Of a stretch of DNA of 64,000 nt, positions 1 through 64,000 are shown in pieces. The DNA comes from Inquilinus sp. Marseille-Q2685 (GTDB taxonomy: Bacteria; Pseudomonadota; Alphaproteobacteria; DSM-16000; Inquilinaceae), in NCBI RefSeq assembly GCF_916619195.1, contig NZ_CAKAKL010000002.1:1366001-1430000 (forward strand), in the 5' to 3' direction. Position 1 is the first letter of the stretch, and each line of letters opens with the position of its first letter. Under the pieces are notes generated by a model. That model ran no database searches. It was not told the DNA's origin and saw only the letters and a program-made list of their open reading frames with translations. A program made the translations under genes and the position numbers.

Positions 1-165
1 CGCCAGCGACGCGGTGGCGACCTGGTACAGCAGCGGCTGGAACAGGTGATGGTTGCGGCGGTCGATCAGGGTGATGTCGACCGGCGCGCCCTTGAGCCGG
101 AGCACCGCTTCCAGCCCGCCGAAGCCGGCGCCGATGATGACCACGCGGTGACGCGCTTCGGCCAT
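1..165 (-). CDS. ndh: Type II NADH dehydrogenase (NDH-2), N-terminal fragment
   Basis: This is the first 55 codons of a minus-strand gene that runs off the left edge of the window. The protein begins with a dinucleotide-binding fold, [13 protein letters not shown], at residues 8-20. It continues with [19 protein letters not shown], the segment typical of FAD-dependent type II NADH:quinone dehydrogenases, which pass electrons from NADH to quinone at the inner face of the membrane without pumping protons. The start is the ATG at 165-163. The C-terminal half and the second NAD(P)H-binding site are outside the window, so a related pyridine nucleotide-disulfide oxidoreductase cannot be excluded. 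Confidence 0.8.
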
Positions 166-299
166 GGATGATCCCCTCGCCTGAGACTGTCCCCTCACCG
201 ATATTGCGGTGCGGCAGGCCAGGGCAAGAGCGTCGCTTTGCCGCCCGGCCGGTTCGACGCCGGAGAGAGGGACGGTAGGAGGACGGAGATTGCCCCGCC

Positions 300-1211
300 T
301 CAGCGCCCGAACAGCGTCGGATACTCGGTCTTGGCCAGCGCCTCGCGCAGGGTCCGGCGCTCGGCCTCGGTCAGCGGCCGCAGCGGCGGGTGCGGCCGGC
401 GCCACGTGGCGTCGCCATGGATCTCGGCCACCGTGTCCTTCACCGCCGCCACCAGGGTGACGGTGCTGAGCGCCGCCCGCACGGCCCCGGCGGCGGCCAC
501 CGCGGCCTCGGCCTCCGGCGTGCCGGCCTGGTGCCAGGCGATCCGCGCCAGGGGACCGGTGACGTTGGTGGTGGCCGAGATGCAGCCGGCGAAACCGCGC
601 GCCTTCGCCAGGCCCAGCGTCGCCTCGGAGCTGGGGAACACGGCAATGCCCGGCACCCGCTTGGCCAGATCGGTCGAATAGGCGATGTCGCCCGAGGAAT
701 CCTTCAGCCCCAGCAGCGGGCCCGGATGCCGTTCGGCCAGCCGCGCCACCACCTCGATCGGCCAGGGCACGCCGGTGTTCTGCGGGATGTGATAGAGGTA
801 GAGGCCCAGCCCCTCGGCCCCCACCCGCTCGATCACCGCGTCGACATAGGCCACGAGGCTCTCATCGTCGATGCCCTTGTAGTAGAAGGGCGGCAGCAGC
901 AGCGCCCCGGCGAAGCCCAACGCCTTGGCCTCCGCCGTCAGCCGCACCGCATCCGCCAGCGCCGAGGCGCCGGTGCCGACCATGAAACGCTGCATCGGCA
1001 GGCCGGATTCGGCCACCGCCCGCATCGCCGCCAGACGCTGTTCGACCGAGAAGGAGGTCGCCTCGCCGGTGGTGCCGAGCAGGTTGACCCCGTCGCAGCC
1101 GCCGTCGCCGAGCAGCCAGCGGCAATGCGCGACCAGTTTCGCATGGTCGATGGAGAGGTCGTCGCGCAGCGGCGTGGCGGCGGCGGCGATGACGCCGGAC
1201 AGTCTCGGCAT
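300..1211 (-). CDS. DHDPS/NAL-family aldolase or dehydratase (DapA-like)
   Basis: This 303-residue TIM-barrel protein belongs to the dihydrodipicolinate synthase / N-acetylneuraminate lyase superfamily. The GTTGE motif that binds the keto-acid carboxylate is at residues 46-50, the conserved tyrosine lies in [10 protein letters not shown] (Tyr140), and the Schiff-base lysine is in GLKDSSGD (Lys170). It lies 24 bp downstream of an IlvD/Edd dehydratase on the same strand. In Azospirillum-type non-phosphorylated pentose pathways that pairing makes a sugar-acid dehydratase followed by a 2-keto-3-deoxy-sugar-acid dehydratase or aldolase. I infer a 2-keto-3-deoxy acid as substrate rather than a role in lysine synthesis. 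The exact substrate cannot be read from the sequence. Confidence 0.85.
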
Positions 1212-1235
1212 AGTGATGATCCTCTGTCGGTCCGA

Positions 1236-2942
1236 TCAGCCGGCCTTCCGGCCCGGCACCAGGAAGTCGAAATCGCAGCCCTCGTCGGCCTGCAGCACGC
1301 TGTCGTGGAACAGCCGGGCATAGCCGCGGTCCGGCGCCGGCTTCGGGGGCGGCGCCTCGGCGGCGCGGCGGGCCAGCTCGGCGTCGTCGACCAGCAGGTC
1401 GAGCCGCCGGCCGGCAGTGTCGAGCCGGATGCGGTCGCCGGTGCGGACCAGGGCCAGCGGCCCGCCGGCCGCCGATTCCGGCGCGATGTGCAGCACGATG
1501 GTGCCGAAGGCGGTGCCGCTCATCCGCGCGTCGGACAGGCGGACCATGTCCTTCACCCCCTGCTGCGCCAGCTTGCGCGGGATCGGCAGGTAGCCGGCCT
1601 CCGGCATGCCCGGCGCGCCCTTCGGCCCTGCGCTGCGCAGCACCAGCACGTCGTCGGCCGCGACGTCGAGATCGGGGTCGTCGATCCGCGCCGCCATGTC
1701 CTCGACCGACTCGAACACCACCGCCCGGCCGGTGTGCTGCAGCAGCGCCGGCGTCGCCGCCGACTGCTTGATCACCGCCCCGCGGGGGCACAGGTTGCCC
1801 TGCAGCACCGCCATGGCGCCCTGGGCCTTCAGCGGATTCGAGCGCGGCCGGATCACCTCCGCGTCGCGCCATTCGCCCGGCGGGGGCAGCGTGTCGGCCA
1901 GGATGCCGCCGGCCACGGTCGGCACGGTCAGGTCCAGGAGGTCCTGCAGCTCCGCCAGCAGATGCGGCACGCCGCCGGCGTGGTGGAAATGCTCCATGTA
2001 ATGCGCACCGGAGGGCTTGAGGTCGATCAGCACCGGCGTCTCGCGCCCGATGCGGTCGAACTCGGCATAGTCGATCGGCTGGCCGACGCGGCCGGCGATG
2101 GCGGCCAGGTGCACCAGCCCGTTGGTCGCCCCGCCGACCGCCTGCAGCGCCACCATGGCGTTGCGGAAGGCGCCGGGCACCAGGATCTCGGACGGCTTCG
2201 GCCCGCCGGACACCGCCATGCGCGCCGCCGCCTGGCCCGTGGCCTCGGCGCAGCGGATGCGGTCGGCATTGGTGGCCGGGATCGCCGCCGCGCCGGGCAG
2301 CGACAGGCCCAGCGTCTCGGCCAGGATCGCCATGGTGCTGGCGGTGCCCATCACCATGCAGGTGCCGACCGACGGCGCCAGCCGGCCGTTCACCGCCTCG
2401 ATCTCCTGGTCGTCGATCTCGCCAGCGCGCCAACGGCCCCAAAGGCGCCGGCAGTCGGTGCAGGCGCCCAGCACCTCGCCCTTGTGGTGGCCGACCACCA
2501 TCGGGCCGGTGGGCAGCACGATCGCCGGCAGGTCGGCGCTGGCCGCGGCCATGATCTGGGCTGGCACGGTCTTGTCGCAGCCGCCGATCAGCACCACCGC
2601 ATCCATCGGCTGGGCGCGGATCATCTCCTCCGTGTCCATCGCCATCAGGTTGCGCAGGAACATGCTGGTCGGATGGGCGAAGGATTCGTGGATCGAGATG
2701 GTCGGGAACGCCATCGGCATGCCGCCGGCCAGCATCACCCCGCGCTTCACCGCCTCGACCAGTTGCGGCACGTTGCCGTGGCAGGGGTTGAAGTCGCTGC
2801 CGGTGTCGACGATGCCGATGATCGGCCGGTCCAGCGCGTCGTCGGAATAGCCCATGGCCTTGATGAAGGCCTTGCGCAGGAACAGCGAGAACCCGGCGTC
2901 GCCGTAGCTGGTCAGCCCCTTCCGCAGGCCGCGCTTGTCCAT
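1236..2942 (-). CDS. IlvD/Edd-family sugar-acid dehydratase
   Basis: This 568-residue enzyme is of the dihydroxy-acid/phosphogluconate dehydratase family. It carries the three cysteines expected to hold its Fe-S cluster: Cys54 in FNPCHGN, Cys122 in GGCDKTVPA and Cys195 in GTCMVMGTAS. The ATG at 2942 (MDKRGLRKGL) is chosen because longer in-frame extensions run antisense through the ftsH-like gene. The partner DHDPS-family gene follows at once, so the pair probably dehydrates an aldonic acid such as L-arabonate or D-xylonate and then processes the 2-keto-3-deoxy product. Assignment as ilvD is unlikely given that neighbour. The 150 bp between this start and the divergent ftsH-like gene should hold both promoters. 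Confidence 0.85.
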   Translation of the reverse strand: MDKRGLRKGLTSYGDAGFSLFLRKAFIKAMGYSDDALDRPIIGIVDTGSDFNPCHGNVPQLVEAVKRGVMLAGGMPMAFPTISIHESFAHPTSMFLRNLMAMDTEEMIRAQPMDAVVLIGGCDKTVPAQIMAAASADLPAIVLPTGPMVVGHHKGEVLGACTDCRRLWGRWRAGEIDDQEIEAVNGRLAPSVGTCMVMGTASTMAILAETLGLSLPGAAAIPATNADRIRCAEATGQAAARMAVSGGPKPSEILVPGAFRNAMVALQAVGGATNGLVHLAAIAGRVGQPIDYAEFDRIGRETPVLIDLKPSGAHYMEHFHHAGGVPHLLAELQDLLDLTVPTVAGGILADTLPPPGEWRDAEVIRPRSNPLKAQGAMAVLQGNLCPRGAVIKQSAATPALLQHTGRAVVFESVEDMAARIDDPDLDVAADDVLVLRSAGPKGAPGMPEAGYLPIPRKLAQQGVKDMVRLSDARMSGTAFGTIVLHIAPESAAGGPLALVRTGDRIRLDTAGRRLDLLVDDAELARRAAEAPPPKPAPDRGYARLFHDSVLQADEGCDFDFLVPGRKAG

Positions 2943-3092
2943 GGGAAACCTTCCGGGATGACGGTCGCGGCCGCTGCGCCGCGTGACTGTCGCACCGTAG
3001 GCCGCGGCCTTCGATTGTTCAACGATCCCCCGATGGACCGTTCGGGGTCTCGGGAGTGTTTTAGAGGCGTGAGCCCGAGCGAGACGCCGCAG

Positions 3093-4940
3093 ATGCCGCA
3101 GATGAACAACAAGGCCCGGTTCCACGTCTGGTACTGGATCGCCGCCTTCTTCGGCATCCTGCTGCTGCAGTATCTGATCACCACCGCGCAGCAGGTGGCG
3201 CCGATCCCCTACAGTGAGTTCGAACAGTATCTGCGCGACGGCAAGATCGCCGAGGTCGCCGTCTCCGACCGCTACATCCAGGGCACGCTGAAGCAGCCGC
3301 TGGAAAGCGGCCAGACCCAGTTCCTGACCACGCGGGTGGATCCGGCTTTCGCCGAGGATCTGCAGCGCTACGGCGTGCGCTTCACGGGCCAGGTCGAAAG
3401 CACCTTCTTCCGCGACCTCCTGTCCTGGGTCCTGCCGGTGCTGCTGTTCTTCGGCCTGTGGGGCTTCCTGCTGCGCCGCATGGGCGGCGGCATCGGCGGC
3501 GGGCTGATGCAGATCGGACGCAGCAAGGCCAAGATCTATGTCGAGGCCGACACCGGGGTTCATTTCGACGACGTCGCCGGGGTGGACGAAGCGAAGGCCG
3601 AGCTGCAGGAGATCGTCTCCTTCCTCAAGGATCCGAAGGCCTATGGCCGGCTCGGCGGGCGCATGCCCAAGGGCGTGCTGCTGGTCGGCCCGCCGGGCAC
3701 CGGCAAGACGCTGCTGGCCAAGGCCGTGGCCGGCGAGGCCAAGGTGCCGTTCTTCTCGATCTCCGGCTCGGAATTCGTCGAGATGTTCGTCGGCGTCGGC
3801 GCCGCCCGGGTGCGCGACCTGTTCGAGCAGGCGAGAGCCAAGGCTCCCGCGATCATCTTCATCGACGAGCTCGACGCGCTGGGCCGCGCCCGCGGCATCG
3901 GCCCCTTCGGCGGCGGTCATGACGAGAAGGAGCAGACGCTGAACCAGCTGCTGGTCGAGCTCGACGGCTTCGATTCATCGACCGGCCTGGTGCTGCTGGC
4001 CGCGACCAACCGGCCGGAGATCCTGGATCCGGCCCTGCTGCGCGCCGGCCGTTTCGACCGGCAGGTGCTGGTCGACCGGCCCGACAAGCCCGGCCGCATC
4101 CAGATCCTGAAGGTGCATCTGCGCAAGGCCAGGCTGGGGCCGGACGTGGACCCGGAGAAGATCGCCGCCCTGACCCCCGGCTTCACCGGCGCCGACCTCG
4201 CCAACCTGGTCAACGAGGCGACGCTTCTCGCGACCCGGCGCGGCGCCGACGCCGTGACGATGGAGGACTTCAACAACGCGGTGGAGCGCATCATCGCCGG
4301 CCTCGAGAAGCGCAACCGGCTGCTGAACCCGCGCGAGCGCGAGATCGTCGCCTTCCACGAAATGGGCCATGCCCTGGTCGCCATGGCCCTGCCCGGCACC
4401 GACCCGGTGCACAAGGTCTCGATCATCCCGCGCGGGGTCGGCGCCCTCGGCTACACCATCCAGCGCCCGACCGAGGACCGCTTCCTGATGACCCAGGCGG
4501 AGCTCGAGACCAAGATGGCGGTGCTGCTGGGGGGTCGGGCCGCCGAATGGATCGTGTTCCATCACCTCTCGACCGGCGCCGCCGACGACCTGGCCAAGGT
4601 CACCGACATCGCCCGCGCCATGGTCACGCGTTACGGCATGTCGAAGGCGCTGGGCCATGTCGCGCTGGAGAAGGACCAGCGCTCGTTCCTCAGCCCCAAC
4701 CCACTCGCGGGCGGGCCACGGGAGCGCGACTTCTCCGACGAGACCGCGGCGGAGATCGACGCCGAGGTGCGGCGGATCGTCGATGCCGCCTTCGACCGCA
4801 CGGTCCGGATATTGACCGAACGCCGCACCCTGCTCGACCGCACGGCGAAGCGCCTCCTGGAAAAGGAGACCCTCGACGCCGCCGAGCTAGCCGCCCTGAC
4901 CGGCGCCGAGGCGACGGCGAAGACCGGGACGGAGGACTGA
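3093..4940 (+). CDS. ftsH: FtsH-family membrane AAA+ zinc metalloprotease
   Basis: This 615-residue membrane-anchored, ATP-driven protease degrades misfolded or regulatory membrane and cytosolic proteins. There is an N-terminal transmembrane segment at about 12-30, a periplasmic FtsH-ext domain, and a second helix at about 108-127. The AAA module has Walker A GPPGTGKT (199-206), [11 protein letters not shown] as Walker B and a second region of homology ending LLRAGRFDR. The zinc motif is HEMGH (422-426). The start is uncertain: GTG 3069, ATG 3093 and ATG 3102 are all in frame, and none has a good ribosome site. The region upstream is sparse in FtsH-like sequence. It stands alone, without tilS or hflKC, so it may be an accessory FtsH paralogue. 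Confidence 0.9.
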
Positions 4941-4943
4941 GAG

Positions 4944-5903
4944 CTAGTCCCGGTACAGCGCCGCCACCCGCCGCGCCCCCTCGGCCAGGGCCCGGCGCAG
5001 TTCGGGCGGGTCCAGCACCTCGACCAGATCGGTGAAGCCCAGCAGCAGCCGGGCGGCATGGCCGACGCCCTCGATCGGCACGGTCGCCCGCCGCCATCCT
5101 TCGGCGTCCGGCTCCGCCTGCCGCACCGCCTCGGCCGCGTCGGCGCCCAGCCGGTCGAGCAGCGGCAGCGCCTCGGGCGAGACGCGCAGCACGGCCTCGG
5201 CCCGGCGCAGCTCGCGGGCGAAGCGCTGCAGCGACTCCCGCCACTGCGCCGCCAGCTCGAATCCGGCGGGATAGTCGAAGCCGTCCGGCAGCACGTCGAG
5301 GTCCAGCACCTTGGCGACCTTGTAGGTGCGGATGTCGGCTCCCGTTCGCGCCATCAGGTACCAGGCGCCGGCCTTGAGCACGAGGCCGAGCGGATCGATC
5401 GTGCGCCGCACCGTGGCCGACCAGCTCTCGTAGCGGATCACCAGGCGCCGCTGGCCCCAGACCGCCCGGGCGATCGCCGGCAGGTGCAGGGGCGGCTCGG
5501 CCCGGCGGTACCAGTCGACCGGGTCGAGGTGGAAGCGGTCGCCGACCCGGGCCGCGCCCTCCCCCGCCGCCGGGGGCACCGCCGCCAGCAGCTTCAGCCG
5601 CGCCGCCGCCAGCGGCTCGGCCAGGCCGAGATCCGCCGCCGGCCCGGGAAGACCCGCCAGCAGCAGGGTCTCGGCCTCGCCAGCGGTCATGCCGGTCAGC
5701 CGGGTGCGGTAGCCGTCCAAGAGCGCGAAGCCGCCGCCCGGGCCGCGATCGGCATAGACCGGCACGCCGGCGGCCGACAGCTCGTCGATGTCGCGATAGA
5801 CGGTCCGGACCGAGACCTCGAACTCCGCCGCCAGCGCCTGGGCGGTTAGGCGGCCGCGGGACTGCAGCAGCAGCAGGATCGACAGCAGGCGGTTGGCGCG
5901 CAT
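4944..5903 (-). CDS. YafY-type HTH-WYL transcriptional regulator
   Basis: This 319-residue regulator has an N-terminal DeoR-like HTH_11 domain (LTAQALAAEFEVSVRTVYRD, residues 19-38) followed by a WYL sensor domain. The latter is visible as LVIRYESWSATVRRTIDPLGLVL, a region that usually binds nucleic acid or small ligands. The start is the ATG at 5903, where the helix-turn-helix begins (MRANRLL). Longer readings would cross the divergent gene at 5992. It is divergent from, and 88 bp away from, that small DUF1579-like protein, so it probably controls it and itself through the shared intergenic DNA. Its stop lies 3 bp beyond the ftsH-like stop, on the opposite strand. Confidence 0.82.
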   Translation of the reverse strand: MRANRLLSILLLLQSRGRLTAQALAAEFEVSVRTVYRDIDELSAAGVPVYADRGPGGGFALLDGYRTRLTGMTAGEAETLLLAGLPGPAADLGLAEPLAAARLKLLAAVPPAAGEGAARVGDRFHLDPVDWYRRAEPPLHLPAIARAVWGQRRLVIRYESWSATVRRTIDPLGLVLKAGAWYLMARTGADIRTYKVAKVLDLDVLPDGFDYPAGFELAAQWRESLQRFARELRRAEAVLRVSPEALPLLDRLGADAAEAVRQAEPDAEGWRRATVPIEGVGHAARLLLGFTDLVEVLDPPELRRALAEGARRVAALYRD

Positions 5904-5991
5904 GGCCCGAGCATAGCCGAAATCCTGACATTCGGTGTCAGCCGGACGCCTGCATCCTCCGCCGCATCGCCACTGCATCACGGAGAGACCG

Positions 5992-6525
5992 ATGCCCGCT
6001 TTGTTCGCCAAGCCCGCCCCCGGCACCGACCCCAGCGTCCCCGATTCGCCGAATGACGGCCGCGACGATTTCGGCCCGCTGTTCGGCCGCTGGTCGGTGT
6101 CGCACCGAAGGCTGCGCCGCCGCCTCGTCGGCGACACGCTGTGGGACGAGTTCGCCGGCCATTCCGAGATGCGGCCGCTGATCGGCGGCCTGGGCACGAT
6201 CGACGACAACATCCTGGAGCTGCCGTCCGGCCCCTATCGCGCCGCCACGCTGCGCCTGTTCGACGCGGCGACGAAGCTGTGGTCGATCTGGTGGTTCGAC
6301 GGCCGCAGCCTGCACATGGACGAGGCGCCGCTGCGCGGCCGGTTCGAGGACGGTGTCGGCACCTTCTTCGCCGACGATGTCTGGGAGGGCACGCCGATCC
6401 GGGTGCGCTTCATCTGGTCGGAGATCACCGGCCATTCGGCGCGCTGGGAGCAGGCCTTCTCGACCGATGGCGGCGAGAGCTGGGAGACCAACTGGATCAT
6501 GCGCTTCGAGCGCACCGGCGACTGA
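5992..6525 (+). CDS. DUF1579-like small beta-rich protein of unknown function
   Basis: This 177-residue protein resembles the DUF1579 family of probable calycin-like beta-barrels. Recognisable points are FGPLFGRWSVSHRR near residue 30, GLGTIDDN, a WSIWWFDGR segment and the closing WETNWIMRFER. The ATG at 5992 follows GGAGAG at 5982-5987, a good ribosome site, so the longer reading from 5935 is rejected. No signal peptide or membrane segment is seen. It lies divergent to a WYL regulator, an arrangement common for this family. I infer that it is that regulator's target, but its biochemical role is unknown. Confidence 0.7.
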   Translation: MPALFAKPAPGTDPSVPDSPNDGRDDFGPLFGRWSVSHRRLRRRLVGDTLWDEFAGHSEMRPLIGGLGTIDDNILELPSGPYRAATLRLFDAATKLWSIWWFDGRSLHMDEAPLRGRFEDGVGTFFADDVWEGTPIRVRFIWSEITGHSARWEQAFSTDGGESWETNWIMRFERTGD

Positions 6526-6603
6526 CCGGCGCCGAATCTCCTGGGCAGCGGCCCCGCGATGGTCCAGAACCGGAGATATCCGGCGGCACGGGGAAGGATC
6601 GGG

Positions 6604-6810
6604 ATGGACGAGACCAGGATCGATCGGGAGGCCATGGGGCGCCTGGCCAAGGCGGTGGCCTTCATCTGCGGGCCGGAGCACGCGACCGCCCTGGCCCTGA
6701 AGGCCGCGGCGGAGAGCGGCACGGAGCGCGACATCAAGGCGGCCCGGGCCCTGTTCCTGAAGCTGAAGCCTGGCGACCGCAAGGCCGCCCTGACCATGCT
6801 GGACACCTGA
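6604..6810 (+). CDS. Small hypothetical helical protein, 68 aa
   Basis: The ATG at 6604 is preceded by GGGGAAGGATC, which supplies a ribosome-binding site about 7 bases upstream. The protein is alanine- and lysine-rich and predicted helical, with no signal peptide or membrane span. I do not recognise a family. It sits 15 bp ahead of two acetyltransferase genes on the same strand, so it may be the first cistron of that unit. Its compact codon usage, matching the neighbours, supports it being real. Confidence 0.5.
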   Translation: MDETRIDREAMGRLAKAVAFICGPEHATALALKAAAESGTERDIKAARALFLKLKPGDRKAALTMLDT

Positions 6811-6825
6811 GCCGGGCGCCACGGC

Positions 6826-7320
6826 ATGATCAGAGACCAGCGACCCGAAGACGACGCGACGGTGCGGCAACTGGTCGAGGACGCGTTCCGCGGCCGCCCC
6901 TACGCCGACGGCAGCGAACCCGCCATCGTCGAGGCGCTGCGGGCCGCCGGGGCGCTGAGCGTGGCGCTGGTGGCGGAGGAGGACGGCGAGATCCTCGGCC
7001 AGGTCGCCTTCTCGCCCGTCGCCATCAACGGCTCGATCCGGGATTGGTACGGGCTCGGCCCCGTGGCTGTCCGGCCCGACCGGCAGGGACAGGGGATCGG
7101 CCAGGCCCTGATCCGAGCCGGCCTCGACCGGATCCGAGCGCTCGGGGCCCAGGGCTGCGTCCTGGCCGGCGCGCCCGGCTATTACGGCCGCTTCGGCTTC
7201 GCCGCCGACCCGCGGCTGCAGTCGCCGGGCATCCCGGCCCAGTACTTCCTGGCGCTGCCCTTCGGCGGGGAAGTGCCGGACGGGACGGTGACGTTCCACG
7301 CGGCGTTCGGCGTCGCATGA
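6826..7320 (+). CDS. GNAT-family N-acetyltransferase (YhbS-like)
   Basis: This 164-residue acetyltransferase transfers an acetyl group from acetyl-CoA to an amine of unknown substrate. The central GNAT strand-turn-helix is visible as GPVAVRPDRQGQGIGQALI (residues 77-95), whose Q/RxxGxG/A loop grips the pyrophosphate of acetyl-CoA. It is followed by VLAGAPGYYGRFGF, a signature of the YhbS-type subgroup. The gene's stop overlaps the start of the next acetyltransferase (ATGA at 7317-7320), so the two are translationally coupled. Confidence 0.85.
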   Translation: MIRDQRPEDDATVRQLVEDAFRGRPYADGSEPAIVEALRAAGALSVALVAEEDGEILGQVAFSPVAINGSIRDWYGLGPVAVRPDRQGQGIGQALIRAGLDRIRALGAQGCVLAGAPGYYGRFGFAADPRLQSPGIPAQYFLALPFGGEVPDGTVTFHAAFGVA

Positions 7321-7835
7321 CCGTTCTCCACACGCCCCGCCTGCGGCTGGAGCCCTATGCGGAGAAGCATTTCGGGGGATTGCTCGCGCTGAACTCCGAT
7401 CCGGTGGTGATGCGCCATGTCGGCGGCACGACCGACACGGCGGAGGACGTCCGCGCCGGCATCGCCCGGGTGCAGGCGCGCTGGGCGGCCCAGGGCTTCT
7501 CCTGGTGGGCGTTCCTGCCGGCCGGGTCGGACGAGGTGATCGGCGCCGGCTGCGTCCAGCACATCGAGAACGACCCGGCCCAGCCGCTGGAGATCGGCTG
7601 GCGGCTGCGGCCGGATCATTGGGGCCGGGGCCTGGCGACCGAGGCGGCGCGGGCGATGGCCGAATTCGCCTTCACCGCGCTGCGGGCGCCCTGCCTCTAC
7701 GGCGTGGCCGATCCCGGCAACGCCGCCTCGATCCGGGTGATGCAGCGGCTCGGCATGCGCAGCATCGGCCTGGAGCGGCATTACGGCATCGACTGCGCGG
7801 TCTGGCGGCTGGATGCGCCCGACCGTCAGCCCTGA
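7317..7835 (+). CDS. RimJ/RimL-type GNAT N-acetyltransferase
   Basis: This 172-residue member of the RimJ/RimL branch of GNAT enzymes starts with the typical TPRLRLEPY segment. It carries IGWRLRPDHWGRGLATEAARA as the acetyl-CoA-binding loop, and the C-terminal NAASIRVMQRLGMR is characteristic of this branch. Members acetylate ribosomal protein N-termini or small amines, and the substrate here is not deducible. The start overlaps the previous gene by ATGA. The last 10 bp overlap the convergent glutathione transferase gene. Confidence 0.85.
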   Translation: MTVLHTPRLRLEPYAEKHFGGLLALNSDPVVMRHVGGTTDTAEDVRAGIARVQARWAAQGFSWWAFLPAGSDEVIGAGCVQHIENDPAQPLEIGWRLRPDHWGRGLATEAARAMAEFAFTALRAPCLYGVADPGNAASIRVMQRLGMRSIGLERHYGIDCAVWRLDAPDRQP

Positions 7836-8524
7836 ACGCAGGGCGCCGCCCGGGCCATGCCGCCGAAGGCGTCGAGCAGCCGGTCGCGCCAGGCGAAGAC
7901 CGGGTCGTCCGGCTGCAGCAGCTCAGCCGGGCTGGTGCAGCGCGCCCACATGAACATGCCGAAGACGCAGTAATCGGCATAGGCCGGCTGCGCCCCGGAG
8001 AGGAACGGATCCTGCGCCAGAGCCCGGCGCAGCGGGGTCAGCGCCTGCTTCAGGGCCGCCATATGGGCCGGCCGGTCGGCGACGACCTCCTCCAGCCTCT
8101 GGCCGAAGCGCTGCTCACGTGAGCCGCGGAAATAGTCGAGGTCCCCCTCGTCCAGGCAGCCGAAGATGTCGACCAGGATGACCCGCGCGATCCCCGGGCT
8201 CAGCACGGTATCGGCCCAGTGGTTGACGAAGCGTGCCAGTGGCACGGAAGCGGCGCCGCCGAACAGCGACGGCCGGTCGGGGAAGCGCTCCTCGAGATGC
8301 AGCGCGATGCGCCAGGAGTCGGAGACGGTCTCGCCGTCATGCACCAGCACCGGCACCAGCCCCTGGCCGGAGAAGGCGATCGCCTGCTTCTCCGAGAACC
8401 GCCACGGCACCCGCTCCGCCTCCAGCCCCTTATGGGCCAGGGCCATGCGGGTCTTCCAGCAATGCGGGCTGAAGCGCAGCGCGGCATCGGCGCCGGCCAG
8501 TTCGTAGAGGGTGAGGGCCGCCAC
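7826..8524 (-). CDS. Glutathione S-transferase family protein
   Basis: This 232-residue protein has a thioredoxin-fold N-terminal domain (TLYELAGADAALRFSPHCWKTRMAL region, residues 4-28) and a helical C-terminal domain. SDSWRIALHLEERFP near residue 68 is the glutathione-binding SNAIL-equivalent region. The start is GTG at 8524, 3 bp after the stop of a second glutathione transferase on the same strand, so the two probably form an operon. The SPHCWKTRMAL stretch resembles plant-type or EF1B-like GSTs. Function as a detoxifying transferase or a thiol reductase cannot be told apart. Confidence 0.8.
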   Translation of the reverse strand: MAALTLYELAGADAALRFSPHCWKTRMALAHKGLEAERVPWRFSEKQAIAFSGQGLVPVLVHDGETVSDSWRIALHLEERFPDRPSLFGGAASVPLARFVNHWADTVLSPGIARVILVDIFGCLDEGDLDYFRGSREQRFGQRLEEVVADRPAHMAALKQALTPLRRALAQDPFLSGAQPAYADYCVFGMFMWARCTSPAELLQPDDPVFAWRDRLLDAFGGMARAAPCVQG

Positions 8525-8527
8525 GGG

Positions 8528-9250
8528 TCAGGCCCTGCCCTGCATGGTCGCGGCCGCGACCGTTGCAGCCGACTGGCCGAACAGGTGGCGCTTCGAGTCC
8601 TCGGTCACCGTCGGCACGGTGTTGATCTGCGCCGCGATCTCGTAGGCGCGGACCACCGAGGGCCGGGCCGCCATGGCGGCGAACCAGCGGGCGACGTTCG
8701 GGAAATCCTCAAGCCGCTGCTGCTGCCGCTGGTGGGGCACGATCCAGGGATAGATGGCGATATCGGCGATCGAGAACTCGTCGGCGACGAAGTCCCGGCC
8801 GGCGAGCTGGCGATCCAGCACGCTGTAGAGCCGCCCGGTCTCCTTGACGTAGCGCTCGGTCGCGTAGGGGATGCGCTCCGGCGCGTAAATCGAGAAGTGG
8901 TGGTTCTGCCCGGCCATCGGCCCGAGGCCGCCCATCTGCCAGTACAGCCATTGCAGCGCCCCGAAGCGCTCGCGCGCGCTCCTGGGCAGCAGCTTGCCGG
9001 ACTTGTCGGCGAGGTATTCGAGGATGGCGCCGGATTCGAAGATCGAGATCGGCGCGCCGCCCTCCGCCGGGTCGTGGTCGACGATGGCGGGGATGCGGTT
9101 GTTCGGGGCGATCGCCAGGAAGTCAGGCCTGAACTGCTCGCCCTGCGAGATGTTCACCGGGACGATCCGGTAGGGCAGCCCCAGCTCCTCCAGCGCGATC
9201 GTGATCTTGTGGCCGTTCGGCGTGGTCCAGTAATGCAGGTCGATCATCAT
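8528..9250 (-). CDS. YfcG/Ure2p-like glutathione transferase
   Basis: This 240-residue Nu-class-like glutathione transferase opens LHYWTTPNGHKITIALEELGLPY. The TPNGHK motif (residues 9-14) is the signature of YfcG-type disulfide-bond oxidoreductases. It is followed by APNNRIPAIVDHD and FESGAILEYLADKSGKLLP, the glutathione-binding loop. The gene is divergent from a tetR-type gene, and two palindromes lie between them, so it is likely repressed by that TetR protein and induced by an electrophile or oxidant. The tandem partner GST starts 3 bp downstream. Confidence 0.87.
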   Translation of the reverse strand: MMIDLHYWTTPNGHKITIALEELGLPYRIVPVNISQGEQFRPDFLAIAPNNRIPAIVDHDPAEGGAPISIFESGAILEYLADKSGKLLPRSARERFGALQWLYWQMGGLGPMAGQNHHFSIYAPERIPYATERYVKETGRLYSVLDRQLAGRDFVADEFSIADIAIYPWIVPHQRQQQRLEDFPNVARWFAAMAARPSVVRAYEIAAQINTVPTVTEDSKRHLFGQSAATVAAATMQGRA

Positions 9251-9293
9251 CCGGTCCTCGGGATCTGGCCGTCGCGGGGTCGATCGGCTATGC

Positions 9294-9327
9294 TTGACAT
9301 GAGCGTCAAATTTGACATCGATGTCAA
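9294..9327. promoter_or_regulatory. Double palindromic operator between gst and tetR
   Basis: There are two TTGAC...GTCAA sites in tandem. 9294-9309 is TTGACATGAGCGTCAA, an imperfect dyad, and 9312-9327 is TTGACATCGATGTCAA, a perfect 16-bp palindrome. Their centres are 18 bp apart, close to two helical turns. They sit directly in front of the divergent tetR (start about 9346) and 44 bp ahead of the GST start, so binding would block both promoters. TTGACA within each site may also serve as a -35 element. Confidence 0.65.
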
Positions 9328-9345
9328 GAATGATCCGAGGCGGTG

Positions 9346-9975
9346 ATGGCCGGCGTGCGGCGGTTCGATGAAGGCGAGATTCTGGCGGAGGCGCTGGACG
9401 TGTTCTGGCGCAAGGGGCTGAGCGCCACCACGATGCAGGACATCGCCCAGGCGACCGGCGTGCTGCGCGGTTCGCTCTACAACGCCTATGGCGGCAAGGA
9501 GGAGATCTTCCTGCTGGCCTTCGACGCCTATGCCGGCCGCTTCCTGGCCGGTGCCCGCAAGGCCCTGGAGTCGACGCCCGACCCGGAGCAGGCGCTGCGG
9601 ACCCTGTTCGGCGCCGCCATCGCCAGCATGACCCGCGGCTCTCCGGCGCGCGGCTGCCTGAGCACCAAGACGGCGACGGAGCCGGCGGCGCTGGACGACC
9701 CGCGGCTGCAGGCGCGGCTGCGCGGCCTGCTGGACGGGCTGCGCGGCATCGTCCTGGCCGCGCTGTCGACCGATGCCGCCCGCGCCCGGCTGGCGGTGAC
9801 GCCGGAGGAGGCCGCGGACCTGGTCGTCACCTTCACCCGCGGCCTGGCGGTGATGGAGCGGGTCTACCAGGACGCCGGCCATCTGGAGCGGATCGCGGCG
9901 GCGCTGGTGCGGACGCTGTTCCGCGAGCGCCGCCGACCCGTTCAATCCGGCACGAAGATCACATCCACCCAGTAG
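9346..9975 (+). CDS. TetR/AcrR-family repressor
   Basis: This is a protein of about 209 residues with a TetR N-terminal helix-turn-helix (ATTMQDIAQATGVLRGSLYNAYGGK in the 20-45 region) and a C-terminal ligand domain. A GTG at 9343 directly before the ATG at 9346 could also be used. The fold around RGCLSTKTATEPA resembles the NemR/ComR-like subgroup, which often uses a conserved cysteine to sense electrophiles, and a Cys is present there. It is divergent from two glutathione transferase genes and almost certainly acts at the palindromes at 9294-9327. Its 3' end overlaps the convergent large gene by 34 bp. Confidence 0.85.
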   Translation: MAGVRRFDEGEILAEALDVFWRKGLSATTMQDIAQATGVLRGSLYNAYGGKEEIFLLAFDAYAGRFLAGARKALESTPDPEQALRTLFGAAIASMTRGSPARGCLSTKTATEPAALDDPRLQARLRGLLDGLRGIVLAALSTDAARARLAVTPEEAADLVVTFTRGLAVMERVYQDAGHLERIAAALVRTLFRERRRPVQSGTKITSTQ

Positions 9976-12710
9976 TTGGTGGCGTTGAACGTGTTGTTCG
10001 GGAAGCTGCCCGCCGCGCCATAGCTGTAGACGCCGTTCCCGCCGGCCGCCGCATCCGACGGCGCGGTCAGCGGGCCGTTGGTGTGCGCCGTGCCGAAATA
10101 GGCGCCGTTGGCGGAGTAGAACCCGTTCGAGTGGTAGGAGACGATGTAGGTCGTGCCCGGGGAGATCGCGAACGGGGTGGTGAGATAGGCGGTCTGCCAG
10201 CCGCTCGCCGTCTCGCCGCTGAAGGTCACGGTCGCCAGCAGCGAGCCGGCCTCCGTCCACAGCCGCCCCTGATGCGCCCCGGTGTTCTGCGGCCCCTTGT
10301 AGAAGCGGATGCCGGCGATCGTCCCCGCGACGCTGGTGGTGAACTTGACCCCGAGTTCCACCGCCGAGGGATCATTGACGGTGACGGTCGCCGGCACGTC
10401 GGACAGGGAGAACAGGCTGTCCCCCACCGGCGTCGCGCCCGGCTCGAACATCACGTCGATCCAGTAGTTCGAGCCCTGGAAGCTGGTGTTCGGGAAGGAT
10501 GAGGAGGGGCCATAGGCGAAGACCCCGTTGCCGACGTCGGAATCCGCCAGGGCCGTCAGCGGACCATTGGTGTGCCCGCCGGCGAGGGCGTTGGCGTCGG
10601 CCGAGTAGAAGCCGTTGGTGTGGTAGGAGGCGACATAGATCGTGCCGGCGGTGATGTCGACCGGCGTCTCGAAGGTCGCCGTCTGCCAGCCGGTCGGGAT
10701 CTCGTCCGCGAAGGTCACGCTGGCCAGGAGCGTGCCGTCGCTGGACCAGAGATTGCCGGTGTGCGGCCCTTCGTTCTGCAGGCCCTTGTAGAATTTCAGG
10801 CCGGTGACCGTGCCGTTGACCGTGGAGAGGAACTTCACGCCCAGTTCCACCCCGTTCGGGTCCTGGACGAAGACCGTGGCCGGCTGCTGGCCGAAGCCCC
10901 AGAGGCTGACGGTCGGGGCCGCGGAGACCGTCACCGCGACCCCGCTGCCGGGCGTCTCCATATTGACGCTGTCGTCGGTGGCGCGCGACTTCAGCGTGTA
11001 GCTGCCCGCCGCCTGGGCGGTCCATTTGTAGGTCCAGCTGGTCGTGCCCGTCGCCTTGCGCCAGGTGGCGCCGCCGTCGAGCGAGATCTCGACACCGGCG
11101 ACCACGCCACCGCCGGCATCGGCCGCGGTGCCGGCGATGACCACCTGCTGGCCTTCCACCCAGGTCGCGCCTGCCGTCGGCGAGGTGATGGTCGAGCTCG
11201 GCGGGGTCGTATCGGTCGAGGCCGTGGCGGCGACGAGGCCCGGCTGCAGCGTGGCCGGCTGCACCCCCATGTCGGCGAACAGGTTGACCGTCACCTGCTG
11301 GACGATCGGGTCCGCGGGGGTGGGCTCGTTGTCGTGGTTCGGGTCGAGCCCCCAGACCCAGTAGACCGTGCCGGCGCCGAACACGAGGGCGCCGCTGGGC
11401 GCGCGGTAGAGCGTCAGGCTGTGCACGGCATCCCTGGTGCCGATCGTCGTGCCGTAGTCGCGGAGATAGGTGCTGACATTGACGGTCGAGAGCGACAGGT
11501 CGATCAGCCCGGCCGGGCGGGCGCCGTTGTCGCGGTCCTCGTCCCATTCATAGCCGAGATAGCCGGTGACCAGCGAACCGGTCTGGCCCGGCTGCAGGCT
11601 GGCGATCGTGGTGTTGCGCCAGAAGCGCAGCCGGGAATAGGCGTAGGGAATGTCGATCGTGTCGAGCCGGTAGGAATCGACCTGGAAGATCGTGCCGGTC
11701 AGCCCGTTCTCGGGCCGGCCGCCGTCGCCGGGCGGGCTGAAGCGCGGGTCGCGCCAGCTGCCGGTCCAGACCAGGCTGGGGTCGATCTTGGCATTCGCGC
11801 GCGATTCCTTGTAGCAGACCATGGTCCGGTACGGGGTGGAGCTGCCGTCGATGCTCGGCTCCCACCGGATCTTCCAGTAGCACTCGTTGCCGCTGAAGAA
11901 GGCCAGGTGAACGCCGGCGTTCCGCGCCGCCTCGACATTGGCCCGCTGGCCGGCCGACCAGTATTCGTCGTGGCCGACCGACAGGAGGATCTTGTAGGCC
12001 AGCAGCGCGGCCGCGTCGCGATCGGCGTCCACGCCGGTGGCGTAGGACAGGTCGTAGCCGTTCCGTTCCAGCCACCGGATCGCAGGGTATTCGGCGCCGA
12101 AGATCCAGTCCTGCGGGCCGCTCTGGAAATCGAAGCCGCGGGTGTTGTAGGGCCGGTTGTAGCTGACCTTGTAGGCGCGGCCCGGCGGCAGGTTGCCGCC
12201 GTAGAGGTTGTAGCCGCCCCAGGAATTGTAGGCCTGCCAGGTCGTGTCGGCGGTCATGAACAGGATGTCGCTGCCCGCCCCGCCGTCGCGCACCACGAAG
12301 GGCATGTGGTTGGCGCCCGCGGTCCCGTCCTGCCGGACCAGCTTGGCGATATAGAGGCCGGTCACCGCGTCGGACGGCACCAGCCAGGATGCCGAGACCG
12401 CCCAGTTGCCGGCATCGACCAGCCCGGTGCCGAGATCGACGATCGGGTCGGGCTGGACCTGGGCCGTGGTCAGCTGCACCTGCAGCGTCTTGACCTTCCG
12501 TGCCCCGTCCCCGCTGTAATAGCCGAGACGGTAGATATCGATGCGGTAGTCCGTCGAATCCGTGTCGACCTTGAAGCTGACCGTCTCGCCGGGGTCGACG
12601 CTGATGCTGGTGGCGAAGCCGACGATATTGGCGTCGCCGATCCCGTCGATATCCCATTCGCTCTGAGGATTGCCCGTCTTCTGGTTCTCGATGACGATCT
12701 TGTTCGTCAT
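9942..12710 (-). CDS. Dimethylformamidase-beta-like protein with Ig-like and two DUF4082 domains
   Basis: This 922-residue modular protein has four parts. Residues 1-140 form a beta-rich N-domain (YRIDIYRLGYYSGDGARKV), and about 145-480 form a core like the large subunit of N,N-dimethylformamidase, with GHDEYWSAGQRANVEAARN and FFSGNECYWKIRW. Next is an Ig-like segment near 505-600 (TPPSSTITSPTAGATW). Two tandem DUF4082 repeats of about 155 residues close the protein, each with HTNGPLTA and NYW[IV]DV. No classical signal peptide is seen, although DUF4082 domains are usually extracellular. The start is ATG 12710 with GGAGGG upstream. No small DMFase subunit gene is nearby, so actual formamidase activity is doubtful. 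It is probably a secreted hydrolase or surface-binding protein. Confidence 0.72.
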   Translation of the reverse strand: MTNKIVIENQKTGNPQSEWDIDGIGDANIVGFATSISVDPGETVSFKVDTDSTDYRIDIYRLGYYSGDGARKVKTLQVQLTTAQVQPDPIVDLGTGLVDAGNWAVSASWLVPSDAVTGLYIAKLVRQDGTAGANHMPFVVRDGGAGSDILFMTADTTWQAYNSWGGYNLYGGNLPPGRAYKVSYNRPYNTRGFDFQSGPQDWIFGAEYPAIRWLERNGYDLSYATGVDADRDAAALLAYKILLSVGHDEYWSAGQRANVEAARNAGVHLAFFSGNECYWKIRWEPSIDGSSTPYRTMVCYKESRANAKIDPSLVWTGSWRDPRFSPPGDGGRPENGLTGTIFQVDSYRLDTIDIPYAYSRLRFWRNTTIASLQPGQTGSLVTGYLGYEWDEDRDNGARPAGLIDLSLSTVNVSTYLRDYGTTIGTRDAVHSLTLYRAPSGALVFGAGTVYWVWGLDPNHDNEPTPADPIVQQVTVNLFADMGVQPATLQPGLVAATASTDTTPPSSTITSPTAGATWVEGQQVVIAGTAADAGGGVVAGVEISLDGGATWRKATGTTSWTYKWTAQAAGSYTLKSRATDDSVNMETPGSGVAVTVSAAPTVSLWGFGQQPATVFVQDPNGVELGVKFLSTVNGTVTGLKFYKGLQNEGPHTGNLWSSDGTLLASVTFADEIPTGWQTATFETPVDITAGTIYVASYHTNGFYSADANALAGGHTNGPLTALADSDVGNGVFAYGPSSSFPNTSFQGSNYWIDVMFEPGATPVGDSLFSLSDVPATVTVNDPSAVELGVKFTTSVAGTIAGIRFYKGPQNTGAHQGRLWTEAGSLLATVTFSGETASGWQTAYLTTPFAISPGTTYIVSYHSNGFYSANGAYFGTAHTNGPLTAPSDAAAGGNGVYSYGAAGSFPNNTFNATNYWVDVIFVPD

Positions 12711-12983
12711 GCCCAATCCCTCCGTCTTTTCGCGCCGCGGCGCGGCGCCAATATTTTCGGTGCGGAAACAGGCGCGAAAATTTTCTTTCTGATTTTGGGA
12801 AAATTTCCATCAACGGTACCGCATGCGGACGATTCGAGTCCTGAATTTCCCGTAAGCTGGCTTCCTTCAAAGTACGTAGGCTTATTTCAGATTCAAAAAT
12901 TAGATGGTTGTGATCTCCCCTTTCATGAAATATGAGTCGATCAAGCCGCAGGGGCCGGGAACAAAGTTCCACGCGGAGGGACG

Positions 12984-14135
12984 GTGGCGAAGAGCATGGG
13001 AGAGCTGGATCTGCGCGGGCGCTGGGGCGATGCCTCGGAGCTGCTGCGCCTGATCCATCGCCGCGGCGGCGTCAGCCGGATCGAGGCGGCGCGCGAGCTC
13101 GGCCTCAGCGCCTCGGCCATGACCCCGCTGGTCCGCACCCTGATCGGCCATGGCCTGCTGCGCGAGACCGGCGCCAAGGCGTCGGGCGGCGGCCGGCCCC
13201 GCGTCATGCTGGACCTCGACCCGGATTACGGCACGCTGCTGGGCCTGCATCTCGGCCCCGAATCGGCCCAGCTGGTGATCGCCGACCTGGCCGGCGCGCC
13301 GAAGCAGAGCCCGATCCCCCTGCCCGCCCCGGCCAATGACGACCCGTCGCCGCTGGTCGATGCCCTCGACCAATTGCGCCGCAGGGGCGGCCCCGGCTGG
13401 GACGCGCTGGCCGCCGGCGGCGTGGTGCTGGGCGAGGTCGGGCCGCGCCGGGCCGAGGTGATCGGCGCCGGCCGGCGCCTGACCGCGGCGCTGCAGGACG
13501 CCTTCGGCATCGGCGTCGCGGCCGAGACCCCGTCCAACGCCATCGTCGTGGCCGAGCGCATGCTGGGCCTGGCCCGGGCCTATGAGAACTACGCCGTGGT
13601 CAGCCTTCAGAACGAGATCGGCTCCGGCATCTCGATCAATGGCGACGTCTATCGCGGCAAGGGCCAGGCCGGCGAGATCGGCCACCTGTCGCTGGCCCCC
13701 TATTCCGGCGCCGCCTGCCGCTGCGGCAAATGCGGCTGCCTGGCGTCGCTGGCCTCGCTGTCCGCCATCTCGCGCCAGGCGCTGAAGCGCGGCCTGTCGG
13801 ACGACATCGCCGTTCTGGCCCAGATCGCGTCGCAGGGCGATCCGGAGGCGATCGAGATCTTCGACTGTGCCGGGCGCTGGATCGGCCAGGCCCTGGCCCA
13901 GGTCGCCAACCTGTTCGACCTGGAGACGATCGTGTTCCGGGCGCCGCAGCCGGCGCTGAACATCTATCTGCTGAAGGCGCTGAACGAGAGCTTCCGCGCC
14001 CATGGCTACAACTTCGACGAATGCCGCACCGGGATCGTCATCAGCCCCGACGAGGGCGACGGCTATCTGCGCGGCGCGGTCGGCCTGGCGCTGGACCTGC
14101 TGCTGCGCCAGGGCGGGATGAGACGACCGCCCTGA
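12984..14135 (+). CDS. ROK-family transcriptional regulator
   Basis: This 383-residue protein has an N-terminal MarR-like helix-turn-helix (SRIEAARELGLSASAMTPLV at about 32-51) and a C-terminal sugar-kinase-like ROK domain. That domain includes GQAGEIGHLSLAP and the zinc-type cysteine cluster CRCGKCGC near residues 240-247. Such proteins bind a sugar or sugar phosphate and repress transport and catabolic operons. It leads directly into a carbohydrate ABC transporter 59 bp downstream, so it is the likely local regulator. The GTG at 12984 follows GGAGGG closely. ATG 12996 is an alternative start four codons in. A 273-bp AT-richer region precedes it. Confidence 0.87.
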   Translation: MAKSMGELDLRGRWGDASELLRLIHRRGGVSRIEAARELGLSASAMTPLVRTLIGHGLLRETGAKASGGGRPRVMLDLDPDYGTLLGLHLGPESAQLVIADLAGAPKQSPIPLPAPANDDPSPLVDALDQLRRRGGPGWDALAAGGVVLGEVGPRRAEVIGAGRRLTAALQDAFGIGVAAETPSNAIVVAERMLGLARAYENYAVVSLQNEIGSGISINGDVYRGKGQAGEIGHLSLAPYSGAACRCGKCGCLASLASLSAISRQALKRGLSDDIAVLAQIASQGDPEAIEIFDCAGRWIGQALAQVANLFDLETIVFRAPQPALNIYLLKALNESFRAHGYNFDECRTGIVISPDEGDGYLRGAVGLALDLLLRQGGMRRPP

Positions 14136-14194
14136 TCCCGCCGGGATCGGGGCGCCCCAAGCCAAGCAACACCAGCCAGCCACGGGAGGCTAAC

Positions 14195-15433
14195 ATGAAC
14201 CTGCGCACAACGCGGCTCGGGCCGAGCCTTTGCGTTCTTGCCATCGCCGCCGGCCTCGCCGGGCCGGCCCTGGCCGAGGAGATCCGCTTCTTCATCCCCG
14301 GCGCCAGCGAGGAGCGGAACCAGAAGCTTCTGGGCGAGATCGTCGCCGGCTTCCAGGAGAAGAACCCGGACATCACCGTGAAGGTCGAAGGCGTGGGCTG
14401 GGATGAGGCGTTCCAGAAGCTGTCGACCGACTTCATCGCCGGCCGCGCCGCCGACGTCGCCTATATCGGCACCCGCAATGTCGCCGAATTCTCGATGATG
14501 GGGGCGATCCGGCCGCTGGACGGGCTGGTCGACGCCGAGACCCTGGGGCGGATCCCGGAGCCGCTGCGCGTTGCGGCCCAGTTCGGCGGCAAGCAGATGG
14601 CCGTGCCGATGGCCTTCTCGACCCAGGCCCTGTACTACCGCACCGACCTGATCCCGACCCCGCCCAAGACCTGGGACGAGCTGGTGGCCACGGCCAAGGC
14701 GGTGACCGAGAAGAACCCCGGCATGTACGGCTACGCCACCGCCGCGGCCGCGCATGTCACCCTGGTCAGTCAGTTCTTGAACTTCGTCTACCAGAACGGC
14801 GGCGAAGCCTTTGATTCGTCTGGCGAGACGAAGATCAACAGCCCCGAGGCGGTGGGCGCACTGCAGTTCTATGTCGACCTGTTCCAGAAGGACAAGGTCG
14901 TGCCCAACCCGCTGGAGCTGAACCGCGAGCAGCACCCGCCGCTGTTCGCCCAGGGCAAGATCGCGATGATGGTCAGCGGCCCCTGGGGCAAGGCGATCAT
15001 GGGGCTGGACCCGGACAACAAGACCGCCCCCTACGCCGTGGCGCCGCTGCCCTGCGGCAAGAAATGCAAGGGCGAGCTGGTTTCCGACAGCCTCGCCATC
15101 TCCGCCAGGAGCGAGCATCCCGAGGCGGCCGGCAAGTTCGTCGCCTATCTGCTGCAGCCGGAGATCCATGCCAAATGGGACGCGACCAGCGGGCTGGTGC
15201 CGCTGCTGGCGGAGGAGGAGCAGCTCGATACCTTCAAGACGCCGTTCTGGCAGACCTTCATCGCCATGAAGGCGAACGGCTTCGCCCAGCCGACGCCGAA
15301 GGCCTGGCAGCCCTTCGAGAAGATCGTGGTCGAGGCGGTGCAGTCGGCGATCCTGGGCAAGGCGACGCCGCAGGAGGCGCTGGATGCGGCGGCGGAGAAG
15401 ATCCGCAAGGCCCGCATCGAACCGCGCGCCTGA
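14195..15433 (+). CDS. Carbohydrate ABC transporter substrate-binding protein
   Basis: This 412-residue periplasmic binding protein is of family 1 (extracellular sugar-binding, SBP_bac_1). It has a Sec signal peptide with hydrophobic core LCVLAIAAGLAGPALA and predicted cleavage after ALA near residue 27. Typical features are a GWDEAFQKLSTDFIAGRAADV segment, a WDELVATAKAVTEKNPGMYG hinge region and MMVSGPW near the C-lobe. The ribosome site GGGAGG at 14184-14189 precedes ATG 14195. It is followed by two permease genes in order, which makes a complete importer apart from the ATPase. The sugar is unknown, though the dehydrogenase downstream hints at a polyol or inositol-like substrate. Confidence 0.9.
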   Translation: MNLRTTRLGPSLCVLAIAAGLAGPALAEEIRFFIPGASEERNQKLLGEIVAGFQEKNPDITVKVEGVGWDEAFQKLSTDFIAGRAADVAYIGTRNVAEFSMMGAIRPLDGLVDAETLGRIPEPLRVAAQFGGKQMAVPMAFSTQALYYRTDLIPTPPKTWDELVATAKAVTEKNPGMYGYATAAAAHVTLVSQFLNFVYQNGGEAFDSSGETKINSPEAVGALQFYVDLFQKDKVVPNPLELNREQHPPLFAQGKIAMMVSGPWGKAIMGLDPDNKTAPYAVAPLPCGKKCKGELVSDSLAISARSEHPEAAGKFVAYLLQPEIHAKWDATSGLVPLLAEEEQLDTFKTPFWQTFIAMKANGFAQPTPKAWQPFEKIVVEAVQSAILGKATPQEALDAAAEKIRKARIEPRA

Positions 15434-15437
15434 CCCC

Positions 15438-16361
15438 GTGGTCGCGCTCGCCCCCACCGCGCCGCGGAGAGCTGCCCGAGCCCGGCCCTGGTCGCCGGAC
15501 AAGGCGCCCTGGCCCTATCTGGCGCTGCCGCTGCTGCTGATCATCGCGCTGCTGGGCCTGCCGGTGCTGCGCATCTTCTGGCAGTCGGTGCACCATGTGG
15601 TGCTGACCGCGCCCTGGGAGGGCAACGACTTCGTCGGCGCCGAGAACTTCCTGGCGCTGGTGCAGGAGCCGGCCTTCCTGCGGACGCTGCAGCTGACGGT
15701 GGTGTGGACCGCCTGCTCGGTGGGGGTGAAGCTGCTGATCGGACTGGGCGGGGCGCTGCTGCTGCAGCGCCCTTTCCCCGGCCGCAAGGTCTATCTGGCG
15801 CTGCTCCTGCTGCCCTGGGTGACGCCGGCGGTGATCGCCGCCATCTCCTGGCGCTGGGTGCTGGACGGCCAGTCCGGCTGGATCAACGCCGTGCTGCTGG
15901 TGACCGGCGCGATCCGCGAGCCGATCTCCTTCCTCGGCCAGGAGACCACGGCCTTCATCGCCACCGTGGTGGTCGATGCCTGGCTCGGCATCCCCTTCAT
16001 GGTGGTGACGCTGATGGCCGGGCTGCAGCGGATCCCGGATGACTATGTCGAGGCGGCGCGGATCGACGGCGCCGGCCCCTTGCAGATCTTCCGCCGCATC
16101 ACCCTGCCGCTGCTGCGGCCGGTGCTGATGACCTGCGTGCTGCTGTCGACCGTCTGGACCTTCAACTCCTTCCAGGTGATCTGGCCGCTGACCAAGGGCG
16201 GTCCGGCCGGCGCCACCGCCACCCTGCCGATCCAGATCTACGAGACCGCCTTCGGCAGCTTCGACTTCGGCACCTCCTCGGCCATGGCCGTCGTGGTCTT
16301 CGCCATCCTGATGACGGTGTCGCTCCTGTACTGGCGCGTGCTGAAGGGAGGCGAAGAATGA
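15438..16361 (+). CDS. Sugar ABC transporter permease, MalF/UgpA type
   Basis: This inner-membrane permease of 307 residues has about six transmembrane helices, the first near residues 25-48. The EAA loop that docks the ATPase is visible as EAARIDGAGPLQIFRRITLPLLRP. GTG at 15438 is taken as start because it is 4 bp after the stop of the binding-protein gene. An in-frame upstream ATG would lie inside that gene. It is coupled to the next permease by an ATGA overlap at 16358-16361. Confidence 0.88.
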   Translation: MVALAPTAPRRAARARPWSPDKAPWPYLALPLLLIIALLGLPVLRIFWQSVHHVVLTAPWEGNDFVGAENFLALVQEPAFLRTLQLTVVWTACSVGVKLLIGLGGALLLQRPFPGRKVYLALLLLPWVTPAVIAAISWRWVLDGQSGWINAVLLVTGAIREPISFLGQETTAFIATVVVDAWLGIPFMVVTLMAGLQRIPDDYVEAARIDGAGPLQIFRRITLPLLRPVLMTCVLLSTVWTFNSFQVIWPLTKGGPAGATATLPIQIYETAFGSFDFGTSSAMAVVVFAILMTVSLLYWRVLKGGEE

Positions 16362-17194
16362 TGGCCCGCCGCCTCCTTCCCGAGATCGGCCGGCACGGCG
16401 CCCTGATCCTGCTGCTGGGCTTCCTGCTGCTGCCGGTCTGGGTGATGCTGAAGACCTCGTTCACCCCCTATGGCCGGCTGTATGTCTGGCCGCCGGAGTT
16501 CCTGCCGCGCAGCCTGGACCTCGGCAACTACGCCCGCGCCCTGTTCGGCCAGTACCGGGTGATCGAGGCGCTGGGCAACAGCCTGGTCATCGCCGGGACG
16601 GCCGCCGCGATCTCGACCAGCTTCGGCTTCCTCGGCGCCTACGGCCTGGCGCGGTTCCGCTTCACCGGCCGCACCACGTTGCTGTTCCTGGTGCTGGCGA
16701 CGCAGATGCTGTCGCCGGTGGTCATCGTCATCCCGCTCTACGAGGCCATGATCGCGGCCGGCCTGCTGGACACCTACCTGTCGGTGATCCTGTGCGACAC
16801 CGCGCTGGCCACGCCGATCGCGATCTGGCTGCTGCACGGTTTTCTCTTGGGCATCCCGCGCGAGCTGGAGGAGGCGGCGATGGTCGACGGCTGCACGCGC
16901 CTGAAGAGCCTGTGGCACATCATCCTGCCGGTGGTGCGGCCGGGCCTGGCGATGACCGCGATCTATACCTTCATCCACGCCTGGAGCGACCTGATCTTCC
17001 CGCTGGTGATGCTGACCGACGACGGCAAATGGCCGGTGACCCTGGCCCTGACCCGCTTCGTCGGCGAGAACGTGATCCGCTGGGACACTCTGATGGCCGC
17101 CGGCGTCGTTACCACCCTGCCCGCCGCGATCCTGTTCGCCCTGGTCCAGAAGCACTTCACCCGCGGCCTCGTCGCCGGTGCCGTGAAGGGCTAG
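16358..17194 (+). CDS. Sugar ABC transporter permease, MalG/UgpE type
   Basis: This is the 278-residue second permease of the importer, with six predicted membrane helices and the EAA motif EEAAMVDGCTRLKSLWHIILP. It forms a heterodimer with the preceding permease in the inner membrane. The start overlaps the upstream stop. No nucleotide-binding subunit follows: the next gene is a dehydrogenase. The transporter must therefore share an ATPase encoded elsewhere, as many CUT1 systems do with MsmK/UgpC-type proteins. Confidence 0.9.
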   Translation: MMARRLLPEIGRHGALILLLGFLLLPVWVMLKTSFTPYGRLYVWPPEFLPRSLDLGNYARALFGQYRVIEALGNSLVIAGTAAAISTSFGFLGAYGLARFRFTGRTTLLFLVLATQMLSPVVIVIPLYEAMIAAGLLDTYLSVILCDTALATPIAIWLLHGFLLGIPRELEEAAMVDGCTRLKSLWHIILPVVRPGLAMTAIYTFIHAWSDLIFPLVMLTDDGKWPVTLALTRFVGENVIRWDTLMAAGVVTTLPAAILFALVQKHFTRGLVAGAVKG

Positions 17195-17232
17195 CCTCCA
17201 CCTCCATCGTTCGAGCCTGAAAGCCAAGACCG

Positions 17233-18507
17233 ATGTCCAAATCCCTGAAATCCCAGCAGATCCGCGTCGGCGTGATCGGCGCCGGCAACCGCGGCATCGA
17301 GGCCTATGGCGACTACATCCGCCGCCGGCCGGACATGGCGCGGATCGTCGCCATCGCCGATCCGCGGGCCGACCGGCTGCAGGACGCCGCCGCCCGGCAC
17401 GGCCTCGGCGCCGAGCACCTCTATGCCGACTGGCGCGACCTGCTGGCGCGCGAGACCGAGCTGGACGCGGTGCTGATCACCACCCCCGACGCGCTGCATC
17501 TCGAGCCGGCGCTGGCCGCGATCCGCCGCGGCCTCGGCATCCTGCTGGAGAAGCCGATCTCGCCGACCGAGGAGGAGACCCGCATCCTGGCCGAGGCCGC
17601 GAGGGAAACCGGCGCGGATGTGACCGTCGCCCATGTGCTGCGCTACACCGCCTTCTTCTCGCGCATCAAGGAGATCCTGGACCGCGGCGTGATCGGCCGG
17701 CTGGTGACGCTGCGCCAGACCGAGCACATCGGCTACTGGCACTTCGCCCACAGCTTCGTGCGCGGCAACTGGCGGCGCGAGGCGGAGTCGAGCCCGCTGA
17801 TCCTGGCCAAGACCTGCCACGACCTGGACATCATCCGCTGGCTGGCCGGGGCGCCCTGTCTCGAGGTCTCGTCCTACGGCTCGCTGGCGCATTTCCGGCG
17901 CGAGAACGCGCCCGACGGGTCGACCGACCGCTGCGACGAGGGCTGCAAGGTCGAGCGCGTCTGCCCCTATTCCGCCCAGCGCATCTATCTCGAGAAGTTC
18001 AAGCCGGCCGATGCCTGGCCGCACAAGGTGCTGAGCCTCGACACCTCGCCCGACGGCATCCGCGCCGCGCTGCGCGAAGGGCCCTATGGCCGCTGCGTCT
18101 ATCGCTGCGACAACGACGTGGTCGACAACCAGGTGGTGGCGATGCGCTTCGCCAACGGCGTCAGCGCCACGCTGAACGTCAGCGCCTTCACCGCCGAGAA
18201 CACCCGGACGTTGCACCTGATGGGCACCCATGGCGAGATCGCCGGGCATCTGGAGAAGAACGAGATCACGGTGATCGACTTCCGCACCGACGACGTCACC
18301 ACGATCCGGCTGACCGCGACCGGGGACGGCGGCCATGCCGGCGGCGACGACCGGCTGATGGCCGAGTTCCTGGGCCGGCAGATCCAGCGTCGCGGCCGCA
18401 GCCAGGTGAACGTCGCCCTGACCTCGCTGGAGGAATCGCTGGACAGCCATTTCATGGCCTTCGCCGCCGAACGCTCGCGCCGCACCGGCACCGTGGTCCG
18501 GCTGTGA
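17233..18507 (+). CDS. Gfo/Idh/MocA-family oxidoreductase
   Basis: This 424-residue NAD(P)-dependent dehydrogenase has an N-terminal Rossmann fold (VGVIGAGNRGIEAYG, residues 12-26). The family EKP motif is in LLEKPISPT, and the catalytic-region histidine lies in KTCHDLDIIRWL. The C-terminal domain contains a cysteine-rich insert (CDEGCKVERVCPYSAQRIY) seen in a subgroup of family members, possibly a metal site. It sits 38 bp after the sugar ABC permeases and presumably oxidises the imported sugar or polyol. The specific substrate cannot be stated. Confidence 0.87.
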   Translation: MSKSLKSQQIRVGVIGAGNRGIEAYGDYIRRRPDMARIVAIADPRADRLQDAAARHGLGAEHLYADWRDLLARETELDAVLITTPDALHLEPALAAIRRGLGILLEKPISPTEEETRILAEAARETGADVTVAHVLRYTAFFSRIKEILDRGVIGRLVTLRQTEHIGYWHFAHSFVRGNWRREAESSPLILAKTCHDLDIIRWLAGAPCLEVSSYGSLAHFRRENAPDGSTDRCDEGCKVERVCPYSAQRIYLEKFKPADAWPHKVLSLDTSPDGIRAALREGPYGRCVYRCDNDVVDNQVVAMRFANGVSATLNVSAFTAENTRTLHLMGTHGEIAGHLEKNEITVIDFRTDDVTTIRLTATGDGGHAGGDDRLMAEFLGRQIQRRGRSQVNVALTSLEESLDSHFMAFAAERSRRTGTVVRL

Positions 18508-18555
18508 CTCGGATGAATCCTTGAGCGGCCAGAGCCGGCCCGCCCGTTTGCGTTG

Positions 18556-18683
18556 CCTCTCCCGCCTGGCGGGAGAGGTCGACAGCGCGCAGCGCTGGCG
18601 GGTGAGGGCTGGCACCGGCCTCGACAAACTCCCCTCACCCGGTCTCGCTTCGCGAGCCCGACCTCTCCCGCAAGCGGGAGAGG
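18556..18683. repeat. Palindromic intergenic repeat, family A, copy 1
   Basis: The element is bounded by two near-identical hairpins. CCTCTCCCGC-ctg-GCGGGAGAGG is at 18556-18578, and CCTCTCCCGC-aa-GCGGGAGAGG is at 18662-18683. Inside lie GGTGAGGG and its complement CCCTCACC. A second copy is at 35181-35308. This is a REP/BIME-like unit. Its right arm supplies GGGAGAGG seven bases before the ATG of the following MFS gene. Confidence 0.9.
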
Positions 18684-18690
18684 CAAAACT

Positions 18691-19860
18691 ATGAGCCGCC
18701 CCTCGGACGGCGTCTCACGCCCCGCGGGCGACCACGGCCGGCTGCGCGCGGTCGCCGCCCTGTCGGCGCATTACGGGGTCAGCGGCATCCTGACGCCGTA
18801 TTTGCCGGTGTGGCTGGCGGCGAGCGGCCTGGCCGCCGACGCGGTCGGCTGGACCATGGCCGCGGGATTCGCCCTGCGCGCCGTCTGCATCCTCGGCTTC
18901 GGCATGGCCGCGACCCTGCTGCTGCCGGCCGGCCGCCTGGCCGCGGGCGCCGCCGTCTGCGCCGCGCTGGTGCTGGTCGCGGCGCCGCTGATCGGCGACC
19001 CCGCCGTCATCGGCCTGCTGTCGGTCCTGGCGGTCGGCCTCGTCTACGGCTCGATCCCGCTGATCGAGAGCTTCGCCAACACCGTCACCCTGCGCGGCGG
19101 CCACGGCTACGGCCGCATGCGGGCCTGGGGGTCCTTCGCCTTCCTGATCGGCAATGTCGGCATGGGGGCGCTGCTGACTTTGCCGGACGGCGCGGCGCTG
19201 CTGCCCTATGTCACCGCCGGGCTGCTGCTGTGCCTGTGCCTGGCGGTCCTCGGCCCGTCCTGGCAGCCGCCGACGCCGCGCCTCGACCCGCGCGCCGGCG
19301 CCGCGGCCCTGGCGGTGGCGGCGCCGCTGCTGGCGCCGGCCCTGCTGCTGCAGGCGTCGCACGCCTTCTACTATTCCTTCGGCACGATCTGGTGGATCGA
19401 CCACGGCGTCGCCAGGGGCAGCACCGGCATCGTCTGGGGCGCCGCCGTCGCCGCCGAGATCGTGGTCTACCGCTATGCCGCCCGGCGGCTGGAGACGATC
19501 CCGCCGGCGACGCTGCTGGCGGCGTGCTGCCTGGTCGCGATCGGCCGCTGGCTGGTGCTGTCGCTCGATCCGCCTCTGCCCCTGATCATTCTCAGCCAGC
19601 TCGGCCACGCCATGACCTTCGGCGGCGCCTATCTGGCGGCGCAGACCGTGATCCGCACCCGGATCCGGCCGGAGCTGCACTACATGGCCCAGGCCGGCTA
19701 TGCCTTCCTGACCACCTTCGTCGGCCTGGCCGGGACCACCGCGCTGATCCCCTGGGCGCTGCGCGCCACCGGGGCCGATCCCTGGCTGCTGATGGCCGCG
19801 ATCGCCGCGGCGGCGCTGGCCTGGTTGGGCCTGGCCCGCCTCGCCCGCGCTGCGCCATAG
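18691..19860 (+). CDS. MFS transporter, HcaT-like
   Basis: This 389-residue, roughly 12-helix major facilitator protein matches the MFS_1_like type of E. coli HcaT and its relatives. Features are the N-terminal ALSAHYGVSGILTPYLPVWL, the loop GHGYGRMRAWGSFAFLIGN (the usual A-motif-like G-Y-G-R-x-R-x-W-GS region) and YYSFGTIWWIDHG. It probably imports a small organic acid or nucleoside-like solute. ATG 18691 is taken as start, and the ribosome site appears to come from the adjacent palindromic repeat. It could belong functionally with the sugar cluster upstream or simply precede hpnN. Confidence 0.82.
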   Translation: MSRPSDGVSRPAGDHGRLRAVAALSAHYGVSGILTPYLPVWLAASGLAADAVGWTMAAGFALRAVCILGFGMAATLLLPAGRLAAGAAVCAALVLVAAPLIGDPAVIGLLSVLAVGLVYGSIPLIESFANTVTLRGGHGYGRMRAWGSFAFLIGNVGMGALLTLPDGAALLPYVTAGLLLCLCLAVLGPSWQPPTPRLDPRAGAAALAVAAPLLAPALLLQASHAFYYSFGTIWWIDHGVARGSTGIVWGAAVAAEIVVYRYAARRLETIPPATLLAACCLVAIGRWLVLSLDPPLPLIILSQLGHAMTFGGAYLAAQTVIRTRIRPELHYMAQAGYAFLTTFVGLAGTTALIPWALRATGADPWLLMAAIAAAALAWLGLARLARAAP

Positions 19861-19954
19861 TGCAGCCCCGGTCACCGGACGGCTTCCTCGCACCGGCGAA
19901 GCAGGATACAACTCCGCCGCCGCCTGTCCTTGCCATCATCGAAAAGCAGACCGC

Positions 19955-22576
19955 GTGCCTGCCTCCAAACTGTCCGCGACCCGTGCCCTGGTCTATCTGG
20001 GCGCCTTCTGCCAACGCCGCGCGCTGTGGGTGATCGGCACGGCGCTGGTGCTGTCGGTCTGCGCCGTGCTGGTGGTGATGCAGCGCCTGTCGATCAACAC
20101 CGACACCGGCACGCTGCTCGACCCCGACCTGCCCTGGCAGCAGGACAACGCCGCTCTCGACAAGGCGTTTCCGCAGAATGTCGGCCTGCTGGCCATCGTC
20201 ATCGACGGCCAGACGCCGGAGCTGGCGGAATCCGCGGCCGTGCAGCTGACCAAGGCGCTGGCGGCGGAGCCGTCGCTGTTCAGGACCGTCCGCCGCCCGG
20301 ATGGCGGGCCGTTCTTCGACCAGAACGGCATCCTGTTCCTGTCGCTGAAGGAGGTGCAGCAGACGGCGAACGACATCATCGCCGCCCAGCCGCTGATCGG
20401 CGGCCTGGCGGCCGACCCGACGCTGCGCGGGCTGTTCGGCGTGCTCAACCTCGCTCTGCAGGGCGTGCAGATGGGCCAGGCCGAGCGGTCGCAGATGCAG
20501 CCGGCCTTCACCCGGATGGCGGCGACGATCGACGCCAACCTGACCTCCGAACATGTGGTCCAGCCGCTGTCCTGGCAGTCGCTGCTGTCCACGGCCCCGC
20601 CCTCGCCGCGGGCCCTGCGCCGCTTCGTCCTGGCGCAGCCGGTGCTCGACTACGGCGCGCTCGAGCCGGGGGCGAAGGCCACCGGCTTCGTCCGCGCCAC
20701 GGCGGAGAAGCTGCACCTGACCCCGGATTACGGCGTCACCGTGCGGCAGACCGGCAACATCCCGCTGAACGACGACCAGTTCGCCAGCGTCAGCGAAGGC
20801 ATCGGCCTGTCGACCACGGTGTCGGTGGTGCTGGTGCTGGGGCTGCTGCTGCTGGCCCTGCGCTCCTTCACCATGACCGCGGCGATCATGGTGACGCTGT
20901 TCGTCGGGCTGCTGATGACAGCAGCCTTTGCGGCCCTGGCGGTGGGTGCCCTGAACCTGATCTCGGTCGCCTTCGCCGTGCTGTTCGTCGGCATCGCCGT
21001 CGATTTCGGCGTGCAGCTCTGCATCGCCGTGCGGGCCAAGCGCACCACCGCGCCCAACCTCTTCGCCGCCACCAACGCCGCGATCCGCCGCGTCGGCGCC
21101 GCCCTGGTGCTGGCCGCGCTGTCCGCCGCCAGTGGCTTCTTCGCCTTCCTGCCGACCGATTATCGCGGTGTCTCCGAGCTCGGGCTGATCGCCGGCGTCG
21201 GCATGCTGATCGCGGTCGTGCTCAACCTGACGCTGCTGCCGGCCCTGCTGGCGGTGCTGCCGGTGCGGGCCGAGCCGCGCGAGGTCGGCTGGACGGAGCT
21301 GGCCCCGGTCGACCGCTTCCTGCTGAAGTACCGGCGCTGGGTGCTGGCCGGGGGCGCCGTGCTGGCCCTCGGGTCGCTGGCGCTGATGCCGCGGCTGAGC
21401 TTCGACTTCAACCCGCTGAACCTGGTGGATCCGCACTCCGAAGCGGCCTCGACGATGCTCGAGTTGATGCGGGATCCGCTGACCACGCCGAACACCATCG
21501 ACATCCTGACCCCGTCGGTCGAGGCCGCGGCGGCGCTGACGCCGAAGCTGCAGGCGCTGCCCGAGGTCGACACCGTGCTGTCGCTGAACAGCTTCGTGCC
21601 CGGCGACCAGGAGGCCAAGCTGGCGGTCCTGTCCGACCTCGCCCTCCTGGTCGGCCCGGTCCTCGACACCCCGATGGTCGAGGACAAGCCGTCCGACGCC
21701 GCGCTGCGCGCCACCGCCGTGAAGATCGCGGCCACTCTGCGGCAGATCGCGCCGGAGGCCGACAGCCCCGAGCGCCGCCTGGCCGACGGGCTGAACCGGC
21801 TGGCCAAGGCCGATGCGGCCACCATGGCCCGGGTCAGCCAGGCCCTGCTGGGCGGGCTGCCGACGATGCTGGACCGGCTGCGGCTGCTGCTGTCGGCCCA
21901 GCCGGTGACCCTGGCCGACCTGCCCAAGGACCTGAAGGAGACCTGGGTCTCGCCGGACGGCCAGGCCAAGCTGACGGTGTTCCCCAAGGGCAACGCCGCC
22001 GACAACGCCGTGATGGAACGCTTCGTCGACGCGGTCCGCGCCGTCGCGCCGCACGCCACCGGGACGGCGGTGACGATCCAGGAATCGAGCCGGACCATCG
22101 TCGGCGCCTTCATCACCGCCGGCATCCTGGCGACCGTGATGATCGCGCTGCTGCTCGCGGTCGCGCTGCGCCGGCTGCGCGACGTGCTGCTGGCGCTGAC
22201 GCCGCTGCTGCTGGCCGGGCTGCTGACGCTGGCGGCCACCATCGTCACCGGCCTGCCGATCAACTTCGCCAACATCATCGCCCTGCCGCTGCTGCTCGGG
22301 GTCGGCGTCGCCTTCGACATCTACTTCGTCGTCAACTGGCGCGCCAGGCGCGGCGAGCCGCTGCAGTCCAGCACCACCCGCGCCATCGTGTTCAGCGCGC
22401 TCACCACCGGCTCGGCCTTCGGCGCCCTGTGGCTCTCGCCCCATCCCGGCACGGCGGGGATGGGCGAACTGCTGACGATCGAGCTGCTGTTCACCCTGTT
22501 CGCCGTGCTGGTGTTCATGCCCGCCCTGCTGGGCCCGCCGGTGCCTTTGCCGCGCCATCCTTCGGCCAAACCGTGA
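19955..22576 (+). CDS. hpnN: HpnN, MMPL/RND-type hopanoid transporter
   Basis: This 873-residue RND-superfamily protein is built as two repeats of one helix, a periplasmic domain and five helices. The membrane blocks are at about 25-45, 270-420 and 445-465, then 700-865. In Rhodopseudomonas HpnN moves hopanoids from the inner to the outer membrane. Recognition rests on the overall length, the LSINTDTGTLLDPDLPWQQ opening of the first periplasmic domain, the AVDFGVQLCIA-type TM4 motif and the hopanoid neighbours. The start is GTG 19955 with weak ribosome site. It is followed by mlaA and mlaC/hpnM, also lipid-trafficking genes. A perfect hairpin overlaps its stop codon. Confidence 0.87.
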   Translation: MPASKLSATRALVYLGAFCQRRALWVIGTALVLSVCAVLVVMQRLSINTDTGTLLDPDLPWQQDNAALDKAFPQNVGLLAIVIDGQTPELAESAAVQLTKALAAEPSLFRTVRRPDGGPFFDQNGILFLSLKEVQQTANDIIAAQPLIGGLAADPTLRGLFGVLNLALQGVQMGQAERSQMQPAFTRMAATIDANLTSEHVVQPLSWQSLLSTAPPSPRALRRFVLAQPVLDYGALEPGAKATGFVRATAEKLHLTPDYGVTVRQTGNIPLNDDQFASVSEGIGLSTTVSVVLVLGLLLLALRSFTMTAAIMVTLFVGLLMTAAFAALAVGALNLISVAFAVLFVGIAVDFGVQLCIAVRAKRTTAPNLFAATNAAIRRVGAALVLAALSAASGFFAFLPTDYRGVSELGLIAGVGMLIAVVLNLTLLPALLAVLPVRAEPREVGWTELAPVDRFLLKYRRWVLAGGAVLALGSLALMPRLSFDFNPLNLVDPHSEAASTMLELMRDPLTTPNTIDILTPSVEAAAALTPKLQALPEVDTVLSLNSFVPGDQEAKLAVLSDLALLVGPVLDTPMVEDKPSDAALRATAVKIAATLRQIAPEADSPERRLADGLNRLAKADAATMARVSQALLGGLPTMLDRLRLLLSAQPVTLADLPKDLKETWVSPDGQAKLTVFPKGNAADNAVMERFVDAVRAVAPHATGTAVTIQESSRTIVGAFITAGILATVMIALLLAVALRRLRDVLLALTPLLLAGLLTLAATIVTGLPINFANIIALPLLLGVGVAFDIYFVVNWRARRGEPLQSSTTRAIVFSALTTGSAFGALWLSPHPGTAGMGELLTIELLFTLFAVLVFMPALLGPPVPLPRHPSAKP

Positions 22577-22591
22577 AGCCAGGCTTCACGG
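22571..22591. terminator. Perfect hairpin over the hpnN stop codon
   Basis: CCGTGAAGCC-A-GGCTTCACGG is a 10-bp perfect stem with a one-base centre (a steric minimum would leave a loop of three or more). It includes the TGA stop of hpnN at 22574-22576. No T-run follows, so it is either a weak, factor-dependent terminator or an RNA-stabilising hairpin. Confidence 0.4.
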
Positions 22592-22895
22592 AGCATCCGG
22601 ATCAGGGCCGGTGACGGCCCGCCCGAATGGACCTAGTCTCGCCCGGCCGCCACGATGCGGCCCCCGTCGGCGCCCGGGTTCCGGCGCCCGGATCGATGCG
22701 GTCTGGCGGAGGGGAACAAAGTTTTTCGTCAGGTGGTTGTTGCCGCACAGGCCGCAGGATATTGTTCGTATTGTAACTTTCTTTTCCGCCGCGGGATCGG
22801 GTCGACCCGGACCGCGGCGGAAACGTGCCAAGCCGCCGGTCTCCGGCGGACCAAGATCACCGACTTTCGGATTTGCTTACGGGATCGGACCGGAC
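22592..22895. other. Intergenic region hpnN-mlaA
   Basis: These 304 bases hold no convincing gene. A GC-rich first half gives way near 22718-22800 to AT-rich DNA (AACAAAGTTTTTCG and ATATTGTTCGTATTGTAAC). That is the most likely position of the mlaA promoter. No clear -35/-10 pair or ribosome site stands out before ATG 22896. Confidence 0.4.
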
Positions 22896-23762
22896 ATGCC
22901 GTTGCGCTCACGTGGATCCTCTCGCCCCCTCGCCCTCGGCATGGCCGTGCTCCTCGCCGCCACCGCGCTGAGCGGCTGCGCCACGCCGCCGACCGATCCC
23001 GCCCAGCGGGCGGAGTTCGACCGGATCAACGATCCGCTCGAGCCGATGAACCGGGCGATCTTCGACTTCAACCAGGCGCTCGACAAGAACGCCATCCGTC
23101 CGGTCGCCATCGCCTATCGCGACGTGGTGCCGGAATTCGCGCGCGACGGGCTGCACAACGCGCTGCAGAACTTCGGCGAGCCGGTGGTCTTCCTGAACAA
23201 GGTGCTGCAGGGCGAGCCGATCGCCGCGATCAAGACGCTGCTGCGCTTCGCGGCGAACTCGACCTTCGGCCTCGGCGGCTTCTTCGACGTCGCCACGCCG
23301 CGCGGCGTGGTCCGGCAGCAGGCCGGCGATTTCGGCGCCACGCTGTACAAATGGGGCATCGGCGACGGCCCGTACCTGATGCTGCCGCTGCTCGGCCCGT
23401 CCAACCCGCGCGATGCGGTCGGCTTCGCGGTCGACACGGTCAGCAGCCCCTGGGGCTACATCGTCGACATCCCGACCGAGGCCAGCGTCGGCATGTTCGT
23501 GTTCCGGGGCGTCGACGTCCGCTCGCGCACGGTCGACGCGACCGACGAGCTGGAGCGCAACTCGGTCGACTACTACGCCACGCTGCGCAGCGTGTTCCGG
23601 CAGTACCGGCAGGCCGAGCTCGACGGCGGACAGGCCCCGTCGGGCGGCGGCGATCTCTACACCGATCCCGCCGCGGCGGGGGCGGCCGGCGGTGCGGCCG
23701 CACCGGCCGCAGCCGGCGCTGCCGGCGACATTCCGGCCTCGCAGCTGCCGGACATTCCCTGA
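22896..23762 (+). CDS. mlaA: MlaA (VacJ) outer-membrane phospholipid-trafficking lipoprotein
   Basis: This 288-residue lipoprotein has a signal peptide ending in the lipobox LSGC (Cys28), after which it would be lipidated and carried to the outer membrane. The VacJ/MlaA core follows, with DPLEPMNRAIFDFNQALDK near residue 47, GEPVVFLNKVLQGE, TFGLGGFFDVA and DGPYLMLPLLGPSNPRD. MlaA forms a ring in the outer membrane that extracts mislocalised phospholipids and hands them to MlaC. The start at 22896 places the signal peptide correctly. The C-terminal 40 residues are low-complexity Ala/Gly/Pro. A probable MlaC-type partner is encoded convergently 44 bp downstream. Confidence 0.9.
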   Translation: MPLRSRGSSRPLALGMAVLLAATALSGCATPPTDPAQRAEFDRINDPLEPMNRAIFDFNQALDKNAIRPVAIAYRDVVPEFARDGLHNALQNFGEPVVFLNKVLQGEPIAAIKTLLRFAANSTFGLGGFFDVATPRGVVRQQAGDFGATLYKWGIGDGPYLMLPLLGPSNPRDAVGFAVDTVSSPWGYIVDIPTEASVGMFVFRGVDVRSRTVDATDELERNSVDYYATLRSVFRQYRQAELDGGQAPSGGGDLYTDPAAAGAAGGAAAPAAAGAAGDIPASQLPDIP

Positions 23763-23806
23763 CCGACAGGACGGGCGGGAGTGATGCTCCCGCCCCGCTC
23801 GCCGGC

Positions 23807-24424
23807 TTACCGTTTCGGCGTCAGCTCGGCGATCTTGCCTTCGATCAGCTTGATCAGCGCGTCGCCGCCGCCGCTGCGCAGGGTCGCGCCGAACTCGGAC
23901 CGGTAGTTGGCGAGCTGGCTGATCGTGCCGTTCAGGTACACGTCGATGATCTGCCAGTTCGGCCCCCGCAGGCGGTAGTTCAGCGGCACCGGCGCCGCGT
24001 TGGGCCGCACCAGCCTGGTGTTGACCACCTGGTCGCCGCCGCTGACCGGCTTGGCGTCCTCGCTCTGGAAGCTTTCGCCGCTGTAGCCGTCGAAGCGGGC
24101 GGCGTAGGTGGTGATGCTGAAGCGGCGGAAGGCGTCCGTCACCTTCTGCTGCTGGGCCGGGGTCAGGGACGACCAGTCCGGGCCGACGGCGATTCGCGCC
24201 ATCAGCGGCAGGTTGAACGCCTGGTCGAGCACCGGCTCGAGCTTCTGATACCGCCCGCGGAAGCCCAGCGAATCGGCGTTCTTCATGACGTCGAGCAGGG
24301 CGTTGTCGAGGGTGTCGACGACCTGGCGCGGCTCCGCTGCCTGGGCCGGCAGCGCAGCGAAGGACAGCGGCGACAGAAGCGCGAAGGCCAGGACAAGGCG
24401 TCTGGAGAAGGCAGGCGAGCGCAT
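23807..24424 (-). CDS. mlaC: MlaC/Ttg2D-family periplasmic lipid carrier (HpnM-like)
   Basis: This 205-residue periplasmic protein has an N-terminal signal peptide (RRLVLAFALLSPLSFAALPAQA) and the MlaC fold. It shows FNLPLMARIAVGPDWSSLTP, a segment around the usual L-P-x-x-x-A-x-x-x-LG, and FRRFSITTYAARFDGY. MlaC proteins carry phospholipid across the periplasm. In hopanoid loci the same family is named HpnM and travels with HpnN. Convergence with mlaA and proximity to hpnN support either label. Its promoter lies in the 304-bp region shared with ispH. Confidence 0.85.
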   Translation of the reverse strand: MRSPAFSRRLVLAFALLSPLSFAALPAQAAEPRQVVDTLDNALLDVMKNADSLGFRGRYQKLEPVLDQAFNLPLMARIAVGPDWSSLTPAQQQKVTDAFRRFSITTYAARFDGYSGESFQSEDAKPVSGGDQVVNTRLVRPNAAPVPLNYRLRGPNWQIIDVYLNGTISQLANYRSEFGATLRSGGGDALIKLIEGKIAELTPKR

Positions 24425-24728
24425 GGTTGTCTCTTCCGATTCGGACGTTGGGGGCCGCCGGCATCCGGCCTGCGGCGCGGCGCGATCGCCCCATGATGGC
24501 TTCAACCCGCCCCTTTGCCGAGAAGTTCCGAACGCCGCCGCTGCGGAAATTGGCTGTGACGGCCAGCACATCGGCCGATTCAGTCAATTTGATAAATATC
24601 GATCGCGACTCATTGCACGTCCCGCGCGTAGTCACCTTAGTGACACGCAAAGTTGGCGCGTTGTATGGTCCAATTGAGAGCGATTCACTCTGGCGAACCT
24701 CAGCGCCCAGCCGGAACACAGGTGCGGA
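24425..24728. other. Divergent intergenic region mlaC/hpnM-ispH
   Basis: These 304 bases are noticeably AT-richer from 24570 to 24720. They contain an inverted repeat GTCAC-ctta-GTGAC at 24631-24644 and the promoter-like pair noted separately. No small reading frame with a good ribosome site is seen. Confidence 0.5.
24640..24669 (+). promoter_or_regulatory. Candidate sigma-70 promoter for ispH
   Basis: GTGACA (24640-24645, five of six matches to TTGACA) lies 18 bp before TATGGT (24664-24669, four of six matches to TATAAT), about 60 bp before the ispH start. The -35 overlaps the right arm of the GTCAC/GTGAC dyad, so a regulator bound there would compete with polymerase. This is a motif match only. 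Confidence 0.35.
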
Positions 24729-25667
24729 ATGCGGATCATCTTGGCCCAGCCGCGAGGCTTTTGCGCCGGCGTCGAGCGGGCGATCGAAATCGTCGAGCGG
24801 GCGCTGGAGATCTTCGGCCCGCCCGTCTACGTCCGGCACGAGATCGTGCACAACCGGCACGTGGTCGAAAGCCTGCGGGCGAAGGGCGCCAAGTTCGTCG
24901 ACGAGCTGGATGAGGTGCCGGCCGGCAGCATCACGATCTTCAGCGCGCATGGCGTCTCCCGCTCGGTCGAGGAAGATGCGGAGCAGCGCGGACTGCAGGT
25001 GATCGACGCGACCTGCCCGCTGGTCTCGAAGGTGCATATCGAGGGCCGCAAATACGCCGCCCAGGACCGCACCGTCATCCTGATCGGCCATGCCGGCCAT
25101 GCCGAGGTCGAGGGCACCACCGGCCAGATCCCGGGCGGCGTCACCCTGATCTCGACGGTCGAGGACGTCGCGGCGCTCGAGGTGCCGGATCCGGAGCGGG
25201 TGTCCTACATCACCCAGACCACGCTCAGCGTCGACGACACCAAGGCGGTGATCGACGCGCTGACGGCGAAGTTCCCGGCGATCGTCGGCCCCGACACCAA
25301 GGACATCTGCTACGCCACCCAGAACCGCCAGCGCGCGGTGCGGGAGCTGGCGCAGGTGGCCGACGTGCTGCTGGTGGTCGGCGCCCGCAACAGCTCGAAC
25401 TCGAACCGCCTGCGCGAGATCGGGGCCGAGCTCGGCGTGCCGAGCTATCTGATCGACGACGCCTCGGCGCTGGATCCGGCCTGGCTGGTGGGCAAGCAGG
25501 CGGTGGGCATCACCGCCGGCGCCTCCGCCCCCGACAGCCTGGTGCAGGAGCTGGTCGAGACCCTGCGACGATATGGCGAGGTCGAGGTCTCGACCCTGAA
25601 CGGCGTCGATGAGAATATCCGTTTCCGCCTGCCATCCCAATTGACCGCACCGGTGCCGGCCGAGTAG
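24729..25667 (+). CDS. ispH: IspH, 4-hydroxy-3-methylbut-2-enyl diphosphate reductase
   Basis: This 312-residue iron-sulfur enzyme is the last of the MEP pathway, making isopentenyl and dimethylallyl diphosphate. The three cluster ligands are present: Cys12 (PRGFCAGV), Cys96 (DATCPLVSK) and Cys194 ([10 protein letters not shown]). The substrate-binding histidines lie in HEIVHN and IGHAGHAE, and the SSNSNRL diphosphate loop is intact. It stands at the head of the hopanoid genes and would feed farnesyl diphosphate supply. hpnH follows 50 bp downstream on the same strand, which suggests co-transcription of precursor supply and hopanoid tailoring. Confidence 0.96.
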
Positions 25668-25717
25668 CAAGCACCGTTTGGCTCGGTTTTTCCGCCGACA
25701 GTTTCGCGAAGGTCCCC

Positions 25718-26869
25718 ATGGGTATCCCGCTTCAACAGCAGATCCGTATCGGCGCTTACCTTCTGAAGAACCACCTGATGGGCACCAAGCGGTACCCGAT
25801 GGTTCTGATGCTGGAGCCGCTGTTCCGCTGCAACCTGGCCTGCGCCGGCTGCGGCAAGATCGACTACCCGGACGAGATCCTGAACCAGCGCCTGTCGGTG
25901 GCCGAGTGCCTGCAGGCGGTGGACGATTCGGGCGTGCCGGTGGTCTCGATCGCTGGCGGCGAGCCCCTGCTGCACAAGGAGATGGCGGAGGTGGTGCAGG
26001 GCATCATCGCCCGCAAGAAATACGTCTACCTGTGCACCAACGCGCTGCTGATGGAGAAGAAGCTCGACCAGTACAAGCCGAGCCCCTACTTCATCTGGTC
26101 GGTGCATCTGGACGGCGACCGCGAGGACCACGACCGGTCGGTGTGCCAGGACGGCGTCTACGACCGCGCGGTGAAGGCGATCAAGGCGGCCAAGGAGCGC
26201 GGCTTCCGGGTCAACATCAACTGCACGCTGTTCAACAACGCCGATCCGGAGCGCGTCGCCAACTTCTTCGACGACGTCAAGGCGATGGGCGTCGACGCCA
26301 TCACGGTGTCGCCCGGCTATGCCTATGAGCGGGCACCGGACCAGCAGCATTTCCTGAACCGCCAGACCACCAAGCAGCTGTTCCGCGAGATCTTCAAGCG
26401 CGGCGACAAGGGCCGGCGCTGGTCGTTCAGCCAGTCATCGATGTTCCTCGACTTCCTGGCCGGCAACCAGACCTATCACTGCACCCCCTGGGGCAACCCG
26501 ACCCGCACCTATTTCGGCTGGCAGCGGCCCTGCTACCTCCTCGGCGAAGGCTACGCCCAGACCTACAAGGAGCTGATGGAGGAGACGGACTGGGACAAGT
26601 ACGGCACCGGCAACTACGAGAAGTGCGCCAACTGCATGGTGCATTCGGGCTATGAGGCCAGCGCGGTGAAGGACATGTTCCGCAACCCGCTGAAGGCCTT
26701 CATCGTCGGCATGCGCGGCATCCGCACCGAAGGGCCGATGGCGCCGGAGATCCCGCTCGACCGACAGCGCCCGGCCGAATACGTGTTCTCGGCCCACGTC
26801 CAGAAGGCGCTGGAGAAGCTACGCCACACCCCGAAGATGGCTGCCAAGGGTGCCGGCGGCGGCAAGTAA
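25718..26869 (+). CDS. hpnH: HpnH, adenosylhopane synthase (radical SAM)
   Basis: This 383-residue radical SAM enzyme attaches the 5'-deoxyadenosyl group to hopene (diploptene), giving adenosylhopane, the first extended C35 hopanoid. The cluster motif is Cys38-x3-Cys42-x2-Cys45 (FRCNLACAGCGK), followed by the GGEPLLHKE SAM-binding strand. A C-terminal SPASM-like cysteine group is visible in YEKCANCMVHSGYE. The start ATG 25718 gives the family's usual N-terminus (MGIPLQQQIRIGAYL). Its last 51 bases overlap the convergent hpnG gene. Confidence 0.95.
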   Translation: MGIPLQQQIRIGAYLLKNHLMGTKRYPMVLMLEPLFRCNLACAGCGKIDYPDEILNQRLSVAECLQAVDDSGVPVVSIAGGEPLLHKEMAEVVQGIIARKKYVYLCTNALLMEKKLDQYKPSPYFIWSVHLDGDREDHDRSVCQDGVYDRAVKAIKAAKERGFRVNINCTLFNNADPERVANFFDDVKAMGVDAITVSPGYAYERAPDQQHFLNRQTTKQLFREIFKRGDKGRRWSFSQSSMFLDFLAGNQTYHCTPWGNPTRTYFGWQRPCYLLGEGYAQTYKELMEETDWDKYGTGNYEKCANCMVHSGYEASAVKDMFRNPLKAFIVGMRGIRTEGPMAPEIPLDRQRPAEYVFSAHVQKALEKLRHTPKMAAKGAGGGK

Positions 26870-27478
26870 GGCCTTCATCGCCGCGCTGCTCTGCCGCCCC
26901 AGGCGGATCAGCGCCGGCAGCTGACCCGGGCTGCGGGCCAGGGCCCGCAGCACCGGCCCGATCGCCGGGCGCCCCTCCGCATCGAGGCCGACCAGCGCCG
27001 CCGGCGGCAGGCCATGCGCCGCCGGGTCGGCCACGGCCCGCAGCACGCCGAAGGGCAGCCCGGCCTCCGCCGCGGCCCGCGCCACCGCGGCGCTCTCCAG
27101 ATCGACGACGGCGGCGCCGCTGTCGCGGTGCAGCCAGGCCTTGGCCGCGGCGGTGTCGACGATGACGTCGCCGCCCCAGATATCGCCGCGAACGGCGCCG
27201 GGCAGCGCGGCCGCGAGCCGGGCCGCCAGGTCGGGATCACAGGGGTAGGTCGCCGCACCCGTCGCTACGGATGCGCCGATCACCAGCTCCCCGGTCGCCA
27301 GCCCCGGCGCCAGCCCGCCGGCGATGCCGAAGCTGAGCAGCGCGGTGGCCCCCTGCCCGACGAGCTCGTGCGCCAGCCGCTCCGCCCGGCCAGGATCGCT
27401 GGCCGAGCAGGCGACGAGCGGCGAGATCCGCCGCGCGATCTCCGCCTCCTTCGCCAGGCCGGTCAGGACGCCGAGCAT
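26819..27478 (-). CDS. hpnG: HpnG, adenosylhopane phosphorylase-type nucleosidase
   Basis: This 219-residue protein of the nucleoside phosphorylase fold removes adenine from adenosylhopane to give ribosylhopane, acting right after HpnH. Motifs are GVLTGLAKEAEIARR at the N-terminus, LLSFGIAGGLAPGLATGELV as the phosphate/nucleoside loop, and VVDLESAAVARAAAEAGLPFGVLRAVAD, the usual E-S-A-A-x-A substrate region. ATG 27478 is used. A TTG at 27490 in the same frame has the better-spaced ribosome site (GGAGGATT) and could be the true start. The gene shares 51 bp of its 3' end with hpnH. A family C repeat sits just upstream. Confidence 0.88.
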   Translation of the reverse strand: MLGVLTGLAKEAEIARRISPLVACSASDPGRAERLAHELVGQGATALLSFGIAGGLAPGLATGELVIGASVATGAATYPCDPDLAARLAAALPGAVRGDIWGGDVIVDTAAAKAWLHRDSGAAVVDLESAAVARAAAEAGLPFGVLRAVADPAAHGLPPAALVGLDAEGRPAIGPVLRALARSPGQLPALIRLGRQSSAAMKALLAAAGTLGSHLRGVA

Positions 27479-27499
27479 GCGAGTGGCCAATCCAGGAAT

Positions 27500-27664
27500 C
27501 CTCCCCCTCCCCCTGCGGGAGGGGTAGGGGGAGGGGGTTGTCGATCGAGGGGCGCCCCAGCGGCCGATCAAGAGCCTGGCCGCTCGCGAGCGAAATGTGA
27601 GGCGCCAGCGCTACTCGGCGCGAGCCCCCTCCCCCTACCCCCTCCCGCAGGGGGAGGGGGAGGA
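27500..27664. repeat. Long inverted repeat, family C (CCCCTCCC type)
   Basis: Two arms of about 40 bp are reverse complements, apart from one G missing in a run. The left arm, 27500-27539, begins TCCCCCTCCCCCTGCGGGAG. The right arm, 27623-27664, contains CCCTCCCGCAGGGGGAGG. They are separated by about 83 bp and fill most of the gap between shc and hpnG. This is a typical mobile-like palindromic intergenic element, with no coding capacity. Confidence 0.85.
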
Positions 27665-27697
27665 TAAGAGGGGGCGGCTGCTCTTGGCCTCGACGGC

Positions 27698-29653
27698 TCA
27701 CATCCCGACCTCGACCCGGCCGCTGTTGCTGTCGCGCAGGCGGCGATAGCGGGACAGGGCCCAGGTCGGGAAGAAGGCCGGATAGCCGTGGTACCGCAGG
27801 TAGAACACCCGCGGGAAGCCGACCGCGGTGAAGCTCGGCTCGTCCCACAGCCCGTCCGCGCGCTGATGCGCCGACAGCCAGGCGACGCCGCGCTCCACCG
27901 CCGGGTGCCTGGCCTCGCCCGCCGCCATCAGCGCCAGCACCGCCCAGGCGGTCTGCGACGCGGTCGAGGTGGCCGGCGTCATCTCCGGCTTGCCCTCGTA
28001 GTAGCTATCGCCGCTTTCGCCCCAGCCGCCATCCTCGCGCTGCTGCGCCGCGAGCCAGGCGACCGCTCGGCGGATCATCGGGTCCTGCGGGTCCATGCCG
28101 ATGGCGTTGAGGGCGCACAGCACCGACCAGGTGCCGTAGATGTAGTTGGTGCCCCAGCGCCCGAACCAGGAGCCGTCGGCCTCCTGCTCCCGGCGCAGGA
28201 ACTCCACGCCGCGGGCCACCGCCGGGTCGTCGATCCGCCGGCCGAGTTGGCCCAGCATGCTGAGGCAGCGCGCGGTGACGTCGGAGGTCGGCGGGTCCAG
28301 CAAAGCGCCGTGGTCGGCGAAGGGGATGTGGTTCAGGTAATGGTAGGTGTTGTCGACCTCGAACGCCGCCCAGCCGCCGTTCCGGCTCTGCAGCCCCAGG
28401 ATCCATTCGACGCCGCGGTCGATCGCCTCGCGATAGCGCTCCGGGTCGGCGCGGTGCATGGCCATGACCACGACCGCGGTGTCGTCCAGGTCCGGGTAAT
28501 GCGCATTGTTGTACTGGAAGGCCCAGCCGCCCGGCCGGACGTCCGGCCGGCGTTCGGCCCAGTCGCCCTTCACGTCCAGCCCCTGGCGCGGCACCAGCCA
28601 GTCGAGCCCCCGCTTGGCCCGCGCCACCGCCTCGGGGTCGTCGGATTCGAGCAGGGCATGCGCCGTCAGCGCCGTGTCCCAGACCGGCGACAGGCAGGGC
28701 TGGGCATAGGTGACGCCGTTGACCGTGTCGACCAGCTTCTCCACCGAGGCCCAGGCGATCTGCAGGTCCGGATGGTCGTCCGAATACCCCAGGCATTTGA
28801 ACATCATCACGGAGTTGGCCATGGCCGGGTAGATGGCGCCCAGCCCGTCCTCGCCGTTCAGGCGTTCGGTGACGAACTCCACCGCCTTGCGGATCGACTT
28901 CTGCCGCCGCGGGAAGAACGGCTCGATCGGCCGCAGCACCCCGTCCAGCCGGCGGAAGAACCGGCCCCAGAAAGTGCCGTCGACATGGACGTGCCAGTTC
29001 TTCACCTGCTCCGGCGGCTCGACCATCAGCTCCTGGATCGACAGCGCCCCCGGATTCACGGGCCTGGGCTTCTTCGCCATGATCACCAGCAGCGGCGCGA
29101 TCACCGTGCGGCTCCAGTACGACACCTTGTTCAGGTGGAACGGGAACCAGGACGGCAGCACCATGATCTGCACCGGCATCACCGGCACGGCGCGCCACGG
29201 CACCTGCTCGAACAGCGCCAGCAGGATGCGGGTGAAGACGTTGGATCGGGCGGCGCCGCCGGCGGCCAGGATGGCGGCGCGGGCGCGGGCCATGTGCGGC
29301 GCGTCCGGGTCGTCGCCCGCGGCCTTCAGCGCGAAATAGGCCTTCACGCTGGCGCTGATGTTGAACGGCCCGTCATGCCACAGTGGCCAGCCGTCGTGCG
29401 TGTCCGACTGGATGCTGCGGATGTAGTCGGCCAGCTTCGCCTCCTTCTCCCGGTCGACCACGCCGAGGAAGTGCTTCAGCAGGATGTATTCGGCCGGGAT
29501 GGTGGCGTCGGCCTCCAGGATGAAGGCCCAGTGGCCGTCCTCGCGCTGCAGGCCCAGCAGCCCGCCGACGCCGCGGCCGATCGCGTCGTCGAGGCTGGCG
29601 CGCGAGGGCGCGGCGAGGTCGTCGGTCCGGAAGGAAGGGCTGTCGATGTTCAT
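27698..29653 (-). CDS. shc: Squalene-hopene cyclase
   Basis: This 651-residue membrane-associated triterpene cyclase converts squalene to hopene and diplopterol. The catalytic acid motif is DLDDTA at residues 388-393, the protonating aspartate cluster. Several QW repeats that brace the alpha/alpha barrels are visible, for example QSRNGGWAAFE, REQEADGSWFGRWG and QREDGGWGES. Length matches bacterial SHCs (about 630-680). ATG 29653 overlaps the end of hpnB by 4 bp, so hpnA-hpnB-shc (hpnF) is one transcription unit, with hpnG downstream after a palindromic repeat. Confidence 0.96.
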   Translation of the reverse strand: MNIDSPSFRTDDLAAPSRASLDDAIGRGVGGLLGLQREDGHWAFILEADATIPAEYILLKHFLGVVDREKEAKLADYIRSIQSDTHDGWPLWHDGPFNISASVKAYFALKAAGDDPDAPHMARARAAILAAGGAARSNVFTRILLALFEQVPWRAVPVMPVQIMVLPSWFPFHLNKVSYWSRTVIAPLLVIMAKKPRPVNPGALSIQELMVEPPEQVKNWHVHVDGTFWGRFFRRLDGVLRPIEPFFPRRQKSIRKAVEFVTERLNGEDGLGAIYPAMANSVMMFKCLGYSDDHPDLQIAWASVEKLVDTVNGVTYAQPCLSPVWDTALTAHALLESDDPEAVARAKRGLDWLVPRQGLDVKGDWAERRPDVRPGGWAFQYNNAHYPDLDDTAVVVMAMHRADPERYREAIDRGVEWILGLQSRNGGWAAFEVDNTYHYLNHIPFADHGALLDPPTSDVTARCLSMLGQLGRRIDDPAVARGVEFLRREQEADGSWFGRWGTNYIYGTWSVLCALNAIGMDPQDPMIRRAVAWLAAQQREDGGWGESGDSYYEGKPEMTPATSTASQTAWAVLALMAAGEARHPAVERGVAWLSAHQRADGLWDEPSFTAVGFPRVFYLRYHGYPAFFPTWALSRYRRLRDSNSGRVEVGM

Positions 29654-30831
29654 CGGGACGGGTCTGACGGCTGACGGGACAGGGAGGCGCCGGGCTGGTC
29701 GTAGACGCGGCCTTTCCAGGCCCCGCCGACGCCGGCCCAGTGGCGCCGCGCCGAATCGATGGTGGCGCCGAGATACACCAGCGCCGCCAGCGGCAGGAAG
29801 GGCGCCCAGAGCGGCGAGCGCCGGTAGAAGCGCAGCATCGGCAGGTAGGCGGCGCTCATGATTCCCCAGGCTGCGAATGCGATACAGCGAGCCGCCCCCT
29901 CCCCCAGGATGGCCAGGGCCGGCGGCGCGACATAGGTGACGATCAGCCCGGCGACGGTGCCGAGCAGCAGCCAGGGCGAATAGCGCAGCTGGGTATAGGC
30001 GGTGCGGGCCACCATGCGCCAGATCTCGCCGACATCGCCATAGACGCGCAGGCTCTCTGCTTCGTCGGTGAGGTCGAGGCGGATCTTGCCGTTGCGCTTC
30101 AGCGCCGCCGCCAGGGTGCAGTCGTCGATCAGCGCGTCGCGGATGGCGGCGATGCCGCCGATCCGGGCCAGGGCCGTGCGCCGCACCAGCATGCAGCCGC
30201 CGGCGGCGCCGGCGGTCGCCTTGTCCGCCCGGTTCACCCAGGCGAAGGGGTACAGCATCTTGAAGAAGAAGACGAAGGGCGGGACCAGCCAGCGCTCGGC
30301 GAAGTCGATGCAGCGCAGCCGCACCATCAGCGACACCAGGTCCAGCCCGTCCGCCTCGCCGCGCGCCACCAGCTGCGCCAGGTTGCCGGGGCGGTGGACG
30401 ATGTCGCCGTCGGTCAGCAGGATCCAGCGCGCCTCGGGGTCCACCCGCTCGGCCGCCGCGACGCCCTGCGACACCGCCCACATCTTGCCGACCCAGCCGG
30501 GCTGCAGCGGCGCGCCGGAGATCACGGTCAACCGGTCGGCGGCGCCGGCCGCCTCGGCCGCGGCGCGAGCGAGGTCGGCGGTGCCGTCGATCGACTGGTC
30601 GTCGACCACCACCACCTGCAGCCGGCCGGGATAGGCTTGCCGCAGCAGCGAGCCGACGGCGGCGCCGATGCCCTCCGCCTCGTTGCGCGCCGGGATCACC
30701 ACCACCACGCCGGGCCATTCGGCCGGCGGCGGCGCCGCGGGCGCGGTCTCGGCCTCCCAGAACCGGCCCTGGAGCAGCCACAGCTTGAGCCACGCCGCGA
30801 GGCTGGCCAGCGCGAGGATGAGGCTCATCAT
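29650..30831 (-). CDS. hpnB: HpnB, hopanoid-associated family 2 glycosyltransferase
   Basis: This 393-residue membrane glycosyltransferase has an N-terminal helix (MSLILALASLAAWLKLWLL) and a GT-A catalytic domain. That domain shows VVVVIPARNEAEGIG, the nucleotide-binding VVVVDDQSIDGTADLA, the metal-binding ILLTDGDIVH (DxD) and a GGCMLVRR acceptor loop. Two or three C-terminal helices follow. The family is found in hopanoid loci, but its sugar and acceptor are not settled. It starts at the ATGATG of 30831, overlapping the hpnA stop by ATGA, and ends by overlapping shc. Confidence 0.92.
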   Translation of the reverse strand: MMSLILALASLAAWLKLWLLQGRFWEAETAPAAPPPAEWPGVVVVIPARNEAEGIGAAVGSLLRQAYPGRLQVVVVDDQSIDGTADLARAAAEAAGAADRLTVISGAPLQPGWVGKMWAVSQGVAAAERVDPEARWILLTDGDIVHRPGNLAQLVARGEADGLDLVSLMVRLRCIDFAERWLVPPFVFFFKMLYPFAWVNRADKATAGAAGGCMLVRRTALARIGGIAAIRDALIDDCTLAAALKRNGKIRLDLTDEAESLRVYGDVGEIWRMVARTAYTQLRYSPWLLLGTVAGLIVTYVAPPALAILGEGAARCIAFAAWGIMSAAYLPMLRFYRRSPLWAPFLPLAALVYLGATIDSARRHWAGVGGAWKGRVYDQPGASLSRQPSDPSR

Positions 30832-31823
30832 TTCAGGTAGCCGTTGCCTCGGAACCAGTCCAGCGCGTCGACCAGGGCCTGGCGGGCCGGCCGCGGCCGG
30901 TAGTCCAGCGCCGCGCGGGCCTTGTCCGAGGAGAAGTACATGGTCTTGCGCGCCATGCGCAGCGCGTCGCGCGTCACCATCGGCTCCCTGCCGGTGAAGC
31001 GCGACACGGCCTCGGCCGCCAGCGCCACTGGCCAGATCGGCCCCAGCGGCAGCCGGATCTTCGGCGCCTTGCGGCCGACCAGGCCGGCGATCTCGGCCAG
31101 GATGGCGGAGAGCGCGAAATCCTCCCCGCCCAGGATGTAGCGCTCGCCCGGCACGCCGCGGGCGAAGGCGGAGAGATGGCCCCGGGCGACGTCGTCGACA
31201 TGGACTAGGTTCAGCCCGGTGTCGACGAAGGCCGGGATGCGGCCGGTCGCGGCCTCGACGATGATCCGCCCGGTCGGCGTCGGCTTGACGTCGCGCGGCC
31301 CGATTGGGGTGGAAGGGTTGACGATCACCACCGGCAGGCCGGTCTCGGCCGCCGCCTCGCGCGCGGCATTCTCGGCCAGGAACTTCGAGCGCTTGTACAG
31401 GCCGATCATCTGGCCTTCGGTCGCGATCGTGGTCTCGTCCGCCGGCCGGCCATCCGCATGGTGGCCGAGCGTCGCCACGCTGGAGGTGTAGACGGCGCGC
31501 GAGACCCCGGCCGCCGCCGCGGCGCGCAGGATCGCCGCAGTGCCCGCGACATTGGTGCGCAGCATCGCCTGAGGCTGGGGAACCCACAGGCGGTAGTCGG
31601 CCGCGACATGGAACAGCGCGGTGCAGCCCTTCAGCGCCGGGACCAGCGAAGCCGGGTCGTCGAGGTCGCCCGTCACCGGCTCGGCATCGAGCCCGGCGAG
31701 GTTGCGGCGGTCGCTGTTCGGGCGCACCAGCGCCTTGACCCGATGGCCTTCCGCCAGCAGCGCGCGGGCCACGGCCGAGCCGACGAAGCCGGTGGCTCCG
31801 GTGACGAGGGCGATCTCGCTCAT
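30828..31823 (-). CDS. hpnA: HpnA, hopanoid-associated NAD(P)-dependent epimerase
   Basis: This 331-residue extended short-chain dehydrogenase/epimerase has the cofactor loop TGATGFVG (residues 8-15) and the active-site YKRSK (Y-x-x-x-K) following TSSVATLG. It belongs to the HpnA group found in hopanoid operons, where it is thought to modify a sugar nucleotide or the ribosyl side chain; its exact reaction is not established. It is the first gene of the minus-strand unit hpnA-hpnB-shc-(hpnG), divergent from hpnCD. Confidence 0.92.
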   Translation of the reverse strand: MSEIALVTGATGFVGSAVARALLAEGHRVKALVRPNSDRRNLAGLDAEPVTGDLDDPASLVPALKGCTALFHVAADYRLWVPQPQAMLRTNVAGTAAILRAAAAAGVSRAVYTSSVATLGHHADGRPADETTIATEGQMIGLYKRSKFLAENAAREAAAETGLPVVIVNPSTPIGPRDVKPTPTGRIIVEAATGRIPAFVDTGLNLVHVDDVARGHLSAFARGVPGERYILGGEDFALSAILAEIAGLVGRKAPKIRLPLGPIWPVALAAEAVSRFTGREPMVTRDALRMARKTMYFSSDKARAALDYRPRPARQALVDALDWFRGNGYLK

Positions 31824-32077
31824 TCGTCCCTGCGAGGGTCTGCCGGAAGCTCGGCCTGTCGCGGCACTGTCATCATGGCGGCGACACTGTCGGAGCGGAC
31901 CGCCGACCGCAACCTAAAATATGGGAAACCACCCCTGCTGCGGCCGTTGGTCCATGCCCCGTTTGCCTTGACAATTCAGGCGGCTCTGCGGTCTGGTGGC
32001 CCGGTCCAGGGCCGGGCGGCGGAACCGCCGCCGAACACCCGTTTCCGAGGCTCCTGGCCGAGACAAGACAGGCGATC
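31824..32077. promoter_or_regulatory. Divergent promoter region hpnA / hpnCD
   Basis: These 254 bases separate the two divergent hopanoid operons and must hold both promoters. A perfect TTGACA lies at 31968-31973 on the plus strand without a clear -10 at the right spacing. AT-rich AACCTAAAATATGGG at 31911-31925 is a candidate melting region for the hpnA side. No palindromic operator stands out. Confidence 0.45.
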
Positions 32078-33814
32078 ATGACCGTGCCGGCCGACCGAGC
32101 CATCGTCGACTCTTCCCCGCCCGCCGGCGCCCCCACCCCCCGTGCGGACGCCGTCGAGCTGCCGGCGTCGAAGACCTCGGGCCAGGAGAACTTTCCGGTC
32201 GGATCCTGGCTGCTGCCGAAGCGGCTGCGCCCGCATGTCGCCGCCTTCTACCGCTTCGCCCGCGCCGCCGACGACATCGGCGACGACCCGGAGCTGCCGA
32301 CGGCGGAGAAGCTGGCCCGGCTGGACGCGCTGGAGGCCGGGCTGGTCCAGCTCGGTCCGGAGGCGGCCGCCGGCATCCGCGCCTCGATCGCGGCCACCGG
32401 CGTCGGGCTGGTCGACTGCCGTGACCTGCTGGTCGCCTTCCGCCGCGATTCCGAGAATCGCAGCTGCCGGACCTGGGACGACCTGATCGACTATTGCCGC
32501 TATTCGGCCAACCCGGTCGGGCGCTATCTGCTGCGGCTGCACGGCCAGTCCGAATCGACCTTCCCGGCCGGCGACGCGCTGTGCACCGTGCTGCAGATCC
32601 TGAACCATCTGCAGGATTGCGGCGACGACTGGCGCAAGCTGCGCCGGATCTACGTGCCGACCGACTGGATCGAGGCGGCCGGCGGCATCGACCGCTTCTT
32701 CACCGCGGACGAGGCGTCGGCGCGCCTGCGCCGGCCGGTGATCGACCGCTGCCTCGACATCGTCGACGCCATGCTCGACACCGCCAGCACCCTCCCCGGC
32801 CAGCTGACCTCCCGCGCGCTGGCGGCGGAGGTCAGCGTCATGCTGTGGCTGGCCCGCAAGCTGGCGGCGCGGCTGCGCCGGGGCGACCCGATCCTGACGC
32901 GGGTGGCGCTGAGCAAGGCGGATTTCGCCCGGGCGCTGCGCCCCGGCCTGTCGGTGATGGCCTTCGGCGCCAGGCCGCTGGACGACGCCGCGCTGGTGCG
33001 GATGGCGGTGTTCCGTGCCAAATCCTCCTTCGCTTCCGGCATGCGCATACTGCCGGCCGAAGGGCGCCGCGCCATCTATGCCGTCTACGGCTTCTGCCGG
33101 CAGGTCGACGACATCGCCGATTCCGGCGCGACGGTGGCGGAGAAGACGGCCGCCCTGCAGGCCTGGCGGCAGCGGCTGGACCGGATCTTCGCCGGCCGGG
33201 GGGACGATCCGCTGGACCGCGAGCTGATCTGGGCGATCCGCCGCTTCGGCCTGCCCCGCGCCGAGTTCGACGGCATGCTGGACGGCATGACCGTCGACGC
33301 CGCCGCCGAGGTGCGGATCGCCGACCGCGCCGGGCTGGCGCATTACGCCCGCTGCGTCGCCGGCACCGTCGGCGTCATGGCGGTGAAGATCTTCGGCTGC
33401 CCGGATAAGGCCAGCGAGGCCTTCGCCGTGGCCCAGGGCGAGGCGCTGCAGCTGACCAACATCCTGCGCGACGTCGACGAGGATGCCGGGCTGGGCCGCC
33501 TGTACCTGCCGGAGAGCTGGCTGCGCGAGGCCGGAATCCCGACCGATGCGCCGATCCCCACCATCGTCGCCGATCCTCGCATCGCCCAGGTCTGCGCCCG
33601 GCTGGCGGCCGAGATCCAGCCGCTCTACACCGCCCTGCCCGGGCTGATGCCGCCGGGGACGGAGAAGCGGATGAAGGCGGCGCTGATCATGCAGCGCAGC
33701 TACCGCCGGATCTTCGAGATGCTGCAGGCCCGCGGCTATGCCGACCGGTCGGTTCGGCCGCGCCTGTCGAAGCGCGAGAAGATCGGCATCCTGCTGTCGG
33801 TCCTGCTGACATGA
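32078..33814 (+). CDS. hpnCD: Fused HpnC-HpnD (squalene-producing pair in one polypeptide)
   Basis: This single uninterrupted frame of 578 codons carries two prenyl-transferase-like domains that are normally separate proteins. Residues 1 to about 285 match HpnC (hydroxysqualene synthase), with aspartate motifs DDIGD (65-69) and NHLQDCGDD (176-184). Residues about 305-578 match HpnD (presqualene diphosphate synthase), with DDIAD (344-348) and NILRDVDED (461-469). Together they turn two farnesyl diphosphates into presqualene diphosphate and then hydroxysqualene. HpnE, coupled by ATGA, reduces that to squalene. All four aspartate motifs are intact, so both halves should be active. The linker is near residues 285-305, with no stop or homopolymer run suggesting a sequencing merge. 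Confidence 0.9.
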   Translation: MTVPADRAIVDSSPPAGAPTPRADAVELPASKTSGQENFPVGSWLLPKRLRPHVAAFYRFARAADDIGDDPELPTAEKLARLDALEAGLVQLGPEAAAGIRASIAATGVGLVDCRDLLVAFRRDSENRSCRTWDDLIDYCRYSANPVGRYLLRLHGQSESTFPAGDALCTVLQILNHLQDCGDDWRKLRRIYVPTDWIEAAGGIDRFFTADEASARLRRPVIDRCLDIVDAMLDTASTLPGQLTSRALAAEVSVMLWLARKLAARLRRGDPILTRVALSKADFARALRPGLSVMAFGARPLDDAALVRMAVFRAKSSFASGMRILPAEGRRAIYAVYGFCRQVDDIADSGATVAEKTAALQAWRQRLDRIFAGRGDDPLDRELIWAIRRFGLPRAEFDGMLDGMTVDAAAEVRIADRAGLAHYARCVAGTVGVMAVKIFGCPDKASEAFAVAQGEALQLTNILRDVDEDAGLGRLYLPESWLREAGIPTDAPIPTIVADPRIAQVCARLAAEIQPLYTALPGLMPPGTEKRMKAALIMQRSYRRIFEMLQARGYADRSVRPRLSKREKIGILLSVLLT

Positions 33815-35097
33815 CCGTCCATGTCATCGGCGGCGGGCTGGCCGGCCTCGCCGCCGCAGTCGAGCTCGCCCGCACCGGCGTCCCGGCGGTGGTCTACGAG
33901 GCCACGGCCCGACCTGGCGGCCGCTGCCGCGCCTTCCACGAGCCGGCGCTGGACCGGGGGATCGACAACGGCAACCACCTGGGGCTGTCCGGCAACCGTA
34001 ACGTCCGGCGCTATCTCGACCTGATCGGCGCCGGCGACCGGCTGGCGGCCCCGGCCCGGCCCGGCTTCCGCTTCGTCGACCTGGAGCGCGGCCGCGAATT
34101 CACGGTGCGGCCGAACCGCGGCCGGCTGCCCTGGTGGGTGCTGCGCGCCGGCCGCCGGGTGCCGGGCACGCGCCCGCGCGACTATCTGGCGCTGCGCCGC
34201 CTGTCCAAGGCGGGGCCGGAGGACACCGTCGCCGGCATGGTGCCGCAGGGCGAGCTGTACCGCTGCCTGATCGAGCCGCTGGCCGTCTCCGCCCTCAACA
34301 CCCCGGCCGACGAGGCCTCGGCCCGAGGCCTGTGGGCGGTGGTGGAGCAGACGCTGGCCAAGGGCGGCGCCCAGACCATCCCGCTGATCGCCCGCAGCGA
34401 CCTGGCCGACACCTTCATCAACCCGGCGCTGGACTTCCTGCACCGGCATCGCGTGACGGTCCGCACCGGCATGCGGGTCAAGGCGCTGGAGTTCGAGGAG
34501 GGCCGCATCATCGCGCTGGAGCTGGACCAGGGCACCCTGCCCCTGGCGCCGGACGACCAGGTGGTGCTGGCGGTGCCGCCGGCGATCGCGGCGCGGCTGG
34601 TGCCGGGGCTGACGCCGCCGGAGGCGGACGAGCCGATCGTCAACGGCCATTTCGCCATTCCGTTTCGGGAGGAACCGCACGACATCGCCGGCATCGTCGG
34701 CGGCACCGCCCATTGGGTGTTCCGCCGGCCGGGCATCGCCAGCACCACGGTCAGCGCCGCGCGCGGCCTGGTCGACGCGCCGGCGGAGGAACTGGCGCCG
34801 CTGCTGTGGGCCGATGTGGTGCGGGCCTTCCCGGACTTGGCCGGCCCCCTGCCCGCCCATCGCATCATCAAGGAGAAACGGGCGACGATCCGCCAGAGCC
34901 CGGCGGACGAAGCCCGGCGGCCGGGCTGCCCGACGCCCTACCCCAATCTCTGGCTGGCCGGCGACTGGACCGCGACCGGGCTGCCGGCGACCATCGAGGG
35001 CAGCCTGCTGTCCGGCTTCCGCGCCGCCGACCATGTCCGCGCCGCAGGGGCCTCGAACGGTCAGGTCAGAGCCCGTCCGAGAAAGCGGCTGGCGTGA
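33811..35097 (+). CDS. hpnE: HpnE, hydroxysqualene dehydroxylase (FAD amine-oxidase family)
   Basis: This 428-residue FAD enzyme is the last step of the bacterial HpnCDE squalene route. The N-terminal flavin fold is HVIGGGLAGLAAAVELA (residues 4-20), followed by ARPGGRCRAF. The C-terminal FAD-closing motif is LWLAGDWTATGLPATIEGS. The start overlaps the hpnCD stop (ATGA, 33811-33814), so stoichiometric translation with the fused synthase is likely. Downstream lie a family A repeat and unrelated genes. Confidence 0.94.
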   Translation: MTVHVIGGGLAGLAAAVELARTGVPAVVYEATARPGGRCRAFHEPALDRGIDNGNHLGLSGNRNVRRYLDLIGAGDRLAAPARPGFRFVDLERGREFTVRPNRGRLPWWVLRAGRRVPGTRPRDYLALRRLSKAGPEDTVAGMVPQGELYRCLIEPLAVSALNTPADEASARGLWAVVEQTLAKGGAQTIPLIARSDLADTFINPALDFLHRHRVTVRTGMRVKALEFEEGRIIALELDQGTLPLAPDDQVVLAVPPAIAARLVPGLTPPEADEPIVNGHFAIPFREEPHDIAGIVGGTAHWVFRRPGIASTTVSAARGLVDAPAEELAPLLWADVVRAFPDLAGPLPAHRIIKEKRATIRQSPADEARRPGCPTPYPNLWLAGDWTATGLPATIEGSLLSGFRAADHVRAAGASNGQVRARPRKRLA

Positions 35098-35180
35098 GCT
35101 AGAACGGGATGAATTGAGGTCGGGTCACGTCAGTCCATTCGGACCGAGGCCGACAGGATGTCGAGCGTCTTCTCGGATTG

Positions 35181-35308
35181 CCTCTCCCGCCTGGCGGGAG
35201 AGGTCGGGCTCGCGCAGCGAGACCGGGTGAGGGCTGGTCCCGGCCTCGACAAACTCCCCTCACCCGGAGCCGCTTCGCGTCTCCGACCTCTCCCGCAAGC
35301 GGGAGAGG
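35181..35308. repeat. Palindromic intergenic repeat, family A, copy 2
   Basis: The outer hairpins are the same as in the 18556-18683 copy. CCTCTCCCGC-ctg-GCGGGAGAGG is at 35181-35203, and CCTCTCCCGC-aa-GCGGGAGAGG is at 35287-35308. Both copies span 128 bp. Most of the interior is shared, including the stretch CGGCCTCGACAAACTCCCCT. It lies between hpnE and the convergent flavin oxidoreductase gene. Confidence 0.9.
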
Positions 35309-35339
35309 CAACGAAAAGGGGACGGTCGCGCCGAATACC

Positions 35340-36386
35340 CTACCGGGCGGGCTCGGCGAGCATCTCGTGGACCAGTGGCATGACCTTCGACCCGAACAGC
35401 TCGATGCTGCGCATCAGCTTGTCGTGCGGCAGCGGGCCGGCGCTGTACTTCAGCTGGAAGCGCACGGCGCCGAGCGCGGTGACGGTCGAGACGATCTTGC
35501 GAGCCACCGTCTCGGGCGACCCGACATAGAGCGAGCCGTGCTCGGCCTCGCGCTCGAACTCGCCCTGGCCCATCGGCGGCCAGCCGCGCTCCGCGCCGAT
35601 CTTGTCGCGCATCTTCTTGTAGTCGGGGAACAGCTCCTGCCGCGCCCGGGCGTCGGTGTCGGCGACATAGCCCGGCGAATGCACGCTGATCGGCTGCACC
35701 GGCCGGCCCAGCTGCTCGAAGGCGCGGTGGTACAGATCGACATAGGGGCGGAAGCGCTTGGGGTCGCCGCCGATGATGGCCAGCGCCAGCGGCAGGTCGT
35801 AGCGCGCGGCGCGGACCACCGATTCCGGGCTGCCGCCGACGCCGATCCAGGTCGTCAGCCGGCGCGCGCCCTCGACCGGCGGGAAGACGCTCTGGTTGCG
35901 CAGCGGCGGGCGGACGCTGCCCTGCCAGCTCACCGGCTCCTGCCGCAGCAGCGCCGCGAACAGGTCCAGCTTCTCCTCGAACAGCGTCTCGTAGTCGCTG
36001 AGCTCGTAGCCGAACAGCGGGAAAGATTCGGTGAAGGAGCCGCGGCCGAGGATCACCTCCGCCCGCCCGTTCGAGATCGCATCCAGGGTCGAGAAGCGCT
36101 GGAACACGCGGATCGGGTCGTCGGAGCTGAGCACGGTGACGGCGGAGCCGAGATGGATCTGCGTCGTGCGACCGGCGATCGCCGCCAGCAGCACCTCGGG
36201 CGCGGAGACGGCGAAATCGGCGCGGTGATGCTCGCCGACGCCGAAGAAACCGATGCCGAGCTGGTCGGCCAGCACGGCCTCTTCGACCACGTTCCGCAGC
36301 ACCTGGGCGTGCGGCAGCAGGGCGCCGTCCGGACCGGTGGTCACGTCGCCGAAGGTGTCGAGTCCGAGTTCGAGAGGCTGGGCCAT
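35340..36386 (-). CDS. LLM-class flavin-dependent oxidoreductase (Atu2307/SP_0267 type)
   Basis: This 348-residue TIM-barrel luciferase-like monooxygenase opens with QPLELGLDTFGDV and contains FFGVGEHHRADFAVSAPEVLL, typical of the Atu2307-like group. SAVTVLSSDDPIRVFQRFSTLDAISNGRAEVILGRGSF is the family's FMN-binding core. It uses FMNH2 or F420-type cofactors on an unknown substrate. The start is ATG 36386 (MAQPLELG), and the longer reading adds sequence without homology. It is isolated, with the mazG-like gene upstream on the same strand. Confidence 0.83.
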   Translation of the reverse strand: MAQPLELGLDTFGDVTTGPDGALLPHAQVLRNVVEEAVLADQLGIGFFGVGEHHRADFAVSAPEVLLAAIAGRTTQIHLGSAVTVLSSDDPIRVFQRFSTLDAISNGRAEVILGRGSFTESFPLFGYELSDYETLFEEKLDLFAALLRQEPVSWQGSVRPPLRNQSVFPPVEGARRLTTWIGVGGSPESVVRAARYDLPLALAIIGGDPKRFRPYVDLYHRAFEQLGRPVQPISVHSPGYVADTDARARQELFPDYKKMRDKIGAERGWPPMGQGEFEREAEHGSLYVGSPETVARKIVSTVTALGAVRFQLKYSAGPLPHDKLMRSIELFGSKVMPLVHEMLAEPAR

Positions 36387-36497
36387 GGGGATCCCTGGGT
36401 CACGAAGCAAAGTTACCGCAGAGATGGCCACCCCGATTGGCCGATCAATGTCCCCGACGGGAAACAGACTGTCCTATGCGCGGATCTTCTCGCCTGC

Positions 36498-36800
36498 TCA
36501 CTCCGGCCGGAACCGCCATTTCCGCTCCACCGCCGCGGCGAGGTCGATTCCGTTCGCCCGGGCAAACAGCAGGATATGGCCGAGCATGTCGGCGGTCTCG
36601 TCGGCCAGCGCCTGCCGCAACTCGGCCTCGGACCGGCCATGCGTCCGGCCGCGGCCGGTCAGCTTGTTCCAGACCTGGGTCAGCTCGCCCAGATCCTCCT
36701 GCAGCTTCAGCAGGAACCAGTCGGTGTCGCGCCGTAGCCCATTGGCCTCGGCGTAGCGGCGGGACGCGTCCTCGAACTGGTCCTTCAGGCGGTCGAGCAT
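36498..36800 (-). CDS. MazG-like nucleotide pyrophosphohydrolase, 100 aa
   Basis: This short all-alpha NTP pyrophosphatase of the MazG/dUTPase superfamily has the metal-binding E-x-x-E of KLQEDLGELTQVW (residues 32-44) paired with DETADMLGHILLFA (E-x-x-D) near residue 67. Such proteins clear non-canonical nucleoside triphosphates. It is shorter than full MazG, as is common for single-domain members. A family B repeat lies directly upstream, separating it from the phosphonate cluster. Confidence 0.8.
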   Translation of the reverse strand: MLDRLKDQFEDASRRYAEANGLRRDTDWFLLKLQEDLGELTQVWNKLTGRGRTHGRSEAELRQALADETADMLGHILLFARANGIDLAAAVERKWRFRPE

Positions 36801-36813
36801 GGGGAGCCCTCAT

Positions 36814-36891
36814 TGTCATGCCCGGGCTTGCCCCGGGCATCCAGACGATGTCGACGCTCCCTGGATTGCCGGGTCAAGCCCGGCAATGACA
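36814..36891. repeat. REP-like palindromic repeat, family B, copy 1
   Basis: The left hairpin is ATGCCCGGGCTTGCCCCGGGCAT (36818-36840). The right hairpin is TTGCCGGGTCAAGCCCGGCAA (36866-36886). They are flanked by TGTC and GACA. The same 78-bp element occurs inverted at 60329-60406, between sctR and sctS. This is a widespread alphaproteobacterial REP type. Confidence 0.9.
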
Positions 36892-36916
36892 GAAAGGAAA
36901 AGCGACACCCGCCCCG

Positions 36917-37708
36917 TCACACCCGGAACTTGTATTCCTTGCCCGGCTGCCGCTCGATGTCGGGCGGGAAGTTGGCGCGCTTCTCGGCGAAGTAGCGCTC
37001 GCGGTGGTCGCCATCGGCCAGGCGGTTGTAGGTCAGGTACAGGATCCGCCGCGCCTTGTCGGTCAGGTTCGGCTTCGAGGCGTGCGGGGCGTAGCTGTCG
37101 AAGAACAGCACGTCGCCCGGCTCGGTCGGCACCGGCACCAGCTTGAAGCTGGCCATCTGCTCGTCGGTCAGCGGCTTCCACTCCTCGCCGATCAGCCCGG
37201 TCAGGCGCGGCATGTCCGCCATCTCGAGGCAGCCGTTCTCGACCGTGGCGCGGTCGACCGAGACCATCACCGTCAGGAAGATCGGGGCGTAGCGCGACCA
37301 GCCGGCCTGCTGGTCCTGGTGCGGCTCGAAGCCGGCGCCGCCGGCCATCTTGAAGTTGATCTTCTCCTTGTAGAGGCAGGACGGCGCCCCCAGCAGCTGT
37401 TCCACCGCCTGGAACAGCCGGCCGTGCCGCACCAGCCCGTCGAACTCGGCGTGGTAGGGACAGAAGTTCTCGATCCGCTGCACCACCTTCTTGCTCGGAT
37501 CGAGCAGGCTCGGCTCGTAATAGACCATGTGCTTGCCCGGCTCCTCGGGCATGGCGCTGAGCTCCTCGGTCCAGCGCGTGATCGCCGCGGTCTCGGCGGC
37601 GTCGAAGAAGCCGCGGGCGGCGACCCAGCCGGTGCGCGCATAGGCCGCGAGGTCCTCCGCCGAAAGCGGGCCGGCCTTGGCGTCGGCGGGGGTCACGGAA
37701 TCGGGCAT
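36917..37708 (-). CDS. Phytanoyl-CoA dioxygenase-family Fe(II)/2OG oxygenase of the phosphonate cluster
   Basis: This 263-residue non-haem iron, 2-oxoglutarate-dependent oxygenase has the HxD pair His130/Asp132 in PHQDQQAGW. The distal ligand is His209 in SYAPHAS, followed by the 2OG-binding basic residue in KARRILYLTYNR. Family members include PhnY, which hydroxylates C1 of 2-aminoethylphosphonate. Here the gene starts 3 bp from the stop of a nucleotidyltransferase and is divergent from a PEP mutase operon. I therefore infer that it hydroxylates AEP, or an AEP-lipid, to the 1-hydroxy form. ATG 37708 is preferred over TTG 37714. Confidence 0.8.
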   Translation of the reverse strand: MPDSVTPADAKAGPLSAEDLAAYARTGWVAARGFFDAAETAAITRWTEELSAMPEEPGKHMVYYEPSLLDPSKKVVQRIENFCPYHAEFDGLVRHGRLFQAVEQLLGAPSCLYKEKINFKMAGGAGFEPHQDQQAGWSRYAPIFLTVMVSVDRATVENGCLEMADMPRLTGLIGEEWKPLTDEQMASFKLVPVPTEPGDVLFFDSYAPHASKPNLTDKARRILYLTYNRLADGDHRERYFAEKRANFPPDIERQPGKEYKFRV

Positions 37709-37710
37709 GC

Positions 37711-38469
37711 TCAATGCTCCAGCTGCGGCAGGATCTCCCGCTGCGCGCGGGCCACATCCACGTCGAAATCGATCTCGGTCCAGGGCAGGTCGCTGATGTC
37801 CGCCACGCCGAACCGGTGCGGATGCGCCAGGATCAGGTCGCGGATCGCTTCCTCGTACTCAACAGTGGTGATGCCCTGGCGGACATACCAGTCGGTGCGG
37901 TCGCCGAGCGCACGGGCCATGTCGGGCGAGAAGCGGAAGAAGCCGACCGACTCGCCGTGCCAGTCATGCGCATGCTCGGGCTTCTTGCGGAAGTCGACGA
38001 TGGTGTCGCCGCGGAAGCAGATCTTCACCGGCTCGTCGCCCGGCTCGATCTCGCGGTCGACCAGCAGCGCGTTCTCCGGCGCCGCGTCCAGCAGGCGGCC
38101 GATCATCGGCTCGGGGTACAGCACGTCGCCGTCCATCAGCACCACCGGCGCGCCGGCCGCGAGCTGGTCCCGCTGGACCCAGAGCGAGACCAGGCTGCCC
38201 TCGCGGTAGCGCGGGTTCTCGACGAAGCGGATGCGGCCGCCGAGCCCGAGGCGGTCGATCTCGCGCCGGATCGAGTCGCCCTCATGGCCGATGGTGATCG
38301 AGATGTCCTCGACGCCGTTCGCGTGCAGCGCGGCAATATGCCGTTCCAGCAGCGACCGGCCGCCGAACCGGAGCAGGATCTTCGGGCCGCCGGCGGCCGT
38401 TCCCAGGCGCCGGCCGACGCCGGCCGCGAGGATGATCGCGGTGGCCGCCCGCCTATCGGAGTATGACAA
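37711..38469 (-). CDS. pntC: PntC-like nucleotidyltransferase (putative CMP-AEP synthase)
   Basis: This protein of about 252 residues has the NTP-transferase fold: AIILAAGVGRRLG (residues 11-23) with Lys30 in the sugar-nucleotidyltransferase signature, LMDGDVLYPEPMIG as the metal-binding strand, and WTEIDFDVDVARA at the C-terminus. Enzymes of this group activate choline phosphate or 2-aminoethylphosphonate with CTP. In this setting CMP-AEP is the expected product and would feed the CDP-alcohol phosphotransferase at 44037. No ATG is in frame, and TTG 38469 is the best start. It is divergent from pepM with 111 bp between, and forms a unit with the dioxygenase. Confidence 0.78.
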   Translation of the reverse strand: MSYSDRRAATAIILAAGVGRRLGTAAGGPKILLRFGGRSLLERHIAALHANGVEDISITIGHEGDSIRREIDRLGLGGRIRFVENPRYREGSLVSLWVQRDQLAAGAPVVLMDGDVLYPEPMIGRLLDAAPENALLVDREIEPGDEPVKICFRGDTIVDFRKKPEHAHDWHGESVGFFRFSPDMARALGDRTDWYVRQGITTVEYEEAIRDLILAHPHRFGVADISDLPWTEIDFDVDVARAQREILPQLEH

Positions 38470-38580
38470 GATCGTGATGCTCCGGTTGCATTTTTCTGAA
38501 GCCGACGGAAGATACAGGCCGAATTGCCGGCCCGGCAAGGCGTCGGGCGGCCGAGATTCCGCAACCCGGACATCCGGTTC
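38470..38580. promoter_or_regulatory. Divergent promoter of the phosphonate cluster
   Basis: This 111-bp gap between pntC-like and pepM starts includes the AT-rich stretch GTTGCATTTTTCTGAAG at 38485-38501. It is the only non-coding DNA that can drive both arms. I see no convincing -35/-10 pair and no Pho box. Confidence 0.45.
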
Positions 38581-40275
38581 ATGAGTGAAGACATAATGAA
38601 GGCTCTCGACGATACCGCCCTGACGGGTCCGTCCGATGCCGGCTCCTCCGCCCCGGCCGACCGCCCGAAGACGGTGTTCGCGGCGCTGCGCCAGGAGATC
38701 TTCTCCCCCCCCCTCTCCTTCCTGATGGAGGCGCATAACGGCCTCTCCGCCAAGATCGTCGAGGAAGCCGGGTTCCGCGGCATCTGGGCCTCGGGCCTGA
38801 CCAATTCGGCCAGCCTGGGCCTGCGCGACAGCAACGAGGCGTCCTGGACCCAGGTCCTCGACGTCCTCGAATACATGGCCGACGCGACCACGCTGCCGAT
38901 CCTGGTCGACGGCGACACCGGCTACGGCAACTTCAACAATGTCCGCCGCCTGGTGCGCAAGCTGTGCGAGCGCGGGATCGCCGGGGTCTGCATCGAGGAC
39001 AAGCTGTTCCCGAAGACCAACTCCTTCATCGGCGAGGCCCAGCCGCTGGCCGAGATCGACGAGTTCTGCGGCCGCATCAAGGCCGGCAAGGACAGCCAGA
39101 CCGACGACGACTTCGTGCTGGTGGCGCGGATCGAGGCGCTGATCTCCGGCCGCGGCATGGAGGAGGCACTGCGCCGGGCCGAGGCCTATCACGCCGCCGG
39201 CGCCGACGCGGTGCTGATCCATTCCAAGAAGTCGACCGCGACCGAGATCTTCGAGTTCACCGAGCGCTGGGCCAACCGGTCGCCGGTGGTGATCGTGCCG
39301 ACGATGTATTACGCCACCTCGACCGACCTGTTCCGCCAGGCCGGCATCTCGACCGTGATCTGGGCCAACCATCTGCTGCGTTCCTCGATCACCGCGATGC
39401 GCGAGACGGCCAAGCAGATCTTCGAGGACCAGTCGCTGCGCGAGGTCGAGGGCCGGGTCGCCAGCGTGCGCGACATCTTCGCCCTGGTCGGCAATGCCGA
39501 GCTGGAGGCGGCGGAGCGCCGCTACCTGCCGGGCAAGGCGGCGCCGAAAGCCGTGGTGCTGGCCGCGTCGCGCGGCGACCTGGGCGACGAGCTGACCCGC
39601 GACCAGCCGAAATGCATGATCGACGTGCGCGGCCAGTCGCTGCTGCAGCGCCTGGTGTCGACCCTCGGCGGCAGCGGGCTGAAGGACGTCACCGTCGTAC
39701 GCGGCTACCGCAAGGAGGCGGTGGTGGTGCCCGGCATCAAGACGGTCGACAACGACCGCTACGACGAGACCGGCGAGGTCTACTCCCTGGCCCAGGCGCG
39801 CCAGGCGCTCGACGGCGAGACGGTGGTGGCCTATGGCGACGTGCTGTTCCGGCGCTACATCCTGGACGGGCTGATGTCGAGCGAGGGCGACATCGTCCTG
39901 GCGGTCGACGCCATGAGCCTGTCGGTCAAGCAGCCGAAGAAGACGCTGCGCGACCTGGTCGCCGCCGACCGGCCCTATTCCGGCAGCTACCTGGACGACA
40001 CGCCGGTGCATCTGAAGGCGATGTCCGAGTCGATCCCGGCCGGTGAGGTCAGCGGCGAATGGATCGGCCTGGCCCGGTTCAGCGCCCAGGGCTCGGTCTG
40101 GCTGCGCGAGGAGATCGACCGGATCGAGGCCGAAGGGCTGCTGGAGACGGCGGATCTGCCGCTGCTGCTGACCCGCCTGGCCGCCCGGCATCCGGTGGTG
40201 GTGCAGTACTTCACCGCCCATTGGCTGGATGTCGACACGCTGAGCGACCTGGCCGACGCGCGGAACTTCACCTGA
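38581..40275 (+). CDS. pepM: PEP mutase fused to a nucleotidyltransferase-like domain
   Basis: This 564-residue bifunctional-looking protein has two parts. Residues about 30-310 are phosphoenolpyruvate mutase, which makes phosphonopyruvate and so the C-P bond. The diagnostic EDKxxxxxNS motif is present as E139-D140-K141...N147-S148, and DGDTGYGN is the metal/phosphonate loop. Residues about 328-564 resemble a nucleotidyltransferase, but the signature loop reads [14 protein letters not shown] instead of LAAGxGxRL, so activity of this half is doubtful. [10 protein letters not shown] is retained. It starts the plus-strand arm, with the decarboxylase 78 bp downstream. The ribosome site is weak, and the ATG six codons in is an alternative start. 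Confidence 0.93.
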
Positions 40276-40353
40276 GGAAAAGGCGGCGCGCGACCCAGCC
40301 ATGCGTCCGCGCGCCGCTTCCCTCCGGCGCCGCCGCGCTCTAGAAGAACCGGC

Positions 40354-41526
40354 ATGATCACCGCAGACGAGTTCATCGCAGCGGCGAAGGCGCACGGCCA
40401 CGACTTCTACACCGGGGTCCCGTGCAGCTTCCTGACCCCGCTGATCAACGGCGTGCTGTCGAGCAGTGCCCTGACCTATGTCGGCGCCGCCAGCGAGGGC
40501 GAGGCGGTGGCGATCGCCGCCGGCGCCTGGCTGGCCGGGCGCAGGACCGTGGTGATGTGCCAGAACTCCGGCCTGGGCAACGCGGTCAACCCGCTGACCT
40601 CGCTGAACGCGCCGTTCCGCATCCCGGCCCTGTTCGTCACCACCTGGCGCGGCCAGCCCGGCCAGCCGGACGAGCCGCAGCACGAGGTGATGGGCCGGAT
40701 CACCCAGGACCTGCTGGAGCTGATGGAGATCCCGCAGGCGCCCTTCCCGGCCACGCCCGAGGCGCTGGGGCCGGCGCTGGACCAGGCCGCGGCCCGGATG
40801 GGCGAGACCGGGCTGCCCTATGCCTTCGTCATGAAGAAGGGCGATGTGCGGGACGAGGATCTGCAGGCGGCGCCGCTGCCCCGGCCCCGCCCCGGCCGCC
40901 GCGCCGACTGGCCGGAAGCCGGGCCGCGCCCGACCCGGGCCGCGGTGCTGGAGCGGTTCCTGGCCCTGACCGACGACCGCACCGCCGTGGTCGCCACCAC
41001 CGGCAAGGCGGGGCGCGAGCTGTTCACTCTGGCCGACAGGAAGCAGCACATCTACCAGGTCGGATCGATGGGCGGCGCCTCCGGCATGGCGCTGGGCGTG
41101 GCGCTGAACACTTCGGCGCCGGTGGTGGTGCTGGACGGCGACGGCGCCGCGCTGATGAAGCTGGGCACCTTCGCCACCATCGGCGCCCAGGCGCCGGGCA
41201 ACCTGATCCACATCCTGCTCGACAACGGCGTGCATGACTCGACCGGCGGCCAGGCCACCGTCTCCGCCTCGGTCGACTTCGCCGCGGTGGCGCTGGCCTG
41301 CGGCTATCAGTTCGCCGCCTCCTGCGCCAGCCTGGACGGGTTCGAGGCCGCGTTCCGAGCCGCGGCCGAGGCGCCGCGGCCGGCGCTGATCCATGTCCGC
41401 ATCGCGCCGGGGTCGATGGACAAGCTGGGGCGGCCGACAGTCGCCCCGGCCGATGTCGCCCGCCGCTTCAAGGACTTCCTCGCCGGCGCCCGCCCGGCCG
41501 CAACGGGTGCTGACGCCGCATCATGA
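40354..41526 (+). CDS. ppd: Phosphonopyruvate decarboxylase
   Basis: This 390-residue thiamine-diphosphate enzyme decarboxylates phosphonopyruvate to phosphonoacetaldehyde, pulling the unfavourable PEP mutase reaction forward. The N-domain has FYTGVPCSFLTPLIN and the activating glutamate in AASEGEAVAIAAG. The ThDP/Mg site is VVVLDGDGAALMKLG...LLDNGVHDSTGG (GDG near 252 and N near 285). It is immediately downstream of pepM, and its stop overlaps the next gene by ATGA (41523-41526). Confidence 0.95.
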   Translation: MITADEFIAAAKAHGHDFYTGVPCSFLTPLINGVLSSSALTYVGAASEGEAVAIAAGAWLAGRRTVVMCQNSGLGNAVNPLTSLNAPFRIPALFVTTWRGQPGQPDEPQHEVMGRITQDLLELMEIPQAPFPATPEALGPALDQAAARMGETGLPYAFVMKKGDVRDEDLQAAPLPRPRPGRRADWPEAGPRPTRAAVLERFLALTDDRTAVVATTGKAGRELFTLADRKQHIYQVGSMGGASGMALGVALNTSAPVVVLDGDGAALMKLGTFATIGAQAPGNLIHILLDNGVHDSTGGQATVSASVDFAAVALACGYQFAASCASLDGFEAAFRAAAEAPRPALIHVRIAPGSMDKLGRPTVAPADVARRFKDFLAGARPAATGADAAS

Positions 41527-42524
41527 AATGGCCCGCCTGCATCGGAATCGCCGTCGGCCTGGCGGTCGCGGTCGTGCTGGTCTGGCTGACCGGCGCGGCC
41601 GAGATCTGGGCCGCGCTGGCCGGCGCCGGCTGGGGCATCCTGGCCGTCATCGCCCTGCACTTCCCGCAATTCCTGTTCTCGTCGCTCGGCTGGCGGGTGC
41701 TGGTGCCGGAGCGGCCGGTGCCGGCCCTGAGCTTCTTCATCCGGCTGCGCTGGATCCGCGAGGCGATCAACTCGCTGCTGCCGGTGGCGCAGATCGGCGG
41801 CGAGCTGATCACCGCCCGCCTGCTGGCGATGCGCGGCGTGCCCCTGAACCGGTCCGGCGCCGCCATCGTCGTCGACCTGACCACGCAGATGGCCAGCCAG
41901 GTGGTGTTCACCGTCTTCGGCCTGGGGCTGCTGCTGCTCGGCGCCCATGACGGCGCGATGACGCCCTGGATCATCGCCGGCGCCAGCGTCGGCCTGGTGC
42001 TGGTGGTGCTGTTCATCGGCGCCCAGCGCTTCGGCATGTTCAAGGTGCTGGAGCGCGGCCTGATCCGGCTGGCCGACAAGTTCGGCTGGGAGTCGCTGGG
42101 CGAGGTCTCCGGCCTGCACGATTCGATCGTGTCGCTCTATGGCGACCATGCCCGCCGGGTGTGGGTCTCGGGCGGCCACCACCTGGTCTCCTGGCTGCTC
42201 GGCTGCCTGGAGATCTGGATGACTCTGCAGGCGCTGGGCGTCGATGCCGGGCTGCGCGAGGCGGTGATCATCGAGAGCCTGGCCCAGGCCGTCCGCGTCG
42301 CCGGGGTGCTGGTGCCTGGCGCGCTGGGCGTGCAGGAGGGCGGCTTCATCGTCATCTGCGGCCTGCTCGGCATCCCGCCGCACAGCGCCGTGGCCATGGC
42401 GCTGATCCGCCGGATCCGCGAGATCGCGCTGGGCGTGCCCGGGCTGATGGCCTGGCAGGTGATGGAGGGCCGCCACCTGGCCCGCCGTCGCCGTGCCCGC
42501 GCCGCGTCGGAGGCGTCGTCATGA
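41523..42524 (+). CDS. HpnL/LPG-synthase-TM-type multi-pass membrane protein
   Basis: This 333-residue inner-membrane protein has about eight helices. It matches the UPF0104/lysylphosphatidylglycerol synthase transmembrane family, which includes MprF flippase domains and hopanoid-associated HpnL. Conserved points are INSLLPVAQIGGELITARLL (residues 80-99) and VLVPGALGVQEGGFIVICGLLG. In MprF the domain flips aminoacyl-lipids. Here it is translationally coupled to phosphonopyruvate decarboxylase upstream and AEP transaminase downstream (ATGA overlaps on both sides). I infer that it flips the phosphonolipid product. A direct hopanoid role, as HpnL, is the alternative. Confidence 0.8.
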   Translation: MKWPACIGIAVGLAVAVVLVWLTGAAEIWAALAGAGWGILAVIALHFPQFLFSSLGWRVLVPERPVPALSFFIRLRWIREAINSLLPVAQIGGELITARLLAMRGVPLNRSGAAIVVDLTTQMASQVVFTVFGLGLLLLGAHDGAMTPWIIAGASVGLVLVVLFIGAQRFGMFKVLERGLIRLADKFGWESLGEVSGLHDSIVSLYGDHARRVWVSGGHHLVSWLLGCLEIWMTLQALGVDAGLREAVIIESLAQAVRVAGVLVPGALGVQEGGFIVICGLLGIPPHSAVAMALIRRIREIALGVPGLMAWQVMEGRHLARRRRARAASEASS

Positions 42525-43627
42525 CCTGGTCCGCGGACGAGCCGGCCCTGCTGACCCCCGGCCCGCTGACCACGCGGATCGAGACCCGCCGCGCCATGCT
42601 GCGCGACTGGGGCTCGCGCGACCGCGCCTTCATCGCCCTGACGGCGGAGCTGCGGCAGCGGCTGCTGGCCGTCGCCGGGGGCGAAGCCAGCCATGTCGCC
42701 ATTCCCCTGCAGGGCAGCGGCACCTTCATCGTCGAGGCGGCGATCGCCACGCTGCTGCAGCCTTCGGGCAAGCTGCTGGTGCTGGCCAACGGCGCCTATG
42801 GCGAACGCATGGTCGCCATCGCCACCCGGCTGGGACGGCCGGTCGAGGCCCTGCGCTGGCCGGAGGACCGGCCGGTGGAGCCGGAGCGCGTCGATGCGGC
42901 GTTGGCCGCCGACCCGTCCGTCACCCATGTCGCCCTGGTCCATTGCGAGACCACCTCGGGCATCCTCAACCCGTTCGAGGCGGTGGCCGAGATCGTCGCC
43001 CGGCACGGCCGGGCGCTGATCCTGGACGCGATGAGCAGCTTCGGCGCGCTGCCGATCGACCTCTCGGCCACGCCGGCCGCGGCGGTGCTGGCCTCCAGCA
43101 ACAAGGGGCTGGAGGGCGTGCCCGGCCTCGGCTTCGCCCTGGTCGAACGCCAGGCGATCGCGGCGGCGAAGGGCAACAGCCCATCCCTCAGCCTCGACCT
43201 GCACGACCAGTGGCGCGGCTTCGAGGGCAACGGCCAGTGGCGCTTCACCCCGCCGGTGCAGGTGGTCGCGGCCCTGGTCGAGGCGCTGCGCCTGCTGGAG
43301 GCCGAAGGCGGCCCGGCCGGCCGGCTGCGCCGCTACCAGGACAATTTCGACACGCTCGCGGCCGGCATGGGCCGACTGGGCTTCCGGCTGTTCCTCGACC
43401 CCGCGGTGCAGGCGCCGATCATCGCCACCTTCCACCCGCTGGACGACCCGCGCTTCGCCTTCGACCGCTTCTACGAGGCGCTGGCCGCGCGCGGCTTCCT
43501 GATCTATCCGGGCAAGCTGACCCGGGCCGACAGCTTCCGCATCGGCTGCATCGGCGCCCTCGATCGCAACGATTTCCAGGCTCTGCTCGTTGCCATCGAG
43601 GACGCGTTGTCGGAGATGCGCCGATGA
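42521..43627 (+). CDS. 2-aminoethylphosphonate transaminase (PhnW/AepZ-like)
   Basis: This 368-residue class V PLP aminotransferase aligns with 2-aminoethylphosphonate:pyruvate transaminases. Features are LLTPGPLTT at the N-terminus, PLQGSGTFIVEA, the PLP-contacting Asp169 in LILDAMSSFG and the Schiff-base Lys195 in SSNKGLEGVPG. LIYPGKLTRADSFRIGCIG closes the active site. In degradation PhnW removes the amine. Beside PEP mutase and Ppd the reaction should run in reverse, aminating phosphonoacetaldehyde to AEP. Overlaps with the genes on each side place it in the core of the operon. Confidence 0.92.
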   Translation: MTWSADEPALLTPGPLTTRIETRRAMLRDWGSRDRAFIALTAELRQRLLAVAGGEASHVAIPLQGSGTFIVEAAIATLLQPSGKLLVLANGAYGERMVAIATRLGRPVEALRWPEDRPVEPERVDAALAADPSVTHVALVHCETTSGILNPFEAVAEIVARHGRALILDAMSSFGALPIDLSATPAAAVLASSNKGLEGVPGLGFALVERQAIAAAKGNSPSLSLDLHDQWRGFEGNGQWRFTPPVQVVAALVEALRLLEAEGGPAGRLRRYQDNFDTLAAGMGRLGFRLFLDPAVQAPIIATFHPLDDPRFAFDRFYEALAARGFLIYPGKLTRADSFRIGCIGALDRNDFQALLVAIEDALSEMRR

Positions 43628-44046
43628 AGTTCCCCCTGCTCCTCACCGCCGCCTGGCTCGGCCTGGGCGCCGCCGCGGCGTCGGCGGCGACGGTCGAGAT
43701 CGTCGTCACCAACATCAAGGAAGCCCGCGGCACCATCCGGATGTCGCTGTGCCCGCAGGCGCAGTTCCTGAAGGACGACTGCCCCTACAGCGGCACGGCG
43801 CCGGCCGCGGTGCCGCAGGCGACCGTGGTGATCCGCAACGTCGCCCCCGGCGTCTATGCGGCGCAGGGTTTCCAGGACGTCAACGACAACCACGAGGTCG
43901 ACCGCACCCTGCTGGGCGTGCCGGAGGAAGGCGTCGCCTTCTCGCGCGACCCGTCCTATTTCTTCGCCCCGCCGGACTTCAAGGACGCCGCCTTCACCGT
44001 CAGCCCCCAGGGCACGCGGATCACCGTCCGGCTGCGCTATTTCTGA
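43624..44046 (+). CDS. DUF2141 periplasmic protein
   Basis: This 140-residue protein has a Sec signal peptide (LLLTAAWLGLGAAAASA) followed by a beta-sandwich DUF2141 domain. It shows GTIRMSLCPQAQFLKDDCPY near residue 36, a likely disulfide pair, and the family region GVYAAQGFQDVNDNHEVD...LLGVPEEGVAFS. Function is unknown. Its start overlaps the transaminase gene, so it is produced with the phosphonate enzymes. A periplasmic lipid-handling role would fit but is inference. Its stop overlaps the convergent phosphatidyltransferase gene by 10 bp. Confidence 0.78.
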   Translation: MKFPLLLTAAWLGLGAAAASAATVEIVVTNIKEARGTIRMSLCPQAQFLKDDCPYSGTAPAAVPQATVVIRNVAPGVYAAQGFQDVNDNHEVDRTLLGVPEEGVAFSRDPSYFFAPPDFKDAAFTVSPQGTRITVRLRYF

Positions 44047-44639
44047 ACGGCGGGCTTCGGCCGGCGCGACAGCAGCCCGAGCCAGAGCGCGCCCGCCGGG
44101 GTGATCACCGCCGCCGCGATCAGCATCGGCCAGGCCAGCCCGAGCCAGACGAAGACCGGCACCAGGGCCAGCGCGTCGTCGGGGTCGACCACCACGCCGC
44201 GGTGGCGCATGGCATAACGCGACAGCTCGATCACCTTGGTCACGTTGAGCTGCCAGAACAGCACGCCGATGCCGATGCCGGCGGCGGCGCCCAGCAGCAC
44301 CGGGGCGAAGCCGAGGCCGGCCTGGGCCAGCCCGATGCCGATACCGATGAAGGCGATCGCGTCGCACAGGCAGTCGACGCACGGGTCGTAGCGGTGCCCG
44401 CCCGGGCTCATCTGCCCGGTCTGCCGCGCCAGCTCGCCGTCGGCCCGGTCGAACAGCATCGACAGCAGGAACACGATGCCACCGAGATCGGCCCAGCCCC
44501 CGCCGCAGGCGAACCCCACCGCCGCCGCCACGCCGGTGACCAGCCGCACGGTGGTGAGCTGGTTCGGGGTGACGCCGGTCGGCGCGATCCGCCGGACGAC
44601 CGGCCGGACGATGCGATGGATCAGGGTGTCGTGACTCAT
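44037..44639 (-). CDS. CDP-alcohol phosphatidyltransferase, putative phosphonolipid synthase
   Basis: This 200-residue integral membrane enzyme has the complete CDP-OH phosphatidyltransferase signature D-x2-DG-x2-AR-x8-G-x3-D-x3-D, read here from DRADGELAR through GHRYDPCVD at about residues 64-90. The N-terminus (PNQLTTVRLVTGVAAAV) is also typical. These enzymes displace CMP from a CDP- or CMP-activated head group or lipid. Standing tail to tail with the phosphonate operon, it is the natural candidate to move AEP from CMP-AEP to diacylglycerol or another alcohol. An ordinary phospholipid role (PgsA- or Pcs-like) remains possible. Confidence 0.82.
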   Translation of the reverse strand: MSHDTLIHRIVRPVVRRIAPTGVTPNQLTTVRLVTGVAAAVGFACGGGWADLGGIVFLLSMLFDRADGELARQTGQMSPGGHRYDPCVDCLCDAIAFIGIGIGLAQAGLGFAPVLLGAAAGIGIGVLFWQLNVTKVIELSRYAMRHRGVVVDPDDALALVPVFVWLGLAWPMLIAAAVITPAGALWLGLLSRRPKPAVQK

Positions 44640-44850
44640 CCCGTATCTGCTGTCTCCGCGCCCCGTCCCGAAGGCGCCCCTCTCAGGCTTCTACACCATC
44701 AAGCCGGACGCAAGGCAACGGTCTGGCCATGTCCTCCCGTCGAATTGGTGATGCGTCCCCTCACGCCGACGCGATTGCAATCCGTCGCCGGTCCTGCGAC
44801 ATGATATAGACGTCGCGCTGGGTTTCGCTGCCTGTCGAGGCTATTTTCGC

Positions 44851-45447
44851 ATGACTGCGTCCATACCCTCCCGGCCCCTGGGTCCGACTCTCACGCGCCG
44901 TGCCGCGCTCGGCGTGATCGGCGGCATTGCCTTGGCCGGACCGGCCGCCCATGCCCTGCCTCCCGCGGCGCGGCCCGGCTCGCTGCTCGATGAGGTGCAC
45001 AACCGGGTGCCGCCCTATCTCGAGCTGACCCACGCCCATACCGGCGAGACCTATGCAGGCCAGTTCTACGGCCCGGCCGGATACGACACGGTGGAGCTGC
45101 AGAAGCTCGACTACTTCCTGCGCGACTGGCGACAGGGCCAGAGCGTGCAGATGGACCCGCGGCTGTTCTGGGCGCTGGCGGTGATCCGCACCGTGGCCCA
45201 GCGGGCCGGCTTCAGCGGCAAGGCGACGATCAATTCCGGCTATCGCACGCTGAAGACCAATTCCTCGCTCGAGGGGGCGGCCCGCAATTCCCTGCACATG
45301 GCCGGCCGGGCCATCGACCTGACCTTCGAGAAGGTGCCGCCGAGCCAGCTGGTCGGCTGCGCCTTGGCGCTGCAGATCGGCGGCGTCGGCCAGTATCCGG
45401 GCTTCACCCATATCGATTCCGGCAACCTGCGGACCTGGGAAGGCTGA
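44851..45447 (+). CDS. DUF882/YcbK-like M15-family peptidase, exported
   Basis: This 198-residue protein has a Tat-like twin-arginine leader (TRRAALGVIGGIALAG) and a DUF882/peptidase M15 fold. Related E. coli MepK cleaves peptidoglycan cross-links. Zinc ligands are recognisable in SLHMAGRAIDL (S-x-H-x2-G-x-A-x-D) and FTHIDSG. ATINSGYRTLKTN is the usual SGYR segment. It sits between the phosphonate cluster and the secretion genes, with no operon partner. It could open the wall for an envelope-spanning machine, but that is only positional. Confidence 0.82.
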   Translation: MTASIPSRPLGPTLTRRAALGVIGGIALAGPAAHALPPAARPGSLLDEVHNRVPPYLELTHAHTGETYAGQFYGPAGYDTVELQKLDYFLRDWRQGQSVQMDPRLFWALAVIRTVAQRAGFSGKATINSGYRTLKTNSSLEGAARNSLHMAGRAIDLTFEKVPPSQLVGCALALQIGGVGQYPGFTHIDSGNLRTWEG

Positions 45448-45449
45448 GG

Positions 45450-45473
45450 GGCGCCGCGGCCGGTGACGGCGCC
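45450..45473. terminator. GC-rich hairpin after the DUF882 gene
   Basis: GGCGCCG (45450-45456) pairs with CGGCGCC (45467-45473) around a 10-base loop, 3 bp after the stop, followed by ATTACAAT. There is no T-run, so termination is plausible but weakly supported. Confidence 0.3.
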
Positions 45474-45626
45474 ATTACAATCAGCGCGGCCCGGACCTGA
45501 TTCCCAATCGCGGAGTCGACGTAACGGCGCGATCATTCTATCCATGATCCAGCCTTGCGTGACCGCGCAGGCGCGCCCGCCAGAGGCGTCCCGGATCCGG
45601 TTTTCCAAGGGGGAGAGCCCGCCGCC

Positions 45627-46391
45627 ATGCCGTTCCCGTTCACCCGCGCCGCCATCGTCGCGACGGCCCTGATCGTCGCGGGTTGCGGCGAATCGCAGAC
45701 GACCTCGCTGCTGCGGATGGGCGACAACATCCGCGCCGCGGGCGACCCCGACACGGCGATGACCTTCTATCAGCGTGCCGCGACCGAGGACCCCGGCAAC
45801 CCGCTGCCGATGGTCAAGCTGGGCGACGCGACCCTGCAGGCCGGCGACCCGGCGCGGGCCGCCAGCTACTACCACGCCGCCCTGGCGGTGGAGCCGACCA
45901 ATGTCGATGCCCTGCGCGGCCTGGGCAAGGTGCAGCTGGCCCAGGGCAAGCCGCAGGAGGCGATCGCGGTGCTGGACCAGGCGCTGGCCCGCAAGCCGGA
46001 CGACGTGTCGACCATCCTGGCCAAGGGCACCGCGCTGGCCCTGCTGGGCCGGCCCCAGGAGGCGCAGCGGCTGTACCAGGCGGCGCTGACCAAGGCGCCG
46101 ACCAATGTCAGCCTGAAGACCAACCTCGCCCTCTCCTACGCCCTGGCGGGCAACACCGGCGAAGCGGTGCAGGTGATGCGGGAGGCCGCTGCGGCGCCCG
46201 ACGCCACCGCGGCGCAGCAGCGCAACCTGGCGCTGGTCCTGGCGATGGACGGCAAGACCCAGGAGGCGCGGAAGGTGGCCGATTCGGTGCTGCCGGCGAA
46301 GGAGGCGCGCAACCTGGTCAACGCGGCGCGCCGGATCCGCGGCATGAAGGACCCGGTGCGGCGGGCTCAGGCGATCGGCACGATCGGCTGA
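45627..46391 (+). CDS. TadD-like TPR lipoprotein
   Basis: This 254-residue protein has a short lipoprotein signal (lipobox IVAGC, Cys18) and then about five tetratricopeptide repeats from residue 30 to 220, for example ALRGLGKVQLAQGKPQEAIAV and AKGTALALLGRPQEAQRLYQ. This is the layout of TadD, which in Flp/Tad pili helps assemble the CpaC/RcpA secretin. Two of its usual partners, CpaD and CpaC, are encoded convergently next door inside the T3SS arm, so it may be the assembly factor for that secretin. GGGGGAGAG precedes the ATG. Confidence 0.75.
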   Translation: MPFPFTRAAIVATALIVAGCGESQTTSLLRMGDNIRAAGDPDTAMTFYQRAATEDPGNPLPMVKLGDATLQAGDPARAASYYHAALAVEPTNVDALRGLGKVQLAQGKPQEAIAVLDQALARKPDDVSTILAKGTALALLGRPQEAQRLYQAALTKAPTNVSLKTNLALSYALAGNTGEAVQVMREAAAAPDATAAQQRNLALVLAMDGKTQEARKVADSVLPAKEARNLVNAARRIRGMKDPVRRAQAIGTIG

Positions 46392-46541
46392 AAGACCGGT
46401 TGGGAATGCACCTGGCGCGGCCGTCTGGCGGCGGGTTTTGCGCTTCCGATGCTCACGCACCAAACGTGCGCTGCGCTCCGGTTCTCGAAACCACCGCCAG
46501 CCGACTCACGCCAGCGCATTCCAAAGGGTCCTTGTGTCGGT

Positions 46542-47231
46542 TTATGGAGTGGTGCCGCCCGAGATGCTGGTCGCGTCGGGGCTGGTCCCGGCCGACGGCG
46601 GCAGGACCATGCCCGCCTGGCTGCGGTCGCCATGGAAATCGGACCCCGCGGAGGTCCGGTCGTCGCCGTCGAGCTGCAGGTAGCGCTCGGCCGCGCGGAC
46701 CGAGGGGTTAGCGAAGGCCGGCCCCATCTGGCGGCCGCGGAACAGGTCGCTCTTGCGCTCGACCTGCTGCGCCAGGTTGAGGTCGCTGGCGCAGCCGAGC
46801 GGCAGATCCTCCGGCAGCGAGCCGTCCGGGTTCATGCAGCGCTTCGGCCACAGCACCTGCTGCCCGGCCGCCGCCACCTGCACCGTGTCGGAGGCGGACG
46901 GATCGTTGACCAGGGAGATGCTGTAGCGGCCGGTGCTACGCAGCACCGCCGCCACCGCCTCCTGCCGGGCCGCCGCCTGCGGGCCGCCGGCGGCGACGGT
47001 GACGGAGGATCCGGGGGCCAGTCCGGCGCCGCGGACGAACTCGACCAGCCGGGTCCGCTCGGTCGCGCTCAGGCTCGACGCCTGGGGCGCGAACATGACC
47101 GGGTGCGCCACCGGGGTCGACAGGGTGGTGTAGCCATCCTCGGGCCAGTCCGGGAACTTGTGTTCGCAGGCGGCCAGGACGCCGGCCAGGGCCAGCGCCG
47201 CGAGATGATGCGGTCGGATCGGGAACCTCAT
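46542..47231 (-). CDS. CpaD-like outer-membrane lipoprotein in the T3SS arm
   Basis: This 229-residue lipoprotein has lipobox VLAAC (Cys22) and a CpaD-type domain: FAPQASSLSATERTRLVEFV (an OmpA-like region), VLRSTGRYSISLV, then GCASDLNLAQQVERKSDLFRGR. The L-G-C-A...N-L-A-x-Q-V motif is diagnostic for the Tad pilus protein CpaD/RcpB. It lies 8 bp downstream of a CpaC-type secretin and is the last gene of the minus-strand secretion operon. No other Tad pilus genes (TadA, TadB/C, Flp pilin, CpaB, CpaE) are present. Confidence 0.85.
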   Translation of the reverse strand: MRFPIRPHHLAALALAGVLAACEHKFPDWPEDGYTTLSTPVAHPVMFAPQASSLSATERTRLVEFVRGAGLAPGSSVTVAAGGPQAAARQEAVAAVLRSTGRYSISLVNDPSASDTVQVAAAGQQVLWPKRCMNPDGSLPEDLPLGCASDLNLAQQVERKSDLFRGRQMGPAFANPSVRAAERYLQLDGDDRTSAGSDFHGDRSQAGMVLPPSAGTSPDATSISGGTTP

Positions 47232-47239
47232 GGCACGTC

Positions 47240-48835
47240 CTATTCGAGCACGAAGCCGGCGCTGCCGCCGGTCATGGAGGGGGACTGGCGCACCCGCCGC
47301 ACGGTGGGCTCGGTGCGCTGCGCCGGCACCGCCACCGCCTTCGGCGACTCCGCCGGCTTCATCAGGTACGGGGTGATCAGGATCACCAGCTCGGTCTCGT
47401 TGCGCTTGTACCGGCTCGACTGGAACAGCTTGCCGAGGATCGGCACGTCGCCGAGGACCGGGATCTTGTCGGCCACGTTCGACATGTTGCGCTGGAACAT
47501 GCCGGCCAGGGCGAAGGTCTGGCCGGAGGCCAGCTCGACTGTGGTCTCGGCCCGGCGCACGATCAGGGACGGGATCGAGAAGCTGCCGTTCTCGACCCTG
47601 GCGTCGTCGCTGAGCTCGCTGACCTCCGGCTTCACCCGCATGGCGATGCGCTCGCCCGGCAGCACGGTCGGGACGAAGGACAAAGACACGCCGAACTGCT
47701 TGTACTCGACCGTCACCGTCTCGTTGCCCTGCGGCACCGGGATCGGGAACTCGCCGCCGGCCAGGAAGTTGGCGGTCTCGCCGCTGACCGCGGTCAGGGT
47801 CGGCTCGGCCAGGATGTTGACCAGCCCTTCCCGCTGCAGCGCGTCGATCACGGCGTCGACGTTGTTGCCGCCGCTGTGATAGCCGGCATTCGCGGTGCCG
47901 GGCAGGCCGACCCCGGCAAAGCCGCCGCTGACCAGGCCGATGTTGAACTTGCCGATGTCGAACATCGCCTGCCAGTTGACGCCGAGATTCTCCACCGCAT
48001 TGCGCTGGACCTCGGCGAAGCGGACGCGGATGCCGACCTGCTGCGACCCCTGCAGCGTGTTCAGGTTCATCGCTCCGCCGGAATTGCTGCCGAGCTGCTG
48101 GGCCAGGGCGTCGAGCTTCATGGCGCTGCCGAGATCGGCCACCGTCCCGGTGGTCACCGGCCGGTCCTGGATGTAGCCCATCTGGCCGCCGGCGGCCGGG
48201 GCCACCTGCATCATCTCGCGCTGCGCCGCCGCCGCGTCCTGGCTGACCCGGACATTGGCGGCCGCCACCACCTGGTCGGCGCTGCTGAGCGCGAACAGGT
48301 TGGTGGTGCCGGAGGACACGCCGTAGATATAGGCCGAGCGCGCGGACACCATCTCGACGTCGAGCACGTTGGGATTGGCCACCAGCACGGTCTGCACCGG
48401 CAGGGCGAAGGTCAGCAGGTTGCCCTGCCCCACCTTCATCTCGATCAGCGAGCGGCTGGGCGTCAGCGCCGGCTGGGCCGGCTGCCGCGGCGGCGCCGGC
48501 GACACCTGCATGGTCGGGGCCGGCTGGCCCGGGGCCGGCGGCGGCTGCATCGCCGGCGTTGCCTGCGGCGGCGGCTCAGCCGGCGCCCCCGGCGGCCGGG
48601 TGACGATCTTCGGCGCCGTGGCGGGCGCCCGCATGGCGGTGACGTCCTCGGTCGGGGTCACCGTCGTCGTGCCGGGCGCGGCCGGCGTCTGCTGGGCCTG
48701 GGCCTGCGGCGGCAGCGGCTGCACCGTCATGCCGGGGGGTTCGGCCTGGGCCCACGCGGACGGGATGCCGATGGCCGCGGCCAGGACGACCGTGGCGGCG
48801 AGTGCGTGACGCAATCGGGATCGCGACTGGTCCAT
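47240..48835 (-). CDS. CpaC/RcpA-type secretin (RhcC2-like) in the T3SS arm
   Basis: This 531-residue secretin has a signal peptide and a long Pro/Ala/Gln-rich linker at 30-130. The pilus/T2SS-T3SS N-domain follows (SLIEMKVGQGNLLTFALPVQTVLVANPNVLDVEMVS region) with a BON-like segment. The C-terminal secretin pore domain has QVGIRVRFAEVQRNAVENLGV, ALQREGLVNILAEPTLTAVSG and VPILGDVPILGKLFQSSRY. This is the Tad (CpaC) architecture, not the usual SctC. It begins 8 bp after sctV with a good GGGGGAAG site, so it is co-expressed with the injectisome. I infer that it makes the T3SS outer ring together with the SctC N-domain protein at 53408. Confidence 0.88.
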   Translation of the reverse strand: MDQSRSRLRHALAATVVLAAAIGIPSAWAQAEPPGMTVQPLPPQAQAQQTPAAPGTTTVTPTEDVTAMRAPATAPKIVTRPPGAPAEPPPQATPAMQPPPAPGQPAPTMQVSPAPPRQPAQPALTPSRSLIEMKVGQGNLLTFALPVQTVLVANPNVLDVEMVSARSAYIYGVSSGTTNLFALSSADQVVAAANVRVSQDAAAAQREMMQVAPAAGGQMGYIQDRPVTTGTVADLGSAMKLDALAQQLGSNSGGAMNLNTLQGSQQVGIRVRFAEVQRNAVENLGVNWQAMFDIGKFNIGLVSGGFAGVGLPGTANAGYHSGGNNVDAVIDALQREGLVNILAEPTLTAVSGETANFLAGGEFPIPVPQGNETVTVEYKQFGVSLSFVPTVLPGERIAMRVKPEVSELSDDARVENGSFSIPSLIVRRAETTVELASGQTFALAGMFQRNMSNVADKIPVLGDVPILGKLFQSSRYKRNETELVILITPYLMKPAESPKAVAVPAQRTEPTVRRVRQSPSMTGGSAGFVLE

Positions 48836-48843
48836 CTTCCCCC

Positions 48844-50931
48844 TCACTCCGCGGCGGCCCGGTCGACCCCGGCCTCGGCATCCTGGCGGACCCGACGGCC
48901 GGTCAGCCGGACCACCGCCACCGGCTGCACCGTGTAGTCCGGCGCGATCTCGGCATAGGACAGCACCATCGCCTCGACCTGGTTGCGGGCCAGGGTCTGG
49001 CGCAGGAAGCGGCGGGTGTCGAGCGCGGGCAGGATCACCGGCGGCCGGCCGCCGGCCACGACCCGGCCGAGATGGCCGCGAATGGTGTCGACCAGCTCCT
49101 CGGCCTGGCCTTCGGGCAGGGCGAGATAGGCGCCGACCGTGGTCTGCCGGATCGACTGGCGCAGCACCTCCTCGGCGCCGCGGTCGAGGATCAGCGCGTG
49201 GATGACCTTCCGCTCGTCGGCATGGGCGTGGCAGATCTGCCGCTTCAGCCCGCCGCGGACATACTCGGTCAGCAGGATCACGTCCTGCTCCTTCTGTCCC
49301 CACTCGGCCAGCGTCTCCAGCACCAGCCGGTGGTTGCGCAGCGAGATGCCCTCCTCCAGCAGCCGGCGGAACACGTCGGCGACCTGGTTGACCGACAGGT
49401 GGCGCTGCGCCTCGCGCACCAGGTCGCCGCGCGTCGCCTCGATGCCCTTGAGGAAGGCCTGGGTCTCCTGGATGCCGAGGAAATGCGGGGCGTAGCGGCG
49501 CAGCGCCCGGGTCAGCGCCTCGGCCACGATCTCCTCCGCCGTCGCGTGGCCGATGCCGGCCTCGGCCAGCGTCGGCTCGTGCCGGGCGTCGATCCAGTGC
49601 TGGACCACGCCGCCGGGGCCCTCGCCGGTGTCGGCGGCGAGGCCCAGGAGGTCGAGATGCATCGGGTCGTCGCGCAGCAGGATCCGGCCCGGCCGCGCCG
49701 TTCCGGCCTCGACCGGCACCCCGTCGATGTCGATCCGGAAGCCGTCCGGCGGCAGCGTGCCGCCCGGCCCGACGCGGCCGACCGGGAACGGCACGCCCAG
49801 CCGCTGCTCCAGCTCCTCCGCCGCGTCCCGCGCCAGCCGCTCGGCCGTGCCGCGGCCCAGCCCGGCCATCAGGTCGGGACCGAAATGCAGCGTCACCGTC
49901 TCGTCCGCCGCCACCTCGGGGACCTCTTCCTCCGCGGCCCCGGCCTCGCGCAGCGCGCGGCGCCGGCGCAGCATCACGCCGCCGGCCATCGCCGCGGCGA
50001 TGGCGAGGAAGATCAGGGTCGGGAAACCCGGGATGAAGCCGAGCAGCGCGACCACGCCTGCCGCCATCAGCAGCGCCGTCGGGTTGGCGCCGATCTGGTG
50101 GGCGATGTCGGCGCCCAGGTTGCGGCTGTCCGACGTGGTGACGCGGGTGACGATGGTGCCGGAGGTGATGGCGACGAACAGGGCCGGGATCTGCGACACC
50201 AGCCCGTCGCCGATGGTCAGCAGCGAATAGACGTGCATCGCCTGGCCCAGCGACATGCCGTGCTGCAGCATGCCGACGGCGAGGCCGCCGATCAGGTTGA
50301 CCGCGACGATGATCAGGCCGGCGATGGCATCGCCCTTCACGAACTTCATGGCGCCGTCCATGGCGCCGTAGAGCTGGCTTTCCTTCTCCAGCGTCTGCCG
50401 CCGGCGCGTCGCCTCGGCCAGGTCGATGTCGCCGGCGCGCAGCTCGCCGTCGATGCTCATCTGCTTGCCGGGCAGGGCGTCGAGGGTGAAGCGGGCCGCG
50501 ACCTCGGCCACGCGCTCGGCCCCCTTCACCACCACCACGAACTGGACCACCGTGATGATCAGGAAGATCACCAGGCCGATCGCCAGGCTGCCGCCGATGA
50601 CGAACTCGCCGAAGGTCTGGATGATCGCCCCGGCGTCGGCGTCCATCAGGATCAGGCGGGTGACGCCGATCGACAGCGCCAGGCGGAACACCGTGGCGAT
50701 CAGGATCACCGACGGCAGCACCGACAGCTCGAGCGGGCTGCGCAGATAGACCGCCACCATCAGCAGCAGGACCGCGAAGGTCATGTTGCAGGCGATCAGC
50801 GCGTCGACCAGCAGCGTCGGCAGCGGCAGGATCATCAGCAGGATGGTGGCCACCAGAAGGGCCACGATCATCAGGTCCTGCCGCCCCGCGGCGGCGGCCA
50901 GGGCCGTCTGCCAGCGTCCGCGCGCGGTCAT
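48844..50931 (-). CDS. sctV: SctV (RhcV) export gate protein
   Basis: This 695-residue export-gate subunit is of the FHIPEP/LcrD/FlhA family. Eight N-terminal helices lie between about 20 and 320 and contain the signature FRLALSIGVTRLIL...FGEFVIGG and the FHIPEP loop region (ARFTLDALPGKQMSIDGEL). The cytosolic nonameric ring domain follows, with GIQETQAFL and PVILPALDTRRFLRQ. It recruits substrates and uses proton-motive force for export. The start is ATG 50931, overlapping sctY by ATGA. The reading frame is open further upstream, but that part is only a shadow of sctY. Confidence 0.95.
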   Translation of the reverse strand: MTARGRWQTALAAAAGRQDLMIVALLVATILLMILPLPTLLVDALIACNMTFAVLLLMVAVYLRSPLELSVLPSVILIATVFRLALSIGVTRLILMDADAGAIIQTFGEFVIGGSLAIGLVIFLIITVVQFVVVVKGAERVAEVAARFTLDALPGKQMSIDGELRAGDIDLAEATRRRQTLEKESQLYGAMDGAMKFVKGDAIAGLIIVAVNLIGGLAVGMLQHGMSLGQAMHVYSLLTIGDGLVSQIPALFVAITSGTIVTRVTTSDSRNLGADIAHQIGANPTALLMAAGVVALLGFIPGFPTLIFLAIAAAMAGGVMLRRRRALREAGAAEEEVPEVAADETVTLHFGPDLMAGLGRGTAERLARDAAEELEQRLGVPFPVGRVGPGGTLPPDGFRIDIDGVPVEAGTARPGRILLRDDPMHLDLLGLAADTGEGPGGVVQHWIDARHEPTLAEAGIGHATAEEIVAEALTRALRRYAPHFLGIQETQAFLKGIEATRGDLVREAQRHLSVNQVADVFRRLLEEGISLRNHRLVLETLAEWGQKEQDVILLTEYVRGGLKRQICHAHADERKVIHALILDRGAEEVLRQSIRQTTVGAYLALPEGQAEELVDTIRGHLGRVVAGGRPPVILPALDTRRFLRQTLARNQVEAMVLSYAEIAPDYTVQPVAVVRLTGRRVRQDAEAGVDRAAAE

Positions 50932-51263
50932 GCCGCCACCCGCCGGTCGGGGGCGTCGAGATAGTCGCGGAAGGCGCGGCGCGCCGCCTCGATTTCGCCG
51001 AGTTGGTGCAGCGCCCGGCTGCGCAGCAGGTGGCGGGCCGCGGCCGGCGGCTCCGCCCGGTCGAGCCGGTCGAGAATCTCGATCGCATGGGCCGGGCGGC
51101 CGGCCGCAAGTAGGGCGACGGCGAGCGCGCGCAGTGCCGCCGGATCGGCCTCGCCGTCGCGGGGGGCCAGCAGCACCGCGAGCGCCGGCGCCCGCCGGTT
51201 CTGGCCGTGCTGCAGATAGTCGTAGACGAGGCGATGCAGGGTGTCGCGCGGGGCTGGCGTCAT
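50928..51263 (-). CDS. sctY: SctY/Y4yS-like TPR protein
   Basis: This 111-residue alpha-helical protein has two or three TPR-like repeats (ALAVALLAAGRPAHAIEILDRLDRAEP and HLLRSRALHQLGEIEAARRAFRDYL). Position directly before sctV and size match YscY of Yersinia and the TPR gene beside rhcV in rhizobia. YscY binds YscX and the SctV cytosolic ring to switch on early export. ATGA overlaps join it to sctV at 50928-50931 and, if the upstream frame is restored, to sctX at 51260-51263. Confidence 0.75.
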   Translation of the reverse strand: MTPAPRDTLHRLVYDYLQHGQNRRAPALAVLLAPRDGEADPAALRALAVALLAAGRPAHAIEILDRLDRAEPPAAARHLLRSRALHQLGEIEAARRAFRDYLDAPDRRVAA

Positions 51264-51639
51264 CCAGTCCCCCGCCGATCAGGTCGTTCAGCCGGGCGCG
51301 CAGCAGGTCGTGCTTGCGCAACTCCTGCAGCAGCACGGCGGTGCCCCAGCGGGCCAGCCGATCGTCCGGCGCCTCCGCCTGCAGCAGGTCCAGGATGTCG
51401 GCCAGGGTCTCGGCTTGGTCGCCGGGCGTGGCGTGGATCGCCCCGGCCGTGGCGGGTCGGATGTAGTCCAGCACCTCCTCGCGCAGCCGCGAGGCGCGGT
51501 CGCGACGGCCGCGCGCGGCCCCGGCCCGGCGCGGCGCCGGTGCGCCGACGGCGGTGACCGGGCGCCCGGCGACGGCGTCGGGCTGCGGGCCGGGCCGGAC
51601 GCCGTCGAGCGGCTCGGTGCGTGGCTGGATCGTCGTCAT
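51260..51639 (-). pseudogene. sctX: SctX-like protein with an apparent frameshift near its end
   Basis: The ATG at 51639 has a good ribosome site (GGAGGGGGAATCGAG) and opens a coding-like frame of about 125 codons: LREEVLDYIRPATAGAIHATPG, then ETLADILDLLQAEAPDDRLARWG and LQELRKHDLLRARLNDLIGG. Size, position between sctD and sctY, and helical content match YscX. The frame has no stop of its own and runs antisense-like into sctY. A C5 run at 51269-51273 (G5 on the coding strand) sits just before the point where one extra base would create a TGA overlapping the sctY ATG. This could be a sequencing error, a recent mutation or programmed slippage. All but the last few residues are intact. Confidence 0.6.
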
Positions 51640-51666
51640 CTCGATTCCCCCTCCCCCGGCATCCGG

Positions 51667-52656
51667 CTACGGCTTGGCGGGGTCGGTCAGGACCATCACG
51701 AAGGTCTGCCCGGCCCGGCTGCGCAGGGTGACGGCATCGGCCCGGATCGTGTCGACCGACCAGCCGCCGCCGAGATCCGCTCCTTCGAAGTATTTCGAGC
51801 CGGTGTGGGTGATCAGATAGGGGTTGTCGCCGGTCCACACCGCCTGGATCACCAGCTCGGGGGCGCCGCTGCCCGCCCCGGTCGTCACCTCCGACGCCAG
51901 CAGGGCAGAGGAGGCGAAGGTCCGGTCGAACCAGGCCTGGATCTCGCGCCACTGCGCCATCTCGGCTGGCGACAGCCGGCCGGAGGCGACGATGCGGCTG
52001 CCCTTCGCGTCCAGGGTGATGTCGCCGAGGCCGGCCGCGTCGATCCGCGCCTGCAGCGCCTCCTGCGGGGTCTGCTGCCGCGGCACCACCGGCGCCAGCG
52101 CCGCGGTCTGCACCGCCGGCTTCCCGGCCTCGGGCGCCGCCGCCTGGTCGACGGCGCGTCCGTCGGAGCCGCCGCCGGCCCCGCCGGAGGACAGCGCGAT
52201 GCCGGACAGGCCGCCCAGGATCACCAGCAGTGCGGCGGTCACGGTGACGGCGCGCAGGCGCGATCCGCCGACGGTCGCCTCCACCGGGCTGCGCAGCACG
52301 ATGCGCGAGGACCCCAGCGTCAGCTCGGCCGGGAGCGGCAGGGTCGCAGTGCCGCCGGGCTCCAGCAGCCCGGTCCGTCCCGGCACGGTCATGGTGCCGG
52401 CCAGGGGCTCGATCCGCACGCGATGGCGGTCGATGTCGATCAGCGCGTGGACCGGGGCCAGCGCCTCGTCGGCGAGCACAATGTCGGATTCGAGGCCATT
52501 GCCGACCCGGTAGGCGGCTGGCGCCAGCTTCTGGACCGTGCCGGCGTTCGGTCCCTCGAGCACGAACAGGGTGACCGAGGGGGATTGCGGGAAGAGCCGC
52601 TGGATCGGCCCCGAAAGGGGGCTGTCAGAGATGAACGCCTTGAACTTCGAGAGCAT
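51667..52656 (-). CDS. sctD: SctD inner-membrane ring protein
   Basis: This 329-residue protein has a cytoplasmic FHA domain (about 30-115, with SVTLFVLEGPNAGTVQKL and YRVGNGLESDIVLAD) and one transmembrane helix near 140-160 (VTVTAALLVILGGLSGIAL). A Pro/Ala-rich linker leads to periplasmic ring-building domains (LQARIDAAGLGDITLDAKGSRIVASG). This is the layout of SctD/YscD/Y4yQ, which forms the outer of the two inner-membrane rings with SctJ. ATG 52656 is chosen over GTG 52668. It lies 27 bp ahead of sctX and follows the small needle candidate gene. Confidence 0.87.
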   Translation of the reverse strand: MLSKFKAFISDSPLSGPIQRLFPQSPSVTLFVLEGPNAGTVQKLAPAAYRVGNGLESDIVLADEALAPVHALIDIDRHRVRIEPLAGTMTVPGRTGLLEPGGTATLPLPAELTLGSSRIVLRSPVEATVGGSRLRAVTVTAALLVILGGLSGIALSSGGAGGGSDGRAVDQAAAPEAGKPAVQTAALAPVVPRQQTPQEALQARIDAAGLGDITLDAKGSRIVASGRLSPAEMAQWREIQAWFDRTFASSALLASEVTTGAGSGAPELVIQAVWTGDNPYLITHTGSKYFEGADLGGGWSVDTIRADAVTLRSRAGQTFVMVLTDPAKP

Positions 52657-52768
52657 GGCCCACCCCACGAGGCGCTCTGATCATTGGCGAAAGCGAGCGC
52701 GGCCGAGGCCGGCCGCGCTCGCCATACTGACAGCGATGAATCTCAAGGAACCGGAGCGACGTCCGGGC

Positions 52769-52936
52769 TCAGCCCTTGCGGGCCGCTTCCATGAGCGCCT
52801 GGGACCACTTGTCGATCTTCTGCGACTTCTGAAGATCCTGGGCGGCTTCGATCGAGTCCTTGATGTTCTGCGCGCGGATCTCGGCGTTGGCCTGCCTCAA
52901 CTCAGCCGCCGGATCGCTACCGGAAGTCGATGCCAT
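52769..52936 (-). CDS. Small T3SS protein, candidate needle/pilus subunit (SctF/NopA position)
   Basis: This 55-residue, charged, helical protein has no signal peptide. The ATG at 52936 follows AAGGAGGAG, the best ribosome site in the region, which suggests high expression. It is the first gene of the minus-strand arm, ahead of sctD, the place where rhizobia encode the pilus subunit NopA. Needle proteins are small helical hairpins without signal peptides, usually 60-85 residues, so this one is short. Sequence similarity alone is too weak to call it SctF. A small chaperone or regulator is the alternative. Confidence 0.5.
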   Translation of the reverse strand: MASTSGSDPAAELRQANAEIRAQNIKDSIEAAQDLQKSQKIDKWSQALMEAARKG

Positions 52937-53407
52937 GACACACTCCTCCTTGTGCAATGCTCAAGTTGTACAAAGTTGAACACGACCCGTGCAGGCCTGG
53001 AGTTCTGACTTGGCACACCGATTCACCGAACCCTTCCGGCGTCCGGGCCAAACAATCCTACGGTCCCGCCACCTTGGCCAACACGACCCGGATGGACGGT
53101 TCGATGCCAAGGCCTGCCCACCACCTCGAAACTACTATCCGACTATGCGACAAACCGCCGTGAGGTCAAGCACTTCAATGTCTCAGTGCATTCAGATTTC
53201 GACCTCTTGCCTGTTCAACAAAACTTTAACAAAAAGCAGGGAACCCTGCCGACAGTCTAAGCGTTTAGGTCTGCTTGAGATCTGCACGATCCACGGCCCG
53301 TTTCAAGCGGCCCAGGTGTTTGGATTGGCTTTTGCACCTCCGGCTATGCAGCGTTATAAAGACCGGCGGCGGGTCGACGATCGCGGACATATCGGCGGGA
53401 AGTCTTG
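52937..53407. other. AT-richer divergent control region of the T3SS
   Basis: These 471 bases lie between the two secretion arms, with clearly lower GC than the surroundings, especially 53110-53290. No convincing gene is present. An inverted repeat GCAGGG-AA-CCCTGC lies at 53236-53249, just after the A/T-rich CAACAAAACTTTAACAAAAA. GGGAACCC inside it resembles the first half of a hrp box, but no CCAC half follows at the right distance. I could not make a tts box of the rhizobial type fit. This must contain the promoters for both arms. Confidence 0.5.
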
Positions 53408-54124
53408 ATGCGGGTGGGGATGGCGATCAGGACGAGAGGGCTGACAGGAGTATTGTCCGACAAGACTCGGCAATGCACCGTCGCGCTCGCGCTCGCCGCC
53501 CTGCTCCCCCAGGCGGCTGGATCGGCGGCGGCGCAACAGCCCGCGCCCCCGGCCGTCGTGACGGCGCCCCCAGCCCCCGCCCCGACCGTCGCCGCGACGC
53601 CCGTCTCGCCCGACCTCGCCGCTGCCGAGAACCGCCGTGTCCTGCCCTGGCCGGACAAGCCCTATCCCTATGTCGTCCTGGACCAGGATGTGCGCGACGT
53701 GCTGGCCGCCTTCGGCAGCAATCTCGACGTGCCTGTCAAGGTCAGCGACACGGTGTCGGGGCGGGTGCGCGGCCGGCTGCCGGAGCTGACGCCGCAGAAG
53801 CTGCTCGACCACCCGGCCGCCAGCTTCGGCCTGCAATGGTACTATGACGGCCAAGTGCTGTACGTGACCACGGTCGAGGAGGCGGTGTCGGAGATGCTGC
53901 CGCTCGGCACCATCCGGTTCGAGGAGCTGCAGGCGTCGCTCGCCAGCCTGAGGCTCGACGATCCCCGCTTCCCGCCGCGGCCGCTGGCCAGCGCCAATGT
54001 CGCGCTGGTGTCGGGGCCGCCCCGCTACGTCGCCCTGGTCAAGGAGACCATGCAGGCGCTGCAGCAGGCCTACCAGTTCCAGACCACGATCGTGCGCGGC
54101 CGCACCGGGAAGCCCGGATCATGA
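53408..54124 (+). CDS. sctC: SctC N-terminal-only secretin component (NolW/RhcC1-like)
   Basis: This 238-residue periplasmic protein has an N-terminal signal region (VALALAALLPQAAGSAAA), a Pro/Ala-rich linker, and then only the N0-N1 type domains of a T3SS secretin. They show PYPYVVLDQDVRDVLAAFGSNLDVPVKVS, then FGLQWYYDGQVLYVTTVEEAVSEML and PRYVALVKETMQALQQAY. The C-terminal pore domain is missing, as in rhizobial NolW/RhcC1. The pore must come from another protein, most likely the CpaC-type secretin at 47240-48835. It heads the plus arm; ATG 53408 is preferred, with ATG 53420 also possible. Confidence 0.87.
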   Translation: MRVGMAIRTRGLTGVLSDKTRQCTVALALAALLPQAAGSAAAQQPAPPAVVTAPPAPAPTVAATPVSPDLAAAENRRVLPWPDKPYPYVVLDQDVRDVLAAFGSNLDVPVKVSDTVSGRVRGRLPELTPQKLLDHPAASFGLQWYYDGQVLYVTTVEEAVSEMLPLGTIRFEELQASLASLRLDDPRFPPRPLASANVALVSGPPRYVALVKETMQALQQAYQFQTTIVRGRTGKPGS

Positions 54125-54177
54125 CCCCGCCGCGACGCAGACCGACCAGACCCGTTCCATGAGCCGAGGCTGATCCC

Positions 54178-54696
54178 ATGGTTGTCATCTCGCCCCCCAT
54201 TCTCCAGGCGCCGGCGCTGATCGAACCCAAGGCCGCGGTGACGCCTGTCGCCCTGCCGCTGGATCAGAAGGCGGCGAACGTCTTCGACTACGCCCTGCCG
54301 CTGCAGCCGGCGCACAAATCGGTCGCCGATTATGCGCCGAGCCTGAAGGCCCGGCTGCTGGCGAACCCGGCGGCGATGGGCGACCAGCTGCTCAACTCGC
54401 TGCAGCAGTTCCACAAGGACACCATGGCCCTCGGCACCAGGTTGGACGAGCCGGCGCCCGCCGTGGCGACGCAGGCTTCGGCGACGGTCCCGGGCGCGGG
54501 CCGGCCGGGGCTGCAGCCGGGGCCGGCCGCGGCGCAGCCGGCGCAGCAGGCGGCGCCCCAGATCGACTACCGGGGGCAGATGCGAGAGCTGCGGCAGGCG
54601 TCGATCGAGTTCAACAACGGCGTGCTCCGCACCACGCTCGTCACCACCGCCTCCAAGCAGCTGGGCAACGTTCCGGAAACCCTGCTGCGCGGATAG
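54178..54696 (+). CDS. NolB-like T3SS protein (SctI inner-rod position)
   Basis: This 172-residue protein lies between sctC and sctJ, exactly where rhizobia encode NolB/NopB. The C-terminal 45 residues (QMRELRQASIEFNNGVLRTTLVTT) look like the short helical segment of inner-rod proteins of the YscI type. The N-terminal part is proline- and alanine-rich and probably unfolded, as expected for an exported early substrate. Recognition rests mainly on gene order and this C-terminal helix. Confidence 0.65.
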   Translation: MVVISPPILQAPALIEPKAAVTPVALPLDQKAANVFDYALPLQPAHKSVADYAPSLKARLLANPAAMGDQLLNSLQQFHKDTMALGTRLDEPAPAVATQASATVPGAGRPGLQPGPAAAQPAQQAAPQIDYRGQMRELRQASIEFNNGVLRTTLVTTASKQLGNVPETLLRG

Positions 54697-54751
54697 CCGC
54701 GGCTGCCGTCCCGGCGGATGCCCGACAGGATCTCAGAAAGGTCGACCGGAA

Positions 54752-55504
54752 TTGCTGAAGCCCTTCGCGTTCGCCGCGCTGCTGCTGCTCGCCGCCTGCA
54801 AGGTCGAACTCTACAGCGGCCTGCAGGAGCGCGAGGCCAACGAGATGGTGGCGATCCTGCTGCACCAGGGCATCCCGGCCGAGCGTGAGATCACCAAGGA
54901 CCGCGGGCTCGTCGTCTCGGTCGAGGAGGACCGCTTCGCCGACGCGGTCGACGTGCTGCGCCGCAACGGCTACCCGCGCGAGCGCTATGCCAAGATCCCG
55001 GACCTGTTCAAGGGCGAGGGGCTGGTCTCCTCGCCGGTGGAGGAGCAGGCGCGGCTGATCTATGCGCTGAGCCAGGAGCTGTCGAGCACGATCTCGGAGA
55101 TCGACGGGGTCTATTCCGCCCGGGTCCATGTGGTGCTGCCGGACAGCGAGGGGCTGAAGGCCGCCGCCACCCCCTCCTCCGCCTCGGTGGTGATCCGGCA
55201 CCGCGCCGATGTCGACCTGTCGAAGCTGACGCCCGAGATCAAGATGCTGGTGGCGAACGGCATCAAGGGCCTGCTGTACGAGAACGTCTCGGTCGTGTTC
55301 CTGCCGACCGCCCCGGAGGCGGCGACACCGCCGATCACCGACCCGCTGACCAATGTCGCCGGCTTCTGGGTGCACCGGTCCAGCGCGCCGTGGCTGCAGG
55401 GGCTGCTGGCCGTGGTCGCCGCGGCCGTGGTCGCCGCCGCCGGCACCGTCGGCTGGCGGATCTGGCGCCGCCGCGGCGCCGCCGCGCCGGCGGCGGCCGA
55501 ATGA
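54752..55504 (+). CDS. sctJ: SctJ (RhcJ) inner-membrane ring lipoprotein
   Basis: This 250-residue lipoprotein has lipobox LLAAC (Cys16) and the two ring-building domains of the YscJ/PrgK family. These show LYSGLQEREANEMVAILLHQGI near residue 20, ISEIDGVYSARVHVVLPD, and KMLVANGIKGLLYENVSVVFLP. A C-terminal transmembrane helix lies near 210-232. It forms the inner-membrane ring with SctD. The start is TTG 54752 with AGAAAGG upstream, the only start that keeps the whole signal sequence. The stop overlaps sctK by ATGA. Confidence 0.93.
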   Translation: MLKPFAFAALLLLAACKVELYSGLQEREANEMVAILLHQGIPAEREITKDRGLVVSVEEDRFADAVDVLRRNGYPRERYAKIPDLFKGEGLVSSPVEEQARLIYALSQELSSTISEIDGVYSARVHVVLPDSEGLKAAATPSSASVVIRHRADVDLSKLTPEIKMLVANGIKGLLYENVSVVFLPTAPEAATPPITDPLTNVAGFWVHRSSAPWLQGLLAVVAAAVVAAAGTVGWRIWRRRGAAAPAAAE

Positions 55505-56124
55505 ACGGCACGGCCGAGGAGAGGCTGGCCCTCCGGCGCTTCGACCGGGCGGTGGCGCTGCACGCCCATCCGGCGCAGCTGGGCCGCGCCTTTCCGGGCC
55601 TGACGGAGGCGGCGGCCCGGCGGCTGCTCGACACCCGCCGGATCCAGCCGCGCCTGTCGGCGCTGCTGCGTCGCCGCCTGGGCCTCGCGCCCTGCGACGC
55701 CGCGGACTGGCAGGGCGATGTCGTCCGCATCGCCGCCTTCGCTCCGGCCGATCTGGACCGTGCGATCGCGCATGCCGGCGCCGCGGCCCTGGCGCCGCGG
55801 CTGCGCACCATCGTCCTCGGCGCCGAGATCCGCCGCGCCGCCGGCCTGATCGGCGCCGACGCCTACGCCTTCGGCCTCGGCCACAAGGGCCCCGTCCCGG
55901 CGCTGGCCGGGCTGGAGTCGAGGCCGGTCGAGGAGGCGGTCGACCGGGCCGGCCTGCTGTGCCTCGCGGCCTGGTGCGGCGAGGCGCCCCCGGCCGTGGG
56001 CGAAAGGCTGCGCCTGCGTCTGGCGCCGCAGCGGTGGCCGGACGGCGGGCTGCCGCCGGCCGAGCGGCCCCGCGCCGCCGCCCTGTTCGCGGCCGCGGCC
56101 CGAGCGGTGGCGCCCCATGGCTGA
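55501..56124 (+). CDS. sctK: SctK-like protein (NolU position)
   Basis: This 207-residue protein is rich in Ala, Arg and Leu, with no signal or membrane segment. LNDxR-type conservation is weak. Position between sctJ and sctL and length match NolU/SctK, an adaptor of the cytosolic sorting platform that links SctD to the SctQ-SctL-SctN complex. It is coupled to sctJ by ATGA, and its end overlaps sctL by 8 bp. The family assignment is mostly by synteny. Confidence 0.65.
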   Translation: MNGTAEERLALRRFDRAVALHAHPAQLGRAFPGLTEAAARRLLDTRRIQPRLSALLRRRLGLAPCDAADWQGDVVRIAAFAPADLDRAIAHAGAAALAPRLRTIVLGAEIRRAAGLIGADAYAFGLGHKGPVPALAGLESRPVEEAVDRAGLLCLAAWCGEAPPAVGERLRLRLAPQRWPDGGLPPAERPRAAALFAAAARAVAPHG

Positions 56125-56728
56125 GCCCCTGCGCCCGGCCTTCCGCCGCGGCGGCGCGGTCCTGAAGGCCGAATCGCTGGGCCAATGGCGGGATGCGCGG
56201 CGATACCTGGCCGAGGCCGAGGCCCATGCCGGGCGCCTGCGGGCCGAGGCCGACGCCGCCTTCGCCGCCGAGCGCGAGCGCGGCCATGCCGAGGGGCTGG
56301 CCGCCGCACGGGAGGAGGCCGCGGCGCTGGTGGCCGCGACCGGGCTGCAGATCGACCGCTACCTCGCCGGGCTGGACCAGACCCTGGCCGATCTGGTGCA
56401 GGAGACGATCGAGCGCATCCTCGGCCGCTTCGATCGGCGCGACCTGCTGCTGCAGGCGGTCGACCACGCGCTGCGCCAGGCCCGGCTGGACCACGCGGCG
56501 ACGCTGCGGGTGGCGCCGGACATGGTCGAGGCGCTGCGCGGCCGGCTGGCCGACCCGGCGCTGGCCGATATCGGCCGCCGGGTCACCGTCGAATCCGACC
56601 CCGGCCTGGCCGCCGACACCTGCGTGATGGTGACGAAGTACGGCCATGTCGAGCTGGGCATCGACGCCCAGCTGCGCGCCCTGCGCGACGCGCTGCGCCG
56701 CACCGGCCCGGGCGAGACGGCGGCATGA
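56117..56728 (+). CDS. sctL: SctL (NolV) ATPase stator
   Basis: This 203-residue protein has the HrpE/YscL/FliH layout: a coiled N-terminal half ([32 protein letters not shown]) and a C-terminal domain. Within the latter [17 protein letters not shown] resembles the peripheral stalk of rotary ATPases. It holds the SctN hexamer to SctQ. Overlaps of 8 bp with sctK and 4 bp with sctN keep it within the operon. Confidence 0.85.
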
Positions 56729-58086
56729 GCCCGGACGCCTTGCCCCGCCCCGTCCCCGGCCTGCAGCTGCGGGCCGACCCGCTGCAGGCGCTGCGCCGGC
56801 GGCTGGAGGAGGCCGATCCGCGCCCGGTCAAGGGCCGGGTGGTGAAGGCGATCGGCGTCACCGTCCATGCCGAGATCAACGATGCCCGCCTGGGCGAGAT
56901 CTGCGAGCTGCGCGACCCGCAGACCGGCCACAGCATCCTGGCCGAGGTGGTCGGGCTGGTCGATGGCGCCGCGGTGCTGACGCCGATCGGCAGCCTGCAG
57001 GGCCTGTCGACCCGGACCGAGGCGATCCCGACCGGCCGGGCCCTCAGGCTCGGCGTCGGCCCGGCCCTGCTGGGCCGGGTGCTGGACAGCCTGGGCCGGC
57101 CGCTCGATGTCGCCGAGCGCGGGCCGCTCGACACCGACAGCACCTATCCGCTGCATGCCGAGGCGCCGCCGGCGCTGCTGCGGCCGCTGATCAGCCGGCC
57201 GATGCCGCTGGGCATCCGCGCCATCGACGGGCTCCTCACCTGCGGCGAGGGCCAGCGCATCGGCATTTACGGGTCGCCCGGCACCGGCAAATCCTCGCTG
57301 CTGGCCCAGATCGTCAAGGGCGCCGAGGCCGACGCCATCGTCATCGGCCTGATCGGAGAGCGCGGCCGCGAGGTGCGCGAGTTCATCGACCGCCATCTGG
57401 GGCCGGAAGCGCTGCGCCGGGCGGTGATCGTCACCGCCACCTCCGACCGGCCGGCGATCGAGCGCGTCAAGGCCGCCTTTGTCGCCACCGCCATTGCCGA
57501 GTATTTCCGCGACCGGGGCCTACGCGTCGCCCTCCTGATGGACAGCATCACCCGCTTCGCCCGCGCCGTGCGCGAGATCGGACTGGCCGCCGGCGAGCCG
57601 CCGACCCGGCGCGGCTTCCCGCCCTCCTTCTTCGCCATGCTGCCGCGCCTGCTGGAACGCGCCGGGCCGGCGGCGACGGGCTCGATCACCGGCTTCTACA
57701 CCGTGCTGGTCGAAGGCGACGCGGAGACCGACCCGATCGCCGACGAGACCCGCGGCCTGCTGGACGGGCACATCGTGCTGTCGCAGGCCCTGGCCAGCGC
57801 CGGGCATTTCCCGGCGATCGACGTGCTGGCCAGCCGCAGCCGGGTGATGGAGGCGGTGATCGACGCCGGCCATCGCCGCGCCGCGGGGCAGATGCGCCGG
57901 CTGATGGCCAAGCACGCCGACATCGAGCTGCTGCTGCAGGTCGGCGAATACCGGGCCGGCGCCGACGCCCTGGCCGACGAGGCAGTGGCCAAGATCGGCG
58001 ACATCCGGCGCTTCCTGCAGCAGGATTTCGAGGAGGCGGCGACCTTCGCCCAGACCCGCGAGCAGCTGGAGCGGCTGAGCCGATGA
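56725..58086 (+). CDS. sctN: SctN (RhcN) T3SS ATPase
   Basis: This 453-residue ATPase of the F1-beta/FliI family strips chaperones from substrates and energises export. It has Walker A GSPGTGKS (183-190), the T3SS-specific [16 protein letters not shown] ahead of it, Walker [17 protein letters not shown], and the catalytic glutamate in LIGERGREV. The C-terminal LRQDFEE-like region reads [12 protein letters not shown]. Length is typical (430-460). Both starts and stops overlap the neighbours by ATGA. Confidence 0.97.
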
Positions 58087-58568
58087 AGCCCGATGCTCTC
58101 GATAAACTCCGCAAGCTGCGGCGTGACCGGGAAAAGCTGGCGGTGGAGTCGCTGGGCCGCGAGCGAACCGCCTTGACCGCGGCCGAGGCGCGGGAGCGCC
58201 AGGCCGAGGCCGACCGCGACGCCTATGAGGCGCATCGCACGGCGCAGGAGAGCCGGCTCTACGCCGCGGCGCTGGAAAGGCCGGCCGTGGTCGACGCGCT
58301 GGAGCGGCTGGGCGACCGGGTGTCGGAGTTCGCCGCCGGATCCCGGCGCCAGGACGCCGCCGTGCGGGAGCGCCGGGCCGAGACCAGCCGGGCCGAGACC
58401 GACACCGATGCGGCGCGCGAGGCCTGGCGGCAGCGGCGGCGGGACGCCGACCGGCTGGACCGGCTGGCCGAGCGCCGCGGCGTCGCCCGGCGCAAGGCCG
58501 CCGAGATCCGCGACGACGTCGCCGCCGAGGACGAGGCCAGCCTGACTCCGTCCGGAGGCCGATCATGA
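58083..58568 (+). CDS. sctO: SctO central stalk protein (Y4yJ position)
   Basis: This 161-residue, almost wholly charged coiled-coil protein ([20 protein letters not shown] and later [12 protein letters not shown]) fits the YscO/FliJ role of a central shaft inserted in the SctN hexamer. Members of this family share structure rather than sequence, so position between sctN and sctQ is the main evidence. It is coupled to both by ATGA. Confidence 0.78.
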
Positions 58569-59650
58569 CCGCCGCCGCGCCGCCGGCATGGATCCGGGCG
58601 GCGGATCCGCTGGCCTCCGGCCCCGCCGCCCGCCCCTACGACCCGCCGCGGCTGACCCGCGGGCAGGCTGCCGACGCCAACGCCGTCGCCCGGCGCTGCA
58701 CGCCCGTGCCGGTCCGGATCGGCGGGCTGGAGATCGAGGCGCCGCTCGCGATCACCCCGATCCTCGCCCCGTCCGATGCCAACGGCATCGCGGTCACCCT
58801 GCGCCTCGGCTCCGGCCGCCTGACGCTGCTGGTGCCGGCGCTGCTGGTCGAGCAGGCGCTGGCGGACATCGCCGGGCTGCCGGCCGCCGAGCTGGAGCCG
58901 GAGCTGGCGGCGCTGCTGCTGGAAGCCGCGGCATCCGATGTGCTGCCGCTGCTGGAAGCGGCGGCCGGAGAGCCGATCGCGATCGAGAGCGTCGGGCCGG
59001 CGGCGGCTCCGGCCGCCGCGCCCGCCTTCCGCTGCGCCGTCGCCGTTCGCCACGCCTTCGCCGAGACGGCGCTGCATCTCGCCGCCGACGCGGCCGCCCG
59101 CCCGGCGCTGCGCCGCCTGATCGACGCCGCCCCGCCCCTGCCCGCGCCCTGCGCCGGCCTGCCGGTGCCGCTGACCGTCCGCATCGGCGCGGTGCGCCTG
59201 AGCCTGGCCGAGCTCGGGGAGCTCGAGCCCGGCGACGTGGTCTTTCCGGATGTCGCCTGCCCGCCCGGCGAGGCGCTGGTGGTCTATGGCGAGGGCTGGT
59301 CGCATGCGGCGAGGCACGACCGCGGCACGGTCACGGTCGCGGGGTCGCGCCGGCCCCTGGCCCTGCAGGATGGAGGAGGATGGATGGCGGATCCCGACAG
59401 CGACGCGGCGCCGCCGCCGGCGGAGCGGCTGGCCGAGCTCCCGGTGACGCTGGTGTTCGAGCTGGGGCGCAGCGAGCTGCCGCTGGCCGCGGTGCAGGGC
59501 CTGGCCCCCGGCGCGGTCATCCCGCTCGGCCGCGACCCGGGCGAGGCGGTCGACATCGTCGCCAACGGCCGGCGCATCGGCCGCGGCGAGATCGTGCGGA
59601 TCGAGGACGAGCTGGGCGTGCGCGTGGTGCGGCTGTTCGGCGATGAATGA
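58565..59650 (+). CDS. sctQ: SctQ (RhcQ) cytosolic C-ring/sorting platform protein
   Basis: This 361-residue protein carries a C-terminal SpoA (FliN-like) domain at about 285-360, recognisable as LPVTLVFELGRSELPL...GAVIPLGRDPGEAVDIVANGRRIGRGEIV. A second, weaker SpoA-like segment lies near 200-265, after a divergent N-terminal region. It builds the pods that sort substrates. An internal ATG at 59385 after GGAGGAGGA lies just before the SpoA domain and could give a short SctQ-C product, as known in other systems. Confidence 0.9.
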   Translation: MTAAAPPAWIRAADPLASGPAARPYDPPRLTRGQAADANAVARRCTPVPVRIGGLEIEAPLAITPILAPSDANGIAVTLRLGSGRLTLLVPALLVEQALADIAGLPAAELEPELAALLLEAAASDVLPLLEAAAGEPIAIESVGPAAAPAAAPAFRCAVAVRHAFAETALHLAADAAARPALRRLIDAAPPLPAPCAGLPVPLTVRIGAVRLSLAELGELEPGDVVFPDVACPPGEALVVYGEGWSHAARHDRGTVTVAGSRRPLALQDGGGWMADPDSDAAPPPAERLAELPVTLVFELGRSELPLAAVQGLAPGAVIPLGRDPGEAVDIVANGRRIGRGEIVRIEDELGVRVVRLFGDE

Positions 59651-60296
59651 GGCGCAGCCCGATGTCCTGCCGCTGCTGGGCATCGTCACGCTGGTCGGGC
59701 TGGTGCCGTTCCTCGTCGTCACCCTGACCGCCTTCCTGAAGATCTCGGTGGTCATGCTGCTGCTGCGCAATGCGCTCGGCATCCAGCAGACGCCGCCGAA
59801 CATGGTGCTGTACGGCATCGCCCTGATGCTGACGATCTACATCACCGGGCCGGTGATCGCCGAGGTCTACGCCCGGGTCAGCGACCCGGCGCTCAGGCTG
59901 CGCAGCATCCAGGACTGGCAGGCGGTGATGCAGTCGGCGATCGAGCCGGTGCGGGCCTATCTGATGCGCTTCACCGACCCGGCGGAGCGCGACTTCCTGC
60001 TGTCCGCCACCGCCCGCGTGTGGCCGCAGGAGGCCAGCGCCGCGGCGACGCCGAACGACATGGTCATCCTGATCCCGTCCTTCGTCATCTCCGAGCTGAC
60101 CCGGGCCTTCGAGATCGGCTTCCTCCTGTACCTGCCCTTCATCGTCATCGACCTGATCGTCTCGGCGATCCTGATGGCGATGGGCATGATGATGGTGTCG
60201 CCGCTGGCCATCTCGGTGCCGTTCAAGCTGTTCCTGTTCGTCATGGTCGACGGCTGGTCGCGCCTGCTGCACGGCCTGATCCTGAGCTACAGCTGA
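59643..60296 (+). CDS. sctR: SctR (RhcR) export apparatus protein
   Basis: This 217-residue protein of the FliP/YscR family has four hydrophobic helices. The two signatures are present: FLKISVVMLLLRNALGIQQTPPNMV near residue 28, and FVISELTRAFEIGFLLYLPFIVIDLIVS near 152. Five copies with SctS and SctT form the helical export gate. It overlaps sctQ by 8 bp. A 147-bp gap with a repeat element separates it from sctS. Confidence 0.96.
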   Translation: MNEAQPDVLPLLGIVTLVGLVPFLVVTLTAFLKISVVMLLLRNALGIQQTPPNMVLYGIALMLTIYITGPVIAEVYARVSDPALRLRSIQDWQAVMQSAIEPVRAYLMRFTDPAERDFLLSATARVWPQEASAAATPNDMVILIPSFVISELTRAFEIGFLLYLPFIVIDLIVSAILMAMGMMMVSPLAISVPFKLFLFVMVDGWSRLLHGLILSYS

Positions 60297-60328
60297 GGCG
60301 GCGATGGAGTGCGGGTTTTCCCCTTCCC

Positions 60329-60406
60329 TGTCATTGCCGGGCTTGACCCGGCAATCCAGAAGGTCTCGGCATCCTCTGGATGCCCGGGTCAAGCCCGGGC
60401 ATGACA
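60329..60406. repeat. REP-like palindromic repeat, family B, copy 2, inside the T3SS operon
   Basis: This is the same 78-bp element as at 36814-36891 but in reverse orientation: ATTGCCGGGCTTGACCCGGCAAT (60332-60354), then ATGCCCGGGTCAAGCCCGGGCAT (60380-60402), flanked by TGTC and GACA. It breaks an operon whose other gene junctions from sctJ to sctU all overlap. Confidence 0.9.
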
Positions 60407-60443
60407 ACAGGGTGGGAGCCGCCATGCCGGAGGCGATGCGCCC

Positions 60444-60743
60444 ATGAACCAGGCGACGATCTCGCATCTGCTGCAGGAGGCGCTGACCCTCACCCTCCTT
60501 CTGTCCTTGCCGGCGCTCGCCATCGCCGCCGCGGTCGGCCTCCTCGTCGGCCTGCTGCAGGCGGTGACGCAGATCCAGGACCAGACCCTGCCGATGGCGA
60601 TCAAGGTGATCGCCGTGGTGCTGGCCCTGGTGCTGCTGGGCCCGATGCTGGCCAGCCCGCTGGTGCGCTACACCGACCGGATCTTCGCCGACTTCCCGGC
60701 GATCACCCGGGGCACGGTGCCGGCGGAATCCGGGCAGCGCTGA
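60444..60743 (+). CDS. sctS: SctS (RhcS) export apparatus protein
   Basis: This 99-residue FliQ/YscS-type protein has two membrane helices and the conserved LLVGLLQAVTQIQDQTLPMAIKVIA at residues 34-58. Four copies pack round the SctR-SctT core. Start ATG 60444 lies 38 bp after the REP element, so translation cannot be coupled to sctR as it would be in the overlapping arrangement usual for this operon. Its stop overlaps the sctT start (TGATG). Confidence 0.94.
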   Translation: MNQATISHLLQEALTLTLLLSLPALAIAAAVGLLVGLLQAVTQIQDQTLPMAIKVIAVVLALVLLGPMLASPLVRYTDRIFADFPAITRGTVPAESGQR

Positions 60744-61546
60744 TGATCGAATCGTTCCGGCTTCTGGCAGAGCTGGTCGGGCCCTACTTCACCGCCATCT
60801 CGGTCGCGATCGCCCGTGCCGTCGGGCTGGCTGCGGTGCTGCCGATCTTCTCCTGGCTCGGCCTCACCGGCCTCCTGCGCAACGCGGTGGTCATCGCCAT
60901 CGCCCTGCCGATGGTGTCGCAGGTGACGTCCGAGCTAGCGGTGCTGACGCCGCTGCAGCCCGGCCAGGTGCTGATGCTGACGGCCAAGGAGGCGGTGATC
61001 GGCATCCTGCTGGGCCTGCTGTTCGGCCTGCCCTTCTGGGCGGTCGAGGCGGCTGGTGAGCTGATCGACATGCAGCGCGGCGTCAACGGCGCCTATCTGC
61101 TCGACCCCAACGCCTCGGGCCAGGCCTCGCCGGTCGGCACGCTGTTCGTCCTGGTGCTGCTGGCCCTGTTCTTCGCCGGCAACGGCTTCGGCGTGATGGC
61201 CGAGGCCCTCTACACCAGCTACGCCCTGTGGCCGGTGACCGAGCTGCTGCCGCCCTTCACCGGCGAGACGCCGACGCTGCTGCTGGGCCTGCTCGACCAG
61301 GTGGTCCGGCTCGGCCTGCTGCTGGCCGTGCCGCTGGTGATCGTGATGCTGCTGGCCGACATCGCGCTGGCCGTGATCGGCCGCATGGCCCCGCAGCTCA
61401 ACGTCTTCGACCTGTCGCTGTCGGTGAAGTCGGCGGCGCTGGTGCTGGTGCTCCCGATCTACGCCATCTTCCTGGTGCCCTATTTCAACGACAGCCTGGG
61501 CTCGATCCGCGGCGTGCTCGACCTCGCCCGGACGGTGCTGCCGTGA
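60743..61546 (+). CDS. sctT: SctT (RhcT) export apparatus protein
   Basis: This 267-residue FliR/YscT-family membrane protein has about seven helices. Conserved points are AARAVGLAAVLPIFSWLG-like positions 24-41, KEAVIGILLGLLFGLPFWAVEAAGELID and RMAPQLNVFDLSLSVKSAALVL. It forms the export gate with SctR and SctS. The start overlaps the sctS stop, and the end overlaps the GTG start of sctU. Confidence 0.95.
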   Translation: MIESFRLLAELVGPYFTAISVAIARAVGLAAVLPIFSWLGLTGLLRNAVVIAIALPMVSQVTSELAVLTPLQPGQVLMLTAKEAVIGILLGLLFGLPFWAVEAAGELIDMQRGVNGAYLLDPNASGQASPVGTLFVLVLLALFFAGNGFGVMAEALYTSYALWPVTELLPPFTGETPTLLLGLLDQVVRLGLLLAVPLVIVMLLADIALAVIGRMAPQLNVFDLSLSVKSAALVLVLPIYAIFLVPYFNDSLGSIRGVLDLARTVLP

Positions 61547-62550
61547 GCCAGACCAGCGAAGACAAGAGCCTGCCCGCCAGCGCCAAGAAGCTGGCGGATG
61601 CCCGGCGCAAGGGCCAGGTGGCGCACAGCCGCGACCTGGTCACGGTGGTCGCGCTGGTCGCCGGCTTCCTCTATCTCGGGGTCGAAGGGCCGGCGATCAT
61701 GGAGGCGTTCCGCGCCATCCTGACCGAACCGATCGCCCTGACCGCCAAGCCGTTCGACCAGAGCTACACGATCATCCCGACCCTGCTGGCGCTGGCCGCC
61801 CGGATCGTGGCCCCGCTGGTGCTGGTCATCATCGTCGCCAGCGTCGTCGCCAATGTCGGCTTCCTGCGCGGCATCCCCTTCTCGCTCGACCCGCTGGTGC
61901 CGCGCGGCGACAAGATCAACCCGGTCACCGGCTTCCAGCGGCTGTTCAGCCTGCGCAACCTGCTGGAATTCGTGAAAGCGGTGGTGAAGGCCTGCACGCT
62001 GATCGGGGTGATCGGGCTGCTCGCCCTCGGCGCCCTGCGCGCGGTGCTGGTGACGCCGCAATGCGGCCGCGACTGCATCGGCCTGGTGCTGGTGGCGACG
62101 CTGAAGCCGGTGCTGATCGGCATCATCGCGGTGCTGCTGGTCTTCGCCCTGATCGACATGGTGCTGCAGCGCTGGCTGTTCCAGCGCGACCAGCGGATGA
62201 CCCGCAGCGAGATGAAGCGCGAGCGCAAGGAGCAGGAGGGCGATCCGCATATCCGCAGCACCCGGCGGCAGCTGCATCGCGGCCTGGCCCGCGGCGAGGG
62301 CCGGTCGTCCGCGCCGACGCTGTTCGTCACCGACGGCGAGGTCACCGTCGGCATCCGCTTCGTTGCCGGCGAGACGGCGGTGCCGATGCTGGTCAGCAAG
62401 TCGTTCAAGGGCGGCATGGCCAACGTGCCGGTGGAGACGGCGCCCCTGCTGGCGCGGCAGCTGCACGCCGACGGCAAGATCGGCGAAGCCGTTCCGACCG
62501 AGCATTTCGACGCCCTGGCCCGCATCCTGTTGCGGCTCGGCGCAGTGTGA
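61543..62550 (+). CDS. sctU: SctU (RhcU) export switch protein lacking the NPTH motif
   Basis: This 335-residue FlhB/YscU-family protein has four helices in residues 30-210 and the linker RSEMKRERKEQEGDPHIRSTRRQLHR, which is well conserved. The cytosolic domain should then carry N-P-T-H, where family members cut themselves to switch substrate class. Here the equivalent stretch reads FVTDGEVTVGIRFVAGET (261-278): the Asn, Pro, Thr and His are all replaced, and the loop is one residue shorter. VGIRF...GET downstream is normal. The protein is otherwise full length and not frameshifted. The start is GTG 61543, coupled to sctT. Confidence 0.93.
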   Translation: MSQTSEDKSLPASAKKLADARRKGQVAHSRDLVTVVALVAGFLYLGVEGPAIMEAFRAILTEPIALTAKPFDQSYTIIPTLLALAARIVAPLVLVIIVASVVANVGFLRGIPFSLDPLVPRGDKINPVTGFQRLFSLRNLLEFVKAVVKACTLIGVIGLLALGALRAVLVTPQCGRDCIGLVLVATLKPVLIGIIAVLLVFALIDMVLQRWLFQRDQRMTRSEMKRERKEQEGDPHIRSTRRQLHRGLARGEGRSSAPTLFVTDGEVTVGIRFVAGETAVPMLVSKSFKGGMANVPVETAPLLARQLHADGKIGEAVPTEHFDALARILLRLGAV

Positions 62551-62609
62551 GTCCCCCGCCCTCCCCCGTCCTGCGCTAAAATCCGCGCGACGAGAGCGGG
62601 AGACGCGCG

Positions 62610-63026
62610 ATGGAGTCGAGGGAAGCGCCGCGGCCGGTGGCGGAGATCGCCAGCTATCACGCCCATGTCTATTTCGATCCGGCGGCCACCCGCGACCGGG
62701 CGGAACGGCTGCGCGGCTGGATCGGCGAGCGCTTCCGCGTCCGCCTCGGCCGCTGGCACGAGGTCAGGGTCGGTCCGCACGACCAGGCGATGTTCCAGGT
62801 CTCCTTCGCCACGGAGCTGTTCGCGACGCTGGTGCCCTGGCTGATGCTGAACCATGGGGGCTTGAGCATCCTGGTCCACCCCAACACCAGCAACCCGCGC
62901 CGGGACCATCTGGCCGACCCGATCTGGATCGGCACGCCGCTGCCGGTGCATGGCGACGTTCTGCCGGAAGCGGACGAGGCCGAGGGACCGCTGGAGCCGA
63001 ACACGGACCCGGACCGACCCGCCTGA
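62610..63026 (+). CDS. DOPA 4,5-dioxygenase-family protein
   Basis: This 138-residue protein matches the DOPA dioxygenase family. The N-terminal YHAHVYFDP (histidine pair 17/19), [13 protein letters not shown], and [32 protein letters not shown] supply the conserved histidines of a small metal-dependent ring-cleaving fold. The substrate in bacteria is rarely known, and catechols are likely. It has its own start 59 bp after sctU and is probably not part of the secretion system. Confidence 0.85.
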
Positions 63027-63042
63027 GCCTCTGCCCCCGGGC

Positions 63043-63669
63043 TCAGGGCGCGGCGGGGCCGCGCGGCAGGAAGGCAGCGATGATCGCCTCGGCCATCCGG
63101 ATGAAACGGGCGCTGGGGCCTTCGGCGCCGACGCTCTGCCGGCTCACCCGCGCCCCTTCCAGCAGCAGCCACAGCGTGTCGGCCAGAAGCTCCGCCTGGG
63201 TGGCGCCGGCGGTCCGGCACAGCCGCACCAGACGGTCGCGCTGGGCCGTCTTGAAGTCCTCGATCACGCGGCGGGCGGGATGGTCGGGCTCGGTCAACTC
63301 GACCGCGGCATTGACCATGTCGCAGCCGCGCGCATCCGCGATCGCGCAGTCGGCCCCGGCCCGGACCCATGCATGCAGCTGCGCCGCCGGATCGCCGGGA
63401 TGCTTCGCCTCGAAGCCCGCCCAGATGGCGTCGGCCTCGCCGGCAAGGCGCTGCAGGCATTCGACGATCAGGTCGTCCTTCGACCCGAAATGCCGGTACA
63501 GCGTCATCTTGTTGGTGCCGGCCGCCTCGGCGATGGCGTCGACGCCGACTCCGCGATAGCCGTGCTTGTGGAACAGGTCGCGCGCGGTGCCGAGGATCCG
63601 GTCGCGCGGCCTCAATTCGCCGCTCGGCGCTGACCGGCTCTCCTGCCTCGAGGGTGTGATCGTCGTCAT
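63043..63669 (-). CDS. TetR/AcrR-family repressor, probably of the adjacent RND pump
   Basis: This 208-residue regulator has an N-terminal TetR domain (RILGTARDLFHKHGYRGVGVDAIAEAAGTNKMTLYRHFGSKDD region, residues 24-66). The helical ligand domain carries a Cys pair (ADCAIADARGCD). It is divergent from an RND efflux gene, the usual arrangement for AcrR-type repressors. Palindromes at 63700-63730 lie between them and are likely its binding sites. Confidence 0.87.
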   Translation of the reverse strand: MTTITPSRQESRSAPSGELRPRDRILGTARDLFHKHGYRGVGVDAIAEAAGTNKMTLYRHFGSKDDLIVECLQRLAGEADAIWAGFEAKHPGDPAAQLHAWVRAGADCAIADARGCDMVNAAVELTEPDHPARRVIEDFKTAQRDRLVRLCRTAGATQAELLADTLWLLLEGARVSRQSVGAEGPSARFIRMAEAIIAAFLPRGPAAP

Positions 63670-63699
63670 AGCTCCTGAATTGTCCTTGACGGTATGATC

Positions 63700-63730
63700 G
63701 GTCTAGACCAATACTGTTACTTACCGGTAA
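63700..63730. promoter_or_regulatory. Palindromes between tetR and the RND pump gene
   Basis: GGTCTAGACC at 63700-63709 and TTACCGGTAA at 63721-63730 are both perfect 10-bp palindromes, one helical turn from each other in edge spacing. The second is embedded in GTTACTTACCGGTAAC. TTGACGGTATGATC just before may be part of a promoter. TetR-type operators commonly look like this. Confidence 0.5.
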
Positions 63731-63853
63731 CACCCTAGCAGGATCAGGTCAAGATCCGACCCAGCCAGCGGGTGTCCGGGCCGAAGCTCTGCTTGACGAC
63801 GGCCCGCCGGAACGATAATCAACCACAAAGTTAACTTAACCAAGAGGTTTAAC

Positions 63854-63958
63854 ATGGCCTGGGGGTCGGCCTCGGCAATTTCCTGCGATGCGCGCGACGG
63901 CGGCGCGGTGCAGTGCTGCCTGTTCGGCCGGACCGCGGCGCGGGTGACCCGGCCATGA
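63854..63958 (+). CDS. 34-codon upstream reading frame coupled to the RND pump
   Basis: ATG 63854 has a well-placed ribosome site (AAGAGG then 6 bases). The frame runs 34 codons and ends in TGA overlapping the ATG of the RND gene (ATGA at 63955-63958). The peptide contains three cysteines and is Arg/Ala-rich, with no resemblance to known proteins. Because the pump gene itself lacks a clear ribosome site, this frame may serve translational coupling rather than make a functional peptide. Confidence 0.45.
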   Translation: MAWGSASAISCDARDGGAVQCCLFGRTAARVTRP

Positions 63959-64000
63959 TCGGCTTCTTCATCCAGCGCCCCATCTTCGCCTCGGCGATCG
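63955..64000 (+). CDS. RND multidrug efflux transporter, N-terminal fragment
   Basis: Only 15 codons are inside the window: MIGFFIQRPIFASAI. That is the highly conserved first helix start of AcrB/MexB/MdtB-type HAE1 RND pumps (F-F-I-x-R-P-I-F-A). No membrane-fusion protein gene precedes it, so that partner must follow or lie elsewhere. Divergence from a TetR regulator is typical of such pumps. Confidence 0.75.
   Translation, partial: MIGFFIQRPIFASAI

Follow-up and report, generated by a model that had tools for sequence, protein, structure and literature searches.

The recurrence of 2-aminoethylphosphonate (AEP) genes among hopanoid genes in distant bacteria suggests, at the level of sequence, a phosphonate lipid not yet described, which might be a hopanoid carrying a phosphonate. 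The window, that is, the whole 64,000-nucleotide stretch of Inquilinus sp. Marseille-Q2685 DNA analyzed, holds eight phosphonate-related genes next to a hopanoid island at 20.0-35.1 kb in which shc, hpnC/D/E, hpnH and hpnG lie together (Table 1). Here we identified the genes, checked their motifs, predicted folds and documented both a recurrent linkage to hopanoid genes and a co-occurrence with them. As to what the cluster does, we are evenly divided on whether it would form a side branch of hopanoid biosynthesis, in which a membrane lipid with a phosphonate head is made on an extended hopanoid as acceptor and then exported.

Table 1. Hopanoid island and phosphonate cluster, with positions in the window.
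Product	Positions	Strand	Basis or remark
HpnN-type RND hopanoid transporter	20003-22540	+	tblastn extent
MlaA-like	22902-23621	+	
HpnM-like protein	23822-24406	-	tblastn extent
IspH	24729-25667	+	
HpnH, adenosylhopane synthase	25718-26869	+	
HpnG	26885-27475	-	tblastn extent
Squalene-hopene cyclase	27701-29548	-	tblastn extent
HpnB	29653-30822	-	
HpnA	30831-31823	-	
HpnC-HpnD fusion	32078-33814	+	
HpnE	33811-35097	+	
PhyH-type Fe(II)/2-oxoglutarate oxygenase	36917-37714	-	PF05721 match, HxD and distal H; candidate AEP C1 hydroxylase
NTa, stand-alone PntC/LicC-like cytidylyltransferase	37711-38469	-	NTP_transf_3; conserved GxGxR, D115, E206, D234
PepM-NT, PEP mutase fused to LicC-like nucleotidyltransferase domain with A-A-S-R-G loop	38581-40275	+	TIGR02320
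Phosphonopyruvate decarboxylase (PPD)	40354-41526	+	TIGR03297
HpnL, MprF-flippase-like membrane protein	41523-42524	+	TIGR03476, fold match
2-Aminoethylphosphonate transaminase, PhnW/AepZ type	42521-43627	+	PRK13479, TIGR03301, TIGR02326
DUF2141 protein, signal-peptide-like start (by eye)	43624-44046	+	PF09912
CDP-alcohol phosphatidyltransferase (CDP-AP), all four signature Asp present	44037-44639	-	PF01066

All eight genes are present with open, intact reading frames where the preliminary description had placed them, save for small start corrections, and the coordinates bear out the two divergent arms and single convergent gene that it described. The families it named are right, with profile scores far above chance and mostly over model cut-offs, but it overlooked the fusion of the PEP mutase with a second nucleotidyltransferase domain, and its "LPG-synthase-TM" protein is HpnL. 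The term "self-contained" is not wholly accurate: Inquilinus carries a second HpnL and CDP-AP pair on the same contig, ~680 kb away. Trees were computed for 94 PepM-NT sequences (a subset), 38 of 75 HpnL and 58 of 91 CDP-AP sequences; in the last of these, the CDP-AP of the distant pair falls among enzymes encoded within the clusters of Magnetospirillum and its relatives.

Conversion of PEP to AEP by the mutase, decarboxylase and transaminase is well supported by profile scores and an intact mutase motif. PepM-NT reaches 393.2 bits with TIGR02320 (cut-off 319.55), the decarboxylase 426 bits with TIGR03297 (cut-off 312) and the transaminase 453 bits with TIGR03301 (cut-off 361), PRK13479 and TIGR02326 being likewise over cut-off, so that decarboxylase and transaminase both pass equivalog cut-offs within one cluster, as befits the AEP route (ppm-ppd-aept). 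The mutase motif EDKxxxxxNS is complete, and its five positions are invariant, bar one undetermined residue, across 116 aligned homologues, a redundant set in which Burkholderia is heavily represented. In the fused nucleotidyltransferase (NT) domain of the same 116 homologues, the loop has Ser in 98, Arg in 104 and Gly in all, and Pro-Lys and the Asp of YGD are found in every one. Since this unusual loop is kept in most homologues, we dropped the notion of a dead domain and do not term it degenerate. According to PMC6697681, the PEP mutase-NTP_transf_3 fusion accounted in 2019 for about one third of the 1485 PEP mutases in RefSeq that had the diagnostic motif.

Activation with CMP would fall to NTa, whose PntC-like character, proposed earlier, appears well supported. 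It scores 61 bits against NTP_transf_3 (cut-off 27), and its closest solved structure is Treponema denticola PntC (6pd1; E 7e-8, residues 10-250), with LicC and other nucleotidyltransferases close behind. Kinship to PntC is accompanied by the nucleotidyltransferase signature: GxGxR and D115 are found in 88/88 homologues, and Glu206 is Glu in 87/88. Read by eye, the alignment matches Glu206 to Tde-PntC Glu196 and puts an Asp, as in LicC, at the position of Tde-PntC Glu104 in 86/88 homologues; PMC6697681 locates these two glutamates, Glu104 and Glu196, at the amine group of AEP. In a draw across the phylum 7/398 genomes had NTa, too few for it to serve as a marker. The oxygenase scores 83 bits with PhyH (PF05721, cut-off 22) and has HQD and a distal His in place. 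Its closest NCBIfam model is that of methylphosphonate hydroxylase PhnY* (NF052437), but with 183.3 bits against an equivalog cut-off of 500 it is a relative of PhnY* and not a member.

Three products point to the membrane or periplasm. CDP-AP scores 54 bits with PF01066 (cut-off 22), carries the complete DxxDGxxAR(x8)GxxxDxxxD signature announced for it and is predicted to have the family fold (pLDDT 87.9, top PDB match AF2299). HpnL scores 289.2 bits with TIGR03476 (cut-off 195.65), and the top six PDB matches of its predicted fold are all MprF (probability 1.00, TM 0.54-0.60 by query), with E values from 8e-4 to 3e-2 of which the first alone is below 0.001; these matches support the flippase-like fold predicted for this multi-pass protein. 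The DUF2141 protein scores 87 bits with PF09912 (cut-off 24).

The linkage to hopanoid genes extends well beyond Inquilinus. PepM-NT has HpnH as a neighbor no more than 15 kb away in 21/65 genomes from 15 families, namely 13/44 in Alphaproteobacteria (0.55 expected) and 8/21 in Gammaproteobacteria (0.20 expected). "Directly beside a hopanoid island", as the cluster had been described, understates the case, for relatives among alpha-, beta- and gammaproteobacteria interleave both sets in one island, which makes the hopanoid itself a candidate acceptor. In some relatives the AEP genes and shc, hpnG, hpnN and hpnA form a single co-directional run. One locus (L209) reads HpnCD-SHC-HpnG-HpnN-HpnA-HpnL-NTa-PepM-PPD-PhnW-CDPAP and three others (L198, L205 and L207) have PhyH between HpnG and HpnN, gene starts in these operon-like runs being estimates. 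Roseomonas marmotae plasmid p1318-3 holds hopanoid and AEP genes in one island, and Mycetohabitans pBRH01 has them in one stretch. The suggested neighborhood search for pepM next to CDP-AP returned the pair in many lineages, with HpnL recurring there too. Magnetospirillum sp. SS-4, Roseomonas nepalensis and Cupriavidus basilensis, all culturable, each have the cluster as well as HpnH. Conversely, 20 HpnH islands of PepM-NT-negative genomes, hand-picked from 62 with contig size considered, contained no PepM, NTa, PPD, PhnW or CDP-AP.

These maps come from tblastn with queries from the window and from Roseomonas nepalensis at a bit score of at least 42-45, and are not full annotations. The Roseomonas labels HpnM, MlaA, HpnN, DXS, HpnG and SHC were assigned by reading its ORFs; on p1318-3 the queries land on annotated VacJ, MMPL transporter, hopanoid-associated phosphorylase and shc, and HpnM, a label without such support, was left out of hpn gene counts. 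Loci were retrieved for 40/44 alphaproteobacterial and 20/21 gammaproteobacterial genomes, some as contig fragments, leaving out G000 (the window), G007, G307, G312 and G1090; in G007 and G312 the match spans the mutase part alone, so a fusion is unsupported there. Within this set, neither NTa nor CDP-AP nor any counted hpn gene turned up in 13/40 alphaproteobacterial PepM-NT loci. Of the loci that do have NTa or CDP-AP, 11/25 alphaproteobacterial and 9/19 gammaproteobacterial ones are devoid of counted hpn genes over the retrieved stretch, on short contigs in some cases but not in others.

Could this neighborhood be accidental, two pathways common in large-genome Proteobacteria having clustered by chance or in one ancient event? 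Three alphaproteobacterial genomes (G014, G300 and G334) do hold PepM-NT and HpnH on a common contig 0.2-2 Mb apart, and shared ancestry inflates the counts. Yet fewer than one close pair would be expected against the 21 found in 15 families, and gene orders differ among relatives; together with a strong family-level association and the low HpnH frequency among weak mutase-only matches (both below), this makes coincidence very improbable.

Co-occurrence across genomes points the same way. In 385 alphaproteobacterial genomes, HpnH is found in 44/44 with a strong PepM-NT match (E under 1e-100) vs 62/341 others, and in 321 gammaproteobacterial GTDB genomes in 19/21 vs 24/300, a count that excludes the sole weak match (G996, itself without an HpnH match). 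All 21 alphaproteobacterial PepM-NT families have HpnH (p ~1e-12 if the draw is taken as 173 families), although family counts and Fisher values ignore shared ancestry. Among named genomes, HpnH is present in 28/28 with CDP-AP in the locus vs 13/22 without, as examined in 50 of 80 with most Burkholderia excluded. Genomes with weak mutase-only matches, 8/12 of which cross a stop codon, served as a loose control and have HpnH in 4/12 cases. PepM-NT is nevertheless no universal hopanoid marker, since 9/50 named genomes are without HpnH, and of these L015 alone has a squalene-hopene cyclase over cut-off; of the two HpnH-negative gammaproteobacterial PepM-NT genomes, G978 has the cyclase and G994 does not. 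Part of the co-occurrence is lineage and not function, because L146 and L149, two gene-called loci from among the 13 mentioned above, resemble glycan clusters although HpnH is present in their genomes. Mutual exclusion of the AEP genes and the HpnI headgroup route was considered and discarded: at E 1e-40, HpnI occurs in 14/44 PepM-NT genomes vs 10/36 others (36 of the 62 HpnH-positive, PepM-NT-negative genomes; 3/24 HpnI matches are below the model cut-off), and its presence in 2/13 genomes with HpnH close to PepM-NT is not significant.

The same glycan-type clusters, judged from ORFs read by eye, lend some credit to the idea that the CMP-phosphonate is destined for a glycan at the cell surface or for a small molecule that is secreted, with CDP-AP and HpnL belonging to another pathway. 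So do Agrobacterium cavarae (L012), where by eye NTa-PhyH-PepM-PPD-PhnW adjoins P450-like and other biosynthetic ORFs, and a Rhizobium plasmid with NTa-PhyH-LicD plus AEP genes. However, neither a glycosyltransferase nor LicD is among the eight genes, CDP-AP and HpnL accompany PepM-NT in many lineages, and HpnL is locked between decarboxylase and transaminase by 4 bp overlaps (PPD/HpnL and HpnL/PhnW, as also PhnW/DUF2141), so that we regard this destination as improbable.

In the hopanoid-branch reading, substrates and products beyond family knowledge, the acceptor above all, are what we infer. PepM, decarboxylase and transaminase would convert PEP to AEP, the PhyH-type oxygenase would probably hydroxylate C1 to give 1-hydroxy-AEP, and NTa would form the CMP conjugate of the phosphonate. 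CDP-AP would then pass the phosphonate on to an alcohol in the membrane, for which the likeliest candidate is a hydroxyl on the HpnH-dependent extended side chain of a hopanoid, e.g., bacteriohopanetetrol. The resulting phosphonohopanoid would be flipped by HpnL and carried to the outer membrane by HpnN with HpnM/MlaA-type proteins.

We know of no CDP-alcohol phosphatidyltransferase that acts on a hopanoid. Most of the nearest solved relatives of CDP-AP work on CDP-diacylglycerol or diacylglycerol; since they mix CDP-diacylglycerol, CDP-inositol and CDP-choline enzymes, we abandoned reading donor or acceptor from its sequence or fold. A classical phosphonolipid, with CMP-AEP passed to diacylglycerol or ceramide in a Kennedy-like manner as in eukaryotes to give an AEP analogue of phosphatidylethanolamine, is a substantial possibility, if one we hold less probable than not. 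HpnL would flip this lipid, which would be exported with hopanoids, and as both would serve the same ordered outer membrane, the gene linkage would be explained without a shared molecule. Cholinephosphotransferase 1 is among the weak sequence relatives of CDP-AP, the HpnN/HpnM/MlaA-type transport genes of the islands would suit any outer-membrane lipid, the two CDP-AP/HpnL sets of Inquilinus make two acceptors possible, and PMC5987646 interprets this gene set in such a way for Nostoc and Burkholderia. Diacylglycerol is, however, universal in bacteria, and such an acceptor leaves unexplained both HpnH in 28/28 named genomes with a CDP-AP locus and the runs in which AEP genes are combined with shc and hpnG.

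A broader conjecture, which we put slightly short of evenly balanced, is that phosphonohopanoids exist as a widespread undescribed class, formed when AEP or 1-hydroxy-AEP, activated with CMP, is esterified to a C35 hopanoid. If so, the PEP mutase-NTP_transf_3 fusion in Proteobacteria would for the most part feed a branch of hopanoid metabolism, and HpnL would be the flippase of the phosphonohopanoid. Who makes phosphonates, and on which molecules, is a question of the phosphorus cycle to which a general genetic link to hopanoids offers one testable answer: it names a lipid to seek, candidate strains and plasmids, and a gene whose loss should abolish the lipid. With a hopanoid as acceptor, a class of geochemical biomarker lipids has an overlooked phosphonate branch; with diacylglycerol, hopanoid membranes have a dedicated phosphonolipid partner. 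The link also bears on hpnA, hpnB and hpnL, whose functions are not established according to PMC12583986.

Parts of this picture have precedents. PMC5987646 (Fig. 7) draws a phosphonolipid cluster for a lichen Nostoc and its Burkholderia homologue with the same CDP-AP, Fe/2OG oxygenase, NTP transferase, pepM, ppd, AEP transaminase and hpnL; Inquilinus differs in having DUF2141 and a neighboring hopanoid island, and no hopanoid link is drawn in the available text of that paper. The Treponema denticola Pnt pathway (PMC6697681) likewise features AEP genes together with PEP mutases fused to an NT domain and with PntC-like cytidylyltransferases as separate proteins, but Treponema PntC itself is fused to the transaminase, unlike NTa, and the terms "hopanoid" and "CDP-alcohol" are absent from the text of that paper. 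Alphaproteobacterial hpn islands described in PMC12583986 share shc, hpnA-E, G, H, L, M and N with ours; where the available part of that study reports no obvious extra candidate genes near hpn clusters, we find AEP genes interleaved in many islands. Among the titles listed in a search mostly outside subscription papers, PMC8776678 alone connects hopanoids with phosphonates: a PEP mutase beside the hopene cyclase in Roseomonas led to the suggestion of an "undiscovered terpene-phosphonate". Neighborhood and idea are the same as here, but in the available text of that paper they are limited to Acetobacteraceae and HpnL, CDP-AP and the logic of CMP activation are not discussed. The gene set itself and the terpene-phosphonate idea have thus been published before, and what is new is the generality of the phosphonate-hopanoid gene link.

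All eight genes that the preliminary description had assigned to an aminoethylphosphonate (AEP) lipid cluster are in place, unbroken and scoring above their family cut-offs. Its PEP mutase call holds (EDKxxxxxNS intact), but it had missed that the same frame continues into a C-terminal nucleotidyltransferase domain, to which LicC is the closest solved relative (1jyk, E 3e-8); we call this fusion PepM-NT. The PntC-like nucleotidyltransferase (NTa) is indeed separate from the fused domain and has T. denticola PntC as its best solved relative (6pd1, E 7e-8, alignment over residues 10-250; LicC E 7e-6). The multi-pass protein is present too, although its label "LPG-synthase-TM" has to be corrected to HpnL (TIGR03476, 289 bits against a cut-off of 196). 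From the coordinates, 4-bp overlaps join phosphonopyruvate decarboxylase (PPD) to HpnL, HpnL to the AEP transaminase (PhnW) and PhnW to the DUF2141 gene; the frames of the Fe(II)/2-oxoglutarate oxygenase (PhyH) and NTa also overlap, and the CDP-alcohol phosphatidyltransferase (CDP-AP) gene meets DUF2141 tail to tail with a 10-bp overlap. The genome comprises 7.29 Mb in 18 contigs, and among named genomes Inquilinus limosus strains stand closest, their PepM-NT being 94-97% identical and their gene order the same up to the ends of their contigs. A record titled Mycobacterium sp. KBS0706 (L005, NZ_VCCH02000054.1) carries the Inquilinus island, over the available stretch from HpnB to the M15 peptidase gene, at 83-97% protein identity and is probably a mislabelled Inquilinus genome.

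Coordinates of the features in the window and of a second HpnL/CDP-AP pair in the same genome
Feature	Position	Remarks
Hopanoid island	about 20.0-35.1 kb	HpnN, MlaA-like, HpnM-like, IspH, HpnH, HpnG, squalene-hopene cyclase (SHC), HpnB, HpnA, fused HpnC-HpnD, HpnE
HpnC-HpnD	32078-33814	one open reading frame, 578 aa; fused match also in I. limosus (L004)
Luciferase-like monooxygenase	35340-36431	Atu2307/SP_0267 family; between hpnE and phosphonate genes; place kept in I. limosus (L004)
100-aa ORF	36498-36800	MazG-like by eye, no Pfam match; between hpnE and phosphonate genes, likewise in I. limosus (L004)
NTa	37711-38469	
PepM-NT	38581-40275	
Downstream genes	44851-51109	MepK-like L,D-endopeptidase relative (below its NCBIfam cut-off), TPR protein, CpaD-type pilus gene, then a secretin-like ORF (own ORF reading)
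Second HpnL/CDP-AP pair	G000:C2, about 718.9-720.6 kb (L092:7891-9557)	adjacent genes, ~680 kb from the window cluster

For the families involved, AEP synthesis and CMP activation are close to certain. Across 88 NTa homologues GxGxR is invariant, D115 and D234 are kept in 88/88 and E206 in 87/88. The available text of PMC6697681 places two glutamates of Tde-PntC, Glu196 and Glu104, at the AEP amine; in our own reading of the 6pd1 alignment, E206 aligns with Glu196 but the Glu104 position is Asp, as in LicC, so that the selectivity signature of NTa is mixed. The fused domain reads A-A-S-R-G where its relatives have G-x-G-x-R (PepM-NT residues 323-343, numbered from 38584); most of 116 homologues share this loop (Ser in 98, Arg in 104, Gly in 116), which would represent an unusual yet maintained active site. 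PhyH has the HQD motif and the distal His; tried as a PhnY* methylphosphonate hydroxylase, it reached 183 bits against a cut-off of 500, which makes it kin and not a member. The abbreviation list of a Nostoc paper (PMC5987646) contains 1-hydroxy-2-aminoethylphosphonate, which fits a hydroxylation step.

All four Asp of the CDP-AP signature are present, and the AlphaFold2 model (pLDDT 88; top PDB matches AF2299 and phosphatidylinositol-phosphate synthases) confirms the predicted family fold, which carries no information on the acceptor. A flippase role predicted for HpnL is reasonable, since the top six PDB matches of its model (pLDDT 88) are all MprF structures, with E <0.001 for the first only. 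Because the cluster combines CDP-AP with an MprF-like HpnL, its product is likely a membrane lipid. Among 91 CDP-AP copies the four-Asp pattern fails in 19, including that of L135, where no motif was found at all. Islands with at least two CDP-APs (L132, L133, L134, L135, L137, L138, L142, L157, L159, L161, L163, L165, L169 and L170) often include one or two copies that lack the fourth Asp, the proposed catalytic base, and typically read D..DGELAR........G...DY.....SY; such copies may use another acceptor or be partners.

In the neighbourhood search proposed earlier for pepM near CDP-alcohol phosphatidyltransferases, 80 loci were kept of 81 named PepM-NT matches, and in the stretch available 55 have a CDP-AP-like and 67 an NTa-like match (any identity, at least 42 bits). 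HpnL matches adjoin most CDP-AP-bearing loci; the same homology search gave none in the two Nostoc loci. Among the 50 of 80 named genomes tested, HpnH occurs in 28/28 with CDP-AP in the locus against 13/22 without (Fisher 2e-4; Burkholderiaceae over-represented). Among 385 genomes drawn from the Alphaproteobacteria (PepM-NT presence being a match <1e-100), the association with HpnH, the adenosylhopane synthase, is near-complete: 44/44 with PepM-NT have it against 62/341 others (Fisher 8e-29, relatedness ignored). Each of the 21 families with PepM-NT is also one of the 54 with HpnH, out of about 173 in total, a figure taken from the highest family code drawn. For 321 Gammaproteobacteria (GTDB sense) the counts are 19/21 against 24/300 (7e-17, relatedness ignored); of the PepM-NT genomes without HpnH, G978 has SHC and G994 has none. 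HpnH lies within 15 kb of PepM-NT in 13 alpha genomes (9 families; 0.55 expected at random positions) and 8 gamma genomes (6 families; 0.20 expected). Alpha genomes with weak mutase-only matches, a loose control since a stop codon interrupts 8 of the 12 matches, have HpnH in 4/12. In 20 hopanoid islands picked by hand from genomes without PepM-NT, PepM, NTa, PPD, PhnW and CDP-AP are all absent, and 4 of these islands contain HpnL.

The two gene sets also intermingle. In Roseomonas nepalensis the phosphonate cluster sits within the hopanoid island (some labels from our own ORF reading). R. marmotae plasmid p1318-3 holds both in one stretch (VacJ, MMPL transporter, polyprenyl synthetase, cytidylyltransferase, aepX, aepY, HpnL-type protein, transaminase, CDP-AP, small hypothetical, ispH, hpnH, phosphorylase, shc, hpnE, hpnD, hpnC, glycosyltransferase, hpnA), with an IS701 transposase beyond; HpnC and HpnD are separate genes there, whereas they are fused in Inquilinus. 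So does Mycetohabitans rhizoxinica pBRH01 (CDP-AP, 2OG-Fe(II) oxygenase, HpnL-type protein, cytidylyltransferase, aepX, aepY, transaminase, dxs, two hypotheticals, MMPL, ABC-substrate-binding protein, ispH, hpnH, hpnA, glycosyltransferase, hypothetical, shc, hpnD). Locus L138 has a co-directional run, HpnN-NTa-CDPAP-HpnA-HpnL-CDPAP-IspH-HpnH, with its first five genes overlapping, and L209 has HpnCD-type synthase-SHC-HpnG-HpnN-HpnA-HpnL-NTa-PepM-PPD-PhnW-CDPAP, its genes spaced by -4 to 148 bp. PhyH stands between HpnG and HpnN in L198, L205 and L207. We know of no CDP-alcohol phosphatidyltransferase that uses a hopanoid, and co-selection of two partner lipids would look similar. We nevertheless prefer a hopanoid as the acceptor, because diacylglycerol gives no reason for either the near-complete HpnH dependence or the mixed gene runs.

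Lineage contributes to this co-occurrence: 13 of 40 fetched alpha loci (3 of them on contigs <10 kb) have no NTa, no CDP-AP and no counted hpn gene (HpnH, HpnG, SHC, HpnN, or HpnA at 45% or more), and their genomes carry HpnH all the same. Two of the 13, the gene-called L146 and L149, look like glycan clusters in our ORF reading. An hpn gene is in the fetched stretch of 14/25 alpha loci with NTa or CDP-AP and of 10/19 such gamma loci; gamma locus L197 has neither NTa nor CDP-AP. In the PepM-NT tree, hopanoid-linked loci are scattered over many branches with unlinked groups among them, a pattern that fits an old phosphonate-hopanoid linkage that may have been lost several times. AEP genes do not exclude HpnI, a hopanoid headgroup route (HpnI in 14/44 PepM-NT genomes against 10/36 HpnH-bearing PepM-NT-negative genomes).

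The second HpnL of Inquilinus also exceeds the TIGR03476 cut-off, and the 20 kb around the pair hold no further match to hopanoid or phosphonate queries. When 58 CDP-APs were placed in a tree, the window copy fell with Roseomonas (100/100), the second with in-cluster copies from Magnetospirillum, Phaeospirillum, a Rhodospirillales MAG and G014 (100/99); with copies in different groups, Inquilinus may thus have two acceptors or one split system. Three genomes of only ~0.9-1.1 Mb, 68-89% complete (G155, G253, G332; loci L157, L161, L165), still have PepM-NT and NTa together with two CDP-APs, a gene resembling HpnL (23-24% identity) and, elsewhere, HpnH; retention in such streamlined genomes suggests that the lipid matters to the cell. 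Agrobacterium cavarae (L012) and Rhizobium rhizogenes plasmid pC5.7d (L194) have an NTa-PhyH pair alongside AEP genes, in clusters that resemble pathways for small-molecule phosphonates (LicD; an ORF that is P450-like by eye); neither HpnH nor SHC was found in the L012 genome. Judging from gene content, this set could be a portable CMP-(hydroxy)AEP module.

Our literature search returned no phosphonohopanoid and no general hopanoid-PEP mutase link among the matches listed, and the available text of a 2025 alphaproteobacterial hopanoid survey reports no obvious extra candidate genes near hpn clusters (PMC12583986). As far as their available portions go, other papers have already published the PntC logic and PepM-NT fusions (PMC6697681), interpreted this gene set, hpnL included, in Nostoc and Burkholderia as a phosphonolipid cluster (PMC5987646), and suggested a terpene-phosphonate for Acetobacteraceae (PMC8776678).
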